A stretch of DNA of 64,000 nt from Verrucomicrobiia bacterium (GTDB lineage Bacteria; Verrucomicrobiota; Verrucomicrobiia; Verrucomicrobiales; Akkermansiaceae). The position numbers were made by a program, and so were the translations under genes. Positions 1 through 64,000 of the stretch are shown piece by piece. Under the pieces are notes generated by a model. The model did not search any database and had not been told where the DNA came from. It was given only the letters and a program-made list of their open reading frames with translations. The stretch covers positions 124,001 through 188,000 of the forward strand of contig CANHQJ010000004.1 of assembly GCA_947462875.1 (NCBI GenBank). Reading direction: 5' to 3'. Position 1 is the stretch's first letter. Every line of letters starts with the position of its first letter.

Positions 1-1
1 G

Positions 2-1936
2 GCGGTGGATGAGTCGCTTTCCATGAACGAGCCGCACCAGACTGGCGCTACGAGGATGGATGCCGTGAAACAAGACCTCGCGGAAAGCGGATTGATGCAA
101 GCGGACAACCAGCTTGTGCGGTATTTCACGTTTGCCGATCAATCGCATCGCTCCACTGCGGCTGCCATCGCCAAACTCCAGCCCGCGAAACCGGGCACCC
201 GCTTTCATCATTCGCTCAGCCAGATGCTGCAAGAGGGAACCTATCATTTCGCGCCCTCGGCCCTGATTTTGTTCACGGATGGGCATGATTTTGAAATGGT
301 GGCTCCCGGCGAAACCGCGCGCCGTGCGGTCGAGCGTGGCATGCCGATTTACGCGGTTCCCTACGGCACCGTTGACTCCGCCCGCGATATCTCGATCAAG
401 CTGGCCAACTTCCACCCCCACGCCTACATCAAACAAAAAACCCGCATGGATGTGATCGTCCGCAGCATCGGCTTTCCGCATGAGATCATCCAGGTCAAGC
501 TGCTGTGCGAGGGCAAGGTCGTGCAATCCAAGCAGATCACCAGCAACGCCAATCCTTTCCAGTTGCTGAGCTTCGATGTCATCCATGAGGAGCCGGGGCA
601 GTATGAATACAGTTTTCAGATTGATCCGCACAACGGCGAGCGCGAGTTGTCCAACAACGTGGTGAGCACATACCTGAATGTGATTTCGGAACGCCTGCGC
701 ATTTTGGAAATCGAAGGCAGGCCGTTCTGGGACTCGACCTTCCTGCGCCGTTCGTTTACCCGCAATGACAAGTTCGACATCGATTCGCTGGTGGCATTCA
801 CCAATGATCGCGTGCGTCCCATCCGCTCGAATCCGGATCGGAAATCAATGGAACTGGCCGTGCCTGCCACGGTCGATGATTTCAAGCCCTACAACATCGT
901 GATATTCGGCAGGAACGTGGAAAAGGTGATAGGCAAGGCCGGCATCGAGGCCGCGGAGCAATGGGCCCGACTGCACGGCGGCATCGTGATTTTCGCCCGT
1001 GGCAGCGCCTGGGAGGAAAAATGGCCGCAGTTTGATGACTTCACTCCGGTGGCGTGGGATACCTCCAGCCCGCGCGGCGTGCGCATGGAGCTCACACGCT
1101 CGGGTGCCGGGCTGCCGCCATGCCGCATCATGAAGGATGTGATCGATGACGATCAATACCCGGAAATCACCGCTTTTGAAAGCAAGGGAAAGGCGCTGGC
1201 GATGAGCGATGTGCTCACCACGGATGACGCGAAGGCTCCGGTGATGGTCTACCGGCGCTATGGCAATGGTCAGACCCTCTCCCTCGGCGCGGCGAATCTC
1301 TGGCGTTGGGTGTTTCACCCGCAGACCGAGTATCAAAACAATTCCTACGATCGCTTTTGGGACCAGATGGCATTGTGGTTGCTTGCCAATGGGGGCATGG
1401 CACCGCAATCCGGCTACAGTTTCCATGTCGATCGCTCCAATCTCCCGCTGGGCGAGTCCATGCACGCGGTGTTCTCCGCGCATGGCATCGAGTTGCCGGC
1501 GAGTGCGCCCGTGGTATCGGTGCTTCGCGATGGCGAGCCGCTCACGCAAATCACCATGACGCCCCGCAAGGACCGCGAGGATACCGACTTTGAACTGAAC
1601 TTCGAGCCTCAGGATGTGGGCCGCTATCGCTTGGAAACCAGCTCGCCGCAGGGGAAAAAGATGGTTACCCAATTCGTCGTCAATCGAGAGGATTGGGAAA
1701 CGTTAGAGACGGCCATGGATGTGGAATACCTCGAACAACTCACCACCGCTACCGGCGGCAGAGTCATTTCCATCGATGGCGTGAAAGAGCTCATCAACTC
1801 CATGCAGCGCGAGGCGGAGGAAATTCCACCAAGCATCGAAAAAGTTCCCCTGTGGGATCAAATGCGCTATCTCTATCTCATCGCCACGTTTCTCGGCATC
1901 GACTGGTTGCTTCGTCGTCGCTGGGGGCTCACTTGA
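2..1936 (+). CDS. vWA-domain membrane protein with amidotransferase-like domain (5' partial)
   Basis: The reading frame is open to the window edge, so the true start lies upstream. The visible part opens with the von Willebrand A metal-binding motif DESLS (MIDAS DxSxS), and the later FTDGHD supplies the usual second acidic MIDAS residue, so the vWA fold looks intact. A region around residues 295-330 (YNIVIFGRN, then HGGIVIFARG) resembles the amidotransferase-like half of these proteins. A single membrane helix followed by RRRW closes the C-terminus. Proteins of this build (BatA-like) sit with MoxR/DUF58 genes and with DUF4175/DUF4159 genes. Here DUF4175 follows after 14 bases and DUF4159 after that, consistent with an operon working at the inner membrane. 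The biochemical role is not known. Confidence 0.8.
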   Translation, partial: AVDESLSMNEPHQTGATRMDAVKQDLAESGLMQADNQLVRYFTFADQSHRSTAAAIAKLQPAKPGTRFHHSLSQMLQEGTYHFAPSALILFTDGHDFEMVAPGETARRAVERGMPIYAVPYGTVDSARDISIKLANFHPHAYIKQKTRMDVIVRSIGFPHEIIQVKLLCEGKVVQSKQITSNANPFQLLSFDVIHEEPGQYEYSFQIDPHNGERELSNNVVSTYLNVISERLRILEIEGRPFWDSTFLRRSFTRNDKFDIDSLVAFTNDRVRPIRSNPDRKSMELAVPATVDDFKPYNIVIFGRNVEKVIGKAGIEAAEQWARLHGGIVIFARGSAWEEKWPQFDDFTPVAWDTSSPRGVRMELTRSGAGLPPCRIMKDVIDDDQYPEITAFESKGKALAMSDVLTTDDAKAPVMVYRRYGNGQTLSLGAANLWRWVFHPQTEYQNNSYDRFWDQMALWLLANGGMAPQSGYSFHVDRSNLPLGESMHAVFSAHGIELPASAPVVSVLRDGEPLTQITMTPRKDREDTDFELNFEPQDVGRYRLETSSPQGKKMVTQFVVNREDWETLETAMDVEYLEQLTTATGGRVISIDGVKELINSMQREAEEIPPSIEKVPLWDQMRYLYLIATFLGIDWLLRRRWGLT

Positions 1937-1950
1937 AATTTCCGACCATC

Positions 1951-4860
1951 ATGCCAGAACAACAACATACGGACGTCAATCCCGTGCTCTCCGCGTTGAA
2001 AGCCGCAGGAGCCGTTCATGCGCGCGGCAAAGCCTGTGTGGTGCTGCTGCGCAGCCTGCTGGCTCTGATCGCGGTGGTGCTGTTGATTTTACTGGCGGAC
2101 ATGATCGTGCATTTTTCCGATACCGGCCGCTGGTGGACATCGCTGGTGTTGGTGGCGGCGGGCATCGGTGCCTTTCTCATGGCTCTCTGGGTGATGCTGT
2201 TCCATCGGCCCTCGTATGATCGGGTGGCACGGATGCTGGAAGAGCGCAATCCGGAGCTGGGCTCGAAGTTGATCAATATCCTGCGTCTGGAAGCGGATAC
2301 GGAAAAAGCCTCAACGTCGGATCTGACCAGGCAATTGGCGCGCTACGCGGTGAAACAGGCGTCCCGGGACATTCAGGTGAAAGCCCTGCCGCCACTGGCC
2401 CGTGAGCCAAGGTTGAAGCAGCATTTCGGGAAAACGGCTGCCGCTTGTGTCGGACTTTTGCTCGTGACCGTGCTGGGCGGACACATCGCGCGCAATCAGT
2501 GGTTGCGCTTGCTCGATCCCTACGGCGATCACCCGCCGTTTTCGCTGACGATTTTGTCGATCGAAGAGCCTGTGGACCAGTTCACCGTGGTGTATGATCA
2601 CGATCTCATCGTCAAGGTCAAAGCCGGTGGCCACTTGCCTCGCGAAGTGTTTCTCACCATGACCCCGGATGATCCGGCGCATCCCGCCGTGACCCTCGAC
2701 ATGTTGCCGCAGGAGGAAGGATCTTTCGTCTGCCGTCTGGAGCATTTGCTGCACCCTTGCACGCTCACGGCTCACACGGGCGACCACAGCAGCAGAAGTA
2801 AAAAATGCCGCATCCAGATCCAGCTCACGCCGCAATTTGCCAAGAGTCAGTTGACCCTCGAATATCCGGCATACACCGGCATGAAGCCGCGGACCACGGA
2901 CTTTTCCTTCCGTCCCATCCAGGTGCTCCAAGGCACCACGCTGCAGTGGCAGATCGGTTCCAATCGTCCTCTGGGCAAAGGCAAAATCCATTACCAGACC
3001 TCTGAGGTTCAGCCCGTTGCCGAGCATGCCTTGGCTCCCGCAGAGGGTCAGGACCCGCGCACGGCTTTCGCCGCCTTCGCGGCGCAAGAAACCGGCAAAC
3101 TGGCCTTTTTCCTGGTCGATGAAACCGGCATCGCCGCCCAGGAAACCCCAGAGAGTGCCATCACCGTGACGAAGGATTTGCCACCCGTCATTTCCGTTAG
3201 CAAGCCGGAACGTGATGCCCTGGTGGTCGAGAATCACAAGATCGAGGTGCTCATCGATGCCCGTGATGACTATGGTGTGGCGAAAACACGTCTGCACGTG
3301 GCGATCAATGGGAAATTCCTGCCCACGAAGGAATTTGTTCACGATGTCCCCGGTGAAAAGTCCAGTCGCCATCAGGAGGTGCTCGACCTCACTGCGCTGG
3401 GCGTGAAGTCGGGTGACGAGATCACGCTCTTTGCCGAGACCATGGACTATCGTCCGGAAGCGCAGATCGCCCGCACCACCATCCGCAAGCTCACCGCGGT
3501 GAGCGATGAGGAATACAAGGAAATGCTGCGCCAGAATGCCGATGTGGCCGCCGCCGCAGGAAAGTATGAGCAATTGTTCCGGCAACTGGATCGCGCGGTG
3601 CAACGGCAGAGACAGATCGAAAAGAAACTCGAGGAGATCAAAGCGAATGCCGCCAAAAATCCTGACGACCCGAAGCTGAACGAGCAACTTGCTCTGGCCG
3701 TGCGCGAGCAGCATGAACTCAATCAGGACCTGGAACAACTGGCGCGTGAGATGAAGGCCATGAAGCGGCAGAATCCCGTCTATGACTTCGAAAACGAACT
3801 CGCCGAGACCCTGGAGAAAATTGCCGGAGACATCGAGTCCTCCATCGAGAAAAATGCCGAGGACGTGGAAAAGGCCTTGGAAAAGAGCGAGCCCGATCAA
3901 GCGCCGCAAGCGCAAACACTGGAGGACTTTGCCCAAGCCGCCAAAGAGCAGGCGGAGCGCCTCGATCAATCGGGAAAAGAGGCCGAGGAGCAAGGGAAAC
4001 AACCGCTGGAAGACCTGGCCAAGATGCATGAACTGATGAAAGACTTCGCGCAATTCCAGCAATTGTTAGAACAACAGAAAAATCTCAGCCAGCAGAGCAA
4101 GGCCTACGACAAGGAAAACCTCACGGAGGATGACAAGCAGGCGTTGGCGGACATTGGAGCCAAGCAGCGGGAAATGGCGCCCAAGCTGCAGCAGCTCGCC
4201 GAAAAGTTGGAACGTGACGCGGAAGCCGCGAAAGAGTTGGCACCGGAAGCGGCGGAGCAGGCCCAGGAAATGGCCGAGCAGCTCAAGGACGGCGCACTGC
4301 CGCAATTGGCCCGCGAGGCTGCCTCCCAGATGATGAAAGGTGACGGCGCGAATGGCCATGAAAAGGCCGACAACCTGCTTCAGGAAATGCAAAAAATGTT
4401 AGGCGAGGACAACGGCCAGCAGCAGATGGCCGAGATGAAAAACGGGCTGGAGAAACTCATGCAGAAACACGGCATGAAGCCCGGTGACAATTTCCGCCAG
4501 ATGATGATGTCGCGTCTGTTCCGCGGCAAGCCCATGCCCGGCATGGCACCCACGCCCGGCATGCCCTCGTTTTCCTCACCCGGTGAGCAGCCGCCGATGT
4601 TGTTAGGCGGTGAGAGCATGAGCGATTCCGACATCGCCAGCGCGGTCTCCGGTGAGGGCGACAACGGCAGCTCCGGCCAGGGCTCCGGTCCCACCGCCAA
4701 ACTCGATCATGCGGCAACGGCGGAGGAACATGAACTTTACTCCCGCCGCACGGACACGGCCAACGGAACCTCCCTGATGTCCCAGTACGAAAGCCTGGCG
4801 GATGCCTATTTCCGCAAACTCACCACACCACCCTCCAACTCAGAAACCAAATCACCATGA
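1951..4860 (+). CDS. DUF4175-family membrane coiled-coil protein
   Basis: A 969-residue protein. I start it at the ATG that begins MPEQQHTD, just after the upstream stop; the frame is open further upstream but that part only shadows the previous gene. Two membrane helices lie near residues 30-55 and 62-85 and a third near 165-185. A beta-rich periplasmic part follows (to about residue 520), then a very long Glu/Lys/Gln-rich helical region from about 540 to 830. The tail is Met/Pro/Gly-rich (PMPGMAPTPGMP). This plan matches DUF4175 proteins, found next to vWA and DUF4159 genes in Planctomycetes, Verrucomicrobia and Bacteroidetes. Its end overlaps the next start as ATGA, suggesting coupled translation. 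Function is unknown; a scaffold spanning the periplasm is my inference. Confidence 0.8.
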   Translation: MPEQQHTDVNPVLSALKAAGAVHARGKACVVLLRSLLALIAVVLLILLADMIVHFSDTGRWWTSLVLVAAGIGAFLMALWVMLFHRPSYDRVARMLEERNPELGSKLINILRLEADTEKASTSDLTRQLARYAVKQASRDIQVKALPPLAREPRLKQHFGKTAAACVGLLLVTVLGGHIARNQWLRLLDPYGDHPPFSLTILSIEEPVDQFTVVYDHDLIVKVKAGGHLPREVFLTMTPDDPAHPAVTLDMLPQEEGSFVCRLEHLLHPCTLTAHTGDHSSRSKKCRIQIQLTPQFAKSQLTLEYPAYTGMKPRTTDFSFRPIQVLQGTTLQWQIGSNRPLGKGKIHYQTSEVQPVAEHALAPAEGQDPRTAFAAFAAQETGKLAFFLVDETGIAAQETPESAITVTKDLPPVISVSKPERDALVVENHKIEVLIDARDDYGVAKTRLHVAINGKFLPTKEFVHDVPGEKSSRHQEVLDLTALGVKSGDEITLFAETMDYRPEAQIARTTIRKLTAVSDEEYKEMLRQNADVAAAAGKYEQLFRQLDRAVQRQRQIEKKLEEIKANAAKNPDDPKLNEQLALAVREQHELNQDLEQLAREMKAMKRQNPVYDFENELAETLEKIAGDIESSIEKNAEDVEKALEKSEPDQAPQAQTLEDFAQAAKEQAERLDQSGKEAEEQGKQPLEDLAKMHELMKDFAQFQQLLEQQKNLSQQSKAYDKENLTEDDKQALADIGAKQREMAPKLQQLAEKLERDAEAAKELAPEAAEQAQEMAEQLKDGALPQLAREAASQMMKGDGANGHEKADNLLQEMQKMLGEDNGQQQMAEMKNGLEKLMQKHGMKPGDNFRQMMMSRLFRGKPMPGMAPTPGMPSFSSPGEQPPMLLGGESMSDSDIASAVSGEGDNGSSGQGSGPTAKLDHAATAEEHELYSRRTDTANGTSLMSQYESLADAYFRKLTTPPSNSETKSP

Positions 4861-5510
4861 TCAAAATGCGCCACCTGCTCCCCTTCATCCTCTTCGGTTC
4901 CGCCATCGCCCAGGATGTGGTCAAACCCCACGAGGAAATCATCCGCTGCGGCAGTCTCGTCTATGACCAGGACCAGACCGCCGTGTGTTTTGCCCAGCAA
5001 TTCCTTGCCGATGCCGCCACCGACACCGGACTGAACATCGCGCCTAATTTCATGAGTGTGGCGCTCGCCACCGAGGAGGTGTTCAAAACCCCTTTGTGCA
5101 TTTTCACAGGTAAAGGAAATTTCACCCTCACCGAGACGGAGCGCCAGAATCTGCGCAAGTATCTCGAAAACGGCGGCTTCATCTACTCCAGTCCCGGTTG
5201 CTCGGAAGAGGCTTGGAATGCCGCTTTCAAACGCGAAATCGCACTGGCGTTGCAAGGCTATAAACTTGAACCCATCCCCATGTCCCACGATGTGTTCTCC
5301 ACCGTCCACAAGATCAAGGAACTGACGGTGCGCGGAAATCCCACCACCCTGCAGGGTATCGTCATCAACGGTCGCCTGGCGCTGTTGCACTCGGATGAAG
5401 GACTGAACGATGTCAAAAACGCCAAGGGCTGCTGCTGTTGCGGTGGCGCGGAAATCGATCAAGCCCGCCTCGTCAACATCAACGCCGTGGCCTACGCACT
5501 GCTTCACTAA
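4857..5510 (+). CDS. DUF4159-family secreted protein
   Basis: A 217-residue protein with a short N-terminal signal peptide ending near FGSAIAQ. The body matches the DUF4159 pattern: RCGSLVYDQDQ near the start, then FTLTETERQNLRKYLENGGF, typical of a Rossmann/amidotransferase-like fold that lays down a glycine turn after a helix. It overlaps the DUF4175 gene by four bases and precedes the haem lipoprotein by nine, so the cluster is probably one transcript. A run of four adjacent cysteines (GCCCCGG) near residue 196 is unusual and could bind metal or form disulfides. No enzymatic residues can be assigned, and the family role is not established. Confidence 0.8.
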   Translation: MIKMRHLLPFILFGSAIAQDVVKPHEEIIRCGSLVYDQDQTAVCFAQQFLADAATDTGLNIAPNFMSVALATEEVFKTPLCIFTGKGNFTLTETERQNLRKYLENGGFIYSSPGCSEEAWNAAFKREIALALQGYKLEPIPMSHDVFSTVHKIKELTVRGNPTTLQGIVINGRLALLHSDEGLNDVKNAKGCCCCGGAEIDQARLVNINAVAYALLH

Positions 5511-5519
5511 TCGCGTTCC

Positions 5520-6911
5520 ATGAATGTCAAGAGCTGCCTGTTTTTCGCCCTCTGCGGCTGCTATCTGATCAGCCTCTGCATCCTGAATGGCTGCAAAAAA
5601 CCGCCTGCGGGAAGCACCCACAGCGGACCTCAGCCGCTGCGCATTCATTTCACCTGCGACACCTCCGGACGCATCGAACCCTGCGGCTGTTTCACCGGAC
5701 AACACGGCGGACTCACACGGCTGCGCACATGGCTCAAGGAAAACGATCCATCCGGGCAATCGCTGCGGGTGGACATCGGCGGTGCCATCGCCGGCAAGGC
5801 GGACTACGACATCATTCAATACGGCTACATCACCAAGGCCTATGCGGAGCTGGGCTATCATGCGCTCAATCTGGGGGCGGATGAAATCGCGCTGAAGCAG
5901 GCCGACCTCATACGACTCGCTGGTGCTTCTTCCGTGCCGATGATTTCCGCGTCATGGGTGAATGCCGCCTCGCGCCAGGAAATTCTCAAGCCTTTCACCA
6001 TCGTGCAGCATGGCAACTTGAAAGTCGGCATCCTCGGCGTGATCTCGCCGAACAGCGTGACCAGCCGCGATGAAGGCACCGATGTGCTCTCGTTGAACGA
6101 GGCCATCGATCGCCATCTGCCCGCGCTCCGGTCCCAGACCGATGTGATCGTGCTGCTCGCCTTTGCCAAGCTGGATGAGATGAAAAAAATCGCCCAACAG
6201 TATTTTGAGATACCCATCATCCTCGGCGGTGATGTTTCCGGTCCCGCGCAGATGCTCTTGCGTGAGAATGACTCGATCCTCGCGTGGACCACCAATGAGG
6301 CGCGCACCGTCGGTGAGATCACGGCCAACGTGGAGCAGAAAACCATCATGGATGCCCAATACCAGAACCAACTGCTATGGGACTACATCGCGCAGGATGC
6401 CAAGATCGCGGACCTGATGAAACAATACCGCGCGGAAATCCGTCAGACCAAGCTCCAGATCGATGATCCGAACTACCGTCACGAGGGCGCCATTCCCGGC
6501 GTCTCTGCCACGGCGACTTACATGGGCACCGAGACCTGCCAAAGCTGCCATCCGAACACCCACGGAGGCTGGACCGGCTCCTCTCATGCTCGTGCTTTTG
6601 ACACTCTGAAAAAACGAGGCACGGATGCTGACCCGCACTGCATCGCCTGTCACACCGTGGGTTTTGGCAAAGAGGGCGGCTATCGGCGATCCATGGGCGA
6701 CACGCAGCTCACAGCGGTGGGTTGTGAATCCTGCCATGGCCCGGGCAGTGCCCATGTCGCCAAGCACCGCGACAACAAACCGAACAATTTCAGTTTCCGT
6801 CCGCTGGATGCTGGAGATTGCGTTTCCTGTCATCATGGCGAATTTTCCCGGCCTTTCGACTGGAAACAATTCTGGCCTAAAGTCGAACACGGCAAGGAAA
6901 CAGCCCGGTGA
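5520..6911 (+). CDS. Tetrahaem c-type cytochrome lipoprotein with phosphoesterase-like domain
   Basis: A 463-residue lipoprotein: hydrophobic N-terminus with the lipobox ILNGC. Residues about 40-290 resemble the metallophosphatase/5'-nucleotidase fold (RIEPCGC, then QHGGLTRL), but the metal-binding positions look altered: DTSG where a D-x-H-G is expected and DIGG where D-x-G-D is expected. The C-terminal third carries four CxxCH haem sites: CQSCH, CIACH, CESCH and CVSCH. The protein should therefore be an outer-surface or periplasmic electron carrier fused to a probably inactive phosphoesterase fold. It follows the DUF4159 gene closely. Related proteins are annotated as cytochrome c554-like multihaem proteins; substrate and partners are unknown. 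Confidence 0.82.
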   Translation: MNVKSCLFFALCGCYLISLCILNGCKKPPAGSTHSGPQPLRIHFTCDTSGRIEPCGCFTGQHGGLTRLRTWLKENDPSGQSLRVDIGGAIAGKADYDIIQYGYITKAYAELGYHALNLGADEIALKQADLIRLAGASSVPMISASWVNAASRQEILKPFTIVQHGNLKVGILGVISPNSVTSRDEGTDVLSLNEAIDRHLPALRSQTDVIVLLAFAKLDEMKKIAQQYFEIPIILGGDVSGPAQMLLRENDSILAWTTNEARTVGEITANVEQKTIMDAQYQNQLLWDYIAQDAKIADLMKQYRAEIRQTKLQIDDPNYRHEGAIPGVSATATYMGTETCQSCHPNTHGGWTGSSHARAFDTLKKRGTDADPHCIACHTVGFGKEGGYRRSMGDTQLTAVGCESCHGPGSAHVAKHRDNKPNNFSFRPLDAGDCVSCHHGEFSRPFDWKQFWPKVEHGKETAR

Positions 6912-6987
6912 ACAAGGAGTGATGCCGTTCAGCGTGGGCTGCATCGATCCGGTGGGAATGCGAAAGGGCTGGATCACATATGATCTT

Positions 6988-8394
6988 TCAGCCCAGCCTA
7001 TCTGGCAAAAAATGCGTTAGCATTTCCTCGTACACTTGCTCGGCTTTGTGGATGGGGCGTTTGGCGCCGATGACCAGCGCTTGTTCTCCTGCGGGCACCT
7101 GATCGCGGCCGTGGGAACCTTTGACCAGAGTGGCATCCAGCGGGATGACTTCCAGCAAGGCGCGCAGGCCGAGTTTTTTCTTGAGCAAAAAAGCGGCGAT
7201 TTTGAGCTTGGGACAGCAAAGGGCCGGATCGAGGAAGAGCTCCACGGGATCGTAGCCGGGCTTGCGGTGGATATCGACGCAGCGGGCGTAGTCGGGCGCA
7301 CGCGCGTCATCCTCCCAGAAATAATACGTGAACCACGCATCGGGCGCGGCGGTGACGATGAGGTCGCCTGCGCGTTCGAGCGCGATGCCCGGACTCCAAC
7401 GTTCGTGCGCGTATTCCACCTTTTCCACGCCCGGCACGGTGGCGAGCAGGGCTTTGACGGCATCGATTTTTTCCGGAGATTTCACATACACATGGGCGAC
7501 CTGGTGATCGGCCACGGCGATGGCTTCCGATTGGAAAAGATCCAGCCCGTCGCGCCCGAGCTCGTCCTTGATCGAGAGCAGTCCCGCCTGGCGCAGGATG
7601 CGATTCAGGTGCACCGGGCGACTCACGGGAGAAATGCCGTATTCCGAGACGATCAGCACGCGCACGCCTTGTTGTTCGTAAAAGTCGATCAACTCTCCCG
7701 CCACTTGATCGATCTGCGCGAGCTCCTCCGCCATTTCCGCCGCGCCGGGGCCGTATTTTTGCAGGCCATAATCGAGGTGTGGCAGATAGATCAGATTGAG
7801 CGAGGGCTGGTGTTTCCGATAGATCCAGCGAGCGGAGGCGGCGATCCACTGCGAGCAGGCGATGCCCGCCGCCGGACCCCAGAAGCTGGGGAAGGGGAAC
7901 TCGCCGAGATCGGCTTTGATGATCTCGCGCAGGCCCATGGGCTGGGTGTGGATGTCGAAGGATTTCCGGCCGTCGGCCAGGTAGAGCGGGCGCGGTGTGA
8001 TCGCGATGTCGGCATCGGTCGCCATGTTATACCACCAGAACAAATTCGCGCAGGTGACACCGGGCAGCTCGGATTGCAGGCGGTGCCAGATTTTTTCCCC
8101 GCGCACGAGACGGTTGCTCTGCTTCCAGAAACGGACCTCGGCGGACTCGCGGTCGAGCCAGCCATTCGCGACGATGCCGTGCCCGGAGGCATCGGTGCCT
8201 GTCAGCATGTGGCTCTGTGCCGTGCAGGTCACGGCGGGAAAGGCCGGAGGAAAGGACTGCACGCCGTGGCGATCGCGGAACGCACAAAGGCGCGGCGTGG
8301 AGGCCCCCAGGCAACTGGTGGATAGGCCGACGATGTTCAGGACTGCGAGTGCTTGCACACGCGCACTATCCGCGATTCCGCGTCTCTGCGCCAT
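6988..8394 (-). CDS. Type I phosphodiesterase / nucleotide pyrophosphatase family protein
   Basis: A 468-residue member of the alkaline-phosphatase superfamily (PF01663 type). The nucleophile threonine is probably in VTCTAQSHMLTG, and metal-binding positions are visible in YLPHLDYGLQKYG, VLIVSEYGIS and KGSHGRD. Proteins of this family hydrolyse phosphodiester or pyrophosphate bonds; the physiological substrate is not predictable here. The start is uncertain: ATG at 8394 gives 12 extra residues before a GTG (8358) that would begin VQALAVLNIVGL, the natural beginning of the fold. Neither has a clear ribosome-binding site. The gene is monocistronic, convergent with the haem lipoprotein and divergent from gatC. 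No signal peptide is apparent, so it may be cytoplasmic. Confidence 0.8.
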   Translation of the reverse strand: MAQRRGIADSARVQALAVLNIVGLSTSCLGASTPRLCAFRDRHGVQSFPPAFPAVTCTAQSHMLTGTDASGHGIVANGWLDRESAEVRFWKQSNRLVRGEKIWHRLQSELPGVTCANLFWWYNMATDADIAITPRPLYLADGRKSFDIHTQPMGLREIIKADLGEFPFPSFWGPAAGIACSQWIAASARWIYRKHQPSLNLIYLPHLDYGLQKYGPGAAEMAEELAQIDQVAGELIDFYEQQGVRVLIVSEYGISPVSRPVHLNRILRQAGLLSIKDELGRDGLDLFQSEAIAVADHQVAHVYVKSPEKIDAVKALLATVPGVEKVEYAHERWSPGIALERAGDLIVTAAPDAWFTYYFWEDDARAPDYARCVDIHRKPGYDPVELFLDPALCCPKLKIAAFLLKKKLGLRALLEVIPLDATLVKGSHGRDQVPAGEQALVIGAKRPIHKAEQVYEEMLTHFLPDRLG

Positions 8395-8459
8395 GGAAAA
8401 AATCAGGCACCGCTCTGAAATCTGTGGCGTTTTGAGCGGGCATTCATTACTGTCCGCCC

Positions 8460-8753
8460 ATGTCGCAACCTCACATGGATGTTCGTCGCATCGCCACTCT
8501 GGCGCGTCTGGAGCTATCGGACGCCGAAGTGGAGCATTTCACCGGGCAGCTCGATGCCATCCTCGGCCACATCGAACAACTCTCCACGCTCGACGTTTCC
8601 GGCATCGAACCCACCGCCTATCCCATGCCCATCGCGGCACCGATGCGCGATGACACGCCGTGGCAGAGCCTGCCGCAACAGGCCTTGCTGCAAAACGCCC
8701 CCGACCAGGCGCAACAACAGGTGCGCGTGCCCAAGGTGGTCGCCGATGCCTAA
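8460..8753 (+). CDS. gatC: Asp-tRNA(Asn)/Glu-tRNA(Gln) amidotransferase subunit C
   Basis: A 97-residue protein of normal length for GatC. The helical N-terminus (RRIATLARLELSDAEVEHF) and the LDVSGIEPTAYPM segment are characteristic of the family. GatC stabilises GatA and GatB in the complex that converts misacylated Glu-tRNA(Gln) or Asp-tRNA(Asn) to the correct aminoacyl-tRNA. gatA follows 17 bases downstream; gatB is not in the window, as is common when the genes are dispersed. The ATG at 8460 gives the full family N-terminus. Confidence 0.93.
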   Translation: MSQPHMDVRRIATLARLELSDAEVEHFTGQLDAILGHIEQLSTLDVSGIEPTAYPMPIAAPMRDDTPWQSLPQQALLQNAPDQAQQQVRVPKVVADA

Positions 8754-8770
8754 CATCTTTTCCCTTTTCC

Positions 8771-10174
8771 ATGAGCTTGTCCCAACACTCCATCACCGCC
8801 CTGCGCGATCTTCTCCGCAGCGGCGCCATCACATCCACCGACATCATCGATGACCTGCTCGCGCAAACGTCAGCGCGCGAGGGCGAGGTAGGCGCGTTTC
8901 TCTCGCTTGATGCCGATCGCATCCGCGCCGCTGCGGCCAAGGCCGATCTCTCACTGCCCCTGGGCGGCATTCCCATCGCGATCAAGGACAACATCAACGC
9001 GCTGGACGAGCCCTGCACCTGTGGCTCGAAGTTTCTCGCGGAAAACTACCGCTCGCCCTACGATGCGGGCGTGATCAAGCAACTGCGCGCCGCCGGTGCG
9101 ATCTTGTTCGGCCGCACGAACATGGACGAGTTCGCGATGGGCTCGGCCACGGAAAATTCCGCGCTGCAAACGACGAACAACCCCGCCGCGCCCGGGCACA
9201 TTCCCGGTGGTTCCTCGGGTGGTTCGGCTGCGGCGGTGGCGGCGCGTTTTGTGCCTGCCGCGCTGGGTTCCGATACCGGTGGCTCGATCCGGCAGCCGGC
9301 ATCGCACTGCGGTGTGGTCGGGCTGAAGCCTTCCTACGGTCGCGTCTCGCGTTACGGACTCGTCGCTTTCGCCTCGTCGCTCGATCAGATCGGGCCGATG
9401 ACGCGGACGGTGGAAGATGCGGCGCTGCTGCTGCAAACCATCGCCGGGCACGATCCGTTAGACTCCACCAGTTTGCCGGTGGCGGTCGATGACTATCTCA
9501 GCGGTTTGAAACAAGGGGTCAAGGGCCTGCGCATCGGCATTCCCAAGGAATACTTCGCCGAGGGTCTCGATCCGGCGGTGAAAGCGGCGACCATGGCCGC
9601 CGTCGCGCGACTCGAAGCACAGGGCGCCACCGCCGTGGAAATTTCCCTGCCGCATACCGAATACGCCGTCGCCACCTACTACATCATTGCGCCGGCGGAG
9701 GCTTCTTCCAATCTCTCGCGCTTCGATGGCGTGCGCTACGGCCACCGCGCCGCGCAGCCTGCGGACATCCTATCGCTCTATCAGCAATCGCGCGAAGAGG
9801 GCTTCGGCGCCGAGGTGAAACGCCGGATTCTGTTAGGCACCTACGTGCTTTCCTCGGGCTACTACGATGCCTACTACAACAAAGCGCAAAAAGTCAGGAC
9901 GCTGATCCGTCGTGATTTCGAGCAGGCCTTCCAGCAGGTCGATGCCATTGTTTCTCCCGTCGCACCCAGCCCCGCGCGGAAAATCGGCGAGTGCTCGAAT
10001 CCGCTGGAAGACTACCTCGCCGATGTCTGCACCATCCCGGTCAACCTCGCAGGACTGCCCGCCATTTCCGTGCCCTTGCCCGTGAGCGGATTGCCCATCG
10101 GCCTGCAAATCATCACGCCGCACCTGCAAGAAGCGCAGCTCCTGCGCATCGCTCATGCGGTGGAATTGCAATAA
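8771..10174 (+). CDS. gatA: Glutamyl-tRNA(Gln) amidotransferase subunit A
   Basis: A 467-residue amidase-signature protein that releases ammonia from glutamine for the GatB transamidation step. The catalytic Ser-cisSer-Lys set is visible: Lys in IPIAIKDNI, the scaffold GGSSGGSAAAVAA and the nucleophile in LGSDTGGSIRQPA. The FLSLDADRI and GRTNMDEFAMGS blocks are also typical. I start at ATG 8771 (MSLSQHS); the open frame upstream is a shadow of gatC. It forms a two-gene unit with gatC. The C-terminus is slightly shorter than many homologues but retains the LPIGLQIITP end. Confidence 0.94.
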   Translation: MSLSQHSITALRDLLRSGAITSTDIIDDLLAQTSAREGEVGAFLSLDADRIRAAAAKADLSLPLGGIPIAIKDNINALDEPCTCGSKFLAENYRSPYDAGVIKQLRAAGAILFGRTNMDEFAMGSATENSALQTTNNPAAPGHIPGGSSGGSAAAVAARFVPAALGSDTGGSIRQPASHCGVVGLKPSYGRVSRYGLVAFASSLDQIGPMTRTVEDAALLLQTIAGHDPLDSTSLPVAVDDYLSGLKQGVKGLRIGIPKEYFAEGLDPAVKAATMAAVARLEAQGATAVEISLPHTEYAVATYYIIAPAEASSNLSRFDGVRYGHRAAQPADILSLYQQSREEGFGAEVKRRILLGTYVLSSGYYDAYYNKAQKVRTLIRRDFEQAFQQVDAIVSPVAPSPARKIGECSNPLEDYLADVCTIPVNLAGLPAISVPLPVSGLPIGLQIITPHLQEAQLLRIAHAVELQ

Positions 10175-10200
10175 AATTGCGATTTTTCCGAAATTTCCCC

Positions 10201-10229
10201 TTGCGTTATTGAGAATCAGTCTCAATAAT
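10201..10229 (+). promoter_or_regulatory. Candidate promoter of the tonB-exbBD operon
   Basis: A weak -35 (TTGCGT, 10201-10206) and a good -10 (AATAAT, 10224-10229, one base from TATAAT) are 17 bases apart. The Fur-type palindrome fills the spacer and overlaps the -10. Transcription would start near 10236, only a few bases before the tonB ATG at 10243. Recognised by eye only. Confidence 0.45.
10206..10228. promoter_or_regulatory. Fur-box-like operator
   Basis: A perfect inverted repeat: TTATTGAGA, five-base spacer ATCAG, TCTCAATAA. Its core TGAGAATCAGTCTCA is the 7-1-7 arrangement of Fur boxes, differing by one base from a symmetrical TGAGAAT-C-ATTCTCA. Its position over the promoter of a TonB/ExbB/ExbD operon is what iron-dependent repression by Fur would need. 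The fur gene is not in the window. Confidence 0.75.
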
Positions 10230-10242
10230 ATCGGCGTTCCCC

Positions 10243-10977
10243 ATGTCCAAACCAGTCACTTACGCCCTGAACGTGATCACGCTCGCCGCTTGGTTGAGCG
10301 CGAGTTTGGGGGCATTGGTGGGTTTTTCCGTGCGTCAGGACTGGACCGTGGCCTTTGCCGTTAAGCCGCAGCCGCTCAGCGTGATGACGAGCATCGATAT
10401 CGCCCCCGCGGAGGCCCCGCTGGACGCGCAGAACGAGGAAAATCAGCCTGCAGAGACCGAACAGCCCGCCGAACCCACGGCTGTGCCTGTGATCGCCACG
10501 CTGCCCACGCCGCCGCCCATGCCTGAGCTGGCACCGATGGCGGACTTGCCGGAGATTCCGGAAATGCCGGCTCCTGTGATCAAAAAAACGGCAACGCAAG
10601 TCGCCGCGCCCAGCACGCCGCGCCCGCAGGCCAAGCCCTCGACCAGTTCTTCCGCCAACAATCGCCCTGCCACTGCCGGGAAACCTACAGGCAACGGACC
10701 GCCGAGCAGCGCGACCACCTTATCCTTTGGCAGCGGCGCGGGGCGGCAACCGGCTCCCAGCTATCCGCTCCAGGCCCGCCGCAGCAATCAGCAGGGCACG
10801 GTCGTCGTGGAGTTCATCGTCGGCGTCGATGGCAAGGTGCTCAGTGCCTGGGTCAAGACGCCTTGCGCGTATGATTTGCTGAACAACGCGGCACTCTCCA
10901 CCATCCGCAGCCGCTGGAAATTTCCGGCAGGAGAAGCCCGGCGCTATAAGATTCCCATCGTTTTCCGACTCAACTGA
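10243..10977 (+). CDS. tonB: TonB-family energy transducer
   Basis: A 244-residue protein with a single N-terminal membrane helix (residues about 8-28), a Pro/Ala-rich periplasmic linker (PTPPPMPELAPM and similar, about 70-145) and a C-terminal TonB domain from about 165 (PAPSYPLQARRSNQQGTV to the end). TonB couples the proton motive force harvested by ExbB/ExbD to outer-membrane receptors for iron complexes or other large ligands. It is the first gene of a four-gene operon: five bases separate it from exbB. No TonB-dependent receptor is encoded nearby. The operator upstream indicates control by iron. Confidence 0.88.
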   Translation: MSKPVTYALNVITLAAWLSASLGALVGFSVRQDWTVAFAVKPQPLSVMTSIDIAPAEAPLDAQNEENQPAETEQPAEPTAVPVIATLPTPPPMPELAPMADLPEIPEMPAPVIKKTATQVAAPSTPRPQAKPSTSSSANNRPATAGKPTGNGPPSSATTLSFGSGAGRQPAPSYPLQARRSNQQGTVVVEFIVGVDGKVLSAWVKTPCAYDLLNNAALSTIRSRWKFPAGEARRYKIPIVFRLN

Positions 10978-10982
10978 TTCCT

Positions 10983-11639
10983 ATGATACTCTCGCACATT
11001 CTCGTCGAATACTTTGAAAAAGGCGGCCCCATCATGTGGCCGATGGCCTTGTTGTTTTTCCTGGCGATCTGCGTCATTCTGGATCGCGTGATCTGGTGGT
11101 TGCGCTTGCGCGCCCGCATCAACGCGGAGCAGCAGGAGGCGGCCCGCGAGGCGCTGGGCTTGGGGCAGTTCGATCAGGCATGGCAGACGACCCACAAGCA
11201 TCCCGATCCGTTTCTGGAAAACCTGCGCGATGGCCTCTCGCACGCGGCCACGTCCCCGCTTGCGGCGATGCAGTTGCATGCCAGCAATTTGTTGGAAAAA
11301 TCCGAGTCTCGCCTGTGGGTTCTGAGCACGGTGATCACTCTCGCGCCTTTGCTCGGATTGCTCGGCACGGTGGTCGGCATCATGGGCTCGTTCAATTTCG
11401 TCGGCAACGACCAGCTCGCCGTGACCAAGGTCTCCGGCGGCATCGCCGAGGCGCTGATCGCCACCGCCGCGGGTCTGGGCATCGCGATTCTGTGCCTGCT
11501 GCCCTTCAATTTTTTCCGCAAGAAAACCTCCTTGCTGCGTGGAAAGCTGGAGCACTGGATCAATCACTGCGAACTCCTCGCCGGTGCCGCGAAGTCGCAC
11601 GGCCATGATCTCGCCGACTTCAAAGCACCGCGTGCCTGA
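10983..11639 (+). CDS. exbB: MotA/TolQ/ExbB proton channel family protein
   Basis: A 218-residue inner-membrane protein with one N-terminal helix (PIMWPMALLFFLAICVIL) and two closely spaced helices in the second half (TLAPLLGLLGTVVGIM and the AEALIATAAGLGIAI stretch). The LLGLLGTVVGIM block is the hallmark of the TolQ/ExbB/MotA family. Together with ExbD it forms the proton channel that energises TonB. Lying between tonB and exbD favours ExbB over TolQ. Confidence 0.88.
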   Translation: MILSHILVEYFEKGGPIMWPMALLFFLAICVILDRVIWWLRLRARINAEQQEAAREALGLGQFDQAWQTTHKHPDPFLENLRDGLSHAATSPLAAMQLHASNLLEKSESRLWVLSTVITLAPLLGLLGTVVGIMGSFNFVGNDQLAVTKVSGGIAEALIATAAGLGIAILCLLPFNFFRKKTSLLRGKLEHWINHCELLAGAAKSHGHDLADFKAPRA

Positions 11640-11644
11640 GCGAT

Positions 11645-12070
11645 ATGCCTGTCAAACTCTCCACCAACCAGGACCAGGACGGCCACGATGAGGCCCGCAT
11701 CGAGATCGTGCCGCTGATCGACATCATGTTTTTCCTGCTCGCCAGTTTCATGCTGGTCAGCCTGAGCATGACGCAGCTCAGCCGGGTGCCCATCGAGCTG
11801 CCGGATGCCCAGGCGGCTCTCTCGGAAAAATCCGTGCCGCCCTATCACTTCGCCCTCAACGAGCAGGGCGTCATCACCTTGAAAGAGGAAATCCTCACGC
11901 CCACCGAAGTCACCGAGCGGCTGGCGGTGTTGGAACATCGCGATGAGGTGAATGTCCTGATCGCCGCGCATGCGAATGCCCGCCACCAACAAGTGATGCG
12001 TCTGCTCGATGCCGTGCGTGCGGCGGGTATCGAGCGCGTGAGTTTTGAAAGCAAAACGCCGAAGCCATGA
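11645..12070 (+). CDS. exbD: ExbD/TolR-family biopolymer transport protein
   Basis: A 141-residue protein with one membrane helix (residues about 20-42) that contains the family aspartate in PLIDIMFFLLA, the residue that carries protons in ExbD/TolR. The periplasmic part (VNVLIAAHANARHQQVMRLL) is typical. It follows exbB by five bases and overlaps the next gene as ATGA, so translation is probably coupled. Confidence 0.88.
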   Translation: MPVKLSTNQDQDGHDEARIEIVPLIDIMFFLLASFMLVSLSMTQLSRVPIELPDAQAALSEKSVPPYHFALNEQGVITLKEEILTPTEVTERLAVLEHRDEVNVLIAAHANARHQQVMRLLDAVRAAGIERVSFESKTPKP

Positions 12071-12528
12071 AGCACTCCCTGATTCCCCTGATCAATGCCA
12101 TCGGCTGCGCGATTCTGTTAGGTATCGTAGGGCTGCAGTGGACACAAAGCGAGAAGCGCCGGGAGGCCTATCGCACGCTGCAGGTGCAGGCCCATGCCAT
12201 GGCCGAGGAACGCGATGAAGCGGTCAAACGCGCGGAGTCGCTCGCACAGGATCTGGCGGAGCTGAAACAATCGCTCATGGAAACGCAGAAGGCTGCCGAT
12301 GAAGCCGCGCGGCTCAGCAAAATTCAAGGCGAGGAACTCACCGCCGCGACCACCGCCCGCGATCAGGCCAGCGCCGAGCGCGACGCCCTGCGCCAGCAAA
12401 TCGTGCAGTGGGAAGCGGCCATCAAGGAGCGTGACCAAGCGATCACGGAACGCAACGAAGCACTCGTGGCGCTGCGCAAGAAGCTGGATGAAGCCATCGC
12501 GCAGCTGAAAAAAGCCGGAGCCCAGTGA
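12067..12528 (+). CDS. Membrane-anchored coiled-coil protein in tonB operon
   Basis: A 153-residue protein. An N-terminal membrane helix (LINAIGCAILLGIVGLQW) is followed by an almost uninterrupted Glu/Lys/Ala-rich helix from residue 28 to the end, with heptad-like spacing. Its start overlaps exbD by four bases and it ends three bases before the convergent glutaredoxin stop. I do not recognise a family. The anchored-helix layout recalls TolA-like linkers, and its place in the operon suggests a role in stabilising or extending the ExbBD-TonB complex; that is inference. It lacks a TolA/TonB C-terminal domain. Confidence 0.7.
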   Translation: MKHSLIPLINAIGCAILLGIVGLQWTQSEKRREAYRTLQVQAHAMAEERDEAVKRAESLAQDLAELKQSLMETQKAADEAARLSKIQGEELTAATTARDQASAERDALRQQIVQWEAAIKERDQAITERNEALVALRKKLDEAIAQLKKAGAQ

Positions 12529-12531
12529 GGC

Positions 12532-12903
12532 TCAGTCGAGGATTTTGATCTTCGAAATTTTCGGTAACTGCGCGCGAGCCATCGCCGCGTGCTGCTCATC
12601 GCTGCAGGCCGAATTGGTCGGCGCATCCGCCTCGGCATCGATCGCCTGCACCAGACCGTTATCGATCATCCACGTCTCCACTTCCGCACCGGAAATGTCC
12701 GCCAGCATCTGGCCATTGATCTCGACACAAGGCGAAAGCGGCTGACCGCTCTTGGTTTCCATTTCCCAGCGGAAAGCGGGATTCTTGATGATGTCCTTTT
12801 CTTCGTAGGGGAGGTTGTACTTGCGCATCACAGCGCGCACGCCCTCGCTCCAGCCGCAAAAGGTTTTCAGATAGGCGGTGATTTTTGGTGTGGATTCGCT
12901 CAT
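12532..12903 (-). CDS. Glutaredoxin-like protein with CGWS active site
   Basis: A 123-residue thioredoxin-fold protein. The active-site position reads TFCGWSEGV, a monothiol motif where dithiol glutaredoxins have CPYC and classical monothiol ones CGFS. The cis-proline loop is LSPCVEING, and the final helix (ISGAEVETWMIDNGLV) fits the family. About 25 residues follow the core. I chose ATG 12903 (MSESTPKITAYL) over an upstream in-frame ATG because it places the first beta strand normally. Glutaredoxins reduce or glutathionylate protein thiols, or carry Fe-S clusters; which applies here is open. Monocistronic, between the tonB operon and the SGNH hydrolase. Confidence 0.75.
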   Translation of the reverse strand: MSESTPKITAYLKTFCGWSEGVRAVMRKYNLPYEEKDIIKNPAFRWEMETKSGQPLSPCVEINGQMLADISGAEVETWMIDNGLVQAIDAEADAPTNSACSDEQHAAMARAQLPKISKIKILD

Positions 12904-12982
12904 GAGGGTAAAAAAGTTCGACGGCACTGTAATCGACCCAAGCCAGTACGCAAGCGGGGATTTTTTGCCACGATCCCTTGGC

Positions 12983-13825
12983 TCACTTGACCGGACCCAG
13001 CGCGATCCATTTTTCGATTTGCGGCACCAAGGCCTCGGCCATGACCGCGTAGCCTGCGGTGGTGAGGTGCGTGCCGTCGGTGAACAATTCGTCTTTCATC
13101 ACGCCGTTCGCGTCGAGGAAGCGGTTCTCCAGGTCGAGGAAAACCACTTCATCCGGGGGATACCGGTAACCGGCGAGGATGCGGTTGGTCTCGCGGCACT
13201 TCGCCCACTTTTTCTGGTTCTTTACGGGCAGGATGCCGAGCACGATGACGCGCGTGTTCGGGAGCTTGCGGCGGAAGGCTTGCGCCACCGCACGAATGCC
13301 GTCCGCCACTTCGGCAGGCGGTGTGTCGATGCCGAGGTCCCATGTTTCCTTGCCACCATCGCTCTGTTTCACCACGTAATTGTTCGTGCCGCAGAGCAGG
13401 ACGGCAACCTGCGGAGCCTGGCCTGCGGCGAAGTCGAGATTGCCCTTCATCGTGCGGTATAACATCACGGGAGTGATGTCGCCGGAGTTGCCCATGTTGA
13501 TCGGATTGTATTTGGCGAAGTGCTTGTCCCAGACCGTCTTGCCTTCGGCTTTGCCGATGGACCATCCGAGCGTGATCGAGTCGCCGAAGAACACCACCCG
13601 CGCGTTTTTTGCCTGGGCGACCTCCTTGTTGACGCGCTCGAATTCGCTTTTCCAGTAGCCATCGCGAACCTCAGCGGGCACGGTTGTGCTGGAGGACACG
13701 GGCGGCGCGTCCCAGAAATTTTTTCCCGCCTCCTGCGAGGGCGCGTTGATCGCGAAAGCCAGCAGAATTGCGATGATGAATGAGGGTCGGGAATATACGA
13801 AGTTCACGGCTCTATGGTTTTTCAA
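12983..13825 (-). CDS. Secreted SGNH/GDSL-family hydrolase
   Basis: A 280-residue exported enzyme. A membrane-spanning signal segment (SFIIAILLAFAINAPS) precedes the SGNH blocks: GDSITLGW (nucleophile Ser), NMGNSGD (oxyanion Gly), LLCGTNNY (Asn) and the catalytic Asp/His pair in DGTHLT near the end. The spacing is that of platelet-activating-factor acetylhydrolase-like esterases, common in Verrucomicrobia and Planctomycetes, which often deacetylate carbohydrates. Substrate is not predictable. It is transcribed away from the symporter gene with about 120 bases between them. Confidence 0.85.
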   Translation of the reverse strand: MKNHRAVNFVYSRPSFIIAILLAFAINAPSQEAGKNFWDAPPVSSSTTVPAEVRDGYWKSEFERVNKEVAQAKNARVVFFGDSITLGWSIGKAEGKTVWDKHFAKYNPINMGNSGDITPVMLYRTMKGNLDFAAGQAPQVAVLLCGTNNYVVKQSDGGKETWDLGIDTPPAEVADGIRAVAQAFRRKLPNTRVIVLGILPVKNQKKWAKCRETNRILAGYRYPPDEVVFLDLENRFLDANGVMKDELFTDGTHLTTAGYAVMAEALVPQIEKWIALGPVK

Positions 13826-13949
13826 ATGCCACCACTTGTCGAGCGCATAGCGATGGATTGATCAAGGGGCTTTTCATGAATCGGGCGAATGCGTCTTTCG
13901 TGCTTGTCTCAGGGGGCGGGGTTTGTCAGTGTGCGCAGGTATGGAATGC

Positions 13950-15587
13950 ATGACGCAACGCACAAGGAATGGGTGGCTTACGGGAGTGATGGTGTTTTTT
14001 TTCAGTCTTTGTAGCTGTTTTGCTCAGGAAGCGGCGGCCGTCGTGGAAAAATCGATGGACCAGAAAATCGACGAGTGGTTCGGCAAGGTTACCGCTCCTT
14101 TCGTGAATGCGGTTTTTTCCACGATCAATGTGGGCGGATACAAGGCATTGTGGGTGATCTTCTGGCTGGCGGCGGCGGGCCTGATTGTGACCATCGTGTT
14201 CAAGTTCATCAACATCCGCGCCTTCGGTCTGGCGATGCGCACGGTGCGCGGCAAGTACAGCTTGGCGAGCGATCCGGGATCGGTGACGCACTTCCAGGCA
14301 CTGACAGCTGCCGTTTCCGGCACGGTGGGTCTGGGCAATATCGCGGGGGTGGCGATCGGGATTCACAGCGGTGGCCCCGGCGTGGCGTTCTGGTTGTTCC
14401 TCAGCGGCTTCCTCGGGATGTCCACCAAGTTCGCCGAGTGCACGCTGGGCGTGAAATACCGGATCTTTGATACCGAAGGCAACGTTCACGGCGGGCCGAT
14501 GTATTATCTGCGCCGTGGTCTGCACGAGCGCGGCATGAAATCATTAGGGATGGTGCTGGCGTTTTTCTTTGCGATCTTCTGCGTGTTCGCTTCGTTCGGC
14601 GGGGGCAATATTTTCCAGGTCAATCAGGTGACGAGCCAGTTGATCAATATCACGGGCGGCGAGTCCTCGTTCTTTTTCGACAACCAATGGGTCTTCGGCC
14701 TGATCATGGCCTTCATGACGGCGCTGGTGATCATCGGCGGCATCAAGGGCATCGCCAAGGTTACGGACAAGTTGGTTCCCCTGATGTGCGGCACGTATGT
14801 GTTCAGCGCCTTGTTGGTATTGATCGTGAATGCCTCGCACGTTGTCCCTGCCCTGCAAATGATCATGCGCGAGGCCTTTGAACCGCGCGCGGCCATCACC
14901 GGTGGTCTGGTGGCGGCATTCATCTGGGGGATGCGCCGCGCCACGTTCTCGAACGAAGCGGGCATCGGCTCGGCTCCGATCGCCCACGCCGCCGCGAAAA
15001 CCCGGCGTCCGGCATCGGAAGGTGTGGTGGCCTTGTTGGAGCCGTTTCTCGATACGGTGGTGATTTGCACGATGACAGCGCTCGTGTTGTGCGTGACGAT
15101 GAATTTCGACGGTGATTCCGCGAACTACGTCATCAACGGGCAGGCCTACACTCTCGGAACATCGGGCACCGGTTTCAAGGAGGGCATAGCGATGACATCG
15201 GGCGCCTTCGAGACGATTCACAGTTCCTTCAAGTATGTGCTGTTCCTGTGTGTGTTCTTGTTCGCCTTTTCCACGCTCATCACCTGGAGCTATTACGGCC
15301 TGCAGGCTTGGCAGTATTTGTTCGGGAAAAAACCGATCACGGCCTGGATCTACAAGGTGATTTTCTGCCTGATCATCATCGTAGGATCCTCCGCATCGAT
15401 GGCGAATGCGACGGATTTCTCCGATGCCTCGTTGTTTGCGATGAGCATCCCCAACCTGATCGGTGTGTATCTGCTGCTGCCTGTGGTACGTGCGGAACTT
15501 TCCCGATTCATCTCCTTCGCCAAGCGGGTGGATGACGGTGCCACGGTGGAGGAAGCGGATGCCTTGGATCGTGAGCATCACTCCTGA
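13950..15587 (+). CDS. Sodium:alanine/glycine symporter (AGCS family)
   Basis: About 545 residues and roughly ten membrane helices. AGCS signatures include GTVGLGNIAGVAIGIHSGGP, FLGMSTKFAECTLGVKYR, NVHGGPMYYLRRGL and the later SNEAGIGSAPIAHAAA. The protein imports small neutral amino acids with sodium. A cleavable-looking signal peptide (LTGVMVFFFSLCSCFA) precedes the helices, a feature seen in some bacterial members. I chose ATG 13950 (MTQRTRNG); in-frame starts 9 and 27 bases upstream only add a few residues. The helicase gene follows five bases after the stop, so the two may be cotranscribed. Confidence 0.88.
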   Translation: MTQRTRNGWLTGVMVFFFSLCSCFAQEAAAVVEKSMDQKIDEWFGKVTAPFVNAVFSTINVGGYKALWVIFWLAAAGLIVTIVFKFINIRAFGLAMRTVRGKYSLASDPGSVTHFQALTAAVSGTVGLGNIAGVAIGIHSGGPGVAFWLFLSGFLGMSTKFAECTLGVKYRIFDTEGNVHGGPMYYLRRGLHERGMKSLGMVLAFFFAIFCVFASFGGGNIFQVNQVTSQLINITGGESSFFFDNQWVFGLIMAFMTALVIIGGIKGIAKVTDKLVPLMCGTYVFSALLVLIVNASHVVPALQMIMREAFEPRAAITGGLVAAFIWGMRRATFSNEAGIGSAPIAHAAAKTRRPASEGVVALLEPFLDTVVICTMTALVLCVTMNFDGDSANYVINGQAYTLGTSGTGFKEGIAMTSGAFETIHSSFKYVLFLCVFLFAFSTLITWSYYGLQAWQYLFGKKPITAWIYKVIFCLIIIVGSSASMANATDFSDASLFAMSIPNLIGVYLLLPVVRAELSRFISFAKRVDDGATVEEADALDREHHS

Positions 15588-15592
15588 GCAGC

Positions 15593-17629
15593 ATGGCGCG
15601 CGAGTATCACATTCACCGCAAGAGCGTTGCGGCATCCGGCATCGACTACCGCAAGGAACTGAACGACGAACAATACGCCGCCGTGAGTTCGCCGGAGGGC
15701 CGCGCGCTGGTGATCGCGGGCGCCGGCTCGGGGAAAACCCGCACGCTCACCTATCGCGTGGCGTGGCTCTTGGATCAGGGAGTGGAGGCCCGCAATATAC
15801 TTTTGCTGACCTTCACGAACAAGGCCGCGCGCGAGATGATAGGCCGGGTGCGCGAGCTGGTGACGCAGGATACCTCTGACCTATGGGCGGGGACCTTTCA
15901 CTCGATCGGCAGCCGCATCCTGCGTCGCCATGCGGAGGAGATCGGCTTCACGCGCTCCCTTACCATTTTGGATCGGGATGATCAGAAGTCGATGATCCAG
16001 TCCATCATCGGCAAACGCGATGCCAAGGAGGACAAAAAGCGTTTCCCGAAAGCGGACGTGCTCGCTTCGATTTTCAGTCTGGTGGTGAACACCGGTCAGG
16101 TGCTGGAGGACATCATCGCCGAGCGCTACGAGTATTTCGAGGAGTGGTTCGAGGAAATCGAGGCCATACGCGTGGCCTACATCGCCAAAAAACAACAGAC
16201 GAACTCGATGGACTTCGATGACCTGCTGGTCAAGACCGTGGAGTTGCTGCGCACGCGGGCGGATTTGCTCGCGCTCTATCGGAAAAAGTTCCGCCACATT
16301 CTCGTCGATGAATTTCAAGACACGAACCAGGTGCAGTGCGAGCTGATCGAATTGCTGGAAGGCGAGAGCAACAGCCTGATGGTGGTGGGCGATGACGCGC
16401 AGTCGATCTATTCCTGGCGCGGTGCGAACATGAAAAACATCCTCGCGTTTCCGCACCAGGAACGGCCGTGCCGCACATACGCGATCGAGACCAACTACCG
16501 CAGCGTGCCGGAAATTCTGGATCTCTCGAACGAGGCGATCCGCGCGAACACCGAGCGCTTCGACAAGAACCTGCGCGCCGAGCGCGCGGGCGGTGTGATG
16601 AAGCCGGCGATGGTGGTGGTGGAGGATCCGACGATGCAGGCCTCTTTCGTGGGGCAGCGCATTGTGGAATTGCAGGAGGAGGGCATCGCGCCGGAGGAGA
16701 TTGCGATTTTGTACCGTGCGCATTTCCAGAGTCTGGAAGTGCAAATGGAGCTGACCTTGCGCGGCATCCCCTTTGCGATCACCAGTGGGCTGCGTTTCTT
16801 CGAACAGGCGCACATCAAGGACATCAGCGCGTTTCTGCGCTTCGTGACGAACCGCCGCGATGAGGTGGCGTTCAAGCGCATGGTCGAGCTGCTGCCGGGC
16901 GTGGGAGCCACTTCCTCGGATAAAATGTGGAATGCCTGGTGGAAAACCGGATGGGCGGAAAAAGACCGGCCGCCGGAGAAATTTTCCGCGTTCTTTTCCC
17001 AGATCAAGGTGCCGAAAAAATCGGAGGCGGACTGGAAGCAGGTCGGCTTCATCCTCGATGAAATGGTCCGCGAAGAGGGATTCGCCAAGCCCTACGACAT
17101 GATCTACAGCGCGCTGGAGGGCATGTATGATGATTACCTCAAGGCTACTTTCGATAACTACGATGCCCGCCGCAGCGACATCGAGAAGATGATGGAATTC
17201 AGCAGCGGCTTCGACAACATCGAGCTCTTTCTGGAGCAGATGTCGCTGCTCAGCAATACCGACGTCGATCCGAACGCGCCGCAGGAGCAGGAAGAGCAGG
17301 CGAAGGTGACGCTGTCCTCGATCCACCAGTCGAAAGGCCTGGAGTGGAAGGTGATTTTTCTCATCTGGCTGGCCGAGGGGCAGTTTCCGAACGGGCGCAT
17401 CCTCGAGTCCGATGACAATGCGATGCTGGAAGAAGAGCGCCGTTTGTTTTACGTGGCGATCACGCGGGCCAAGGACCAGCTTTACCTGCTCTACCCGATG
17501 ATCAACCCGAAATCGTACAGCGGCGAAGTGATGCAACAGCCCTCGCGTTTTCTCAACGACTTCCCGGCCTCGATGGTGGAAGAGTGGAAAGTGGGCAACT
17601 CGTGGGATGACGAGGATGAGCCGTTTTGA
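15593..17629 (+). CDS. UvrD/PcrA/Rep-family ATP-dependent DNA helicase
   Basis: A 678-residue superfamily 1A helicase. Visible motifs in order: Walker A IAGAGSGKTRTL, Ia LLLTFTNKAAREM, II ILVDEFQDTN, III GDDAQSIYSWRGA, IV ETNYRS, V TLSSIHQSKGLEW and VI VAITRAKDQL. It should unwind DNA 3'-to-5' in repair or replication restart. The length is close to Rep; the C-terminal part lacks the long Tudor-type tail of PcrA/UvrD, so I do not choose among the names. It sits directly behind the AGCS symporter, an unusual neighbour with no functional link I can see. Confidence 0.9.
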   Translation: MAREYHIHRKSVAASGIDYRKELNDEQYAAVSSPEGRALVIAGAGSGKTRTLTYRVAWLLDQGVEARNILLLTFTNKAAREMIGRVRELVTQDTSDLWAGTFHSIGSRILRRHAEEIGFTRSLTILDRDDQKSMIQSIIGKRDAKEDKKRFPKADVLASIFSLVVNTGQVLEDIIAERYEYFEEWFEEIEAIRVAYIAKKQQTNSMDFDDLLVKTVELLRTRADLLALYRKKFRHILVDEFQDTNQVQCELIELLEGESNSLMVVGDDAQSIYSWRGANMKNILAFPHQERPCRTYAIETNYRSVPEILDLSNEAIRANTERFDKNLRAERAGGVMKPAMVVVEDPTMQASFVGQRIVELQEEGIAPEEIAILYRAHFQSLEVQMELTLRGIPFAITSGLRFFEQAHIKDISAFLRFVTNRRDEVAFKRMVELLPGVGATSSDKMWNAWWKTGWAEKDRPPEKFSAFFSQIKVPKKSEADWKQVGFILDEMVREEGFAKPYDMIYSALEGMYDDYLKATFDNYDARRSDIEKMMEFSSGFDNIELFLEQMSLLSNTDVDPNAPQEQEEQAKVTLSSIHQSKGLEWKVIFLIWLAEGQFPNGRILESDDNAMLEEERRLFYVAITRAKDQLYLLYPMINPKSYSGEVMQQPSRFLNDFPASMVEEWKVGNSWDDEDEPF

Positions 17630-17683
17630 GATGGGTGGGTTTTTGCAGTGGTGCGATGGGGCGGGTTCTGCTAGCGTTTCTCC

Positions 17684-18211
17684 ATGACTGGTAAGGTTCT
17701 TGTCTTTTTGTTAGCGTTCGCAACTGTGGCGTGGTCGGAGCCGATGGATCACACGGTGCATCAGGTGCAACTCCGTTGTGACGGTGCATTCCGCAGCGCG
17801 ACCCGTTACCAGCGCACGGCGGACACTGCGGTGAGCAATCCCGTGCGTGCGATGAGCAGCGACATTTGTGTCGCGGACGGCATGGAAATCACGGTGGCTC
17901 GCACGGAATACATGCCGGGTACGCCGATGGAGCTCAAAGATTTTGTCAAACAATCGGCGGCGGCCATGGGGCGCAGGCCGGGCGTGGCGAAGCCGATGCA
18001 GAGCACGGCATGGGTCACCGTGTCGAAACTCCCGGCGCAGCGTTTGTCATTTTCCGCCAAGGTGGAGAACAAGCCATTGACGGTCGAGTCCTTGTATTTT
18101 CTGAAAGATCAGACGCTGTGGACGATTCAGATTGTGTTCGAGACGAATGAGGACAAGCACAAAAAGGCGGAACAGATCCTGGCGAGCGTGCGCCATCAGG
18201 CGACGCCCTGA
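17684..18211 (+). CDS. Small secreted protein of unknown function
   Basis: A 175-residue protein with a good signal peptide (LVFLLAFATVAWS) and a mixed alpha/beta body. I recognise no family. The second half, with RLSFSAKVENKPLTVESLYF then a strand and a charged helix (NEDKHKKAEQILASV), looks like the helix-grip folds of stress-response lipoproteins, but that is only an impression. Its stop lies three bases from the stop of the convergent esterase gene. Confidence 0.6.
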   Translation: MTGKVLVFLLAFATVAWSEPMDHTVHQVQLRCDGAFRSATRYQRTADTAVSNPVRAMSSDICVADGMEITVARTEYMPGTPMELKDFVKQSAAAMGRRPGVAKPMQSTAWVTVSKLPAQRLSFSAKVENKPLTVESLYFLKDQTLWTIQIVFETNEDKHKKAEQILASVRHQATP

Positions 18212-18214
18212 GTG

Positions 18215-19018
18215 TTACGGTGTGGAAATTTCGCGGAAAAATTTCACCATCAGCGCCGTGGCCTGATCGGGGTAGCGATGGCCTTGCTGGTGGATGTACT
18301 GGATCATGGGCGCGCCGGTTGTTTTGTCCTTGGCTTCGTAGCGCAGGGCATCGGGTGCCCATGCCGTTCCTTTTTCTTCACAGCCATTGATGCGTTTCAC
18401 CGCAGCCATCATTTTTTCCTGCCAGGCGTATTGGACGAGCGGTTCGTTTTTTGCGGCAAGATGCAGGCAGGGTTTGGGCGTGAGTTGTTCGATTACCTTC
18501 GGCCCCACGGCGGCACAGGGCGCAACCGCCGCGATTTCCTTTCCGCGCGTGGCCCACAGCAGATAGGTGAAACCGCCGCCGTTCGAGTGACCCATGACAA
18601 AAATCCTTTTGGCATCGATGGGGTAGCGCTTGCGAAGTTCGGCCAGCAGCGCGTCAAAAAACTTCAGGTCGCGGTCCTCCTGAAGACCCGGCGCTCCCTG
18701 CCAGCCGTTGCGTTTGCCCTCGGGGTCGGTGAGTTGCCCGGGCGTGGGCAAGCCCTGCGGATAAACCACCGTTGCCTCCGGCCACGCCTCATGCATACCG
18801 AACGAGCGCGAGGCCTGCGTCGCGTTGCCGCCATGGCCATGGAAACAGAAAACGAGAGGGATGCTCGCTTTGGCATCTTTTGCGGCAGCAGGTGCCGGAA
18901 AAACCAGTGCCTGCCGTGCGTTTTGCCCGACCTTGAGATCCAGCGTGATCGATTCCCGCGCGGCCATGGCAGGAAGTAGGAACAAACACCAGAGAAACGA
19001 TGCGAGCCATGCTTTCAT
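18215..19018 (-). CDS. Secreted alpha/beta-hydrolase esterase (PHB-depolymerase/LpqC-like)
   Basis: A 267-residue exported hydrolase with an N-terminal signal peptide (LASFLWCLFLLPAMAARE). The nucleophile elbow is GHSNGGGFTYLL, the oxyanion region VFCFHGHGGNA, and a catalytic His is probably HQQGHRYPD near the C-terminus; TPKPCLHLAAKNEPLVQY places the acid-residue strand. This arrangement matches the polyhydroxybutyrate depolymerase/feruloyl-esterase-like family often labelled LpqC. The true ester substrate is unknown. It lies upstream-adjacent to mntR in the same direction but 64 bases apart, with no evidence of joint function. Confidence 0.8.
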   Translation of the reverse strand: MKAWLASFLWCLFLLPAMAARESITLDLKVGQNARQALVFPAPAAAKDAKASIPLVFCFHGHGGNATQASRSFGMHEAWPEATVVYPQGLPTPGQLTDPEGKRNGWQGAPGLQEDRDLKFFDALLAELRKRYPIDAKRIFVMGHSNGGGFTYLLWATRGKEIAAVAPCAAVGPKVIEQLTPKPCLHLAAKNEPLVQYAWQEKMMAAVKRINGCEEKGTAWAPDALRYEAKDKTTGAPMIQYIHQQGHRYPDQATALMVKFFREISTP

Positions 19019-19082
19019 GATGACTGGAACCCTCCGCCCGAAGAAAAGTTGCGGAGGGGTTGTCCGAGGACTGCCAGGTTTC

Positions 19083-19511
19083 TCATTTCCCGCGGACCTT
19101 GCGCTTCAGGGTGCGGCAGAGTGCGGGGTTTTGGTCGAGTTCGTTGGCGAGAAGAGTGAAGGCCTTGAGGGTTTGCGCGGAAATGTGGTGCTCCATGCCC
19201 TCGACATCGCGATAGATCGTTTCCTCATCCAGTCCGAAGTGGCGGAGCAGGCGGGTGAGGACCTCGTGGCGTCTGATGATGTGCTGCGCGAGGTCGCTTC
19301 CCTTCGGGGTGAGGATCACGCCGCGGTATTTTTCATAAACCACCAGACCATCGGCGCCGAGACGCTTGAGCATGGCCGAGACACTGGCCTGTGATACGCC
19401 GAGATTGGCGGCGATGTCCACCGAACGCGCATAGCCCTTGAGGGCGATGAGGTGGAAGATCTGCTCCAGATAGTCCTGGGAAGCGATGGAGGTGGACGAC
19501 GGTTTGGGCAC
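19083..19511 (-). CDS. mntR: Manganese-responsive DtxR-family repressor MntR
   Basis: A 142-residue DtxR-family regulator, the same length as Bacillus subtilis MntR and lacking the SH3 domain of DtxR/IdeR. A winged helix-turn-helix (RSVDIAANLGVSQASVSAML) is followed by the YEKYRGVILT wing. The residues that bind manganese in BsMntR are all present: Asp13 and Glu16 (SQDYLEQ), His82 (RRHEVL) and Glu104, Glu107, His108 (DVEGMEHH). With metal bound it should repress manganese uptake. It is divergent from the metal ABC operon, with a palindrome between the two. Confidence 0.9.
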   Translation of the reverse strand: MPKPSSTSIASQDYLEQIFHLIALKGYARSVDIAANLGVSQASVSAMLKRLGADGLVVYEKYRGVILTPKGSDLAQHIIRRHEVLTRLLRHFGLDEETIYRDVEGMEHHISAQTLKAFTLLANELDQNPALCRTLKRKVRGK

Positions 19512-19574
19512 GCGGATTTCCCTACCGGATTTGCCGGAACTTTACAAGCAACTTTGAAAAAAATAGTACTTGAT

Positions 19575-19580
19575 TACAAT
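19575..19580 (+). promoter_or_regulatory. Candidate -10 of the manganese uptake operon
   Basis: TACAAT, one base from TATAAT. A TTGAAA lies upstream at 19554-19559 with a short 15-base spacer, so the -35 assignment is weak. The operator candidate begins at the very next base, covering the expected transcription start. Confidence 0.4.
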
Positions 19581-19596
19581 CTTAGTCTTGTCTAAG
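19581..19596. promoter_or_regulatory. Candidate MntR operator
   Basis: CTTAGTCTTGTCTAAG: a 16-bp inverted repeat with CTTAG/CTAAG outer arms and two mismatched positions per half nearer the centre. It lies 70 bases from mntR and 28 bases before the first gene of the divergent uptake operon, directly after a -10-like hexamer. The TTAG/CTAA arms are reminiscent of DtxR-family sites. Position and symmetry support it; no consensus for this phylum is known to me. Confidence 0.55.
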
Positions 19597-19623
19597 TTTT
19601 TGGTGTTTCCTGAAACGAACTGT

Positions 19624-20409
19624 ATGAAGAGACATTTTACCGACTTGAAACATGTGCGACGCGGCCTGGCATGGTCCGGCCTTGTCGCGCTCATCAGTGC
19701 GCAACATGCTCAGGCGCAATTGCGCGAGCTCAGTACCGATCGCCCGGATACGACGGAGAGCCCCTACACGGTGGATGCCGGACATTTCCAGATCGAGGCG
19801 GAGATCGCCTCGTGGACGCGTGACCGCGGTGACAATGAAACCGCCTTAGGCCAGATCAACCTGAAGTATGGTCTGGATGATCTCACGGACTTGCAATGGA
19901 TCACGCCCACCTATTCATGGGCCGATGGCGGCAGCGAGGGCTGGGGGAACACGCAAATCCGCCTCAAACGCAATCTCTGGGGCAACGATGCGGGCAATAC
20001 CGCGCTGGCGGTGATGCCCTATGTGGAGCTGCCCACGGGTGATGAGGACTTCGGCGCGGAGCGTGTGCAGGGTGGGGTGATCGTGCCCTTCGCGTATTCC
20101 CACGGCGAATGGGGCTTCGGCCTGCAAGGGCAGCTCGACCGCGTTTATGACAATGAGCGGGACACCTATCACTGGGAGTTCATGGGCTCCGCCACGGTCA
20201 GCCATCCGATCAGCGAGCGCTGCAATGTGTTTTGCGAATTGGTGGGCCTGTTCCGCGAGGGCCAGGCCGGCGGTTCCGAGTATTCGTTCAATACCGGCGT
20301 CACGTGGATGGTGCGGGACCTGGTGCAGTGGGATGCGGGGTTGCGTCTGGGCTTGAACGACGAGGCCCCGGACCTGATGCCGTTTTTGGGATACAGTACG
20401 AAATTCTAA
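19624..20409 (+). CDS. Outer-membrane beta-barrel, first gene of manganese uptake operon
   Basis: A 261-residue exported protein: signal peptide ending near SAQHAQA, then LSTDRPDTTESPYTVDAGHF and alternating strands with an aromatic C-terminal residue (LGYSTKF), the outer-membrane insertion signal. It belongs to the broad group of putative transporters resembling PF13557 (Phenol_MetA_deg). ATG 19624 is chosen because it supplies the signal peptide and falls after the promoter and operator; an upstream TTG would lie inside the promoter. The substrate-binding protein gene starts nine bases after its stop. The context suggests a metal-permeable outer-membrane channel; this is inference. Confidence 0.75.
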   Translation: MKRHFTDLKHVRRGLAWSGLVALISAQHAQAQLRELSTDRPDTTESPYTVDAGHFQIEAEIASWTRDRGDNETALGQINLKYGLDDLTDLQWITPTYSWADGGSEGWGNTQIRLKRNLWGNDAGNTALAVMPYVELPTGDEDFGAERVQGGVIVPFAYSHGEWGFGLQGQLDRVYDNERDTYHWEFMGSATVSHPISERCNVFCELVGLFREGQAGGSEYSFNTGVTWMVRDLVQWDAGLRLGLNDEAPDLMPFLGYSTKF

Positions 20410-20418
20410 TCAAATCCA

Positions 20419-21348
20419 ATGATGAAAAAGCGAAAATCCAGCGGAATGTGGTGGGCGGTGATCGCCGCGATGATGATGGCGGTCCTCGGTTGCAAGCCCT
20501 CGGAAAAGCCGGTGAAATCGGACAAGTTGGTGGTGGTGACGACCTTCACGATCATCGCCGATATGGCGCGGGAGGTGGCGGGGGACGCGGCGGTGGTGGA
20601 ATCGCTGATCAAGCCCGGTGCGGAAATCCACGGCTACGAGCCGACGCCGAAGGACATCGTCAGGGCGCAGCAGGCGCGGTTGATTCTCTCGAATGGCATG
20701 AATCTGGAGGCCTGGTTCGCGAAATTCTATCAACATCTCGACAAGGTGCCGAATGTGGTGGTGACCGAGGGCATCACGCCCATCGACATCAGCGGGGGAC
20801 CGTATGAGGGCAAGCCGAACCCGCATGCATGGATGTCGCCCACGATCGCGTTGACGTACGTGGATCGCATTTGCGAGGCTCTTTCCACACACGATGCCGG
20901 GAACGCCGGGGTCTATCGGAAAAATGCCGATGCCTACAAAGTCAAAATCCTGGCCGTGGATGCCAAGCTGCGCGAGACCTTGTCAAAAATTCCCGCGGAA
21001 AAACGTTGTCTCGTCACCAGCGAGGGAGCTTTCGCCTATCTGTGCAAGGACTACGGCATGCAGGCCGTCTATCTCTGGCCCATCAATGCCGATGCCCAGG
21101 GCACGCCGCAACAGGTGCAGTCGGTGATCGATCGTGTGCGTTCGCAGGGCGTGCCCGTGGTGTTTTCCGAGAGCACGGTCAGCGACAAGCCGATGCGCCA
21201 GGTCGCCCGGGAAACCGGCACGCGCTACGGCGGCGTGTTGTATGTGGATTCCCTCACGGATGCCGATGGCCCGGTGCCAAGTTACTTGCAATTGTTGCAG
21301 CATAATGCGAATACCATTGTCGCCGGCTTTCTCGATGCCCATGAATGA
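20419..21348 (+). CDS. Manganese/zinc ABC transporter substrate-binding lipoprotein
   Basis: A 309-residue cluster A-I binding protein with lipobox AVLGC (Cys25). The four metal ligands of the Mn-type proteins (PsaA/MntC) are visible: His71 (EIHGYEPTP), His136 (NPHAWMSP), Glu202 (SEGAFAYL) and Asp277 (YVDSLTD). It lacks the His-rich loop of zinc-specific ZnuA, and with mntR beside it manganese is the likely ligand. Its end overlaps the ATPase start by eight bases. Confidence 0.88.
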
Positions 21349-22240
21349 TCCCTTGCAGATCCGCCTTGATGTGGAAAACATTTCCGTGATGTATGGCAAT
21401 GGCCATGCCGCTCTGGAAGGCGCGAGTTTTTCGCTGAGCGGCGGCACCATCTGTGCGCTGGTGGGCGTGAATGGCAGCGGCAAGTCGACCTTGTTCAAGA
21501 GCATCATGGGCTTTGTGAAGCCGCGCGATGGCATGGTGAAAATCAATGGTCAACCGGTGCGCGAGGCATTGAAAAAGCACCTTGTCGCCTACGTGCCGCA
21601 AGCGGAGGAGGTGGACTGGAGTTTTCCCGTCAGTGTCCGGGATGTGGTGATGATGGGCCGCTATGGTGCGATGAATTTCCTGCGCATTCCCCGTGCGGTG
21701 GATCGCGCGGCGGTGGAGGACAGCCTGCGCCGTGTCGGCATGTGGGAGTTCCGCGACCGGCAAATCGGCGAGCTGTCCGGCGGACAGAAAAAACGCGTGT
21801 TCCTCGCCCGCGCGCTGGCGCAGGATGGTTGTCTGATTTTGTTGGATGAGCCGTTCACGGGAGTGGATGTCTCCACCGAGGATGCGATCATCGACCTCTT
21901 GCGCGAGCTGCGATCCGAGGGCTGCGTGGTTCTGGTCTCGACGCACAATCTCGGTTCCGTGCCGGAATTCTGCGATCAGGTGGTGCTGCTGAACCGCAAG
22001 GTGCTGGCCCACGGACCTACCGAGGAAATTTTCACCGAACAGAATCTCACGAGTGCCTTCGGCGGGCAGTTGCGGCATTTCCATTTCGAGCAATCGACCA
22101 TCCAGTCGCACGATGGCCGCGCGGTGAAAGTGCTCACCGACGATGAAAGGCCGCTGGTCTTCGGCAAGGACGGGCACCTGGAATACAAGAACCGCGAGGG
22201 GCGCGAGGACTTGTTGAAAAAACGCAAGGAGGAGCTGTGA
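21341..22240 (+). CDS. Metal ABC transporter ATP-binding protein
   Basis: A 299-residue ABC ATPase. Walker [13 protein letters not shown]-loop region [12 protein letters not shown], signature LSGGQKKRV, Walker B LILLDEPF and the switch His in VSTHNL are all present. A lysine-rich extension of about 45 residues follows the normal end of MntB/ZnuC-type ATPases. The start is ATG 21341 (MNDPLQIRL), overlapping the preceding gene; ATG 21335 is also in frame. It powers the two permeases downstream. Confidence 0.9.
22226..22232 (+). promoter_or_regulatory. Ribosome-binding site of first permease
   Basis: AAGGAGG inside the end of the ATPase gene, 11 bases before ATG 22244. One of the few strong Shine-Dalgarno sequences in the window. 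Confidence 0.5.
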
Positions 22241-22243
22241 GTC

Positions 22244-23101
22244 ATGGACCTGAATGACATGCTGATCCCCCTGCACTACGATTACATGATCAAGGCGATC
22301 TGGGTCTGCGCGCTGATCGGCGGAGTCTGCGGTTTGCTTTCGTCATTCGTTACGCTGAAAGGCTGGTCGATGATGGGCGATGCGTTGTCGCACGCCGTGG
22401 TGCCGGGTGTGGCTGTGGCCTACATCTTCGGCTTGCCCCTGGTGCTGGGTTCCTTTGTTTCCGGCATGCTCGCGGCCTGGGCCATGGGAGTGATCAAAAC
22501 GCGCTCCAAGCTGCGCGAGGATGCCGTTCTGGGCATTGTGTTCACCGCCTTTTTTGCGTTGGGCCTGTTGCTCATTTCGCTTTATCCCGCGCGGGTGGAT
22601 TTGAAAAGCATCGTCTTCGGCAATGTGCTGGCGATTTCCGATGGGGATGTGCGGCAGCTGCTTTTCATCAGCGGCGCCGTGTTGCTGGTGCTGGCGATGA
22701 AATGGCGCGACCTGCTGCTGTTTTGTTTCGATGCCCAACAGGCCCGTGCCATGGGCCTGCGTGTCGCGTGGATGCATGCCTTGTTGCTCATGCTCCTGAG
22801 TGCGACGGCGGTGGCGGCGCTCATCACCGTCGGCGCGTTGCTGGTGGTGGCCATGCTGATCACTCCGGGGGCCACGGCCTATCTTCTGACCGATCGTTTT
22901 TCCCGCATGCTCGGCATTTCCGCCACGATCGGCGTCGTCACGGCCGCGCTGGGAGCGTATGCGAGTTATTTTGCCAATGGCAGCACAGGCGGCTGCATCG
23001 TGACTTTGCAAACCATCGTGTTTCTGGTGTGCCTGATCGTGGCGCCCAAGCATGGCCTGTTGGCGCGGCGTCGTCGCGAACGGAGGGAGGTGGTTTCGTG
23101 A
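22244..23101 (+). CDS. Metal ABC transporter permease (first)
   Basis: A 285-residue ABC-3 family permease (ZnuB/MntC type) with about eight membrane helices. Typical blocks are LKGWSMMGDALSHAVVPG near residue 40 and LLVVAMLITPGATAYLL near residue 205. It shares the operon with the ATPase and is followed, by a four-base GTGA overlap, by a second permease of the same family. Two different permease genes are known for several Mn/Zn systems and imply a heterodimeric channel. Confidence 0.9.
   Translation: MDLNDMLIPLHYDYMIKAIWVCALIGGVCGLLSSFVTLKGWSMMGDALSHAVVPGVAVAYIFGLPLVLGSFVSGMLAAWAMGVIKTRSKLREDAVLGIVFTAFFALGLLLISLYPARVDLKSIVFGNVLAISDGDVRQLLFISGAVLLVLAMKWRDLLLFCFDAQQARAMGLRVAWMHALLLMLLSATAVAALITVGALLVVAMLITPGATAYLLTDRFSRMLGISATIGVVTAALGAYASYFANGSTGGCIVTLQTIVFLVCLIVAPKHGLLARRRRERREVVS
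23082..23090 (+). promoter_or_regulatory. Ribosome-binding site deciding the GTG start of second permease
   Basis: GGAGGGAGG ends seven bases before GTG 23098, which overlaps the previous stop. This fixes the start well downstream of the longer open frame. Confidence 0.65.
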
Positions 23102-23946
23102 ATTGGCTGGAACCGCTCGAGTATCCTTTTCTGCGCGATGCGATGATGATCGGATCGCTGATCGCGGTGATGTGCGCGGTGCTTTCCTGTTTCCTCGTGC
23201 TGCGCGGTTGGTCCCTGATGGGCGATGCCGTTTCGCACTCGCTCCTTCCCGGCATCGTGCTCGCTTACCTGGTCGGCGCGCCGCTATTGATCGGGGCCTT
23301 CCTCGCGGGCTTGCTTTGCGCGGTGGGCACGGGCTGGGTGAAAAACATCAGCCGCCTCAAGGAAGACACGGCCATGGGCGTGGTGTTCACGGGCCTTTTC
23401 GCCATCGGCCTGGTTCTGTTCAGCAAAGTCCCTTCAGATCTGCATCTCGACCATATTCTTTTCGGGAATTTGTTAGGCATCGGACCTGCGGAGATCCGCG
23501 AAGTGATGTGGGTTGCCTTCCCCGTACTGGCGGTGCTGTTGTTGAAACGCCGTGACTTTCTGCTCTTGTGCTTCGACCCCGTCCAGGCGCGTGTGACCGC
23601 CTTGCCGGTGCGTCTGTTGCATTACGGCCTGCTCGTTCTGTTGTCGCTGGCGATTGTCGTTTCGCTGAAAGCGGTGGGCATCATTCTGGTCACGGCGATG
23701 CTGATCACGCCGGGGGCGACGGCCTTTTTGTGGAGCGATCGGTTTGATCGGATGCTGTGGATCGCCAGCGCGACGGCGGTGTGTTCCACGGTGCTGGGAG
23801 TGATGATCAGTTTTCACAGCGACGCGTCCCCCGCGGCCTGCATCGTGCTGTTTCAGGCGGCGCTGTTTGCGCTGTCGTGGATGCTGGCAGGCCGGCGTGG
23901 TCATAGGCGCAGAGAAAATCCAGGTGGGAATGAGACCGGAATCTGA
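23098..23946 (+). CDS. Metal ABC transporter permease (second)
   Basis: A 282-residue ABC-3 family permease paralogous to its neighbour (LRGWSLMGDAVSHSLLPGI and LVTAMLITPGATAFLW correspond to the same blocks). The GTG start at 23098 overlaps the preceding TGA and has a strong ribosome-binding site. The protein ends with a basic tail (RRGHRRRENPGG). With the first permease it should form the transmembrane channel for manganese. Confidence 0.9.
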   Translation: MNWLEPLEYPFLRDAMMIGSLIAVMCAVLSCFLVLRGWSLMGDAVSHSLLPGIVLAYLVGAPLLIGAFLAGLLCAVGTGWVKNISRLKEDTAMGVVFTGLFAIGLVLFSKVPSDLHLDHILFGNLLGIGPAEIREVMWVAFPVLAVLLLKRRDFLLLCFDPVQARVTALPVRLLHYGLLVLLSLAIVVSLKAVGIILVTAMLITPGATAFLWSDRFDRMLWIASATAVCSTVLGVMISFHSDASPAACIVLFQAALFALSWMLAGRRGHRRRENPGGNETGI

Positions 23947-23988
23947 CGTGCTGAAATCCATGCTTGCCGTGAGGCGGTGGCTGTGACA

Positions 23989-23993
23989 GGAGG
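23989..23993 (+). promoter_or_regulatory. Ribosome-binding site of NAGS-like gene
   Basis: GGAGG five bases before GTG 23999. It overlaps an alternative in-frame GTG at 23993, which argues for the later start. Confidence 0.55.
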
Positions 23994-23998
23994 TGCGT

Positions 23999-25072
23999 GT
24001 GCAAAATGACGTGAGGGCCGTGTTGCAGTATGTTCCGCAATTCCGCGGGCGACTTTTCGTGGTGATGATCGAGGCCGGGAAACTGCCCGAGGCGGCGGTG
24101 GCGGAATGTTTGCTGGACCTGGCGGCGCTGGAGGATGTGGGGGTGAAGCTGGTGATCGTGGTGCTCGGTGGGGATGTGAAGGACCTGTACGATTGGAGTC
24201 TGGAGTGCGAGATCAAGGTGGCGATGGCGCGGGAGCCCATCGACTGCCCGCGCTTGCAGCAGGAGACGCGCGATATCCTCGGCCGCGGGCAGGTGCCGGT
24301 GGTGGACGCCACGGGGCACAGCGCGCTCGATGAGGCGGTGGTCAACCTGGTGATCGCTCTCGGCGCGAGCAAGTTGATCGCGCTGCTGGAAAAAGGCATT
24401 CTGGTGGAGGGGGCTCCCGTGCATGCGGTGCGTGCCGCTGATGTTCCCGCCATGGCCGCGGGGCCGGATGTGGTGGGGGCTGAGTTGCTCGAACAAGCGG
24501 CGATCGCCTGCGGGCGCGGTGTGCCGCGGGTGCATGTGCTGGATGGCTCGCAGCAGGGTGTGCTGGTGGATGAACTGTTTTCCAACGAAGGGGTGGGCAC
24601 GATGGTGCACGCCGACAGCTACCGTCTGATCCGCGCATTGGCGGCGGAGGATATTCCCGAGCTGTTGGGCATGATCGGTCGCTCGGTGCGGCGGAGTTTT
24701 CTGGTGCCGCGGAACTATGAGGAGATCGAGAGCCGCATTCAGGATTATCGCGTGATGCTGATCGACGACAACGTGGTGGGCTGCGTGGCGTTGCACCAAT
24801 ATCCGCAGGACCAATGCGCCGAGGTGGCCTGTCTGTATGTCAAGCAGGCGCACGAGGGCCGCGGCTACGGTGCGGACCTGGTGCGGCATGCCGAGCAGAT
24901 GGCGGTGGAGAAAAAGATCCCGCGCGTGTTCGCCCTGACCAACCGTGCGGTGGTGTTTTTCCGCGACCGCATGGGCTATGCCGAGGTCAGCGCCGCGACC
25001 TTGCCCGCGGAGCGGAGGTTGATGTTAGAGAAAAGCGGCAGGCTGTCCCAGGTCTTTGAGAAATGGCTCTGA
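23999..25072 (+). CDS. N-acetylglutamate synthase-like protein (amino-acid-kinase fold plus GNAT domain)
   Basis: A 357-residue two-domain protein. Residues 1-230 follow the amino-acid-kinase fold (DEAVVNLVIALGASKLIALL, then DVPAMAAGPDVVGAELL), and from about 215 a GNAT acetyltransferase domain appears (AEVACLYVKQAHEGRGYGADLV is the acetyl-CoA site; ALTNRAVVFFRDRMGY follows). This is the ArgA layout for the first step of arginine biosynthesis. The kinase domain is degenerate at its glycine loop (VVLGGDVKDL where VHGGGPQI-like sequence is expected), but ArgA does not need kinase activity. No other arginine gene is nearby. It follows the Mn operon by about 50 bases. Confidence 0.75.
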   Translation: MQNDVRAVLQYVPQFRGRLFVVMIEAGKLPEAAVAECLLDLAALEDVGVKLVIVVLGGDVKDLYDWSLECEIKVAMAREPIDCPRLQQETRDILGRGQVPVVDATGHSALDEAVVNLVIALGASKLIALLEKGILVEGAPVHAVRAADVPAMAAGPDVVGAELLEQAAIACGRGVPRVHVLDGSQQGVLVDELFSNEGVGTMVHADSYRLIRALAAEDIPELLGMIGRSVRRSFLVPRNYEEIESRIQDYRVMLIDDNVVGCVALHQYPQDQCAEVACLYVKQAHEGRGYGADLVRHAEQMAVEKKIPRVFALTNRAVVFFRDRMGYAEVSAATLPAERRLMLEKSGRLSQVFEKWL

Positions 25073-25160
25073 GGAGGGACGCCCCAAGTGATACAATTCA
25101 TCCATTTTGCCGCTTATCCGCTTGCATCAGCGGGGCAGACCGACCATCTTTCACGCGAAC

Positions 25161-26768
25161 ATGATGACGTTGCACAAACTCTGGTGGATAGGTCTGGCAT
25201 TCCTGTTAGGGGCGTGCCAGCGGGAGACACAGGTGCAGAAGTCGAATCGCGAGCAAATCCTTCTCGTCGGCAATAGCAGCGAGCCGAAGGCGCTCGATCT
25301 GCAACTCGTGACCAGCGTGGTGGAAAACAAGGTGCTTTCCTCCTTGTTCGAGGGACTGGTGGCGGACCACCCGACCAGCGACACGGAAATGATGCCGGGC
25401 GTGGCGGAAAAGTGGGAGCACAATCAAGACTTCACCCGCTGGGTGTTCCACCTGCGTCAGAATGCGAAGTGGTCGGACGGCGAAGCGCTCACGGCCCATG
25501 ATTTCGCCTTCGCCTACCATCGTATGCTGCATCCGGAGTTTCCCTCGCCGTACTGCGAGATGCTCTACTTCATCAAAAACGCCAAAGAATACAAGCTGGG
25601 CGAGGTCAAGGAATTCGGCGATGTGGGAGTCAAGGTGATCGATGACTTCACACTGGAGCTCACCATGAAAGAGCCGGTGCCGTATCTGCCCGGAGTGACG
25701 CGGCATTTCACCTGGTTTCCCGTGCCCAAGCACGCGGTGCTGAGTTACGGAAAAATGACCGAGCAGTTCACACCGTGGACGGCGGTTGGCAATCTCGTCT
25801 GCAACGGTCCTTTCGTCCTGAAGTCCTGGCAGCTCAACGATCACATCGAGGTCTCGAAAAACCCGCAGTACTGGGATGCGGCGAACGTGAAGCTCAACGG
25901 CATCCGTTTCCTGCCTGTGGAAAACGCCTACACGGAAGCGCGCGCCTTTCTCGCCGGACAGTTGCACACCACCTATCGCATTCCGGTGGACATGATCCCC
26001 TACATGCAACAGAACCATCCGGAGTATCTCAAGATGGAGCCGTACATCGGCTCGCAGTTCCTGCGCATCAACATCACCCGACCCGGTCTGAGCGATGTGC
26101 GCGTGCGCAAGGCCTTGTCGATGGCCATCGATAGCGAGGCGATCTGCAAGACGATCCAGCGGGGCTACGAGCCCGCCAAGTCCTTCAGTCCGAAGCTCGG
26201 CGACTTCAGCCCCGAGCCGGTGCTCACCTTTGATCCGGAAAAGGCCCGCGCGTTGCTCGCCGAGGCCGGTTATCCCGCGGGCAAGGGCTTTCCGCGCTAC
26301 TCGATCCTGATCTCCGGTGGTGGCGGCCGCAATTTGTCCGAGGCGATCCAGGCCATGTGGAAAGAGCACCTCGGCATCGTCGTGGACATTCGCACGATGG
26401 ACTTCGCTTCCTACATCGATACGCAAAACAAACTCGATTACGATATTTCCTCCGCGGGCTGGGTGGGTGACTACATCGATCCCACCACGTTCCTACTGAT
26501 GTGGACCAAGGGCAACGGCAACAACAACACGGGGTGGCACAGCGAGGAATACGAGCGCCTGCTCTCCGAGGCCGCCCACAGCGCCGATCCCGCGCAGCGG
26601 ATGCGCGTTTTTGAAAAAGCGGAAAAGCTGCTGATGGACGAGCGCCCCATCCTGCCCTTCGCCTGGCAAGCGCGGAATTACCTGCATCATCCCTCCGTCA
26701 AAGGCTGGCATCCCCTGCTGCTGGACAACCACCCGTGGAAGGACATCTCCTTGGAAGAAACCGATTGA
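25161..26768 (+). CDS. oppA: Oligopeptide ABC transporter substrate-binding lipoprotein
   Basis: About 535 residues, SBP family 5. Lipobox FLLGACQR near the N-terminus anchors it; SSEPKALDLQ, LFEGLVADHP, FHLRQNAKWSDGEALTAHDF and LRINITRPGLSDVRVRKALS are family blocks. It binds peptides in the periplasm and delivers them to the OppBC permeases that follow directly. I chose ATG 25161 over upstream starts because it immediately precedes the signal peptide. Confidence 0.88.
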   Translation: MMTLHKLWWIGLAFLLGACQRETQVQKSNREQILLVGNSSEPKALDLQLVTSVVENKVLSSLFEGLVADHPTSDTEMMPGVAEKWEHNQDFTRWVFHLRQNAKWSDGEALTAHDFAFAYHRMLHPEFPSPYCEMLYFIKNAKEYKLGEVKEFGDVGVKVIDDFTLELTMKEPVPYLPGVTRHFTWFPVPKHAVLSYGKMTEQFTPWTAVGNLVCNGPFVLKSWQLNDHIEVSKNPQYWDAANVKLNGIRFLPVENAYTEARAFLAGQLHTTYRIPVDMIPYMQQNHPEYLKMEPYIGSQFLRINITRPGLSDVRVRKALSMAIDSEAICKTIQRGYEPAKSFSPKLGDFSPEPVLTFDPEKARALLAEAGYPAGKGFPRYSILISGGGGRNLSEAIQAMWKEHLGIVVDIRTMDFASYIDTQNKLDYDISSAGWVGDYIDPTTFLLMWTKGNGNNNTGWHSEEYERLLSEAAHSADPAQRMRVFEKAEKLLMDERPILPFAWQARNYLHHPSVKGWHPLLLDNHPWKDISLEETD

Positions 26769-26772
26769 TTTT

Positions 26773-27699
26773 ATGTTTCAGAAACTTTTTCACCGCCTGC
26801 TTCAGGGCATCGTCGTGCTGATCGTTTTGTTCACGATCACCTTCTTCCTGTGCCGCGCCCTCCCCGGAGGACCTTTTGTTTCGGAGAAAGCCCTGCCCGA
26901 GCACGTCAAGGCGCTGATGATGGAGCGGGACGGCTACAACAAGCCCGTCTATGAGCAGTATTTCATGCGTTTGGGAAATCTCATGCGCGGCGATGCCGGG
27001 CTCTCGACACGCCTGTCCGGCCGACCGGTCAATGACGTGATCGCGCAGTCGTTTCCCGTCTCCTTCCAACTCGGTTGCATTTCCATGCTGCTCGCCCTCG
27101 TGGTGGGCATTCCGGCGGGTGTCATCGCCGCGTGGAAAAAGAACATGAGCATCGACTTCATCGTCATGACGCTGGCGATGCTGGGACTGTGCCTTCCCTC
27201 CTTCGTGGTCGGACCCATCCTTGCCGAGATGGTGGGACGGCGTTGGAAACTGCTGCCAGCCATGGGATGGGAGCCGACCAATGTCATCACGTGGCTGTTG
27301 CCTATGGTCACGCTGGGCATGGTGTATGCCGCGTATCTGGCGCGCCTCACGCGCAGCGGCATGCTCGATGTGCTTTCGCAGGACTTTGTGCGCACCGCGC
27401 GGGCGAAGGGAGTGCCCATGCATCGCATTCTGATCAAGCACTGTCTGCGCGGCGGACTGGTGCCCGCTGCCGCCTACCTGGGCCCTGCGTTTGCCGGCAT
27501 CATCTCCGGCTCGCTGGTGATCGAGCTGGTCTTCCAGATTCCCGGGCTGGGACGGCATTTCGTCAAGGCCATCGAGACCAATGACGTCAATGTCATCATG
27601 GGCATCGTGCTCCTCTACGGCGGTCTTGTTGTGCTCGGAAACATTCTCTCCGACTTCCTCATCCTCTGGCTCAACCCGCGCGCCCGTGCGCAATCCTGA
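26773..27699 (+). CDS. oppB: Oligopeptide ABC transporter permease OppB
   Basis: A 308-residue permease with about six helices. The N-terminal helix block (LLQGIVVLIVLFTITFFL) and the cytoplasmic EAA-like loop (LSQDFVRTARAKGVPMHRIL) are characteristic of OppB/DppB. It starts four bases after oppA and is followed by oppC after 11 bases. Confidence 0.9.
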   Translation: MFQKLFHRLLQGIVVLIVLFTITFFLCRALPGGPFVSEKALPEHVKALMMERDGYNKPVYEQYFMRLGNLMRGDAGLSTRLSGRPVNDVIAQSFPVSFQLGCISMLLALVVGIPAGVIAAWKKNMSIDFIVMTLAMLGLCLPSFVVGPILAEMVGRRWKLLPAMGWEPTNVITWLLPMVTLGMVYAAYLARLTRSGMLDVLSQDFVRTARAKGVPMHRILIKHCLRGGLVPAAAYLGPAFAGIISGSLVIELVFQIPGLGRHFVKAIETNDVNVIMGIVLLYGGLVVLGNILSDFLILWLNPRARAQS

Positions 27700-27710
27700 T
27701 CGCTTTTCCC

Positions 27711-28682
27711 ATGTCTCTTGTCATTCAGAAAGGAACCTCCCTGCGCGCCGATGCGATGCAGCGTTTGAAAAAAAACCGCGCCGCGGTGTTGGGTCTCTAT
27801 TGTCTCGGATTGATCGTGCTGTGCTGTCTGGTGTTGCCTTTCACGCCGATTCTCAAGGATCCGAACGCGCAGAGTCTCGTGGATCAAAATCTCGCGCCCG
27901 GCGCGAAGTATTGGTTCGGCACGGACAACCTCGGTCGCGATATTTTTTCCCGCGTGTTTTACGGCGGTCGCATCTCCATCGCGGTGGCGGTCCTGACCAC
28001 TCTGGTGGCGGCGACGATCGGCGTGACCTATGGTGCCATTTCCGGCTACGTCGGCAACAAGGTGGACGCCGTGATGATGCGGGTGGTGGATGTGCTTTAC
28101 GGCATGCCGTTCCTGATCGTGGTGATTCTATTTGGTCGCGTGCTGGAAAAACAAACCGCCAAGTGGTCGCAATGGGTGGTGGATCTGTTCACTGCCGCCG
28201 ATGCGACACCGGCGAAAATCAATGATGTGAGAACCGCTGTGGAGCCACTGGTGATGATGGCACCGCTCTTCATCGCCATCGGCGCGCTGTCGTGGCTGAC
28301 GATTTCGCGCATCGTGCGCGCGCAGGTGCTGAGCGTGAAAAAACTGGAGTTCGTCGAAGCGGCGCGCTCGTTGGGGTTGTCGCACACCAAGATCCTTTTC
28401 CGTCACATCCTGCCGAACTGTGTGGGTCCCATCATCATTTACACCACGCTGACGATTCCCGGCATCATGCTGTTCGAGGCGGTGCTGTCCTTCCTTGGCC
28501 TGGGTCTGAAACCCCCGAACAGTTCCTGGGGCGTGCTGATCCAGGGCGGTGCCGATTTGATGCTCACCAATCCCTGGAGCCTGGTGTTTCCCAGCGTGTT
28601 TTTCTCGCTGACCTTGCTCTCGCTGAATTTCATTGGCGATGGCCTGCGCGATGCCTTTGATCCGAAATCATCGAAGGATTGA
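27711..28682 (+). CDS. oppC: Oligopeptide ABC transporter permease OppC
   Basis: A 323-residue permease. GTDNLGRDIFSRVFYGGRISI near residue 70 and the EAA loop (KLEFVEAARSLGLSHTKILF) identify OppC/DppC. A roughly 40-residue insertion between helices (WSQWVVDLFTAADATPAK) lengthens the periplasmic loop; similar insertions occur in OppC of this lineage. The OppD and OppF ATPases are not next to it. Confidence 0.9.
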   Translation: MSLVIQKGTSLRADAMQRLKKNRAAVLGLYCLGLIVLCCLVLPFTPILKDPNAQSLVDQNLAPGAKYWFGTDNLGRDIFSRVFYGGRISIAVAVLTTLVAATIGVTYGAISGYVGNKVDAVMMRVVDVLYGMPFLIVVILFGRVLEKQTAKWSQWVVDLFTAADATPAKINDVRTAVEPLVMMAPLFIAIGALSWLTISRIVRAQVLSVKKLEFVEAARSLGLSHTKILFRHILPNCVGPIIIYTTLTIPGIMLFEAVLSFLGLGLKPPNSSWGVLIQGGADLMLTNPWSLVFPSVFFSLTLLSLNFIGDGLRDAFDPKSSKD

Positions 28683-28686
28683 TCGT

Positions 28687-30468
28687 ATGAATGCCAGCCT
28701 TGCCCGACGTCCGCGCATCTATCAATTGCTGGTGCGGACCTTTGGCAACACCAATGCCACGCGCAAGCCGCATGGCAGCATGGAGGAAAACGGCTGCGGG
28801 AAGTTCGCCGATATCAATGAGGCGGCGCTGGCTTCGCTCAAGGAAATGGGGTTCACGCATCTGTGGCTCACGGGCGTGCTGGAGCAGGCCTCGACGACGG
28901 CGTATCCGAACCGCCCCGCCGATCATCCGGAGTTGGTGAAAGGCCGTGCCGGCAGCCCGTATGCCATCCGCGATTATTTTGATGTGTCGCCGGATTATGC
29001 GGTGGACCCGGAGCGAAGGCTGGAGGAATTCCAGGACTTGCTCGATCGCTGCCACGCTTGGGGATTCCGCGTGCTGATCGATTTTGTACCGAACCATGTC
29101 GCACGCTCCTATGCCTCCGATGTGAGGCCGGAGCTCAGTTGCGGCACCGGAGACAATCCCGGCGTTTTTTTCGCACCAGACAACAATTTTTACTATCTGC
29201 AGCCGTGGCATCCGGGAGGGGGCGCGCCGTTGCTTTTGCCGGGCGAAGGCGAGGAGCGCTATGAAGAATGGAACGGGCGGGTGAGTGGCAACAATGTCGT
29301 GCACTGGCGTCCTGGTCTGTATGATTGGTATGAGACGGTGAAACTGAACTACGGCCATGATTTCACCACGGGGCGCGCTACGTTTCATCTGCCGCCTGCG
29401 GATGCCGATCTCGATCAGGTGCCGAAAACCTGGCGCATGATGGATGCGGTGATCGGCTACTGGCAGGACAAGGGCGTGGATGGTTTTCGCGTGGACATGG
29501 CGCACATGATTCCGATGGAGTTCTGGCGCTGGCTGCTGCGGCGCGCGCATCAGCGTGGGGAGGTGTATTTCATGGCGGAGGCCTACGACAACGACCCGGC
29601 CAAGCTGACCGATGGCCCCGTCCTGGAAGCATTGTTGGATGCCGGATTTGATGCGGTCTATGACGATCCGATCTACGACCTGCTGATGGGAATTTACGAT
29701 GAAGGAAAGTGGTGCAATGATCTCGATGCGTTCACCTTCACCGGCGCGCGCTTTCACCGCTCCCTGCGCTATGGAGAAAACCACGATGAGGTGCGCCTCG
29801 CCCACCCGAACGAATGGGGCGGCCATGGGATGCGCGTCGGGAAACCGGTGTGCGCGGTACTTTTTTCGTTAGGTCGAGGTCCGGTGATGGTTTATCATGG
29901 TCAGGAAGTCGGCGAGGAGGCTCGAGGGCCGAGCGGATTTGCCGATGACAACGCGCGCACCACGATTTTCGATTATTGGTCGCTGCCCGCCCTGTACGCC
30001 TGGATGAATGGCGGTGCGTGCGATGGCGCGGGATTGAGCCGGGAGCAAAGTGCCTTGCGCGATTGGTACGGTCGGCTGCTGCGTCTGATGGCCGAGCCCG
30101 CCTTCGAACACGGTGACTTTTATGGCCTGAATTTCGCCAATCGCGCCAACCCCCAATTCGGACGCGTGGAGGGCGAATCGGCGAGCGGGCATTGGCTGTA
30201 TGCCTTCCTTCGTCGCGATGCGGCATCGGGGCAGGCGTTTCTGGTGATGGCGAATTTTCATCCGCAACAAACGCTGGGCGACTTGCGTGTGGTCATTCCG
30301 GAGGACGCGCAAGAGTGGCTCGCTCTCGGGCCGCATGTGAGTCTAACGGATCGGCTCGACACGGCTTGGACAGGCCTTTGCGGGCGCGACGGGCTGGCGA
30401 GCGCGGGAGCGGCGGTCCCTGACCTGCCGCCTCTGTCCGCGGTGATGCTGGAGGTGGCTCCCGGGTAA
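28687..30468 (+). CDS. GH13 alpha-amylase family enzyme
   Basis: A 593-residue protein with the (beta/alpha)8 signatures of GH13: VLIDFVPNHVARSY (region I), GVDGFRVDMAHM with the nucleophile Asp (region II), YFMAEAYDND with the acid/base Glu (region III) and RYGENHDEVRLA with the third Asp (region IV). A domain of about 100 residues follows, ending in beta structure. No signal peptide, so it acts in the cytoplasm, perhaps as a glucosidase or transglucosidase on maltodextrin, sucrose or trehalose; I cannot choose. It begins four bases after oppC and may be cotranscribed. The upstream open frame only shadows oppC. Confidence 0.85.
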   Translation: MNASLARRPRIYQLLVRTFGNTNATRKPHGSMEENGCGKFADINEAALASLKEMGFTHLWLTGVLEQASTTAYPNRPADHPELVKGRAGSPYAIRDYFDVSPDYAVDPERRLEEFQDLLDRCHAWGFRVLIDFVPNHVARSYASDVRPELSCGTGDNPGVFFAPDNNFYYLQPWHPGGGAPLLLPGEGEERYEEWNGRVSGNNVVHWRPGLYDWYETVKLNYGHDFTTGRATFHLPPADADLDQVPKTWRMMDAVIGYWQDKGVDGFRVDMAHMIPMEFWRWLLRRAHQRGEVYFMAEAYDNDPAKLTDGPVLEALLDAGFDAVYDDPIYDLLMGIYDEGKWCNDLDAFTFTGARFHRSLRYGENHDEVRLAHPNEWGGHGMRVGKPVCAVLFSLGRGPVMVYHGQEVGEEARGPSGFADDNARTTIFDYWSLPALYAWMNGGACDGAGLSREQSALRDWYGRLLRLMAEPAFEHGDFYGLNFANRANPQFGRVEGESASGHWLYAFLRRDAASGQAFLVMANFHPQQTLGDLRVVIPEDAQEWLALGPHVSLTDRLDTAWTGLCGRDGLASAGAAVPDLPPLSAVMLEVAPG

Positions 30469-30535
30469 GGAGAGAAGCCGCGTGATTCATTTTTGATTGG
30501 CAATTTCCCGACAGAGCGAGTACCCCTTTGCTGTC

Positions 30536-31597
30536 ATGGTGCGCACGTTGCGAGTTGTCAATTTCCGTTGCTGGGAGGCGCTGGCATTGGAGATGCCGGA
30601 CAGCGGCTGTGTGCTGGTGGGGCGGAACGCGCAGGGAAAAACCTCACTGCTGGAGGCGGTGTGTGTGTTGCTGCGCTTGCAATCACCGCGTACGCACAAG
30701 CTGGGATCGATGGTGCGGTTTTCGCAGCCGGGATTCGGCGTGGCAGGGGAGGCCTGGGGCATGGAGCGCAAGGTGCGCTATGGAAAGGACGGCTTGCTGT
30801 GCGAAGTGAATGGCGAGGATCGCGCCACTTCCGCGAGCTACTTGCAGGATGGCGGTCTGGTGGTGTGGATCGGCAACGAGGACCTGGAGCTGGTGCGTGG
30901 AGCGGGTGAGACGCGGCGGCGTTATCTCGATTTCATGGGAGTGCAGTGGCATCCCGAATACCGCAGTCATTGGTCGCGCTACAGACGCGCTCTGAAAATG
31001 AAAAACGTTCTGCTGAAAGAGCGCCACATCGATGAGCGCCAACTCGTGGCGGTGGAGGAGCTGATGATCGCGCACGGCGAGCCATTGGCGCTGTTACGCG
31101 AACGCATGATAGCGCGATTGGAAACCTGGGCGAATGAGTCGCATCACGCGGTGAGCGGTGGCGGGGAGTCGCTGACACTGCGCTATCACAGCGCGGGCAG
31201 CACATCGATGCGTGCCAGCCTCGCGCAGGCGCGCGAACGCGAGTGGCGCGTCCGGCAGTCGGTCGTGGGGCCGCATCGCGATGACCTGACGCTTTTGCTC
31301 AACGGCTTGTCAGCGAGTGAATTTGCCAGCGAGGGCCAACAGCGCACGCTGGCTCTGGCGCTCAAGCTGGCGCAGGGCACCCTGTTGCAGCAAGAAGCGC
31401 AGCGCATGCCGGTGTATTTGTTGGATGACATCTTCGGCGAGCTCGATGCCAGCCGCCGCAACGCCCTCATGCGCGCGCTGCCACCACAGGCACAGAAGTG
31501 GATCACCACGACGTCCCTCAACTGGTTGCAGGAAAACGAAGCCTGCCAGCGCCTGCCGCAGTTTCAGGTATCCGCCGGCAAGGTTTGTGCGCTCTGA
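30536..31597 (+). CDS. recF: DNA replication/repair protein RecF
   Basis: A 353-residue SMC-like ATPase. Walker A is GRNAQGKTSLLEA, the signature region SEGQQRTLALALKLAQ, and Walker B VYLLDDIFGELD. RecF binds gapped DNA and helps load RecA through RecOR. ATG 30536 (MVRTLRVVNFRC) gives the family N-terminus. The gene is not next to dnaA/dnaN here. Its last 34 bases overlap the convergent carbonic-anhydrase gene. Confidence 0.92.
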   Translation: MVRTLRVVNFRCWEALALEMPDSGCVLVGRNAQGKTSLLEAVCVLLRLQSPRTHKLGSMVRFSQPGFGVAGEAWGMERKVRYGKDGLLCEVNGEDRATSASYLQDGGLVVWIGNEDLELVRGAGETRRRYLDFMGVQWHPEYRSHWSRYRRALKMKNVLLKERHIDERQLVAVEELMIAHGEPLALLRERMIARLETWANESHHAVSGGGESLTLRYHSAGSTSMRASLAQAREREWRVRQSVVGPHRDDLTLLLNGLSASEFASEGQQRTLALALKLAQGTLLQQEAQRMPVYLLDDIFGELDASRRNALMRALPPQAQKWITTTSLNWLQENEACQRLPQFQVSAGKVCAL

Positions 31598-32100
31598 CCG
31601 AGATAGAGTCGCGAGCCTTTCACATACTTGAGCGCCCAGTCCTTGATTTTCGCCTGCTCTTCTAACGAAAGGGTTTTCACCACCTTGGCGGGCGAGCCTA
31701 ACACCAGCGAGCCGGGCGGGATGATGGTGTGGCCCGTGACCAGCGCGCCAGCACCGATGATGGAACGCTCGCCGATGACCGCGCCATCGAGAACGATCGC
31801 GCCCATGCCGATGAGCACCTCATCTTTCACCGTGCAGGCGTGGAGAATGGCCGAGTGGCCGACCGTCACCAGCTCGCCGACGTAACAGCCAAAATCATCC
31901 GCGAGGTGGATCACCGCATTGTCCTGCACGTTCGAGCGCGGGCCGATGACGATTTCGTTGATGTCGCCGCGCAAGGTGGCATTGTACCACACGCTGCTCA
32001 TCTCATGCAGCGTCACGCGCCCGATCACATCCGCGCTAGGGGCGATGAAGCAGCTTTCATGAATCTGTGGCTGGTGGTGGAGAAACGGATGAATGGGCAT
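31564..32100 (-). CDS. Gamma-class carbonic anhydrase-like hexapeptide protein
   Basis: A 178-residue left-handed beta-helix protein. The hexapeptide ladder runs through FIAPSADVIGRVTL to SIIGAGALVTG. The three zinc-ligand histidines of the gamma-CA family are visible in AVIHLAD, VTVGHSAIL and LHACTV. Family members hydrate CO2 or have lost activity; the histidines suggest metal binding is retained. ATG 32100 is preferred to an in-frame TTG two codons upstream. Tail-to-tail overlap with recF. Confidence 0.85.
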   Translation of the reverse strand: MPIHPFLHHQPQIHESCFIAPSADVIGRVTLHEMSSVWYNATLRGDINEIVIGPRSNVQDNAVIHLADDFGCYVGELVTVGHSAILHACTVKDEVLIGMGAIVLDGAVIGERSIIGAGALVTGHTIIPPGSLVLGSPAKVVKTLSLEEQAKIKDWALKYVKGSRLYLGQSAQTLPADT

Positions 32101-32177
32101 GGCCAACGCTACGGTGCAATCGGCGCGGAATCAAGCAGACGATGTAAGGAATCAGCGGCGGTCGCGTATGGGAAAGC

Positions 32178-34409
32178 ATGAAGTCGGTGGCTCGTGCGAT
32201 GGTGGTGATGATGACTGCGGCAACGCTCAGCGCGGCGCCGATCGACTGGATGCCGCGATCCGAGGACGGCACGCAGATGTGGTGGCAGGATGGCGCCCCC
32301 AAGGTCATGAACTCCGATCAAGCGCCGGCGAGTGAGATCTTGTGTTTCCGCTACGGCGCGAGGCAGTTTCGCGTCGATACGCGGAATGTGCGGCTGTTGG
32401 ATGAAAAGTGGGATTGCTCGCTGATGTCCGGCGGGCAGCGCTACCAGTGCAACGGTCGCGCCGAGGCGAAGGATGAGTTTTTCCAACCGGTGCGTTTTGT
32501 GGAATGCGGCAAATGGTTTCATCGCGTGGTGATCGATGGACTGACATTTGCCGATGCGCAAGGTCGCGCCTATGACGGGAAAGCCTCTTTGGAAATATCC
32601 GTGTGGCCCGATCGTGTGGCGTTCCGTTTATTGTGTGAGGACGCCGGACAGCTGCGGTTGCAATGCGGTGACAAATCGGCAGAGGGAAACAAGAGTGTCA
32701 CGGTCGAAATGGTGGGCGCGGCAGCTGCGGCGATCATCACCTCCGAGTTGCCCGTGGTGCGTGACGAGGTGCTTGGGTGTCATCAGTTGCGCCTACCCGA
32801 AAAACCTTGGAGCAATGCGGCGGGCACGTATTATCCGCAAGAGCATCTGGACCGGCGCGATCGCTGGCGTTTCAGCGTGCGCAATGAGAGCGATGCGCCG
32901 ACGGTGGCTCGCCTGATGTTCATGCAGGAAAAGCACCTGCCGATCACGGGCTTCACGCCGATGATCTGCGATGCGGAGGGACGGCCCACGGGGCATTTGC
33001 TGCAGATTTCCAAGAACTGGCACCAGCGTCCGGAAAAAGGTCATCTGCTGCACGAAGGCACCTGGTTTCACGGTTGCCTGTGGTTGCGCGTGCCGGCGAA
33101 AGCGACGCGGGATTTCACCTTGCAGATGGTCTATGCGCGCTATGGCGGTCTGTGCGCGGCGTCGCATGCGCAGTTGAGTTTGATCGGCTGGGGGCACAAT
33201 CAATTCTGGGATCAGGTGGCGGTGGGGAGTTTTGGCGAGAGCATTTGCTTCGAGCCGGGCCGTGTGCAGCGTCGTTGTTTCATCACCGATGTGCGCCCCC
33301 TGATGACCCTGGCCCGTGAGCCGAATGCCAAGCCCTGGGGCTGGGCGGGTAACTGTGGCGGCGGCGATTTTCTCCTGTGGATGGATGAGCAGAAACGCTA
33401 TCAGCCGATGAAAGGCACGCGCAGCACGGTGCGTTCGCACGGGCCCTGTCTCACGGACGTGCGCTATGAGGAGGAGAGTCGCGGCGGGGAAATCACGTCG
33501 CGGATCGATGTCTTGGTGCCGGCGGCGAATGATCATTTGCGCACGATTTTCCGGCTGCGTTATGATGTGAAAAAAACGATGCATTGGCAGCGTCTGGCGT
33601 TTTTTCAGCTTGGTGCGGATTTTTACAATGATACTCCCGCGCAAAAGATCGCGATCGGTGATGAAAACGGCATGAGGGAGGAGTGGACTTCGCCGGACAA
33701 GAGTGGCGGCTACGACCGTGTGGCGCTGCCGATGACGGGCGGGCAGCCATGGCTTTCGATCCATGGGGTGAATCCGGCAGACCTCCGGCCGGGACGCGCT
33801 GCCGCCAGTCGCGGGCTGATTGTGCGTTCGTGGCGTGCGGTGCTGGGAGGGAAAACGGTGGGTCCGCATCTTTCGACGTTTTGTTCCGAATGGGGCAAGG
33901 GGAATCATCGCACCGCGCTGGAGCTCTCACCACCGCCCGACGTGCGCGAGCTGCTGGCGGGGGACTTTGTGGAGGCGGAGATCGAGCTCGTGGTGTTTCC
34001 CTCGGATGCGGCGGCGTACTATGGGCCGGACCAGTCGTTTTTGGCTATGCTACAAAGTGATGCGAATACCTGGCGTCCGGTGCAGCGCGAGGCTCATCGG
34101 CGGGCCTTCGCGGCGAAGGTTGTCAAAGGCGAGCGGATCAAGGGGGAAATCCTGACCATCGCTGTCGATGCCGCGCAACAGGCGCGCGCGGAACTGTCCG
34201 GCGGGTTCGGTCACGTGCCGGTTCGTTTGGTGGGGTTGAAGACACCCGATCGTCATCAACTGCGGGTGAATGATCAGCCGGTGGATGATTGGCAAACGGA
34301 GTGGGATGCCGCATCGCTCAGCTGGTGTATCGTTGTGAATGTCGGTTGCAGTGCGTCGCAATCATCTCTGAGTCTGGCTCCACGCGGCGAATCTGGGCAG
34401 AATCAATGA
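32178..34409 (+). CDS. Large secreted protein of unknown function
   Basis: A 743-residue exported protein: signal peptide (ARAMVVMMTAATLSAAP) and a beta-rich body with many Trp, Arg and Gly residues. Blocks such as WGHNQFWDQVAVGSFGE and NCGGGDFLLWMDEQKRYQ look like a carbohydrate-active beta-sandwich. A domain boundary may lie near residue 610. I cannot assign a family or catalytic residues. It is divergent from the carbonic anhydrase and monocistronic. The final 10 or so residues are Ser-rich and low-complexity. Confidence 0.7.
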   Translation: MKSVARAMVVMMTAATLSAAPIDWMPRSEDGTQMWWQDGAPKVMNSDQAPASEILCFRYGARQFRVDTRNVRLLDEKWDCSLMSGGQRYQCNGRAEAKDEFFQPVRFVECGKWFHRVVIDGLTFADAQGRAYDGKASLEISVWPDRVAFRLLCEDAGQLRLQCGDKSAEGNKSVTVEMVGAAAAAIITSELPVVRDEVLGCHQLRLPEKPWSNAAGTYYPQEHLDRRDRWRFSVRNESDAPTVARLMFMQEKHLPITGFTPMICDAEGRPTGHLLQISKNWHQRPEKGHLLHEGTWFHGCLWLRVPAKATRDFTLQMVYARYGGLCAASHAQLSLIGWGHNQFWDQVAVGSFGESICFEPGRVQRRCFITDVRPLMTLAREPNAKPWGWAGNCGGGDFLLWMDEQKRYQPMKGTRSTVRSHGPCLTDVRYEEESRGGEITSRIDVLVPAANDHLRTIFRLRYDVKKTMHWQRLAFFQLGADFYNDTPAQKIAIGDENGMREEWTSPDKSGGYDRVALPMTGGQPWLSIHGVNPADLRPGRAAASRGLIVRSWRAVLGGKTVGPHLSTFCSEWGKGNHRTALELSPPPDVRELLAGDFVEAEIELVVFPSDAAAYYGPDQSFLAMLQSDANTWRPVQREAHRRAFAAKVVKGERIKGEILTIAVDAAQQARAELSGGFGHVPVRLVGLKTPDRHQLRVNDQPVDDWQTEWDAASLSWCIVVNVGCSASQSSLSLAPRGESGQNQ

Positions 34410-34439
34410 TGTGACTGAGGAGATCCGGTGCAGGGAAGC

Positions 34440-34868
34440 TCATGTCAGTGGGTTGATTCGTTTGATTCCTGAAAATCGGTCAAAGTCACGATCATTGCTG
34501 TAGATGGTGGCGGAGTGCTCCAGCGAGTGAATTGCGATCAGGGCATCTGTCGTTAGGTTTCCGCCGCTACCCGCTTCTTCAAGAAGATCAAAGAAGCGGC
34601 TCAATGCATTTTCTGACAAGTGGATCAGCCGAACTTGTGGATAACTCATCCAGTTCTCGACAATGCTACGAACTTGCGAGGGTATCAGGGGATTTTCACA
34701 AATATGAGGATGGGTTAAGAGTCGGGTCACGGCCAGAACCACGACCCACGGAATACCGACAGGTTCCGTTCCGGAAAGCACTTTCTCCCACCAAGCACGT
34801 GCCTTTGCATGCCAAGGGGAGGCTTCATCGTGAGCGTAAATCAGGAGATTTGCATCCGGGATGATCAT
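34440..34868 (-). CDS. vapC: VapC-type PIN-domain ribonuclease toxin
   Basis: A 142-residue PIN-domain protein. Conserved acidic residues: Asp5 in IPDANLLIYA, the central Asp in LTTDALIAIH and the C-terminal pair in SNDRDFDRF. PIN toxins cleave RNA, often tRNA or rRNA. Its ATG overlaps the stop of the antitoxin gene (ATGA), the usual coupling in such modules. Base composition is more AT-rich than its neighbours, as expected of a mobile toxin-antitoxin cassette. The usual second acidic residue after the first helix is not obvious. Confidence 0.85.
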   Translation of the reverse strand: MIIPDANLLIYAHDEASPWHAKARAWWEKVLSGTEPVGIPWVVVLAVTRLLTHPHICENPLIPSQVRSIVENWMSYPQVRLIHLSENALSRFFDLLEEAGSGGNLTTDALIAIHSLEHSATIYSNDRDFDRFSGIKRINPLT

Positions 34869-35113
34869 TGCTTGTTGACCTCCTCGGCTTCGATTTGGTC
34901 GTATAATTGGTTCATGCTCAAACCTTGATACGCTGGTTTGACACCCACGCGGTGTGTCTGAATGGTTACTTGCTTGCTAGAGGCAGCGGGCGTAACGCTC
35001 AGACCGCGCTGGATCGTTTCTTCCAAAATCTCTCGAAACGGACGCCTGCGCTGCCTTGCTCGTTCACGCAACTCACTGAGTATGCCATCACTGATGTCGA
35101 TTGTGGTTCTCAT
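34865..35113 (-). CDS. vapB: Ribbon-helix-helix antitoxin partner of VapC
   Basis: An 82-residue protein. The N-terminus MRTTIDISDGILSELRERA is a ribbon-helix-helix DNA-binding fold (strand, then two helices), and the C-terminal YDQIEAEEVNKQ is the acidic, flexible part expected to wrap the toxin. It precedes and overlaps vapC. It should repress its own promoter together with the toxin; a perfect palindrome lies four bases before its start. Confidence 0.85.
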   Translation of the reverse strand: MRTTIDISDGILSELRERARQRRRPFREILEETIQRGLSVTPAASSKQVTIQTHRVGVKPAYQGLSMNQLYDQIEAEEVNKQ

Positions 35114-35148
35114 ATCGGCATCATGATGCCAAAATGGTCGTCTGTCAA
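35114..35148 (-). promoter_or_regulatory. vapBC promoter with overlapping palindromic operator
   Basis: Read on the minus strand: a perfect -35 TTGACA (35148-35143), a 17-base spacer and CATGAT as -10 (35125-35120). The -10 sits inside the perfect 14-bp palindrome GGCATCATGATGCC (35117-35130), the likely VapB operator. Only six bases separate the -10 from the ATG, so transcription probably starts at or next to the start codon, giving a leaderless mRNA. Confidence 0.7.
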
Positions 35149-35250
35149 TGGCGCAATTGTTTTAGCACGGGATGTTATTCCCTCGGCTGGCTTAAAATCA
35201 AGGCTTGCCAGTGATGGAGGATGCTGCGCAGGTTTTGTGCCGCCATTTCC

Positions 35251-36861
35251 ATGTCCGCCACCGATTCCACCACGCAAGCTCTCGAAACGTCGCGCCGACG
35301 GACTTTTGCCATCATTTCCCACCCTGATGCGGGCAAGACCACCTTGACGGAGAAACTTTTGCTTTACGGCGGTGCTCTGCAACTTGCGGGCAGCGTCACG
35401 GCTCGGGCCTCGCAACGCAGCACGACGAGTGACTGGATGGAGCTCGAGAAACAGCGGGGCATTTCCGTTTCCTCGACGGTCTTGCAGTTCGAATACGGTG
35501 GCTGCTGCGTCAATCTGCTCGACACGCCGGGTCACAAGGACTTCTCGGAAGACACCTATCGCGTGCTGACGGCGGTGGACTCGGCGGTGATGGTGGTGGA
35601 TGCCGCGAAGGGCATCGAGGCGCAGACGCTGAAATTGTTCGAGGTCTGCCGCAAGCGCGGTGTGCCGATTTTTGTCTTCATCAACAAGCTCGACCGTCCC
35701 TCGCGTCCGCCGCTGGAACTGATCGATGAACTGGAAAAAGTGTTAGGTCTGGCGCCCGCACCGATCAACTGGCCGCTCGGCGATGGTCCGCGCTTCCGCG
35801 GCATCTATGATCGGGAAAAACGCGAGGTGCATTTGTTCGAACGCACGGCACACGGGGCCTATCGCGCGCCGGTGAAGACGGGTGGCATCGATGATGATGC
35901 GTTGACCGGGACCGTCGACAGCGATGTGCTGGCGCAGGCGCGCGCGGACATCGAGTTGCTGGATGTGGTCACGGAACCGCTCGACATGGAGCAGGTCCTA
36001 GCGGGCAAGCAGATGCCGATTTTCTTCGGCTCGGCGATGAACAATTTCGGCGTGCAGTTCATGCTGGATGCTTTCCTCAAACTGGCGCCGCCGCCTTCGC
36101 CGCGTCAGGCGCAGGAGCGTTTGGTATTGCCCGAGGAGACGACGTTTTCCGGTTTCGTGTTCAAGATCCAGGCGAACATGAATCCGAAACACCGCGACCG
36201 CGCGGCCTACATCCGCATTGTCTCCGGAGCCTTCGAGCGCGACATGAACGTCACCCACACGCGCACGGGGAAAAAGATCCGACTGTCGAACAGTCAGCGG
36301 CTTTTCGCGCAGGATCGGGAAACGGTGGACACGGCCTATCCCGGTGACGTGGTGGCGCTGGTCGGCAACTACGACTTCCACATCGGCGATACCCTGGCGA
36401 TGGAGCCGAAGCTGCACTTCGATGAGATTCCGCGTTTCGCGCCCGAGTGTTTCAGCTATGTGCAGTGCATCGGCACGGAAAAATTCAAGCGTTTCCGCGA
36501 AGGTCTCGATCAGTTGCTGAAAGAAGGACTGGCCCAGCCGTTTGAAATCCCCAGCAGCTCGCAGCGCGTGCCTTTGTTGGGCGCGGTGGGTCCCTTGCAG
36601 TTCGAGGTGTTGCAGTATCGCCTGGAGAGCGAATACGGCGCACCGTGTCGCGTGGAGTCATCGCCGTGGAATTGCATCCGCTGGGTGCGTGCGAAGGACG
36701 GTTCGGTCATCAAGGACGAGCCGAAACTGCAAGTGCCCTCCGGCGGCGTGGTGGCGCGCGATGTGTTAGGACACTGGGTGGTGTTTCTCTCCGATGCCTG
36801 GCTGATGAAGTTGTTAGAGAGCCGGAACGAGGACTTCGAGTTCCTGGCACAGCCGTTGTGA
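35251..36861 (+). CDS. prfC: Peptide chain release factor 3
   Basis: A 536-residue translational GTPase. G1 SHPDAGKTTLTEK, G2 RGISVSST, G3 DTPGHKDFSED, G4 INKLDRPSR and G5 GSAMNNFGV are present. The sequence CVSSTV-type switch and the KTGGIDD region fit RF3 rather than EF-G. RF3 recycles RF1/RF2 after peptide release. ATG 35251 (MSATDSTT) is chosen over an ATG ten codons upstream because the extra residues are not RF3-like. Confidence 0.93.
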   Translation: MSATDSTTQALETSRRRTFAIISHPDAGKTTLTEKLLLYGGALQLAGSVTARASQRSTTSDWMELEKQRGISVSSTVLQFEYGGCCVNLLDTPGHKDFSEDTYRVLTAVDSAVMVVDAAKGIEAQTLKLFEVCRKRGVPIFVFINKLDRPSRPPLELIDELEKVLGLAPAPINWPLGDGPRFRGIYDREKREVHLFERTAHGAYRAPVKTGGIDDDALTGTVDSDVLAQARADIELLDVVTEPLDMEQVLAGKQMPIFFGSAMNNFGVQFMLDAFLKLAPPPSPRQAQERLVLPEETTFSGFVFKIQANMNPKHRDRAAYIRIVSGAFERDMNVTHTRTGKKIRLSNSQRLFAQDRETVDTAYPGDVVALVGNYDFHIGDTLAMEPKLHFDEIPRFAPECFSYVQCIGTEKFKRFREGLDQLLKEGLAQPFEIPSSSQRVPLLGAVGPLQFEVLQYRLESEYGAPCRVESSPWNCIRWVRAKDGSVIKDEPKLQVPSGGVVARDVLGHWVVFLSDAWLMKLLESRNEDFEFLAQPL

Positions 36862-36902
36862 GCGGCTTAAGGTCTTTACGTCGAAGGTCCCAAAGAAAAA
36901 AA

Positions 36903-37229
36903 TCATGATTGGGAGTGAGTGTCATTTGGTAGAAAATACCCTCTCCATGGCATTTCCGGGGCGCATAGTTTCCATTCGATTCCGCAATTTGAGCATTTCC
37001 AAATATCGTGAGTCCAAACATCGGGATTTTTTTTACCAATGCCAATGATGCCGAACAGCCAATACCTGGGCTCCCCCAAGCTTCCATTCACTGTTCGATT
37101 GTATGCAAAGTTCCCAGTCTGAATCAGTTCTGACATGAATTGGTCATAGTGAATTTGCGACAAGAAACCTTGCACTTCCTTGCCATGACATGCATGGCAT
37201 TGGGAGAAATGCTGGGGTGACGAATTCAT
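36903..37229 (-). CDS. Small cysteine-rich protein of unknown function
   Basis: A 108-residue protein I do not recognise. Two cysteine pairs (CHACHG near residue 11 and KCSNCGIEW near residue 78) could form a zinc ribbon. CHACH also satisfies the haem c motif CxxCH, but there is no signal peptide, so zinc is more likely. Several Trp and Tyr residues lie between the pairs. Base composition is visibly more AT-rich than the flanking prfC and prs genes, suggesting later acquisition. Probably monocistronic. Confidence 0.6.
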   Translation of the reverse strand: MNSSPQHFSQCHACHGKEVQGFLSQIHYDQFMSELIQTGNFAYNRTVNGSLGEPRYWLFGIIGIGKKNPDVWTHDIWKCSNCGIEWKLCAPEMPWRGYFLPNDTHSQS

Positions 37230-37263
37230 CGGATTGCCCCTGATTGCTATGTTGTTCAGGCAG

Positions 37264-37280
37264 GGAGGCGAGACGCCTCC
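37264..37280. repeat. GC-rich inverted repeat downstream of prs
   Basis: GGAGGCG, three-base loop AGA, CGCCTCC: a perfect seven-base stem, with partial extension on both sides. It lies seven bases past the prs stop on the minus strand. No U-run follows, so it may be a REP-like palindrome or a weak terminator. Confidence 0.5.
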
Positions 37281-37287
37281 GCCACGG

Positions 37288-38217
37288 TCAGACCTCGAAC
37301 AGGGAGGTCACCGACTGACCGCCGTTGATGCGGCGGATGGCCTCGGCGAGCAATGGGGCGATTTCCACGGCGTGTACTTTCGGGCCGGTGGCCATGGGGA
37401 CGGAGTCGGTGGTGATGACTTTCTCGATCGCGGAGGCGGCGATGCGTTCGCGGCCCATTTCGGTGAGCACGGCGTGGGAGACTCCGGCGTAGATGCGGCG
37501 GGCGCCGTGGCGTTGGAGAATTTCCGCTGCGGCGCAGAGCGTGCCGGCGGTTTCGGTCATGTCATCGACGAGCAACACATCGCGGCCTTCGACTTCGCCG
37601 ATGACGTTCATCGCCTCGACCTTGGTGGCGCTGACGCGGTGTTTCGCGACGATGGCGAGATCGGCACCGAGGGCATCGGCGTAGGCGCGTGCCATTTTCA
37701 CGCCGCCCACGTCTGGCGAGACGACGGTGAGATTGCCATCGGCACCGGCGCCTTGTTCGCGCAGGTAGCCGATGAGGGCGGGCTTGGCGTAGAGGTGATC
37801 GACGGGGATGTCAAAAAATCCCTGGATCTGCGGGGCGTGCAGGTCCATGGTGATGAGGCGGTCCACACCGGCTTCCGTGAGCATGTTGGCCACGAGCTTG
37901 GCGGTGATGGGCACGCGTGGCTGGTCCTTGCGATCCTGGCGGGCGTAGCCGAAAAAGGGCATCACGGCATTGATGCGACCGGCGCTGGCGCGGCGCGCGG
38001 CATCCACCATGATGAGCAATTCCATGATGTTGTGATTGGTGGGCGGGCAGGAGGGCTGGATGATGAACACATCATCGCCGCGGATGTTTTCGTTGATTTT
38101 CACGAAGGTCTCGCCATCGGGAAAAGCGGTGACATGAACGTCAGCGAGGGTGGTGCCGATGTTTTCGGCGATTCGTTCGGCAAGGCTTCTGTGGGCTGTT
38201 CCGCTGATGAGTTTCAT
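37288..38217 (-). CDS. prs: Ribose-phosphate pyrophosphokinase (PRPP synthetase)
   Basis: A 309-residue enzyme making PRPP from ribose 5-phosphate and ATP for nucleotide, His and Trp synthesis. Signatures: FPDGETFVKINENIRGDDVF, the flexible-loop YARQDRKDQPR, the DLHAPQIQGFFDIPVDHL block and the PRPP-binding VLLVDDMTETAGTL. The start is set at ATG 38217 (MKLISGTAH), matching the family N-terminus; upstream in-frame starts add non-homologous residues. Confidence 0.93.
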   Translation of the reverse strand: MKLISGTAHRSLAERIAENIGTTLADVHVTAFPDGETFVKINENIRGDDVFIIQPSCPPTNHNIMELLIMVDAARRASAGRINAVMPFFGYARQDRKDQPRVPITAKLVANMLTEAGVDRLITMDLHAPQIQGFFDIPVDHLYAKPALIGYLREQGAGADGNLTVVSPDVGGVKMARAYADALGADLAIVAKHRVSATKVEAMNVIGEVEGRDVLLVDDMTETAGTLCAAAEILQRHGARRIYAGVSHAVLTEMGRERIAASAIEKVITTDSVPMATGPKVHAVEIAPLLAEAIRRINGGQSVTSLFEV

Positions 38218-38299
38218 GCGCGGGGCCAGCATGCACAAGCGATCGCGGATGTGCAATCATTCGCTGTGATTCGGGGAAACTTTTTTGGCGGTGTTTGTA

Positions 38300-40846
38300 T
38301 TACAACTCCTTGAGGCGGCCTTGTGTCCAGAGCAGCAGCTCGCGGAATTCCTGGTTTTGTGGTTGTTCCTTGAGCAATTCCTCCCAGATGGCGACGCTGG
38401 CGGCGAAGTTTTGTTTGGCGAGCTCGTTGTTTTTATCGAGCTGTGCGGCGTGGCCGAGATCGCTGTGGAGGTAGCCGATGTGGCGACGGATGTGCTCGGA
38501 ACGCAGCTCGCCGTGGTCCTTCGGTGCGAGCGGGAGGAGGACTTCGAGGGCCTGTTGGTAAAGGGTGATGCCTTGCTTGCGATCGCCGGTGGCACCGATG
38601 ATGCGGCCTTTTTCCCACAGCAGGCGGCCGTAGTGGAAGTGGGCGAGGGCATCGGACTTTTCCTTGGCGACCACGTTTTCCAACAACTTGATGCCGCTTT
38701 CCACGATCTCGCGCGCTTTGGCGGCTTCGCCACGATCTTCCAACAGACTGGCGGCGACGATGCGTTGCGAGGCGAGGCGCGTGGCGACGAGTGAGTTTTC
38801 CGGTTGTTCGCGAATGAGCTGCTCTAACAGCTTGGTGGAGTTTTGGCAGAGTTGATCGGCGGAGCTGACATCGCCGGCGAGCATGGAGGTTTCCGCCATG
38901 GAGGCATAGGTGCCGGCGAGCAGCAGGCGGAGGGTGAAGTCCTTGGGCTTGGCCTTGAGGAGGGTGAGCAATTCGTTGACGGCGAGCACGCGGGTTTCGC
39001 GAGCGTCGCCCATTTGTCCCATGCCTTCGAGGATGGTGGCGGAGTTGAGGTAGCAGTTGGCGAGCTCGGAGCGCAGCACGGTGATTTCCGGTCGCACATC
39101 GGCGAGGGCGTTGAGCTGGGTGGAGGCGCGCATGAGCTGCTCCAGGGCCTGGGTGGATTCTCCTTTTTTGGCGAGAATGGTGGCTTCGTGGTAATCGAGG
39201 ATGGCCTGGAGTTGTTTGATGCGATCGAGATCGACGCCGCTTTTCGGCAGCGAATCGATGGCCATGCGCGCGACGACAAACGCTTCCGCGCTGCGTTCGT
39301 CGCCGGATTTTTGCCACAGCATGGCGAGCAGCAACTGATCGGCGGCGATGCGCACGGTCCATGCGGCATCGTGTTGATGTTTCTGCATGGCGGGCAGGGC
39401 GGTTTCGAATTGTGCGGCGGCTTTTTTGGCATCGCCGGAAGCGAGCGCGATTTCGGCGAGTTGCAATTGGGCGCGCGCGCGTTCCTCTTCCAATTCCGGC
39501 AACAGGGCGGCCTCGCGGAGGAACTGCTGGTAGTAGGCCTCGAGTTGTTGCAGTCGCGCCTCGCGGCCATCGAGGAGAGGGAGATCGCGGTGGCCTTTGG
39601 TGAGGGCCCAGTCGAAGAGCTTGTCGCCGAGCTCGCGGGAGGCGCGGATTTTTTCGATCCACTGGGTGCGCTCGTTGACGAGGGTTTGCTCGGCTTTTTG
39701 TTGTTCCGCCAGTGCCGCCGCCACTTCTTTGGCTTTCTGTTGTTCGGCGATGGCTTTTTGGTTGAGGGCATCCCCGGCTGTTTTTTTCAGATCAGCGACT
39801 TCCGCGGCACGTGCGGATTTTTGATCGCTGAGCAGATGTTTGGTGCGCAGCCAATTGGTGCCTAACAGGATCGAGCAGGCGAGCAGAAGACCGCTCATGA
39901 GCGTGAGCAAGGAGGTGCGTTGGCTGCTGCGGCGGCATTGATTGAGCAGCTGATCGCGGTGCTCCTCGGCATCGTGGCGGAAATCGATTTCCTCAAACTG
40001 CCGCGAGACTTCCGCCATGGATGCGGGGCGCTCGGGGGCGGAGAGGTGCAGGCACTGCATCAGCAGGTCGCGGTATTCCTGCTCTCTGGCGCTCGCCGCG
40101 GGAGTGGGCCAGGGGAGAACGGAATCGGCGGCCAGTCCTACGGCGATTTTCTGGGTATCGGCGACGATGCTCTCGCGCTTGCTGTCACCGAAGGCGGGGG
40201 CGACTTTGGAAAACGTTTCATCACAGCGCGGAAAATGCCCGGTGAGCAGGCGGAAGGTCAGGGTGGCGAAGGCGTAAACGTCCCAACGGTAGCCGGCTTC
40301 TTCCAGGTAGCCCTCGGGGTGTTGCAATTGTTCCGGCGGCTGGTAGAGAAAGGCATCGGTGTATTCCAGGTGGGAAATGCCCGGCATTTGGCCGAGAGCC
40401 CAGTCGCTCAGCAGCAGCTCGCCGGATTCGCTGAAGAAAATATTGCCGGGCTTGAGATTGCCGTGCGCGACCTGGCGCGTGTGCATCAGCGAGAGGGCCT
40501 GCGCGAGTTCTCGGATTACGTCCCAGACGACGAGGCTCGGGTCCTTGCCCCAGCGATGCTGGAGATTGCTCGGGTGGCCGTCGTCATCGCGATAGTCGGC
40601 CGTCACGCGCAGGGCGGGGCGAGAATCGAAGTCGGCGGAATCGATGGGCATGACGCCGCGTGGCCAACCGCCTGCCTCGAGGCGCAGGGTCATTTTCTGC
40701 AGCAAGGCACGGTTGATGGCCATGCCCTGGAATACTTTTACGGCGAGCTTTTGCCCGGACTCATCTTCGGCGGCATACACATTGCCGCTCACTCCAGATC
40801 CTATCGTCTGCAACACGCGAAGTCCATCAATGCGGGGGGATTCCAT
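38300..40846 (-). CDS. Membrane protein with pseudokinase domain and TPR-like repeats
   Basis: An 848-residue protein. Residues 1-290 are a Ser/Thr-kinase fold: glycine loop IGSGVSGNVY, the ATP lysine in LAVKVF (Lys37) and KPGN of the catalytic loop. However, the catalytic HRD reads HGN (128-130), so the base Asp is Asn, and DFG reads DWA (148-150). I therefore call it a pseudokinase. A membrane helix spans about 311-332, then a charged coiled coil (340-400) and a long helical region to the end typical of TPR repeats. It probably senses or scaffolds at the inner membrane. It lies 82 bases upstream of prs on the same strand. Confidence 0.82.
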   Translation of the reverse strand: MESPRIDGLRVLQTIGSGVSGNVYAAEDESGQKLAVKVFQGMAINRALLQKMTLRLEAGGWPRGVMPIDSADFDSRPALRVTADYRDDDGHPSNLQHRWGKDPSLVVWDVIRELAQALSLMHTRQVAHGNLKPGNIFFSESGELLLSDWALGQMPGISHLEYTDAFLYQPPEQLQHPEGYLEEAGYRWDVYAFATLTFRLLTGHFPRCDETFSKVAPAFGDSKRESIVADTQKIAVGLAADSVLPWPTPAASAREQEYRDLLMQCLHLSAPERPASMAEVSRQFEEIDFRHDAEEHRDQLLNQCRRSSQRTSLLTLMSGLLLACSILLGTNWLRTKHLLSDQKSARAAEVADLKKTAGDALNQKAIAEQQKAKEVAAALAEQQKAEQTLVNERTQWIEKIRASRELGDKLFDWALTKGHRDLPLLDGREARLQQLEAYYQQFLREAALLPELEEERARAQLQLAEIALASGDAKKAAAQFETALPAMQKHQHDAAWTVRIAADQLLLAMLWQKSGDERSAEAFVVARMAIDSLPKSGVDLDRIKQLQAILDYHEATILAKKGESTQALEQLMRASTQLNALADVRPEITVLRSELANCYLNSATILEGMGQMGDARETRVLAVNELLTLLKAKPKDFTLRLLLAGTYASMAETSMLAGDVSSADQLCQNSTKLLEQLIREQPENSLVATRLASQRIVAASLLEDRGEAAKAREIVESGIKLLENVVAKEKSDALAHFHYGRLLWEKGRIIGATGDRKQGITLYQQALEVLLPLAPKDHGELRSEHIRRHIGYLHSDLGHAAQLDKNNELAKQNFAASVAIWEELLKEQPQNQEFRELLLWTQGRLKEL

Positions 40847-40928
40847 CTACGCCATGGATAGCGGTTTGAACGAACTTTCGCAATAAACGATTTTGTTACA
40901 CTGGCGGGGGAAATCACCGCTGCTCCCT

Positions 40929-41714
40929 CTAGCGTCCCGAGCCGAAGACCGCGGCCAAGTCCTGCAACGCGTCAGGCTTCACACGATCGGCGGCGAGGAT
41001 GGCTTGTTTTTGTTTCTCTATCAGCTCGGCGATGCCGGTTTTCGCCAAGTCGAGCATGGCTGCCATTTCCTCGCTGGAAAAAACGGCTTCCTCGCCGCTG
41101 CCTTGCACTTCCACAAACTTGCCGCTCTCGGTCATGACGACGTTGAAATCGACCGTGGCGGCCTTGTCCTCGAGGTAGTTCAAATCGAGAACCGGCACGT
41201 GTTCAAACACTCCGCACGAGACGGCGGCGACGAGTTGCGTCAGCGGGAAATCCTTGATTTTTCCGGCAGCTATCAGGCGATTGCAGGCGATGGCAGCGGC
41301 GACGCAGGCACCGGTGATCGATGCGGTGCGCGTGCCGCCATCGGCTTGGAGGACATCGCAGTCGATCCACAAGGTGCGTTGACCGATTTTTTTCAGATCG
41401 ACCACCGCGCGCAGGGCCCTGCCGATGAGGCGCTGGATTTCGGAAGAACGGCCGTCGATCTTGCCCTTGCTGATGTCGCGTTGCTTGCGCTCGAGAGTGG
41501 AGTAGGGGAGCATCGAGTATTCCGCCGTGAGCCAGCCGCCCTTGACGCCTTGTTGTTTCATCCAGCGCGGCACGTCCTCCTCGATCGTGCAGGCGCAGAT
41601 CACGCGGGTGCTGCCGAAGGAAACGAGCACCGAGCCTTGCGCGTAGGGGGCTACATTGGGCGTGAAGGAAACTTCGCGCAGTTGAGCGGCGTGGCGGGCA
41701 TCGGGTCGGGTCAT
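40929..41714 (-). CDS. rph: Ribonuclease PH
   Basis: A 261-residue phosphorolytic 3'-5' exoribonuclease that trims tRNA 3' ends. Typical blocks: GSVLVSFGSTRVICACTIEE, the WLTAEYSMLPYST loop, EIQRLIGRALRAVVDL, WIDCDVLQADGGTRTASITG and LDLNYLEDKAATVDFNVVM. The length is slightly above the usual 240-250. Its TGA is about 80 bases from the kinase-TPR start on the same strand, so it is probably separate. Confidence 0.93.
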   Translation of the reverse strand: MTRPDARHAAQLREVSFTPNVAPYAQGSVLVSFGSTRVICACTIEEDVPRWMKQQGVKGGWLTAEYSMLPYSTLERKQRDISKGKIDGRSSEIQRLIGRALRAVVDLKKIGQRTLWIDCDVLQADGGTRTASITGACVAAAIACNRLIAAGKIKDFPLTQLVAAVSCGVFEHVPVLDLNYLEDKAATVDFNVVMTESGKFVEVQGSGEEAVFSSEEMAAMLDLAKTGIAELIEKQKQAILAADRVKPDALQDLAAVFGSGR

Positions 41715-41921
41715 GCGTCATTCAATACCATGGGCGAAAGGACGTCCAGTTTTTCATGGAGATGATGGAGATTTTGGTTCTGGTTGATATTGCCTGAACC
41801 GCTGGGATTTCATCGGGAAAGTCTGGAGCTTGTCATAAATCGTGTAATTTCTCCGCAAAATATGAATGGACGCTGACGAGCGCAGTCGATAAGAGAATTA
41901 CAAGACAAACCAAAAGAAATC
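41715..41921. other. Intergenic region between rph and the sulfatase locus
   Basis: About 207 bases separating divergent rph and the first sulfatase gene. It should hold both promoters. A TTGTCA occurs at 41830-41835 but without a well-placed -10. No hairpin, repeat or ORF of note is seen. Confidence 0.4.
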
Positions 41922-44267
41922 ATGACAGAACGAACATTATCTTTCCTCGCGGTTGCATGGGGCAGTCTGCTGACCCTCTCGGCTTTCGGACAAACCGGGC
42001 CCGACCGCAGGAATCTACCCATCGCCGAGCCACCGCGTAAAGCGATCGATACCCTCGATGCGCGCGACGCGAAGGCTCCGCCGCGTTTCGAAGTGAAAGC
42101 TCCCGCTGGTGCGCCGAACGTGGTGATCGTACTCATCGATGACATCGGTTTCGGCGCGAGCAGCGCCTTTGGCGGGCCGATCTGGATGCCCACCTTGGAG
42201 AAGATGGCGGGCAACGGGCTGCGCTTCAACCGCTTCCATACCACAGCGCTGTGCAGTCCGACGCGCACGGCCTTGCTGACGGGCCACAACCACCACGCGA
42301 ACAACGCGGGCGCGATCATGGAATTGGCAACGGCGTTTCCGGGCAATACCGGGAATCGACCGAAGGAGATCACGACCCTCGCGCAAATCCTCCGATACAA
42401 CGGATTCAGCACGGCGGCTTTTGGCAAATATCACGAGACGCCGCCGTGGGAGGTCTCGGTTTCCGGACCCTACGACCGCTGGCCGACGGGCTCGGGTTTC
42501 GAGAAGTTCTACGGCTTCATCGGCGGCGAAACGAACCAGTGGGCTCCCGCGATTTACGACGGCGTGACCCGCGTCGAGCACAAGCAGTCGCCCGATTACC
42601 ACTTCACCACGGACATGACGGATCAGGCGATCCGCTGGGTGAGCGCGCAGCAATCGCTCACGCCGGACAAGCCGTTTTACATGTATTTCGCCCCTGGTGC
42701 GACGCACGCGCCGCATCACGCGCCGAAGGAATGGATCGCGAAATACAAGGGTGAGTTCAGCGGCGGTTGGGACAAGCTGCGCGAGGAAACCTTCGAGCGG
42801 CAGAAGAAGATGGGCATCATTCCCGCGAACACAAAACTCACGCCACGCCCCAAGGAGATTCCGGGCTGGGACGGCATGAGCGCGGAGCAGAAGAGGCTCT
42901 TCGAACGCCAGATGGAAACCTTCGCCGGTTTTGCGGAGCACACGGATGCGGAGGTCGGACGCCTCGTCGCCCAGCTCGAAGCCATCGGTGAACTCGACAA
43001 CACGCTCTTTTTCTACATCGTGGGCGACAACGGATCGAGCGCCGAGGGCGGCCCCGAGGGCACCTACAATGAAATGATGGCGCTCAACGGCATCATTGGC
43101 AAAGCCGAGCAGATGCTCGGGCACCTGGGCGACTGGGGCGGCCCGTCCACCTATCCGCACTACTCCATCGGCTGGGCATGGGCGACGAATTCGCCTTTCC
43201 AGTGGACCAAACAAGTGGCGAGCCACTTCGGCGGCACCCGCAACGGCATGGTGATGCAATGGCCCAAGGGCATCAAGGCCAAGGGCGAAATCCGCAGCCA
43301 GTTCCATCACGTCGTGGATGTAGCGCCGACGGCGCTGGAGGCGACGAAAATTCCGCAACCGACCGCCGTGGACGGCATCAAGCAGCGTCCCATGGATGGC
43401 GTCTCCATGATTTACGCCGCCGACAAGGCCGACGCGCCCGACCAACGCAAGACCCAGTATTTCGAAATGTTCGGCAACCGCGCGATCTATCATGAAGGTT
43501 GGGTCGCCTGCACCCGGCACTCGATCCCCTGGGCCATGGCGGCGCTCCCGCCGCTCAAGGATGACGTATGGGAACTTTACAAGGTGGATGAGGATTTCAG
43601 CCAGGCGGAAAACCTCGCCGAGAAGAATCCCGCGAAGCTCAAGGAGCTGCAGGCGGTTTTCAACAAGGAAGCGATCCGCAATCATGTTTTCCCCATCGAC
43701 GACCGCCGCTTCGAGCGCTTCAATCCGGCTTTGGCGGGCCGCCCCGACATCATGGGCGGGCGCAAGTCCCTCACGGTTTATCCCGGCATGACCGGCATGA
43801 CTGAGAACGCCTTCATCAACGTGAAAAGCGTGGCCCATACCGTCACCGCCGAGATCGAGGTGCCCGACAACAAGGCGAACGGTGTCATTCTCGCGCAGGC
43901 CGGCTATTTCGGCGGCTGGGCTCTCTACATGAAGGACGGCATGGTGCGCCACGAATACAACTTCCTCGCCCTCGAGCACACCAGAATCAGCGCCGAAGCT
44001 CCGCTGGCACCGGGGAAACACACGCTACATTATGAGTTCATCCCTGATGCGAAAAAACCGGGCATCGGCGGCAAGTCCATCCTCAGCGTGGATGGGAAAA
44101 AAGTCGCGGAAGGGCAGATCCCGAAAACACAGGCGTTCGTTTTCTCCGGTGACGAAGGTGCCGATGTCGGCATGGATGGGGAAACGAACGTCTCCAAGGA
44201 CTACCAGCCCGGCCCGCCCAGCGCCTTCACCGGCACGATCTTCAAGGTCACTGTTGAGCAAAAGTGA
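41922..44267 (+). CDS. Secreted formylglycine-type arylsulfatase (first)
   Basis: A 781-residue exported sulfatase. Signal peptide FLAVAWGSLLTLSAFG; metal ligands Asp73/Asp74 in VLIDDIGFG; the modification motif CSPTRTALLTG with Cys111, the residue converted to formylglycine; GKYHETPPWE and the metal site GDNGSSAEGG. After the catalytic part (to about 600) comes a beta-sandwich of about 180 residues (NKANGVILAQAGYFGGWALY and beyond). This is the larger PAS-like sulfatase type. It cleaves a sulfate ester outside the cytoplasm, substrate unknown. Maturation needs a formylglycine-generating enzyme, which is not encoded here. Confidence 0.9.
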   Translation: MTERTLSFLAVAWGSLLTLSAFGQTGPDRRNLPIAEPPRKAIDTLDARDAKAPPRFEVKAPAGAPNVVIVLIDDIGFGASSAFGGPIWMPTLEKMAGNGLRFNRFHTTALCSPTRTALLTGHNHHANNAGAIMELATAFPGNTGNRPKEITTLAQILRYNGFSTAAFGKYHETPPWEVSVSGPYDRWPTGSGFEKFYGFIGGETNQWAPAIYDGVTRVEHKQSPDYHFTTDMTDQAIRWVSAQQSLTPDKPFYMYFAPGATHAPHHAPKEWIAKYKGEFSGGWDKLREETFERQKKMGIIPANTKLTPRPKEIPGWDGMSAEQKRLFERQMETFAGFAEHTDAEVGRLVAQLEAIGELDNTLFFYIVGDNGSSAEGGPEGTYNEMMALNGIIGKAEQMLGHLGDWGGPSTYPHYSIGWAWATNSPFQWTKQVASHFGGTRNGMVMQWPKGIKAKGEIRSQFHHVVDVAPTALEATKIPQPTAVDGIKQRPMDGVSMIYAADKADAPDQRKTQYFEMFGNRAIYHEGWVACTRHSIPWAMAALPPLKDDVWELYKVDEDFSQAENLAEKNPAKLKELQAVFNKEAIRNHVFPIDDRRFERFNPALAGRPDIMGGRKSLTVYPGMTGMTENAFINVKSVAHTVTAEIEVPDNKANGVILAQAGYFGGWALYMKDGMVRHEYNFLALEHTRISAEAPLAPGKHTLHYEFIPDAKKPGIGGKSILSVDGKKVAEGQIPKTQAFVFSGDEGADVGMDGETNVSKDYQPGPPSAFTGTIFKVTVEQK

Positions 44268-44321
44268 ACGCTAGTCGTGCATTCCCAAAATCACCGTCGT
44301 AGTGAAATGATCATGAAGAGG

Positions 44322-44463
44322 TTTTTACAGGAGGAAACGGAGGAAAGGGAGGGTTTGAATACACTCCTTCCTCGCCTCCTGATCAAATCTCCGAATTTCA
44401 AATAACAAAAATCAATCTCCATCAAAAATCCACCCTCCGTTCCCTCCCTTTCCTCCTGTTAAA
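44322..44463. repeat. Purine/pyrimidine-rich imperfect inverted repeat element
   Basis: The left arm (from about 44327) reads ACAGGAGGAAACGGAGG followed by AAAGGGAGGG; the right arm (44430-44460) is its approximate reverse complement, reading on the opposite strand AACAGGAGGAAAGGGAGGG then AACGGAGGG. The same two blocks occur in exchanged order. The AT-richer loop contains another CTTCCTCGCCTCCTG that pairs with the left arm. No ORF is inside. It resembles a REP/MITE-like non-coding repeat, which I cannot confirm without other copies. Confidence 0.6.
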
Positions 44464-44578
44464 TAATCCAACATCCAGAACCCTTTCCATCGCCTCCTAT
44501 TTACCCATCAATTCCATTATCAAAACCGCATTCCACCACAACATCATCCGCCATGCCGCCGTCTTTTCGGCGATCGCA

Positions 44579-45346
44579 TTGATTAACGTCATCAACATTT
44601 CCGCCAACGCGGAAGAGAAGCCCGCACCCGCGGCTCCGGCCGTGCTGGCCGATGGCGACGCCGCCAAATCCAAGCGGGTCGACAACCTGCACCAAGCGCG
44701 TTTCATCGAGATCTTCCTGGCAGCTCGCGAACCGAAAACAGGGAGTTTGGTCGCCGCCTGTTACAACACACTGTTCACGCCAAGTGGCATTCCAGAGTCC
44801 AAGGACACCTCTCCGCAGGCGCTGGTTGAGGGGCTCGACTTTGACAAAATGAAGACCGACTTCGGTGTCCTTAACGCATCGTTGAACGGCCCGAAACTTT
44901 GGCTGCCCAATTGGACCGAAATCGAAACCGGCGTCGAGCGCGACTTCAATGGCATCAAGGCCGTCTGGGTTGCCCAACTGAACATGGGCGACAACAAAGG
45001 CGGTGTGGGGGAAACCACGCCCTACAAACCTGTGACCATCGCGCGGAAGAGCGGACTGGGCTGGGACAAGGGAACCAAGGTGGCCATACTCGACGCACCG
45101 GATGGCAACACCTGGATCATGAAAGGGTTCCAACTGGGGCTCAAACCGCAGCACACCTATGACGAATTCCTTGCCGCAGGGGGAAGTCAGTTTAAGAAGC
45201 TGCCTGCTGGTTGGAAGTTCCGTGTCATCACGCTGGAAAAGGATCTGATCGAAAAGCCGGAAGGCGGAGTGGCCACCATCATGGCGGATGAGTTCTTCAA
45301 CGTTTATGACAAGACCGGCCCCGGCATGAGCAACTACAAACCCTAA
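44579..45346 (+). CDS. Predicted periplasmic protein of unknown function in sulfatase locus (start uncertain)
   Basis: At least 255 residues. The only standard start in frame before the conserved body is TTG 44579, but the frame upstream encodes a convincing signal peptide (IIRHAAVFSAIALINVINIS, then ANA before EEK) with no ATG, GTG or TTG. The true start may be a rare codon such as ATT 44516 or ATC 44519, or an original ATG may have mutated. I do not recognise the family; the body has RFIEIFLAAREPKTGSLVAA, LWLPNWTEIETG and a C-terminal DEFFNVYDKTGPG. It precedes the DUF1254 gene by 12 bases, so the two are probably translated together. Confidence 0.65.
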   Translation: MINVINISANAEEKPAPAAPAVLADGDAAKSKRVDNLHQARFIEIFLAAREPKTGSLVAACYNTLFTPSGIPESKDTSPQALVEGLDFDKMKTDFGVLNASLNGPKLWLPNWTEIETGVERDFNGIKAVWVAQLNMGDNKGGVGETTPYKPVTIARKSGLGWDKGTKVAILDAPDGNTWIMKGFQLGLKPQHTYDEFLAAGGSQFKKLPAGWKFRVITLEKDLIEKPEGGVATIMADEFFNVYDKTGPGMSNYKP

Positions 45347-45358
45347 CCGAATTTTTTT

Positions 45359-46783
45359 GTGAAGTGTTTCTCCTATGCTCTCGCTGCATCCATCGCTGCA
45401 GTCACGGCCACGATGCAACCCTGTGCCGCGCAAGCAGACATGCCTGCGGTCGAGGAGGTAAAGGCCGTTGCTGAAGAAGCCTACATCTATGGCCTGCCCC
45501 TGGTCATGGCCTACACCGCCAGTTATGAATTTTGGTTGGACAAGGCATCCTCGCAATACAAGAGCCCCATGGGCGAGTTGGTTCACAGCCGACGCGTTTT
45601 CACTTACGAGGACACGGCGGTCATCGTGCCGAACAGCGACACACCGTATTCCTTCGTCTGCCTCGACCTGCGTGCGGAGCCTTATGTGATCTCGGTGCCC
45701 GCCGTTGAAAAAAAGCGCTACTATTCCATCCAGTTCGTCGATTGGAACACGTTCAACTTCGGCTACATCGGCAGCCGTGCGACGGGTCATGAGGCGGGCG
45801 ACTACCTGGTGGCCGGACCGGAGTGGAAAGGCGAGACTCCCGCGGGAATCAAAGGCGTGTTGCGTGCCACCTCGCAGTTCACCATCGCCATCTTCCGCAC
45901 CCAACTTTTCGGTCCGGAAGACTTGCCGAACGTAGCGAAAGTCCAGGACGCCTATCAGTTGAAACCGCTCTCCTCGTTTCTCAAACAACCCGCACCACCC
46001 GCCGCAGCGGTCCTTGACTTCCCGAAGAGCAACACCCAGCTCGCCAAGACGAATTTTTTCGAACTGCTGGCATTCGTCATGCAGGTCTCGCCACCCGGTC
46101 CTGAGGAGAAGGACATCCGGGCGAAGCTCGCCAGCATCGGCCTCGGGGAAGGAAAAAAGTTCGACTTCCACGAGCTCCCGCCCGCTCACAAAGCCGCCGC
46201 GCTCGAGGGTGTCAAAGCCGGCATGGCGAAGGTGCAGGAACGCACAGCCACCATCGGCAAACGCATCAACGGCTGGCAGGTCGGCTCGGCATTCGGCAAT
46301 CGCGATTTCTACCAAGGCGATTGGCTGCTCCGTGCCGCTGCCGCGCAGGCAGGCATTTTCGGCAACAATGCCGTGGAAGCCGTCTATCCCATGACCCGCT
46401 GGCTGCCGGATGGGGAAATCATCGACACCAGCAAGCACAAGTATACGCTGACTTTCCCCGCAGGACAATTGCCTCCTGCGAACGCGTTCTGGTCGGTCAC
46501 GATGTACGACGGCAAGAGCCAGCTCCTCATCAAGAATCCGATCAACCGCTACCTGATCAATTCCCCCATGCTGTCCGGCATGAAGAAAAACGACGACGGC
46601 TCTTTGACGATTCACATACAAAAAGAAAACCCCGGCGGTGACAAGGAGAGCAACTGGTTGCCCTCGCCTGATGGCCCCATCTACATGGTCATGCGCCTCT
46701 ACTGGCCCAAGACCGAGGCTCCTTCCATCCTTCCGCCCGGTGAAGGCACTTGGCAGCCACCGGGAGTCGTAATAGAGAAATGA
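45359..46783 (+). CDS. Secreted DUF1254/DUF1214 domain protein
   Basis: A 474-residue exported protein starting with GTG. Signal peptide YALAASIAAVTATMQPCAAQ. The DUF1254 part covers about residues 40-200 (EEAYIYGLPLVMAYTASYEF, VIVPNSDTPYSFVCLDLRAE, YYSIQFVDWNTFNFGYIGSR) and the DUF1214 part the C-terminus (TLTFPAGQLPPANAFWSVTM, YDGKSQLLI, WLPSPDGPIYMVMRLYWP). Such proteins are widespread near sulfatases and outer-membrane barrels but have no established biochemical activity that I know. Located between the unknown periplasmic protein and the second sulfatase. Confidence 0.88.
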   Translation: MKCFSYALAASIAAVTATMQPCAAQADMPAVEEVKAVAEEAYIYGLPLVMAYTASYEFWLDKASSQYKSPMGELVHSRRVFTYEDTAVIVPNSDTPYSFVCLDLRAEPYVISVPAVEKKRYYSIQFVDWNTFNFGYIGSRATGHEAGDYLVAGPEWKGETPAGIKGVLRATSQFTIAIFRTQLFGPEDLPNVAKVQDAYQLKPLSSFLKQPAPPAAAVLDFPKSNTQLAKTNFFELLAFVMQVSPPGPEEKDIRAKLASIGLGEGKKFDFHELPPAHKAAALEGVKAGMAKVQERTATIGKRINGWQVGSAFGNRDFYQGDWLLRAAAAQAGIFGNNAVEAVYPMTRWLPDGEIIDTSKHKYTLTFPAGQLPPANAFWSVTMYDGKSQLLIKNPINRYLINSPMLSGMKKNDDGSLTIHIQKENPGGDKESNWLPSPDGPIYMVMRLYWPKTEAPSILPPGEGTWQPPGVVIEK

Positions 46784-46828
46784 TTCGTATCTATCTTGCG
46801 AACAAACAAAGTCAAAAGTCAGCACCCC

Positions 46829-48514
46829 ATGCCCATGAAACTCATCCGATCGTCACAAATCCTCACTCGCCTCTGCGCCGGACTGCTCATTGTCTCGGCC
46901 GTTCACGCCGCCGAGAAAAAACCCAACATCCTGCTCATCATCGCGGATGACATGGGCTACTCGGACATCACCTGTTTCGGCGGCGAGGTCCAGACACCGC
47001 ACATCGACGCGCTTGCGAAGAGCGGCATCCGGGCGACGAATTTCTACGTCGGCCCCACCTGTTCTCCAACCCGTTCGATGCTTCTCAGCGGTTGCGATCA
47101 CCATGTCGCCGGTTTTGGCAACATGGATGAACTGGCCGGACCGAAGCAGAAGGGAAAACCCGGCTACGAAGGATATCTGAACAAACGCGTTGTGCCGGTG
47201 GCGAAAGTCATCAAAGAGGCGGGCTATCACACCTACTGGGCGGGGAAATCCCACATGGGCTACGAACCGTCACAATGGCCCGCAGCGATGGGCTTCGAGC
47301 GCGATTTCACCCTGCTGCAAGGGGGCGGCAGCAACTGGAGCGACATGACCTATCCCAATCCCGCCCACCCGCATCTCAACTTTACCCTCAATGGCAAGCC
47401 GCTCGAAAAACTGCCCGACAATCACTTTTCTTCGGAGGCCTATACCGACTTCATCATCAAGTGCAACGAGGAACACCAGGCGGATGGCAAACCGTTTTTC
47501 GCCTACCTGAGCTTCCAGGCGGTGCATTCGCCATTGTCCGCGCCGGATGACTGGCTCGAAAAATACAAAGGTGTTTACGACAAGGGCTACGATGCCATTC
47601 GCGAGGAGCGTCTCGCGCGCATGAAAGAATTGGGCATCGTGGGCAAGGATACCGTCGCCTCACCGCGCGTGCCGAGCGTCCCCGCCTGGGACACGCTCAC
47701 AGCCGAGCAGAAAAAACTCTCGGCCCGCCGGATGGAAGTCTACGCCGCGATGCTGGCGAACATGGATTTCCACATCGGCCGCCTGATCGATCATTTGAAA
47801 AAAACAGGTCAATATGAAAACACGGTGGTGGTTTTCCTTTCCGATAACGGCGCGGAGCCCGTCGAACTGGGCGCACTGGTCGCGACGGTTTTCAACGAGG
47901 AAGCCAAAAAGTGGTTCTTTGAGCACTTCGACACCCGCCCTGAGAATTGGGGGCGCAAAGGTTCCGCGACGGACTACGGTGCCGCCTGGGCTCAGGTGGG
48001 CTCGACTCCCTTCCGCTTCTACAAAGCCTGGACCTCCGAGGGCGGCATTCACTCGCCCGTGATCATCGCGGGTGCCGGTGTGAAAAACGCGGGTGCCATC
48101 AAGCCTGCGATCATGCACGTGACCGATCTCGTGCCCACGTTCCTGGAACTCGCCGGAGCCAAACATCCCTCTGAAACCGACAAGAAACTCGCGCCGCTGC
48201 GTGGCAAATCTCTCACCCCGATTCTCGCCGGCAAGAGCGAGACAGTGCGCACGGACAAAGACTGGATCGGCGAGGAGCTTTTTGGCAACCGCATGGTGCG
48301 TCAGGGCGACTGGAAGCTTTGCAACATCCTCAAGACCGCGGGCGGCACCGGCGAGTGGGAGTTGTTCAATATCAAGAACGATCCCGGTGAAACCAAAGAT
48401 CTCTCCAAGCAGGAGCCGGAAAAAACCAAAGCGCTGCTCGCCCTGTGGGATCAGTATGTGGAGGAAAACGGCGTGATCCTGACCGATGACGGGCCTTTCA
48501 AAGCAAAAAAATAA
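46829..48514 (+). CDS. Secreted formylglycine-type arylsulfatase (second)
   Basis: A sulfatase of about 560 residues. Signal peptide SSQILTRLCAGLLIVSAVHA; metal Asp40/Asp41 in IIADDMGYSD; modification motif CSPTRSMLLSG with Cys78; AGKSHMGYEPSQW; second metal site SDNGAEPVELG. The C-terminus ends shortly after ELFNIKNDPGETKDL, the usual end of compact arylsulfatases, so it lacks the beta-sandwich of the first sulfatase. I chose ATG 46829; ATG 46835 (MKLIRSS) is equally plausible, and a TTG at 46796 is unlikely. The two enzymes are clearly different subfamilies, not a recent duplication. Confidence 0.9.
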   Translation: MPMKLIRSSQILTRLCAGLLIVSAVHAAEKKPNILLIIADDMGYSDITCFGGEVQTPHIDALAKSGIRATNFYVGPTCSPTRSMLLSGCDHHVAGFGNMDELAGPKQKGKPGYEGYLNKRVVPVAKVIKEAGYHTYWAGKSHMGYEPSQWPAAMGFERDFTLLQGGGSNWSDMTYPNPAHPHLNFTLNGKPLEKLPDNHFSSEAYTDFIIKCNEEHQADGKPFFAYLSFQAVHSPLSAPDDWLEKYKGVYDKGYDAIREERLARMKELGIVGKDTVASPRVPSVPAWDTLTAEQKKLSARRMEVYAAMLANMDFHIGRLIDHLKKTGQYENTVVVFLSDNGAEPVELGALVATVFNEEAKKWFFEHFDTRPENWGRKGSATDYGAAWAQVGSTPFRFYKAWTSEGGIHSPVIIAGAGVKNAGAIKPAIMHVTDLVPTFLELAGAKHPSETDKKLAPLRGKSLTPILAGKSETVRTDKDWIGEELFGNRMVRQGDWKLCNILKTAGGTGEWELFNIKNDPGETKDLSKQEPEKTKALLALWDQYVEENGVILTDDGPFKAKK

Positions 48515-48532
48515 ACATACACAACCCAATCC

Positions 48533-49309
48533 ATGAAAAAACGCACCACGATCGCCTTACTCGCTCTTTCCACTGCCGCGCTTCATGCGCAAGATGTCGA
48601 ACTCGCTCAAAAACTCGCCAATCCCATTGCTGACCTCATCAGTCTGCCAATCCAGAGCAATTTCGACTTCGGCGTTGGTCCGGGCGATGGAACGATCTGG
48701 CGCACCAACATTCAGCCAGTCGTTCCGTTCAGTTTGAATGAGGACTGGACTCTCATCTCGCGCACCATTCTTCCTGTGATCGAGCAGGAAGGTTTGGCCG
48801 CCATGGGCGACTCGCTCGATGAATCCGGACTGGGCGACATCACGCAGAGTTTTTTCTTTTCCCCGAAAAACAGCGAACTGATCTGGGGCGTGGGGCCGGC
48901 ATTCCTCGTGCCCACCGCCACCGATGAACTGTTAGGCGCGGAGCAATGGTGCGCGGGTCCGACGGCAGTGGTGCTCAAACAAGACGGTCCGTGGACCTAC
49001 GGTGCGCTGGTCAATCATTTGTGGGACTTTGCGGGTGAGGACGATCGCGATTCGGTGAATGCCACATTCTTCCAACCGTTTTTGACTTACATCACGCCTA
49101 CCAAAACGTCCTTCACGCTCAATACGGAGACGACCTATGACTGGACCAACGACCAGTGGACCGTTCCTGTGAATTTCCAAGTGGCGCAACTTTTCAAAAT
49201 CGGCGATCAGCCCATGCAGGCCTTCGCCGGCATACGCTACTACGCCGAGAAACCCAAAGACGGTCCCGAGTGGGGCCTGCGTCTGGGCCTGACTTTTTTG
49301 TTTCCTTAA
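48533..49309 (+). CDS. Outer-membrane beta-barrel transporter-like protein (first of the locus)
   Basis: A 258-residue exported protein: signal peptide TIALLALSTAALHAQ, LANPIADLISLPIQSNFDFG and then alternating strands ending GLRLGLTFLFP. It matches the putative-transporter barrels often grouped with PF13557. It follows the second sulfatase by 18 bases and is a candidate outer-membrane channel for its substrate or product. Function by context only. Confidence 0.75.
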   Translation: MKKRTTIALLALSTAALHAQDVELAQKLANPIADLISLPIQSNFDFGVGPGDGTIWRTNIQPVVPFSLNEDWTLISRTILPVIEQEGLAAMGDSLDESGLGDITQSFFFSPKNSELIWGVGPAFLVPTATDELLGAEQWCAGPTAVVLKQDGPWTYGALVNHLWDFAGEDDRDSVNATFFQPFLTYITPTKTSFTLNTETTYDWTNDQWTVPVNFQVAQLFKIGDQPMQAFAGIRYYAEKPKDGPEWGLRLGLTFLFP

Positions 49310-49349
49310 ATGGCTATCATTTCACGACTCCCACGATAAAAACGATTCA

Positions 49350-49377
49350 TTGAATGGTTGAAGTCCGACATTGTATT
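49350..49377 (+). promoter_or_regulatory. Weak candidate promoter inside the sulfatase locus
   Basis: TTGAAT (49350-49355), 16-base spacer, TGTATT (49372-49377), just upstream of the small inner-membrane protein gene. Each hexamer matches consensus at four positions, so it is a tentative internal promoter. Confidence 0.3.
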
Positions 49378-49394
49378 TGATTCATCCGATCCTC

Positions 49395-49898
49395 ATGAGT
49401 GCCAAAGAAAAATTGCAACACGAACTGAAAGCGGTAGTCCTGATCACGCTCTTTTTTGCCGCGTGGCTGGGAGTCTTTATGGGACTGAAGGTGCTCATCC
49501 TGGAAGACTACCAGATTCGTTTCGGCAGCGTCTCCGCGGTGCTGATCGGTGCCTTGATCCTCGCGAAGGTCGTGCTGATTTTGGAACATGTCTCCCTCGG
49601 TTCGTGGCTGCGGAATCGGCCGGTTCTGGTGAAGGTCATCCTGCGCACCCTCCTTTATGCGTTCGGAACATTGATCGTGATTCTGTTAGAAAAAGCTATC
49701 GAGTCGCGCCATGAGCAGGGTGGGTTCGGCCCCGCATTGATGAATGTGTTCCGGCACAAGGACATGCCTCATCTCTGGGCGAACACGATCTGCGTGACGG
49801 GTGCCTTGCTTTTCTACAACCTGCTCTCCGCCCTCAACCACCACCTCGGCACCGGCGGACTGGTCCGGATCTTCCTCTCACCGCAACAGCATGAATAA
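49395..49898 (+). CDS. Small inner-membrane protein of unknown function
   Basis: A 167-residue protein with four predicted membrane helices: LKAVVLITLFFAAWLGVFMG, SVSAVLIGALILAKVVLIL, LVKVILRTLLYAFGTLIVIL and ANTICVTGALLFYNLLSAL. I know no characterised member. ATG 49395 (MSAKEKLQHEL) fits the charged N-terminus better than the upstream start. Its last eight bases overlap the next barrel gene, so the two are translationally linked. Confidence 0.75.
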   Translation: MSAKEKLQHELKAVVLITLFFAAWLGVFMGLKVLILEDYQIRFGSVSAVLIGALILAKVVLILEHVSLGSWLRNRPVLVKVILRTLLYAFGTLIVILLEKAIESRHEQGGFGPALMNVFRHKDMPHLWANTICVTGALLFYNLLSALNHHLGTGGLVRIFLSPQQHE

Positions 49899-50826
49899 AC
49901 ACAGTTGTTTTCGTAGATGGTCCGCTGATTTATCCGGCATTTTTGCGTGGTTCATCGTTGCGCAACCCTGTCTTGCACAAGACATCGAACCGCGCCGCTG
50001 GAGCCACCTGCCGCTTGGTGGGAACTTTGGTGGTCTTGCGTATGCCTACACCGAGGGCGATATTTTTCTCAATCCGGTGCTGCGGATCGAGGACGGGGAG
50101 TTCGAGATGAACACGGCAGCCCTCAAGTATATCCACGCCTTTGAGCTGTTAGGAAAATCCGCGCGAGTCGACCTGCTTCAGATGTATCAGAGCGGTTCGT
50201 GGAGCGGATTGGTCAACGGAACTCCCGCCGCCATCGACCGCGAAGGATGGGCGGACACCACTGTTCGTTTCGCGGTGAATCTCTACGGCGCACCGCCGCT
50301 CGAGCGAGAGGAATTTATCGAATACCGCAAGGCGACGCAAACCGAGACCATCGTCGGCGCGGGCTTGGTCATGACGCTGCCCACCGGTGAGTATTTTGAG
50401 GACAAGCTCATCAACCTCGGCGCGAACCGTTACTCCTTCACTCCGCAATTCGGCGTCGTCCACACCCGCGGCAAGTGGACCATGGAGCTCTCTACCTCTG
50501 TGACATTCTTCACGGACAACGACGAGTTTTTCAACGGCAGGCAACTCGAGGAGGATCCTCTCTTCATTGGACAGGGCCATCTGATCTACAACTTCATGCC
50601 CGGTGTGTGGCTCGGTGCCAGTGCCGGCTATGGGTACGGTGGGGAATCCACGATCGATCAGGTTTCCGCAGACGACCGCAAAGGCAACCTCGGCTTTGGT
50701 TTGAGTGCGGGCATTCCTGTCAACCGCAACTTCGGATTCAAGATCTCCTACATCGGCATCCGAACGCAGGAAGAAGTCGGCTCCGACAATGACACTTTCA
50801 CCCTCTCCTGCTCACTCCAGTGGTGA
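49891..50826 (+). CDS. Outer-membrane beta-barrel transporter-like protein (second of the locus)
   Basis: A 311-residue exported barrel. Signal peptide GIFAWFIVAQPCLAQ; LPLGGNFGGLAYAYTEGDIF, MTLPTGEYFEDKLINLGANR and the aromatic terminus TLSCSLQW are typical of PF13557-like putative transporters, where a meta-cleavage-pathway link has been suggested. ATG 49891 overlaps the preceding gene; the longer frame upstream is only its shadow. Partner of the neighbouring inner-membrane protein by context. Confidence 0.8.
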   Translation: MNKHSCFRRWSADLSGIFAWFIVAQPCLAQDIEPRRWSHLPLGGNFGGLAYAYTEGDIFLNPVLRIEDGEFEMNTAALKYIHAFELLGKSARVDLLQMYQSGSWSGLVNGTPAAIDREGWADTTVRFAVNLYGAPPLEREEFIEYRKATQTETIVGAGLVMTLPTGEYFEDKLINLGANRYSFTPQFGVVHTRGKWTMELSTSVTFFTDNDEFFNGRQLEEDPLFIGQGHLIYNFMPGVWLGASAGYGYGGESTIDQVSADDRKGNLGFGLSAGIPVNRNFGFKISYIGIRTQEEVGSDNDTFTLSCSLQW

Positions 50827-50873
50827 ATCCGTAAAATTTCCCTGCGCCAGAATCACCGAGACACCTAACAAGA

Positions 50874-51677
50874 ATGATTGCTATGATGAGGCACCGCTTT
50901 CACACCGCTTGGATCTTTGTAACGACGATTCTTGTCGCCGGTCTCCATGCGCAGCAGCATGATTCCCGCCGGGAATGGTTTGAGCATTCTCATGATAACG
51001 CGTGGCGCCTGCCCTATGACACGACCTTGCTCAGCCGTCGGGTCTTGAGCGAGCTGAGTTACGAAAGCCATGACGACGATGAGAATTTCTGGAAAATCGA
51101 GAACTCGGTGCGCGGCGGCTATGCCCTCAGCGATAACCTCGCCTTTGGCGTTCAGATGATGGTTCCCGTGAGGTGGATCGACTCATCCGCCTCGGATGAA
51201 TCCGGAATCGGCGACCTTGAACTGCGAAGCGGCTTCATCGGGCGCTTCGCGAACGACCTTCGCTGGGGGGCGGGTCTCAATGCGGAGTTCGATACCGCGA
51301 CGGATTCCGCCCTCGGCGGCAACGCGCTGATTTTGCGACCAACCATGGCGCTTCGCTGGGATGCCAACGATTGGCTCAATCTGGGGGTCAACGTCGAATA
51401 CACCTTCACACCGATGGAAGAGCGCGATGACGACGTCAGTGCTCTCGAACTGAAATTCCCCGTCGTATTCAGGCTCAGCGACAGTTGGTCCGCAGCGGCC
51501 ACCTACAAGCCGAGGTGGAATTTTCTGAATGAGTCTGACCGCCACCGTCTTGAACTCGGAGTTACCCAAGTGTGGGGCCCGGAGAATCAATTCGCGCTGT
51601 CTTTCAGACTTGAAGTCCCGTTAACATCTGAAAGTATGGACTACAAGCTTGTTGCTGGATTCGCCTGGCACTTTTAA
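50874..51677 (+). CDS. Outer-membrane beta-barrel protein (third of the locus)
   Basis: A 267-residue exported protein: signal peptide TAWIFVTTILVAGLHAQ, then strand-rich sequence (GGYALSDNLAFGVQMMVPVR, GDLELRSGFIGRF) ending in KLVAGFAWHF with a terminal Phe, the barrel-assembly signal. Also PF13557-like. It may start at ATG 50874 or at 50883. Third barrel of the same broad fold in four kilobases, but the three differ clearly in sequence. Confidence 0.75.
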   Translation: MIAMMRHRFHTAWIFVTTILVAGLHAQQHDSRREWFEHSHDNAWRLPYDTTLLSRRVLSELSYESHDDDENFWKIENSVRGGYALSDNLAFGVQMMVPVRWIDSSASDESGIGDLELRSGFIGRFANDLRWGAGLNAEFDTATDSALGGNALILRPTMALRWDANDWLNLGVNVEYTFTPMEERDDDVSALELKFPVVFRLSDSWSAAATYKPRWNFLNESDRHRLELGVTQVWGPENQFALSFRLEVPLTSESMDYKLVAGFAWHF

Positions 51678-51694
51678 CCACACCCACACCTCGT

Positions 51695-53278
51695 ATGATG
51701 TATCAGCCAACGTTAGTCAATCCCGGCACATGGATCCGCTCATTCGGATTGATGTGTGGTGTCGCTCTGCTCTCCCAATGTTCCGCGCCGGTATCTGTCC
51801 GGATGGAAAAGCCCGTTGCTCCCGCTGGCGCACCCGCCGTGTCCCCAAACACCGTAGCGCTTCTCTCCTCCCTTCGCGGTGACTATGCAAGAATACGCCT
51901 GGGCGATGATTCCGCCATCCCTGCCTACAACTACAGAGTGGCGCGCCTCATCGAGCATCTGGAACAGACTGGTGAGGATCCCTGGAGCAAGCCCATAACA
52001 CTCTCCGGCACCCAGCGACTCAAAGGGATCGCCCCCGCGGGCACCTCGCCAGTCAAAGACCAATTGTTCCCTGCCGATACCCTCGCGTTCCATGGCAAAT
52101 ACGCCGAGCACCGCGCCCAGGTTTCCGGCATCGGCGCGCCACTGGTTCTGGTGACATCGTTTGTAGGCATCGGCCGTGAACAAGTCCGCAGCAATCTGCC
52201 GCTGCGCAATCTCACCGCCATCGTCCGCTTCGAAGGAAAAACCACCACCCTCGAGCTCATCGATCCCTATCAGGTGGAAACCATCTCGCTCGCCGGAAAA
52301 TCCCGCCCGCTCGCCGCAGACTATGGTGCGGCCACCATGCTTGGCCTCTCCAAGGCACGCATCGACAAACTCGGTCTCGCCCGCTTGCTCCGCCCATCCC
52401 GTTACAACGACACCGCGAACCTGAATTTCCTGCAGCCGTATGACCCGAAGCGCATCCCCGTGCTCATGGTCCACGGCCTGCAGGATACACCGGCATCCTT
52501 CGCTCCCATGTACTACAAGCTCTTGCAAGATCCGAAGATCCGCAAAAACTATCAGTTCTGGGTCTTCAGCTATCCCAGTGGCTATCCTTATCCCTACTCC
52601 GCGTCCTTGCTCCGTCGCGAACTCGATGAGGTCAAGCGCGACTACCCCGGTCACAGGAACATGGTCCTCATCGGTCACAGCATGGGAAGCCTCGTCAGCC
52701 GCCTGATGGTGACCGATGTCGGAGACAAGCTGTGGATCAGAGCCTTCGGGAAATCACCTTCGGAAACAAAGCTCACAGGCAATAGCAGCGAGGTGTTGAG
52801 GAAATCATTGGTTTTCAGCGATCGCAAGGAAGTGGACCGCGTCCTCTTCTACTCCGGTCCGCACCGTGGTTCCATCCTCGCTTCCAACTGGATTGGTGCC
52901 ACCGCCTCGCGTCTCGTCCAGGTGCCCAGTCTTGTGGCTGATGTCCGCAACGCCGCGATCTCCGCGGCCTCCGCCGACATCGCCGGCCTGACAATGAATA
53001 GCGCGCCGAACAGCATTGGCACACTCTCGCCCAGAAATCCCTTCGTTCAGGAGATCAACAAGCATCCCATCGTGGGGCGCATCCCTTATCACACCATCGT
53101 GGGGGATCGCGGCAAAGGCGACACGCCCGATTCCTCGGACGGCGTGGTTGCCTACTGGAGCTCGCATCTTGATGGAGCGGCTTCCGAAAAAATCGTTCCC
53201 TCCGGCCACAGCTCTCATCAAGACCCGCAGGGTATCGAGGAAGCCCGCCGCATTCTCCATCTGCACCTTACCGACTAA
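51695..53278 (+). CDS. Lipase/alpha-beta-hydrolase lipoprotein
   Basis: A 527-residue protein. The N-terminus has a lipobox-like LLSQCSAP, suggesting a lipoprotein. The hydrolase core begins near residue 250: oxyanion region VLMVHGLQDTPASF, nucleophile elbow LIGHSMGSLVSRLM, and a candidate catalytic His in PSGHSSHQDPQG; the acid residue is probably in TPDSSDGVV. About 240 residues precede the core, a beta-rich domain I cannot name. It should hydrolyse an ester at the cell envelope. It ends two bases before the MscS gene, so the genes are likely cotranscribed. Confidence 0.82.
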   Translation: MMYQPTLVNPGTWIRSFGLMCGVALLSQCSAPVSVRMEKPVAPAGAPAVSPNTVALLSSLRGDYARIRLGDDSAIPAYNYRVARLIEHLEQTGEDPWSKPITLSGTQRLKGIAPAGTSPVKDQLFPADTLAFHGKYAEHRAQVSGIGAPLVLVTSFVGIGREQVRSNLPLRNLTAIVRFEGKTTTLELIDPYQVETISLAGKSRPLAADYGAATMLGLSKARIDKLGLARLLRPSRYNDTANLNFLQPYDPKRIPVLMVHGLQDTPASFAPMYYKLLQDPKIRKNYQFWVFSYPSGYPYPYSASLLRRELDEVKRDYPGHRNMVLIGHSMGSLVSRLMVTDVGDKLWIRAFGKSPSETKLTGNSSEVLRKSLVFSDRKEVDRVLFYSGPHRGSILASNWIGATASRLVQVPSLVADVRNAAISAASADIAGLTMNSAPNSIGTLSPRNPFVQEINKHPIVGRIPYHTIVGDRGKGDTPDSSDGVVAYWSSHLDGAASEKIVPSGHSSHQDPQGIEEARRILHLHLTD

Positions 53279-53280
53279 TC

Positions 53281-55269
53281 GTGAACCCGTTGCGCCATAG
53301 ATTTTCCCTGGGACTTCTCCTTGCCGTCTCGTTGGTCATGTTGCCCCACCGGCTGGCGGCTCAGGATGCCTTGTCGGGTGATTTCTCGAAACGGTCCGAG
53401 ATCGAAAAACGCCTCGCCGCCGTCCGTGCGGAAAGCAGCGCGCTGCCCACAGACGCCGATCCCGAGCTCCGTCAGCGGCTGCAAGAACTGGATGCCATTT
53501 GCCAGTTCCACCTGACCGCGCTGGATGTTCTCGTCAAGGCCCAGGCCGGGCGTGATGCGGCCGTCCAAGCGCTCGGCGCGTGGCGTGGTTTCACCGAGCC
53601 TCCGCCTTACTCGATCCTGCTCCTCGATGAGGTCCGTGAGACGCAGGCCAATTTGGCGGCCGCTCAGCGCGCCGGCGAGGCGCAACTCCGCATCTTCCGC
53701 ACGGAAATCGAAGCCGCGCGCGACAAGCTCGACGCGCACCTGCAGGCCGAGCGTGAGTTCGCCGATGAGGCCAGCAGCGCCACCACTCCCGAAGCCCGCC
53801 AGAGTGCCGAGCGCTCGGTCAAATCCGAGAAGCTCTCCTCACGTTTTGCCGCCGAGCTGGTGGCGCGTCTCGGTTTGCGCCTTCAGTCCCAGCAAGCGGA
53901 GTTGGACATGATAGGCCCCCAAATCGAACTGGCCACACTCAAAGAAAAAGCGCTCGAAGGGAAAATCATCTTTCCTCAAAAAGATCTCGATGCTGTCCAG
54001 CAAACCATCGCGCGTGAGAGACAGGAGGCCGTTGCCGCGTTGGTCGCCACCAGCCGCCAGTCCCCGACGCCCAATCCGCTGCTGACTTGGAAAATCGAGT
54101 TCCTCGATTTGCAAAAAGACTTCTGGAATGCCCGTTTCGAAGGATTCTCAACCAAGGATACGGCAGTGGCCAAAAAAGCACTCGCCACTCTCAACGAGCA
54201 CAAAACCCGTGTCGATGACTGGACCGAGATCGCCCAGCTCCGGCTCGCCGGCGGCAGCACGGCGGCGGCCGAAATTGATCTAACAAAAATGCGCGAGAGC
54301 ATGCAGCAGGTCGCCCGGATTCAGCGCCGCATCACTTTCGCCATCGCCGATCTCGAAGGCGAGCATGTCAACATACCCGCGCTCGACCTGGTCACTTCAC
54401 GGCTGAGCGCCCTGTGGAATGCCGAGCTCTATCTTGCCGAGGAAACCGAGGTGGTCAACGGCAACAAGATCACCACCTACCGTGCCGTCACTGTGGCAAA
54501 GCTCGCGAGACTCGCCGTGATTCTCACGGTCGGCTGGCTATTGCTGCGCTTTGTCGCGCGCAAGGTGGAATCGATCGTGGCGCGCAAGGTGGGCATTTCC
54601 GCCACAGCTGCGGAGCTTGTCGCGAAATTCGTCTTCTGCCTCGGCCTCGGCTTGCTGATGGTGTACGGACTGAATACCGTCCGCATTCCCTTCACGGTTT
54701 TTGCCTTCCTCGGCGGTGCGCTGGCCATTGGCGTAGGTTTTGGCACCCAGACCATGCTGAAGAATTTCATCAGCGGCATCATCCTGATTTTCGAGCGCCC
54801 GCTCAAGGTGGGCGACACCGTGCAGATCGACAGTGTGACGGGGCGCATCCGCAGCATCGGCATGCGTGCCTCCATCATCACCCACGGTAATGGCATCGAT
54901 ACCATCATTCCCAACAGCAATCTGTTAGAGAATCAGGTGACCAACTGGACACTGAGCGATTCATTGCTGCGCCACTCGGTCACGGTGGGGGTGGACTATG
55001 CGTCGCCCACCCGCGAAGTATCCCACGCGCTGCTGGCTGTGGCGCATGAGCACGGACTGGTCCTGAAAAATCCGGCACCCGAGGTGTGCTTCGAGGACTT
55101 CGGCGAAAAGGCGCTGGTCTTCCGTCTGCTCTTCTGGTTTGATACCAGCAAGGTATCCGCGGATACCATCAGCAGTGATTTACGGTATATGATCGGAAAC
55201 GCATTTGCGGATGCCGGCCTGATCATTTCCAGCCCCCATCACCGTGCTCAGAGCAACTCCAACTCATGA
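53281..55269 (+). CDS. MscS-family mechanosensitive channel with long periplasmic helical domain
   Basis: A 662-residue protein starting at GTG 53281. A signal peptide (LGLLLAVSLVMLPHRLAA) is followed by about 370 residues of helical, coiled-coil periplasmic sequence, then membrane helices from about residue 400 and the MscS core: AFLGGALAIGVGFGTQ pore helix, FISGIILIFERPLKVGD and the GIDTIIPNSNLLENQVTNW cytoplasmic beta domain. This is the MscK/MscM-like large type. It releases solutes under membrane tension. Its place in the sulfatase locus is unusual and could protect against osmotic load from substrate uptake; that is inference. Confidence 0.88.
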   Translation: MNPLRHRFSLGLLLAVSLVMLPHRLAAQDALSGDFSKRSEIEKRLAAVRAESSALPTDADPELRQRLQELDAICQFHLTALDVLVKAQAGRDAAVQALGAWRGFTEPPPYSILLLDEVRETQANLAAAQRAGEAQLRIFRTEIEAARDKLDAHLQAEREFADEASSATTPEARQSAERSVKSEKLSSRFAAELVARLGLRLQSQQAELDMIGPQIELATLKEKALEGKIIFPQKDLDAVQQTIARERQEAVAALVATSRQSPTPNPLLTWKIEFLDLQKDFWNARFEGFSTKDTAVAKKALATLNEHKTRVDDWTEIAQLRLAGGSTAAAEIDLTKMRESMQQVARIQRRITFAIADLEGEHVNIPALDLVTSRLSALWNAELYLAEETEVVNGNKITTYRAVTVAKLARLAVILTVGWLLLRFVARKVESIVARKVGISATAAELVAKFVFCLGLGLLMVYGLNTVRIPFTVFAFLGGALAIGVGFGTQTMLKNFISGIILIFERPLKVGDTVQIDSVTGRIRSIGMRASIITHGNGIDTIIPNSNLLENQVTNWTLSDSLLRHSVTVGVDYASPTREVSHALLAVAHEHGLVLKNPAPEVCFEDFGEKALVFRLLFWFDTSKVSADTISSDLRYMIGNAFADAGLIISSPHHRAQSNSNS

Positions 55270-55344
55270 TTTCCCTCTCCCGCCTGAAATTTTTTCGCCT
55301 CTATTTCCTGATACAATCTTTCCATGCAACAACTCTATAAACCT

Positions 55345-57711
55345 ATGAAAAACACCATTCATCGTATTGCTACAATGCTGCCTATCGCGGTCGGGCTGTG
55401 TTTCAGTTCCATCGCCCAGGATGCCCCTCCTCCCGCCGATCCCGGTTGGCCGCGCGAGTTCGCCGCGGAAAATAAAAAACTCACGATCTATCAACCGCAG
55501 GTCGATGAGTGGAAGGACTACACGACCATTCATTTCCGCTGTGCCATCGAGGTGGAAGGCGTGATGAAAGAACCCAAGTTCGGCGTCGCGGAGATTGAGG
55601 CCAGAACGCTGGTGGACCAGACCGCCCGGACGGTGAAAGTATTCCCCATCAAACGGGAGATCCGTTTCACGGGAGTTTCCCCCGAGGAGGAAAAATCCCT
55701 CCGCACCACCGTCGATGCCATTCGCCCGCCGCAGCAACTCATCACGGTATCGCTCGATCGCGTGCTGGCCTGTCTTGACTCCGAGTCCGCTGCCGTGCAG
55801 AAAACGGTGGATGTCAGCCTTGCGCCGCCGAAGATTTTCTACAGCAACAAACCTGCCGTGCTGGTCATCTTCATGGGCGAGCCGCAGTTCAAGCCGGTAG
55901 TGGCATCGGACCCCGATCTGATGTTCGCGCTCAACACCAACTGGGACGTGTTCTATCAGCCCTCGAGCAAAAGTTTCTATCTGCTCAACGACGATCACTG
56001 GCTCACCGCTACTTCTGCCGAGGGACCATGGACGGTGGCGACTACCTTGCCGGACAAACTCAACAAGCTGCCCGCCGATGACAACTGGGCGGAAATCCGC
56101 AAGCACATTCCCGCGAAAAAAGTCGATGTCGCGGAGCATGTCTATGCCAGCAAACAGCCTGCCGAATTGCTGCTCACCGCGGGCGATCCCGATTACAAGC
56201 CCATTCCCAACACCAAGTTGCTGGAAGTGGCGAATACCGAGAGCCTGTTGATGCTAGACTCCGCTGGCGGAAAATTTTATTATCAGGTCGCCGGTCGCTG
56301 GTTCCGCGCGCCGAAACTCGATGGTCCCTGGGAAGCCGCCAGCAACAACCTGCCCGATGATTTCAAAAACATTCCGGATGATCATCCGCTCGCCTTCGTC
56401 AAGTCCACCGTGCCCGGAACGGATGAGGCGAAGGATGCCGTATTGCTGGCATCGGTGCCACAATCCACTTTTGTCGATACCACCAAAGCGCCGACGCTGG
56501 AAGTCACCTACAAAGGAGCGCCGGTGTTTGAGCCTATCCCGCCCACCTCGGTGAAATACGCGGTGAACTCTCCCTTCTCGGTGTTTCTTGTCAATAATGG
56601 CTACTACTGCTGCGACCAAGGCGTGTGGTTTTCCGCCACAACAGCGAATGGCCCCTGGGCCTGGGCGACCACAGTGCCTAACGAAATTTACTCCATCCCC
56701 GTGTCCAGCCCGGCGCACAATGTCACCTACGTGACCGTCAAGGAGTCCACTCCTGACACCGTCATTTACAATCAAACCTCCGGCTACAGCGGTGAGTATG
56801 TGGCGGCGAATGGCGTGCTGATGTTTGGCGCGGGCTTGTTGGTAGCGGCATTGATCGATGACCACCATGACCATTATTGCTATCCGCCCTCCTCTTGGTA
56901 TTCGTACGGCTGCGGTGCCGTCTATCATTACGGCTACGGCGGTTACTATGGTGCGGCGGGTCGTGTCTACGGCCCCTATGGCGGTGCTGGTTATGTCGCG
57001 GCCTACAATCCCGCTACGGGCATTTACAGCCGTGGTGCCTATGCCTATGGACCCTACGGCAGCGCGGGCTATCGCCAGGCGTATAATCCGCATACCGGAA
57101 CCTATGCCGCTGCCGGATATCGCGCGACTCCGTATGGCACAGTATCAGGTGCCAGAGCCTACAATCCGTACACCGGAGCCACTGCTGCCGGCGGTCGTGT
57201 CAGCACCGCTTATGGCTCTGCCGGGCGCGCCGCTGCGTACAATCCGGTCACGGGCAAAGCCGCCACCGCTGGTTATGTTTCCGGTGATGCTGGCACCGTC
57301 GCCGGAGGACGCAATAACCAAGGAGGCGCTGCAGTCGGATGGGATACCAAGAACGGCCAAGGCGCTGTTGTCAAAACAAAGAATGACAACGTCTATGCCG
57401 CACACGATGGCAATGTGTACAAAAAAGACTCAAACGGCAACTGGAGCAGCAATACCGGTAGTGGTTGGAAACCTGCCGAAGCAACCAAACCCACTGCCAC
57501 GGCACCATCGCAGCGGCCTGCCCAGCCGACGACCCGCCCGACCACGCCGACGCAGCGTCCCACGACCACGCAAAGCACCAGCCGTCAATCGCTCGATTCG
57601 ATGTCGCAATCGCGCTCACGCGGCAATACCCAAACCCAGCGCACGCAATCCTTCCAGCGATCCGCCCCCAGCTCCAGCGGTGGCAGAAGTGGTGGCGGCA
57701 GACGGCGTTAA
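55345..57711 (+). CDS. Large secreted/membrane-anchored protein with four 26-residue repeats
   Basis: A 788-residue protein. Signal peptide ATMLPIAVGLCFSS. The globular part (to about 480) has four or five pieces, several ending in a Trp-Gly-Pro-Trp turn (SAEGPWTVATTLP, LDGPWEAASNN, ANGPWAWATTVP), themselves a degenerate repeat. A membrane helix (NGVLMFGAGLLVAALIDD, about 490-510) precedes a Tyr/Gly-rich region with exact-length AYNP repeats, then a Thr/Pro/Gln/Ser-rich tail ending GGRSGGGRRR. Similar proteins in Planctomycetes are labelled carbohydrate-binding family V/XII, which I cannot verify. I chose ATG 55345; ATG 55324 is in frame. Confidence 0.75.
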   Translation: MKNTIHRIATMLPIAVGLCFSSIAQDAPPPADPGWPREFAAENKKLTIYQPQVDEWKDYTTIHFRCAIEVEGVMKEPKFGVAEIEARTLVDQTARTVKVFPIKREIRFTGVSPEEEKSLRTTVDAIRPPQQLITVSLDRVLACLDSESAAVQKTVDVSLAPPKIFYSNKPAVLVIFMGEPQFKPVVASDPDLMFALNTNWDVFYQPSSKSFYLLNDDHWLTATSAEGPWTVATTLPDKLNKLPADDNWAEIRKHIPAKKVDVAEHVYASKQPAELLLTAGDPDYKPIPNTKLLEVANTESLLMLDSAGGKFYYQVAGRWFRAPKLDGPWEAASNNLPDDFKNIPDDHPLAFVKSTVPGTDEAKDAVLLASVPQSTFVDTTKAPTLEVTYKGAPVFEPIPPTSVKYAVNSPFSVFLVNNGYYCCDQGVWFSATTANGPWAWATTVPNEIYSIPVSSPAHNVTYVTVKESTPDTVIYNQTSGYSGEYVAANGVLMFGAGLLVAALIDDHHDHYCYPPSSWYSYGCGAVYHYGYGGYYGAAGRVYGPYGGAGYVAAYNPATGIYSRGAYAYGPYGSAGYRQAYNPHTGTYAAAGYRATPYGTVSGARAYNPYTGATAAGGRVSTAYGSAGRAAAYNPVTGKAATAGYVSGDAGTVAGGRNNQGGAAVGWDTKNGQGAVVKTKNDNVYAAHDGNVYKKDSNGNWSSNTGSGWKPAEATKPTATAPSQRPAQPTTRPTTPTQRPTTTQSTSRQSLDSMSQSRSRGNTQTQRTQSFQRSAPSSSGGRSGGGRRR
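57001..57312 (+). repeat. Four tandem 78-bp (26-codon) repeats
   Basis: AYNP-x-TG begins at 57001, 57079, 57157 and 57235, an exact 78-base period, each unit carrying a conserved AYNP and, less strictly, a PYG-type segment. The DNA diverges while length is kept, pointing to selection on the protein repeat. Confidence 0.9.
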
Positions 57712-57757
57712 TTTTGTTCTTTCCCTGTTAAATCCTATCTTCTATACCTCTCCTATC

Positions 57758-58540
57758 ATGAAAACCACATTGCTATTGGCTTCCACATTGTTCCTCTCCG
57801 CGATTCCCGCAAGCGCCGCCACCACGGTGACTTCGGCCACTGATGCGACCTTCACCACCACGGCGGACTCCGACTGGCGTTACCAGTTCTCGCTCCCCGG
57901 CTGGCTTCCCAGCCTCAATGGTCACATGATCGTAAAGGGTGAGCCCTTGCAGCTTGATTTGGACGTGTATGATGAGCTGTTGCCCAACCTGAGCTCCACC
58001 GTGATGGGTTCTTTCGAGGTGGGCAAAGGCAAGTGGAGTTTCCTTACGGACCTGCTCTACATCAGTTTGAAACCATCGGGCTCGCTGCCGCGCGCTGATT
58101 TTGACATGGAGCTGCAGCAATTCATGGGCAACTTCGCGGTATTCTACAACGTGCTCGATACCGAGGACAGCCGCATGGATGTCTATGGCGGAGTCCGCGT
58201 CAACTGGCTGAAAGTGGATGTGGATGCCAGAGGGAAAGGACCGCTGGGCCGCACCTTCAGCAAGTCCTCCGACATGACCTGGGTGGATCCCATCGTTGGT
58301 GTGCGTTACCAGTATGATATCAATGAAAAAACGTTCATCACGGCGATGGCGGATGTGGGCGGATTCGGCGTAGCATCGGACTTCGCGGGAAATGCCCTGA
58401 TTTCCCTCGGATACCGCGTGAACGACAAGCTTTCGCTGGGCGTGGGCTACAAGGCGAACTATTCCGACTACACCGATGGCGATGTGACCTATGACATCAC
58501 GGAACACGGTCTGTTGCTCAGCCTCGACTACGCGTTTTAA
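57758..58540 (+). CDS. Outer-membrane beta-barrel protein (end of the locus)
   Basis: A 260-residue exported protein: signal peptide LLLASTLFLSAIPASAA, then strand-rich sequence with WRYQFSLPGWLPSLNGHM and an ending LLSLDYAF whose terminal Phe is the barrel signal. The RYQYDINEKTFITAMADVGG and DKLSLGVGYKANYSDY blocks look like OmpW/OmpA-type porins. ATG 57758 follows the repeat protein by 46 bases; the longer upstream frame is a shadow of that gene. The same strand and spacing suggest it closes the locus. Confidence 0.8.
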   Translation: MKTTLLLASTLFLSAIPASAATTVTSATDATFTTTADSDWRYQFSLPGWLPSLNGHMIVKGEPLQLDLDVYDELLPNLSSTVMGSFEVGKGKWSFLTDLLYISLKPSGSLPRADFDMELQQFMGNFAVFYNVLDTEDSRMDVYGGVRVNWLKVDVDARGKGPLGRTFSKSSDMTWVDPIVGVRYQYDINEKTFITAMADVGGFGVASDFAGNALISLGYRVNDKLSLGVGYKANYSDYTDGDVTYDITEHGLLLSLDYAF

Positions 58541-58592
58541 GAAAGTTGCTGCAATTTTGCCCTTTTCATGAGCGGCGCTGCGGGTAACGATA

Positions 58593-59810
58593 GTGCCGGT
58601 GAAGGAAAGGATCGAAGAATTCGAGCGTTGGGCCTCCGACGTGATTTTCGGACGGGTGCGGGGATTCCGCGCCTTCCTCACGCGTTGGGCCTTGCGTGCT
58701 CTTTCGGGATTGTACCGTGCCATCATTCAGACGCGGAAATTTTTGTTTTTGAACGACTACAAGGAGCGCCACCACATGGGCACCCTGACGATTTCCGTGG
58801 GCAACCTGACGGTGGGCGGTACGGGAAAAACACCGGTGGTGGAGCTGCTCGCGCGCACGCTGCGCGACCGGCAGCGGCAGGTGGCGATTCTCTCGCGCGG
58901 CTACAAAAGCAAGGCGCTCGCGGAAGCCCAGAAATGGACTTCATCCCACGGCCATCGGATCAAGCCGGAGCTGATGCCGAAGATTGTGTCCACGGGTCGG
59001 GCGATTTTGCTGGATTCGAAATTCGCCGGCGATGAGCCCTTCATGCTGGCGAGCAACCTTGATGGCGTGGCGGTCCTGGTCGATCGTGATCGTGTGAAGT
59101 CCGCCCGTTTCGCGATCAAGGAACTGGGCTCCGATACCTTGATCCTCGATGACGGCATGCAGTACTTGCGCATGTCGCGCGGATTGGATTTGTGTTTGGT
59201 GGATGCCAACACGCCCTTCGGCACCGGAGCCATGCTGCCAGCGGGCACCCTGCGCGAGCCGCGCGCCAATCTCTCCCGGGCCCATTACATCATCCTGACG
59301 AAATCCGATGGCTCGGATCACGGCCCTCTGATCAAAAAACTCCGCCGCTACAATCCCACGGCCCCGATCATCACCACCACCCACGGTCCCAGGCACCTGG
59401 AAAATCTCGCGACCTTCGAGCGCAAGCCTCTCGACTACCTGCAAGGGAAACACATCGCCGCCTTGTCGGGCATCGCGGTACCCGAAAACTTTGAAAACTC
59501 ACTCGTGAAACTGGGCGCACGCGTGGATGTCAAAAAACGCTTCTCGGACCATCACCGTTTTTCCAGCCGCGAAATTGAAAAGTTCACGCAGCGCTGTCTG
59601 GAGCGCGATCTGGAGATGATCGTGACGACGGAAAAGGACGCGGTGCGCTATCCCCGAAGCACCCTGGCAGAGGTGCCGGTCTGGTTCTTGCGCATTGAAG
59701 TGGAAATCCTTTCGGGGCATGAACACTGGCAGCACATGATCGAACATGTGTGCCAGCCCGCCGCGCACGGCAATCCTGTCCTGCGCCAACGGCTCGCCTT
59801 CGCGGGCTAA
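58593..59810 (+). CDS. lpxK: Tetraacyldisaccharide 4'-kinase
   Basis: A 405-residue membrane-associated kinase that adds the 4' phosphate to lipid A precursor. Signature: SVGNLTVGGTGKTPVVELLA (P-loop), then LSRGYKSKAL, DDGMQYLRMSRGLDLCLVD and a C-terminal VTTEKDAVRY. Presence of LpxK implies an LPS-type outer membrane. Start is GTG 58593 (a second GTG is at 58599); no clear ribosome-binding site. Longer than E. coli LpxK (328) by an N-terminal helix and a C-terminal extension. Confidence 0.9.
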   Translation: MPVKERIEEFERWASDVIFGRVRGFRAFLTRWALRALSGLYRAIIQTRKFLFLNDYKERHHMGTLTISVGNLTVGGTGKTPVVELLARTLRDRQRQVAILSRGYKSKALAEAQKWTSSHGHRIKPELMPKIVSTGRAILLDSKFAGDEPFMLASNLDGVAVLVDRDRVKSARFAIKELGSDTLILDDGMQYLRMSRGLDLCLVDANTPFGTGAMLPAGTLREPRANLSRAHYIILTKSDGSDHGPLIKKLRRYNPTAPIITTTHGPRHLENLATFERKPLDYLQGKHIAALSGIAVPENFENSLVKLGARVDVKKRFSDHHRFSSREIEKFTQRCLERDLEMIVTTEKDAVRYPRSTLAEVPVWFLRIEVEILSGHEHWQHMIEHVCQPAAHGNPVLRQRLAFAG

Positions 59811-59820
59811 CACATTTTTT

Positions 59821-60909
59821 ATGAAACCTTCGCTACTCGGAATCACCAAAGAGGAATTGGCCGCCCATCTCGCGGAGCACGGGCATCCGGCGTATCGCGC
59901 GGACCAAATCCTCGACTGGGTGTGGAAAAAACGCCCGGCATCGATCGATGCGATGAGCAACCTGCCCAAAGCCTTGCGCGCCTACCTCGAGGAAAATTTT
60001 TCCCTCTATCCGCTGACGCCCGCGCGTGAACTCGGCTCCACTGATACCACGCGCAAAATGCTCTACAAGCTGCACGACGGCCGCTACATCGAGAGCGTTC
60101 TCATTCCCGCGAATCCCGCGCTCTATGGCGGGCGGGCGGACCGGCTCACGCTGTGTGTTTCTTCCCAGGTCGGCTGCGCCTACGGCTGCAAGTTCTGTGC
60201 CTCGGGCCTGGCCGGATTCACGCGCAACCTCACCGCCGCCGAGATCGCCGCGCAGGTGTTGCAGACGGAAATGCTCGCCGGGGATCGCATTGACAATCTC
60301 GTTTTCATGGGCATGGGCGAGCCGCTGGCGAATAGCAAAAATCTGCTGCAAGCGATCGAACTCATCACCTCGCCCTGGGGCCTGAATCTGGGAGCGCGGC
60401 ATCTCACGATTTCCACTTCCGGCCTGGTGCCGCAGATCCGCGAGCTGGCACGCCATCCGCGCCAAATCCGCCTGGCGATTTCCCTGCACGGTGCCACCGA
60501 TGCCGTGCGCGATCAGATCATGCCGGTGAACAAAAAGTATCCGACGTCACAATTGTTCGAGGCTTTGCACGACTGGAACGCGCAGAAAAAACAACATCTT
60601 ACGTTAGAGTATATTCTGATCCAAGGCATCAATGACGACCTCGAACAAGCGCGCATCCTAGCCACCCACGCGCGATCCTTCCAAGCGAAAGTGAACCTCA
60701 TTCCCTACAACACCGTCGAGGGGCTGCCGTGGAAGCGTCCGGAAATTTCCCACTGCCAGGCCTTCCGCAACATCCTCACCAAAGCCGGCGTCACCGCCAC
60801 CCTGCGCCTCGAAAAAGGCCACGACATCGAAGCCGCCTGCGGACAACTGCGTTTGATCAAGGAGACGGAGGAAGGGATTGGGGGAAACGCTGAAATGTTG
60901 AAAAGCTGA
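59821..60909 (+). CDS. rlmN: Dual-specificity 23S rRNA/tRNA adenosine C2-methyltransferase RlmN
   Basis: A 362-residue radical-SAM enzyme methylating A2503 of 23S rRNA and A37 of some tRNAs. The cluster motif is CAYGCKFC, and MGMGEPLAN, LHGATDAVRDQIMPVNKKYP and the C-terminal catalytic-Cys region (EAACGQLR) follow family order. ATG 59821 (MKPSLLG) lies 10 bases after lpxK. The last few codons run into a short octanucleotide tandem repeat, so the C-terminus past GQLRLIKE may be variable. Confidence 0.93.
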   Translation: MKPSLLGITKEELAAHLAEHGHPAYRADQILDWVWKKRPASIDAMSNLPKALRAYLEENFSLYPLTPARELGSTDTTRKMLYKLHDGRYIESVLIPANPALYGGRADRLTLCVSSQVGCAYGCKFCASGLAGFTRNLTAAEIAAQVLQTEMLAGDRIDNLVFMGMGEPLANSKNLLQAIELITSPWGLNLGARHLTISTSGLVPQIRELARHPRQIRLAISLHGATDAVRDQIMPVNKKYPTSQLFEALHDWNAQKKQHLTLEYILIQGINDDLEQARILATHARSFQAKVNLIPYNTVEGLPWKRPEISHCQAFRNILTKAGVTATLRLEKGHDIEAACGQLRLIKETEEGIGGNAEMLKS

Positions 60910-60922
60910 AACTCTGAAAGTT
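60889..60922 (+). repeat. Octanucleotide tandem repeat across the rlmN stop
   Basis: TGAAA begins at 60891, 60899, 60907 and 60915, an exact eight-base period with variable third-quarter bases (TGAAATGT, TGAAAAGC, TGAAACTC, TGAAAGTT). The third unit supplies the stop codon of rlmN. A gain or loss of one unit would change the frame of the last few codons. Confidence 0.6.
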
Positions 60923-60962
60923 GCAATCAACGCAATCTGTTAGATGGAGGAGAACCATTTGG

Positions 60963-61547
60963 TCAAAGCCGCTGCATGCTTTCCACCAGAGCACCGGCAC
61001 CGCTGCCGGTTTTGGCGGAGACGGGGAAAACCTGGGGCTGGGCGGTGGTCCAGAGGGACATCTCGTTTTGAAACAGCTCGATGTTTTTTTTCACGGCGTT
61101 CGGCTTGGCGCGGTCGATCTTATTGAAGACGAGCGCGAAGGGGAGACGCAGCTGGATGAGCCACTGCACGAATTCCAGATCGATGCGCTGCGGTGTGAGA
61201 GTGGCATCGAGGATGACGTAGGTGCAGGCCAGTCCCTCGCGGGCGCTGATGTATTCGGCGATCACGTCGTGGAAGAAGTCGCGCTGATCCTTTTTGACTT
61301 TGGCAAATCCATAGCCCGGCAGGTCCACCATGCGCCATTTTTGGTTGATGATGAAATAGTTGATGAGCTTGGTATGGCCGGGCGTGGCGGAGACTTTGGC
61401 GAGGTCTTTTTTTCCCGTCAGCATGTTGAGCAGGGAGGACTTGCCGACATTAGAGCGGCCGATGAAGGCGCACTCGGGCATGGTGACTTCGGGGCAGTCG
61501 GCCAAGGTCGGTGCGCTGGTTTCAAAGATCGCGGACTGAATACGCAT
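60963..61547 (-). CDS. engB: Ribosome-biogenesis GTPase EngB (YihA/YsxC)
   Basis: A 194-residue GTPase. G1 GRSNVGKSSLLN, G3 DLPGYGFAKVK, G4 VFNKIDRAK and the G5-like PVSAKTGSG are visible. It is needed for large-subunit assembly and division. ATG 61547 (MRIQSAIF) gives the normal N-terminus; an in-frame ATG at 61583 adds 12 hydrophobic residues and is less likely. It is convergent with rlmN. Confidence 0.92.
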   Translation of the reverse strand: MRIQSAIFETSAPTLADCPEVTMPECAFIGRSNVGKSSLLNMLTGKKDLAKVSATPGHTKLINYFIINQKWRMVDLPGYGFAKVKKDQRDFFHDVIAEYISAREGLACTYVILDATLTPQRIDLEFVQWLIQLRLPFALVFNKIDRAKPNAVKKNIELFQNEMSLWTTAQPQVFPVSAKTGSGAGALVESMQRL

Positions 61548-61653
61548 GAGAGAAAAGTGTAAGGAAAAAGCTGCCACCAGCATGGGAGGCTGACGCCCAC
61601 ATTGTCAAGGAACATCGTGGAAGCAAGGATTCAACGGCGATTCGATCCATCTG

Positions 61654-62742
61654 TCATTTTTCCCTATCCGTCTCGCGGTGCAACCACTGGGCTGCGTCCA
61701 ACTCTCCTGTCAGCCGGACGCGGTCGATGTAACGCTCCATCAGCTCCGGATCAGTGGAAAGGATCTTTTCTAAGTCTGGCAAATTCACCATTTCCTGGCG
61801 AATGGCCTGACGTTCCGCGAGGATGGATTCTCTCGCCTGAGCGACGGTGAGACCTGTGTAGGGCGACGGAGCATCGTCCGGCAATCCGGCCAGGGTCGCT
61901 TGCTCCAGGGAAAATCCCAACACTGTGTTTAGCAGCATTCCCTGCTTCGATTGATCGGACAGCCGATGCCCTATCGATGCCGTTAAGGACTGGAGTTCGG
62001 TAGTCGCATCGGGCGTTAAGGAACCCTCCAGGCCCTTCAGCGAACCCACGAAAGATCGCAAATCAGAAATATATGACAATGGAAGAGTGACTGCGCTTCG
62101 CAACTTGGCGGCACTGGGGGAAAGGCCCGCTGCAGCATACGCTTCATCCGTCAGCAACTGCGTTTCAATGCCGAAGTTGTCCATCTGCGGACGTTCGGTC
62201 GAACTTCGCAACATTTGAATCGCCGCGTCCGACTGGCCAGCCCCTAACAAGTGTGATGCATGGAGGAACGCGGCCAAACCATTCTTGGGATTAGCCTCCA
62301 GCAACCGCTTGCTCATCGCGAGACGTTCTTCTGGGGAAAACGCAGTCAATGTTGAGCCAATGAACAACAGGTGAGCATTCTTCGGATCGGCCTCGATTCC
62401 CCGGCGAATGAGATCCGGAGTATTGGTAATCAAGCCCGCTGTCACCAGCGCCTCAGCCAAGGAACGCGGGTCGCCCTCCTTGCTGGCCAGCCACGACTCC
62501 AGATCCGCGAGTGCAATCGGTTTGGAAAGTTGCTCCGCCATGGGCGGACGATTGTCACCGGGGCGGTCGCGCGGCGGGGCAACAGACTGCGCGTCAATCG
62601 CATGACCTTTGCTCCTTGCGGGTTCTTTCGCATGGGTGGTGGCCGCATCACGCCCGTTGGTGCCTGCTCGCCACACAACGACAGCCAACATTCCCAGTGT
62701 GGCCGCAAAAAGATGGGTGAGGAACGGTTTCATGATTTTCAA
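61654..62742 (-). CDS. Membrane-anchored helical protein of unknown function
   Basis: A 362-residue protein. A membrane anchor (LTHLFAATLGMLAVVVW) is followed by a Lys/Pro/Arg-rich linker and then a mainly helical body with TPR-like pairs (EADPKNAHLLFIGSTL, EANPKNGLAAFLHASHLL). No catalytic residues are visible. It may start at ATG 62733 (MKPFLTH). It is divergent from ilvD, with 177 bases between them. Similar unknown proteins recur in Verrucomicrobia near anchored lipases, but I cannot name a family. Confidence 0.6.
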   Translation of the reverse strand: MKIMKPFLTHLFAATLGMLAVVVWRAGTNGRDAATTHAKEPARSKGHAIDAQSVAPPRDRPGDNRPPMAEQLSKPIALADLESWLASKEGDPRSLAEALVTAGLITNTPDLIRRGIEADPKNAHLLFIGSTLTAFSPEERLAMSKRLLEANPKNGLAAFLHASHLLGAGQSDAAIQMLRSSTERPQMDNFGIETQLLTDEAYAAAGLSPSAAKLRSAVTLPLSYISDLRSFVGSLKGLEGSLTPDATTELQSLTASIGHRLSDQSKQGMLLNTVLGFSLEQATLAGLPDDAPSPYTGLTVAQARESILAERQAIRQEMVNLPDLEKILSTDPELMERYIDRVRLTGELDAAQWLHRETDREK

Positions 62743-62882
62743 CTCAACGATGAGGGAAGGCCCAAGCTGGGAGAAGGCGGGCTAACAAAGAAGAGATACC
62801 ACCTATCGCCATCCACGGCAATCAAAAACAAGGGACAACGCGGAAAGCGGGGCCGGGTATGACGCATGGACGCAGCGTTTGC

Positions 62883-62910
62883 TTGACCTTTCCGTGGGCG
62901 TGGAGACAAT
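62883..62910 (+). promoter_or_regulatory. Candidate ilvD promoter
   Basis: TTGACC (62883-62888), 16-base spacer, GACAAT (62905-62910). The predicted start of transcription is only two or three bases before ATG 62920. No T-box, leader peptide or other attenuator is seen in the 177-base upstream region. Confidence 0.4.
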
Positions 62911-62919
62911 TTCCCCCGC

Positions 62920-64000
62920 ATGAGTGATTCCCAAGATTTCCGCAAGTTCTCCAGTCCTATGCTCGATGGTCCCGACCGCGCGCCCAGCCGCGCGATGCTC
63001 TACGCCGTTGGCTTTGAGAAAGAAGATTTCGCCAAGGCGCAGATCGGCGTGGCCTCGACCTGGAGCGAAGTGACGCCGTGCAATGTTCACATCGACAAAC
63101 TCGCCCGCGAGAGCGCCAATGGCGTGGACGCCGCCGGTGGCAAGTCGGTGGTGTTCAATACGATCACGATTTCCGATGGCATCTCGATGGGCACGGAGGG
63201 CATGAAATACAGCCTAGTCTCGCGCGAGGTGATCGCCGATTCGATCGAAACGGTGGTCGGCTGCGAAGGCATGGACGGCTTTGTGGCGATCGGCGGTTGC
63301 GACAAAAACATGCCCGCCTGTGTGATCGCGATGGGCCGCATGAACCGTCCGTCGGTGTTTGTCTATGGCGGCACGATTCTGCCCGGCTGCGCGACGATCA
63401 AGGGCGAGAAAAAAGATCTCGATATCGTTTCCGTGTTCGAAGCCGTGGGCAAGCATGCCGGTGGCGAATACAGCGATGAGGAGCTCGATACGGTCGAGCG
63501 CTGCGCGATTCCCGGACCCGGATCCTGCGGCGGCATGTACACCGCCAACACCATGGCGAGTGCCATCGAGGCGCTGGGCATGAGTTTGCCCAACAGCTCG
63601 GCCCAAGCGGCGATCAGCGATGACAAAATGCGCGACTGCTTTGACGCCGGCGCGGCCGTGATGAACATGATCACGCTGGGCATCAAACCCCGCGACATCA
63701 TGACGAAAGAGGCCTTTGAAAATGCCATCACCGTTCTGATCGCATTGGGCGGATCCACCAATGCCTGCCTGCACATCCCGGCGATGGCGCATGCGGCGGG
63801 AGTCGAGATCACCATCGATGACTTCGCCCGCATCGGCGCCCGCGTGCCGGTGCTCGCCGACCTGAAACCCAGCGGCAAGTATGTGATGGCGGACCTTGTC
63901 CGCATCGGCGGCACAGTGCCACTGATGCGCATGTTGCTGGAGGCCGGTCTGTTGCACGGCGATTGCCTCACCGTCACCGGTCGCACGATGCGCGAGAACT
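62920..64000 (+). CDS. ilvD: Dihydroxy-acid dehydratase (3' partial)
   Basis: The first 360 residues, cut by the window end (family length is about 560). It dehydrates dihydroxy acids in valine, leucine and isoleucine synthesis. Fe-S cluster cysteines are visible in [18 protein letters not shown] and [14 protein letters not shown], and [14 protein letters not shown] and [14 protein letters not shown] are family blocks. ATG 62920 ([12 protein letters not shown]) is chosen. The open reading frame runs unbroken to 64000. Confidence 0.93.

Follow-up and report, generated by a model that had tools for sequence, protein, structure and literature searches.

The passage of Mn2+ across the outer membrane has been little studied. 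A review names only MnoP, OmpU, and the TonB receptor MnoT as routes (PMC9334652, accessible text), and MnoP of Bradyrhizobium corresponds to blr0095 and is distant from RopA porins, as stated in the available part of PMC6011978. The channels of the PF13557/COG4313 family are, according to the accessible sections of PMC4493636, channels for hydrophobic molecules, one of which, Pput2725, is judged unlikely to serve hydrophilic molecules; in the same sections manganese is unmentioned and the word “metal” appears once, in the crystallographic methods. The literature on PF13557 (Phenol_MetA_deg) and COG4313 within our coverage, to which subscription papers are mostly external, yielded no metal link for this barrel family, and no outer-membrane metal route of Verrucomicrobiota or Planctomycetota was found described in the literature searched. 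Since COG4313 channels have been described as carriers of hydrophobic molecules, a metal-linked clade within them represents a new functional reading.

Here, we describe a locus in a 64,000-nucleotide stretch of DNA from a Verrucomicrobiia bacterium (hereafter, the window) in which such a barrel gene opens an operon for a metal ABC importer, divergent from mntR. We consider it likely that this is an envelope-spanning manganese uptake operon under a single MntR switch, with the barrel admitting divalent cations.

Locus architecture and regulator

The operon has the gene order barrel, substrate-binding protein (SBP), ATPase, permease, permease (19624-23946, forward strand), and an intergenic gap of 112 nt separates it from mntR (Table 1). 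A spacer of 9 nt separates the barrel stop codon from the SBP start codon, and the downstream genes overlap or almost touch. In addition to its lipobox, a SEGAF segment is visible in the SBP sequence; a Glu in such a binding protein is a ligand of the Mn/Fe type. The best solved matches of the SBP are YfeA (5uxs; E 2.4e-112) and MntC (4irm; E 3.6e-100), which places the importer with the Mn/Fe type of SitABCD/YfeABCD. With a Glu-type SBP, an ATPase, and two ABC-3 permeases in one operon, it is, as judged from sequence, a SitABCD/YfeABCD importer.

Table 1. Features of the mntR-barrel-importer locus, in window coordinates
Feature	Position	Strand	Evidence
mntR, DtxR-family manganese repressor, 142 aa	19083-19511	-	PF01325 and PF02742 above cut-off
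Candidate promoter block TTTACA-N17-TAGTAC	19541-19569		kept in most of 8 aligned species
MntR operator (predicted) CTTAGTCTTGTCTAAG, core TTAGN6CTAA	19581-19596		conserved position in congeners
PF13557/COG4313 outer-membrane barrel, 261 aa	19624-20409	+	PF13557, E 3.6e-21
Mn/Fe-type substrate-binding lipoprotein (SitA/YfeA/MntC type)	20419-21348	+	PF01297, E 5.4e-84; lipobox LGC
ABC ATPase	21341-22240	+	best NCBIfam NF011630 (manganese/iron ABC ATPase), 388.6 bits, cut-off 393
ABC-3 permease 1	22244-23101	+	PF00950, E 7.4e-82
ABC-3 permease 2	23098-23946	+	PF00950, E 6e-85

By its sequence, the regulator is a member of the DtxR family closest to MntR. Its closest solved structure is B. subtilis MntR (1on1; E 3e-31), and the residues D8, E11, H77, E99, E102, and H103, which we take to be the Mn ligand positions of B. 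subtilis MntR, are identical in 6 of 6 cases. The NCBIfam MntR models score slightly below their cut-offs (136.8 versus 138 bits and 137.6 versus 153 bits), and mntR is the only PF02742 gene detected in the genome. An earlier reading of the same DNA from its letters alone (here, the sequence-only reading) had proposed an mntR gene beside a manganese operon that opens with a barrel gene. Both proposals hold up, the former through the PF01325/PF02742 domains, the 1on1 match, and the six Mn ligands kept, and the latter through the PF13557 match, the 12-strand model described below, and the Mn-type ABC genes. The genome also encodes an Nramp gene, the locus of which lacks TTAGN6CTAA in the 4 kb searched. 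A search for a Mn riboswitch returned no Rfam family at gathering score anywhere in the window.

A conserved operator candidate in the divergent gap

The 16-mer CTTAGTCTTGTCTAAG is an imperfect palindrome, with 6 of 8 pairs complementary, located in the divergent gap 69 nt from the mntR start. The window contains a single copy when up to three mismatches are allowed, versus 0.08 expected from shuffling. The looser TTAGNCNNGNCTAA has 2 forward matches in the 3.95-Mb genome versus 6 for a reversed control pattern and is thus unremarkable within a single genome, so that the case for an operator is one of conservation. At the equivalent spot in the mntR-SBP gap, TTAGN6CTAA is present in 7/7 congeners holding the operon, and TTAG and CTAA are invariant across the eight aligned species. 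Within a set of 111 loci, 72 gave an mntR match; the motif precedes this gene by no more than 250 nt in 41 of the 72, with 3 matches in the other 581,384 nt. These two counts bear out the sequence-only proposal of an MntR operator candidate between mntR and the operon, and CTTAGTCTTGTCTAAG is, on comparative grounds, well supported as a conserved operator and predicted MntR target. TTAGN6CTAA can serve as a predictive MntR-type motif for Verrucomicrobiota and Planctomycetota.

The same motif accompanies the barrel. Among the best 80 of 234 barrel relatives, 34 have it in the 350 nt that precede the barrel match. A total of 18 sites are found elsewhere in the 904,229 nt of these 80 loci, 10 of them between barrel and SBP, just after the barrel, and 7 further sites are located 0.9 to 1.6 kb before the barrel, at the start of an SBP or Nramp gene. 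Ten barrel-first operons of the window type have no detected adjacent mntR (L076-L083, L085, and L087); nine of these ten carry the site ahead of the barrel gene, and a site in the barrel-SBP gap is likewise present in 9/10. No TTAGN6CTAA is found in L144, the eleventh locus without an adjacent mntR. The variant GTAGN6CTAC precedes 7 of the 80 barrels (again, the best 80 of 234 relatives) and accompanies more distant DtxR regulators in other locus sets. Eight barrel loci have a TTAG- or GTAG-type site despite no importer nearby (L096, L114, L116, L122, L139, L145, L151, and L155).

Two operator-type sites approximately 48 bp apart are seen in many relatives, possibly one for each divergent promoter. 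Paired MntR-type sites with a constant start-to-start distance of 48 bp are found in the mntR-barrel gaps of eight loci (L106, L107, L108, L121, L123, L128, L136, and L142).

As for promoters, the sequence-only reading had placed the 16-mer right after a TACAAT -10 element. The hexamer is indeed present directly before the 16-mer (19575-19580), but a -10 role was rejected: a promoter scan of positions 19480-19680 returned no sigma-70 pair and no -35 partner for TACAAT, and the hexamer is not conserved across the eight species. A candidate promoter, for mntR or the operon, is TTTACA-N17-TAGTAC, which takes a TTGACA version in several relatives and scores below the consensus threshold of the promoter scan.

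The other genomic match to TTAGNCNNGNCTAA (C9:43959; L075:1501-1514) falls in the tail of one ORF and ahead of the next, which by eye resemble HigB and HigA, respectively. A wider MntR regulon was considered and rejected, this sole other match adjoining a putative toxin-antitoxin pair and being probably due to chance.

Fold and sequence of the barrel

PF13557 is the sole Pfam match of the barrel protein (76.8 bits; cut-off 22). Direct reading of the sequence places a signal peptide at approximately residues 1 to 31, ending in AQA, and a Phe at the C terminus; the N-terminal segment is LRELSTDRPDTTESPYTVDAGH. The AlphaFold2 model, built from a 65-sequence alignment, has 12 strands and a mean pLDDT of 90.6. 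Its fold matches FapF (Z 23.4; rmsd 2.5 over 220 residues; 16% identity) and the COG4313 channel 4rl8 (Z 22.7; rmsd 2.3 over 217 residues; 15% identity), with the porins KdgM and NanC ranking after both, and in the superposition of the model residues 43 to 54 align to the luminal N terminus of 4rl8. When the profile of the barrel alignment was compared with PDB sequences, no significant match was obtained (best, FapF; E 0.092), and the structural link is therefore one of fold alone.

Across the 65 barrel sequences, 19 columns are invariant, including D39, R40, P41, D42, T44, E45, and S46 of the N-terminal segment. Dividing strand residues by parity into inward and outward positions, we observe 900 D/E versus 462 K/R among the predicted inward residues of the 65 sequences, and the predicted inside is polar. 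The clade has a median charge excess of 8.6 per 100 residues (65 rows), compared with 5.0 in 13 control barrels, although this contrast in acidity is weak because the control ORFs are partial. A polar and acidic lumen of this predicted kind would make uptake of hydrophobic molecules by lateral diffusion less likely.

Metal importers in the neighborhood of the barrel clade

In a first survey, the barrel is encoded by 24 of 57 relatives, counting the window genome. In 22 of the 23 barrel genomes other than that of the window, the 3- to 4-kb barrel locus also contains a gene of a metal ABC system or a relative of mntR, and the L025 locus (28% identity) contains neither. For a second survey the best 80 of 234 relatives were kept; several genomes are common to both surveys, and the counts are not summed. 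The neighbors of these barrel relatives were searched for importers, DtxR, multicopper oxidase, and RND genes. An importer gene lies at most 4 kb from the barrel in 65 of the best 80 of 234 relatives (ABC, 59; Nramp, 2; ZIP, 4), so that barrels of the clade accompany three unrelated importer families. The 59 ABC binding proteins comprise 31 of the Glu type, 25 of the His type (TroA/YtgA-like), and 3 unclear ones. Three further loci of the 80 have a DtxR gene without an importer. Altogether, an importer, a free-standing DtxR, or an operator is present at 74/80 barrel loci (best 80 of 234), and six show no metal link (L104, L110, L127, L132, L141, and L147), with the sequence of L127 stopping 164 nt past the barrel.

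Free-standing DtxR genes are present at 39 of the 80 loci, a count from which weak DtxR matches on permease ORFs were excluded (L090, L112, L117, L133, L143, and L154). The ABC-3 permeases of these six loci match the DtxR profile at E 1e-7 to 2e-9 and presumably resemble permease-repressor fusions, as in Chlamydia YtgCR. There is some redundancy in the set: the L092 and L093 barrels are near-identical, L121 and L123 have equal gene layout and sites, and L008 and L042 are the same place in G037.

By comparison, 13 PF13557 barrels outside the clade, drawn from the same relatives and the window genome, show 0 importers, 0 DtxR genes, 0 DRPDxTE, and 0 TTAGN6CTAA in loci of 3.4 to 3.7 kb. The concern, raised in the sequence-only reading, that such barrels might usually be found away from metal transporters is thus answered by 65/80 near an importer versus 0/13 controls. 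On the basis of gene neighborhoods, the barrel genuinely belongs to metal-uptake operons well outside this genome.

Three barrel-like ORFs are also located in the window at 48533-51677 (48533-49309, 49801-50826, and 50874-51677) and have no metal neighbors; ORF 49801-50826 is the second PF13557 gene of the window (E 8e-19). In Planctomycetota, a cluster at L148:148-4102, and similarly L126 and L146, combines a DtxR regulator, a multicopper oxidase, the barrel, and a ZIP transporter, and L113 contains barrel and ZIP alone.

Beyond these two phyla the company of the clade barrel varies. Five of nine plasmid-borne matches were examined. CusA/CzcA pumps lie downstream of the barrel on Hymenobacter plasmids (L188 and L189), an RND gene is next to it in a Chloroflexi MAG (L153), and a cation transporter is near it in Sphingobium; a Calothrix plasmid and a Methylobacterium plasmid have no importer beside it. 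The CusA/CzcA neighbors outside Verrucomicrobiota and Planctomycetota would be compatible with export or with a broader function, and given the efflux-pump and importer-free contexts the clade is best termed metal-linked, with import as the majority context. The sequence-only idea of a manganese-dedicated barrel therefore fares differently at the two levels: it agrees with the Mn-type ABC genes here, but not with the clade, which also occurs with His-type ABC, Nramp, ZIP, and CusA/CzcA efflux. We lean toward regarding the DRPDxTE-marked COG4313 clade as a transition-metal outer-membrane gate that has several times come to work with importers of the ABC, Nramp, and ZIP families and under DtxR/MntR-type operators, chiefly in Verrucomicrobiota and Planctomycetota.

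History of the barrel in the genus

The barrel is missing from all nine congeners searched, seven of which hold a SitA-type SBP. Of the 17 relatives with a SitA-type SBP (E ≤ 1e-50), eight have the barrel in the operon (G000, G015, G036, G041, G045, G048, G051, and G054) and nine have no barrel, including every one of the seven SBP-holding congeners; the barrel is therefore accessory and not essential to the ABC importer. In both the SBP tree and the mntR tree, the window species is nested among the barrel-less congeners. A quick tree of the barrels places its barrel with Glu-type ABC barrels from other genera (13 rows; SH-aLRT 95). Gain of the barrel by one insertion downstream of an MntR promoter already in place would be a simpler account than approximately six losses. 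As far as the sequences indicate, the barrel seems to be a late addition behind an older MntR promoter in this genus.

Proposed uptake route and alternative explanations

The proposed route builds on the observed gene order, MntR ligands, operator conservation, barrel model, and association of the clade with importers. With enough Mn2+, metal-loaded MntR would bind CTTAGTCTTGTCTAAG and keep the divergent operon from being transcribed, and it would probably also repress mntR. When Mn2+ drops, the site would be vacated, and the presumably co-transcribed genes would yield the 12-strand barrel together with the SitABCD/YfeABCD-type ABC importer. Divalent cations could then reach the periplasm via an acidic, polar lumen, presumably lined by the predicted inward residues and narrowed by the conserved N-terminal segment DRPDTTES. 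There the binding lipoprotein would take Mn2+, and the ABC pump would move it inward. The barrel is most likely the outer-membrane entry through which Mn2+ would pass in this operon. Speaking against the route are the hydrophobic substrates ascribed to characterized COG4313 channels, the SitA-type importers that do without a barrel, the six clade loci devoid of a metal link, the efflux-pump neighbors outside the two phyla, and the Nramp gene whose locus lacks TTAGN6CTAA.

The same barrel could act as a small general cation/solute porin that is co-regulated with metal uptake and, without being Mn selective, raises divalent-metal permeability. We consider this plausible, yet less probable than not. 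It would account for a clade found near 31 Glu-type ABC, 25 His-type ABC, 2 Nramp, and 4 ZIP importers (65 loci) and for a predicted acidic lumen, read as a generic cation preference. However, the long conserved N-terminal segment, the 12 strands, and the 19 residues invariant in 65 sequences exceed the needs of an unselective pore, and the best-known relative is, in the available text of PMC4493636, almost shut by its own N terminus. Retention of an ancestral COG4313 role, in which a hydrophobic or chelated substrate such as a metallophore-metal complex delivers the metal, appears unlikely to us. The COG4313 channels TcpY, SphA, and Pput2725 are tied to hydrophobic molecules in the accessible part of PMC4493636, and the modeled 12-strand fold is common to the barrel and 4rl8; the predicted inward positions, however, are polar and rich in D/E, and no metallophore gene is recognized among the genes of the window operon.

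Two further alternatives concern the locus rather than the pore. That the barrel is a hitchhiker, an unrelated outer-membrane gene present by chance in the operon of this species, would agree with its absence from the operon in 7/7 congeners that have one and with the placement of the species among barrel-less ones in the SBP and mntR trees. Since the barrel-first order recurs in many other genera, each with an MntR-type site, and 65/80 clade barrels are importer linked versus 0/13 control barrels, we regard it as very improbable. Least credible of all is that the 16-mer serves mntR autoregulation only and leaves the operon uncontrolled: the site does lie in the divergent gap, 69 nt from the mntR start, but barrel-first operons with no detected adjacent mntR carry such a site ahead of the barrel, with another preceding the SBP.

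If the route of metal entry through the barrel is true, the clade would form the outer-membrane part of a route dedicated to metals in Verrucomicrobiota and Planctomycetota, and part of a widespread channel family so far tied to hydrophobic molecules would gain a metal role. The operon offers a testable candidate for Mn2+ passage across the outer membrane, with regulator and operator at hand.

Comparison with known systems

The barrel resembles the COG4313 channels (Pput2725 4rl8, SphA, and TcpY) in its PF13557 domain, its 12 modeled strands, and an N-terminal segment that in the model aligns to the luminal N terminus of 4rl8, and differs from them in its acidic DRPD-TES segment, predicted MntR-type control, and metal importer neighbors. 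FapF, the amyloid secretion channel of Pseudomonas, is the nearest in fold, but fold alone shows no function, and no amyloid genes are recognized in the window operon. MnoP is regulated by a Fur-family protein; the window barrel, with PF13557 as its sole Pfam match and predicted control by MntR of the DtxR family, is by description set apart from it. As a channel of the outer membrane on which Mn uptake depends (PMC9334652, accessible text), MnoP would nevertheless be alike in function if our reading is right. A Stenotrophomonas module likewise couples an MntR box and an outer-membrane protein to Mn homeostasis but, in the available part of its description, consists of a TonB-dependent receptor and a thioredoxin-fold protein, with no 12-strand COG4313 barrel or ABC operon (PMC13217887). 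Finally, the importer itself is similar to SitABCD, YfeABCD, and MntABC, with an SBP near YfeA and MntC, an ATPase near NF011630, and two ABC-3 permeases, whereas the window operon, unlike these systems, starts with an outer-membrane barrel gene.

Follow-up and report, generated by a model that had tools for sequence, protein, structure and literature searches.

Gene content of the locus

The window analysed here, a 64-kb stretch, corresponds to C4:124001-188000 of a host genome of 3.95 Mb in 39 contigs, placed in the Verrucomicrobiota by its named relatives. Twelve plus-strand envelope genes occupy positions 41922-58540 of the window as one unit, and the ORF and Pfam evidence bears out the initial annotation in both content and coordinates. 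The features of the region are:

41759-58549, no strand assigned: inserted island of ~16.79 kb (blastn and local alignments of L153, L154 and L155)
40929-41714, minus strand: RNase PH (rph), left flank, outside the island (PF01138; conserved lpxK neighbour in congeners)
41922-44267, plus strand: g01, sulfatase A, S1 formylglycine sulfatase of 781 aa with CSPTR at residue 111 (PF00884 E 7.8e-60, motifs)
~44519-45346, plus strand: g02, exported protein with no assigned family, start uncertain (homologues in related islands)
45359-46783, plus strand: g03, DUF1254/DUF1214 protein with signal peptide (PF06863 E 6e-43, PF06742 E 3e-33)
46832-48514, plus strand: g04, sulfatase B with CSPTR at residue 77 (phmmer E 7.8e-143 to 1hdh, motifs)
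48533-49309, plus strand: g05, predicted outer-membrane barrel with COG4313/FapF-like fold (AlphaFold2 model)
49395-49898, plus strand: g06, inner-membrane protein with about three hydrophobic stretches (hydropathy)
49895-50826, plus strand: g07, outer-membrane barrel of the Phenol_MetA_deg (COG4313) family (PF13557 E 1e-18)
50874-51677, plus strand: g08, predicted outer-membrane barrel (from a signal peptide and beta-rich sequence)
51695-53278, plus strand: g09, alpha/beta hydrolase, secreted or lipid-anchored, with GHSMG nucleophile motif (PF12697 E 2.4e-6)
53281-55269, plus strand: g10, large MscS-type channel with a long N-terminal region (PF00924 E 4e-20, PF21082 E 8e-10)
55348-57711, plus strand: g11, exported repeat protein with a Gly/Tyr-rich C-terminus (sequence)
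57758-58540, plus strand: g12, outer-membrane barrel with a weak DUF481 match (PF04338 E 6.8e-5, 23.4 bits, cut-off 21.1)
58593-59810, plus strand: lpxK, right flank, outside the island (PF02606)

The intergenic gaps are 2 to 85 bp long, except that ~250 bp separate g01 from g02 and that g06 overlaps g07 by 4 bp. Of the several overlaps described in the initial annotation, g06/g07 is the only one. The ORF at 56858-58540, with its 850-bp overlap, was dismissed as an artefact of mechanical ORF calling, since g12 itself begins near 57758. No Pfam match was obtained for g02, g05, g06, g08 or g11, nor an NCBIfam match for g02, and the promoter and terminator scans of the island stayed at chance level.

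Sulfatases, DUF1254 protein and barrels

As first described, two S1 sulfatases flank g02 and the DUF1254/DUF1214 protein. Both keep the CSPTR sequence (CxPxR modification motif), the metal-binding DDxG and DNG motifs and GKxH; the nearest solved structures for sulfatase A are 7all and 1hdh. The host genome, which holds 62 PF00884 matches, also encodes a formylglycine-generating enzyme (PF03781 E 6.1e-77) with a C-HESY-C pair in the motif GGSFLCHESYCLRFR.

In g03, the DUF1254 and DUF1214 domains both exceed the curated cut-offs, and its structural-genomics relatives are 3u07, 2p3y and 3vb9. Its neighbor g02 carries ATC where homologues have the ATG start, the first standard start being TTG 44579. 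In related islands, the place between sulfatase A and DUF1254 is taken by g02 homologues of 73-94% identity, and a more distant one (41%) adjoins a sulfatase in Flammeovirga. The AlphaFold2 model of g02, built from 7 sequences, had a pLDDT of 44. Searching the PDB with the sequences of g02, g09 and g11 gave no meaningful match.

The AlphaFold2 model of g05 is a barrel (pLDDT 89.6) that superimposes on the COG4313 channel 4rl8_C with Z 21.8 and rmsd 2.7 over 227 aligned residues. It is about tied with the amyloid exporter FapF (Z 22.4), and the KdgM/NanC porins follow at Z about 19. No match of g05 to PF13557 was seen at E 0.01 with HMMER, whose filters may hide weak matches; g07 does match this family (68.7 bits against a cut-off of 22). 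COG4313 channels have been proposed to take up hydrophobic molecules, and detergent was bound within the barrel (PMC4493636).

Among the remaining genes, g06 has homologues of 73-89% identity in related islands, g08 has homologues of 58-65% in two islands, beside lipase and MscS, and g10 contains both the MscS beta and C-terminal domains. The lipase-like lipoprotein of the initial annotation stands as an alpha/beta hydrolase; it lacks a canonical lipobox (LLSQC), which leaves the lipoprotein part putative. Two lipase paralogues of the host genome (L023 and L024) have no island around them. Homologues of g11 were found in 14 of the 195 family genomes and on rhizobial plasmids, where they are annotated as 'SH3 domain-containing'; g11 is also found alone, without island partners.

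The block is an inserted island

The interval between rph and lpxK holds exactly the twelve genes. Three congeneric genomes (G175, G166 and G183) have rph directly next to lpxK, with no island between them; at the empty site of G183 the flanks are ~8 bases apart in local alignment. The insert consists of the twelve genes plus ~160 bp of upstream sequence. Its ends share an 8-bp match, beyond which no terminal repeats were found, the Pfam matches of the twelve genes include no integrase and no tRNA lies in the whole 64-kb window. Lacking integrase, tRNA target and terminal repeats, the island is not called an integrative element. What makes it a genomic island is a defined insertion with an empty site in close relatives, together with sporadic distribution and discordant similarity. 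The GC profile across it (0.55-0.62) shows no sharp anomaly.

Island genes and flanks differ in their nearest relatives. Compared with G324, g01, g02, g03, g06 and g07 are 80-94% identical, against 63% for lpxK; the individual values for G324/G253 are g02 94, g03 83, g06 89, g07 83 and g10 62%. Compared with the congener G183, the corresponding values are g02 90, g03 79, g06 81, g07 75 and g10 57%, and lpxK reaches 86%. As these five genes are nearer to G324/G253 although lpxK is nearer to G183, the identities are a sign of probable horizontal transfer of the island genes, and the same pattern favours gain of the island, as far as sequence similarity can tell, rather than its loss in three congeners.

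Related islands in the family and phylum

The distribution of g03 is sporadic: at the thresholds used, it was found in 3 of 145 genomes from the phylum and in 12 of 195 from the family. Related islands were recognized in G183, G324/G253, G156, G193 and G263, and partial ones in G325, G257 and G066. Eleven of the twelve families lie elsewhere in the G183 genome, arranged as g01 g02 g03 g06 g07 g11 g05 g08 g09 g10 g12, the g12 counterpart being only 35% identical; further genes beyond encode TPR, DUF4440, aquaporin, HAD, two DUF1254, amidohydrolase and AraC proteins. The G324/G253 island has g01 twice, g02, g03 and g06 to g10, with histidine kinase, response regulator, DUF3313, Lnb_N and amidohydrolase genes as extras. 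That of G193 comprises g01, g02, g03, Lnb_N, g04 (84% identical), g12, g06, g07, a kinase and a regulator, and that of G156 comprises g01, g02, g03, g06, g07, g05 and g09. The absence of a regulator reported by the initial annotation is thus right for the window, although related islands do carry AraC or histidine kinase/LuxR genes.

Gene-order conservation, suggested as a check, turned out to be confined to a core: G183, G324, G156, G193, G263 and G325 all have sulfatase A, g02 and DUF1254 in this order, and the other genes move between islands. The homologues are not scattered, each of the twelve families having a counterpart in at least one other island, and the whole block was inserted as a unit, in agreement with the single system first proposed. 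Because the insertion is precise and the same families co-occur elsewhere, the grouping exceeds chance. We conclude that the island is real, mobile and modular.

The DUF1254 association beyond the phylum

A contig scan found DUF1254 proteins of 57-82% identity at at least 80 loci in Proteobacteria, Planctomycetota, Acidobacteria, a cyanobacterium and others. Of 50 distant loci, 15 have S1 (g01/g04-like) sulfatases near DUF1254 where 1.7 would be expected, and 13 have g05-like barrels where 0.22 would be expected. The expected values come from genome-wide counts in the 50 distant genomes, and the figures treat the loci as independent, though the genomes are related. The sulfatase test is conservative since PF00884 counts inflate the background. 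Mere abundance of sulfatases or g05 barrels as the cause of their proximity to DUF1254 was rejected by these genome-wide counts. The other 35 of the 50 loci have no g01/g04-like sulfatase within the DNA examined around the locus, so the sulfatase is not obligatory, and desulfation would be a trait of the version seen here rather than of the whole class.

In one group of loci, FadL/TodX-type channels lie near DUF1254. Rhizobial plasmids bring together DUF1254, g05, g11, a transporter, an alpha/beta hydrolase and an arylsulfatase, and the cluster then continues with MoxR/VWA/BatD genes and a gene of the formylglycine-generating-enzyme family. An Agrobacterium plasmid carries MscS, g05 and g11 homologues.

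Proposed function and alternatives

We propose that the block serves for using or detoxifying an amphipathic sulfate ester, as a modular envelope island open to horizontal transfer; we give this reading a probability of about 0.45. Uptake and breakdown of such an ester is the simplest and best reading; its substrate class and direction of transport we infer from the g05 fold, the g07 match to PF13557, the export of the sulfatases and the lipase-like character of g09, taken together. The COG4313-type barrels g05 and g07, and possibly g08 and g12, would admit the molecule into or across the outer membrane. Once activated by the chromosomal formylglycine-generating enzyme encoded outside the island, the exported sulfatases A and B would strip the sulfate, and g09 could cleave a carboxylic ester or acyl group. 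The DUF1254 protein and g02 might carry out a periplasmic binding or processing step beside the sulfatase, and g06 and the MscS channel may help the envelope tolerate released solute or membrane strain. We also infer cotranscription of g01 to g12 and a role for g11.

This partly supports the uptake and desulfation suggested by the initial annotation. Its amphipathic or hydrophobic substrate gains from the COG4313-type fold predicted for g05 and the PF13557 match of g07. The sulfate ester draws support from the intact sulfatase motifs, the genomic formylglycine-generating enzyme and the finding of sulfatases near DUF1254 in other phyla. What speaks against sulfate-ester uptake is the number of sulfatase-free distant DUF1254 loci given above, the resemblance of g05 to FapF, the lack of an inner-membrane importer in the block and the occurrence of g11 alone; the rhizobial combinations of MoxR/VWA/BatD and channel genes fit envelope stress as well.

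The main rival is an envelope-stress or osmotic-protection island, in which MscS, the barrels, g06, g11 and DUF1254 would act to stabilise the envelope, the sulfatases and lipase serving to trim surface molecules of the cell itself. It owes this place to the MscS, aquaporin, potassium channel and BatD-type genes that recur in related clusters: second MscS genes, an aquaporin and Lnb_N proteins in the related islands, and MscS, a potassium channel, OmpA and MoxR/VWA/BatD in the rhizobial versions. We nevertheless consider it unlikely, though a serious contender, as sulfatases and hydrophobic-type barrels are strongly enriched beside DUF1254 and the sporadic g03 better suits an optional substrate than general tolerance. 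Verrucomicrobiota utilise sulfated glycans, and the many sulfatases of the genome would also suit a sulfated-polysaccharide utilisation locus of the type common in the phylum. The twelve genes, however, gave no glycoside hydrolase, polysaccharide lyase, SusC/SusD or TonB receptor match, and the closest barrels are hydrophobic-type channels, not glycan porins, despite the KdgM/NanC score of g05; with SusC/D and glycan-cleaving enzymes absent from the Pfam matches of the block, this candidate was rejected as improbable.

Export is conceivable because the predicted g05 fold resembles FapF as well as COG4313: g05 and the other barrels would secrete a periplasmic product, as FapF does with amyloid, and the Gly/Tyr-rich repeat tail of g11 also speaks for it. 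Fap-type partner families are absent from the Pfam matches of the block and the two sulfatases would be left unexplained, which makes an export system quite improbable. That the genes are accidental neighbours, unrelated short units co-oriented by coincidence, might be read from the shuffled order across islands and from the promoter and terminator scans, but it is largely refuted by unit insertion with empty sites and by recurrent co-occurrence, and we regard it as very improbable.

More speculatively, and with rather low expectation, the islands could form one widespread, undescribed envelope class built around DUF1254/DUF1214 and g02, with interchangeable hydrolases (sulfatase, alpha/beta hydrolase, HAD, amidohydrolase) and barrels for hydrophobic molecules. 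In Verrucomicrobiota the targets would be sulfated lipids, for example sterol sulfates or chlorosulfolipids of algae, with DUF1254 as a new type of protein that processes or carries lipids. DUF1254/DUF1214 proteins are carried by hundreds of bacterial genomes, and the limited open-access literature searched gave no functional study of them. All members of Malassezia, a genus of lipophilic yeasts, conserve a PF06742 (DUF1214) gene (PMC4634964). Being cleanly delimited and transferable, with partners that recur, the gene set suggests substrates and partners that can be tested for these proteins, and the island may hint at a route by which environmental bacteria degrade oily sulfate esters, for example detergents or algal sulfolipids.

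Comparison with known systems

The sulfatases, channel and barrels belong to known families, and we class the block with the catabolic or adaptive genomic islands. No description of the assembled island, its unit insertion or the DUF1254-g02-sulfatase-barrel association was found in the limited open-access literature searched. Sulfatase B is closely related to the Pseudomonas aeruginosa arylsulfatase (1hdh), with which it aligns across 523 residues, formylglycine-site motifs included, and sulfatase A has the same motifs; unlike 1hdh, both have signal peptides and lie in an envelope island, and sulfatase A has a long C-terminal extension. The DUF1254/DUF1214 proteins VPA0106 and VPA0735 (3u07, 2p3y, 3vb9) share the two domains of g03, whereas an island context such as that of g03 is absent from the papers found. 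Sulfatase-rich polysaccharide utilisation loci have multiple S1 sulfatases in common with the island, which is without their SusC/D, glycoside hydrolase and lyase genes.

The COG4313 channels (Pput2725 4rl8, SphA and TcpY) share the predicted fold of g05 and the PF13557 match of g07; the members described are linked to uptake of phenol-type compounds, trichlorophenol or sphingosine, not to sulfatases (PMC4493636), and g05 itself is not hit by PF13557. The rhizobial DUF1254 clusters (pSinB, R. leguminosarum, A. tumefaciens and S. meliloti pSymA) have DUF1254, g05- or g11-type genes, an alpha/beta hydrolase, a transporter barrel and sometimes MscS and arylsulfatase in common with the island. They add MoxR/VWA/BatD, adenylate cyclase or DUF2092 genes, many are without sulfatase, and their sequence identity to the island is mostly 25-65%.

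Start codon of g02 and insertion beside rph

Homologues of g02, an exported island protein without a Pfam match, start with ATG-AAA, but sequence comparison placed ATC-AAA at the equivalent position of the window and found no ATG, GTG or TTG at the position of that start (44519-44579). The ATC could reflect a rare start codon, loss of the start or a sequencing error. At another locus, L032, an apparent short 5' piece of a gene encoding the inner-membrane protein g06 lies immediately 5' of g02 (9150-9200, ATGAGCATCCAAGAAAAACTGAAACACGAACTGAAAGC), possibly a scar left by island shuffling.

The rph gene is adjoined by the following:
38300-40846, minus strand, kinase-domain gene

Site comparison showed that this gene is absent from the rph-side site in the congeners G175 and G166, where <100 bp remains. 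Positions 38318-40926 of the window are a further insertion, separate from the twelve-gene island.

Other DUF1254 loci

One DUF1254/DUF1214 protein carries ~500 additional residues C-terminal to its domains:
L030 14545-17556, DUF1254/DUF1214 protein, 1003 aa

Close DUF1254 homologues occur at no fewer than three loci of Pseudomonas laurylsulfatiphila, and one of the three listed (L093, L100 and L107) also harbors a g05 outer-membrane barrel and an S1 sulfatase. Two rhizobial plasmid loci (L138 and L146) encode DUF1254, g05/g11-type proteins and an arylsulfatase, all adjoining a MoxR-DUF58-DUF4381-VWA-VWA-BatD set, with L146 additionally carrying a gene of the formylglycine-generating-enzyme family.
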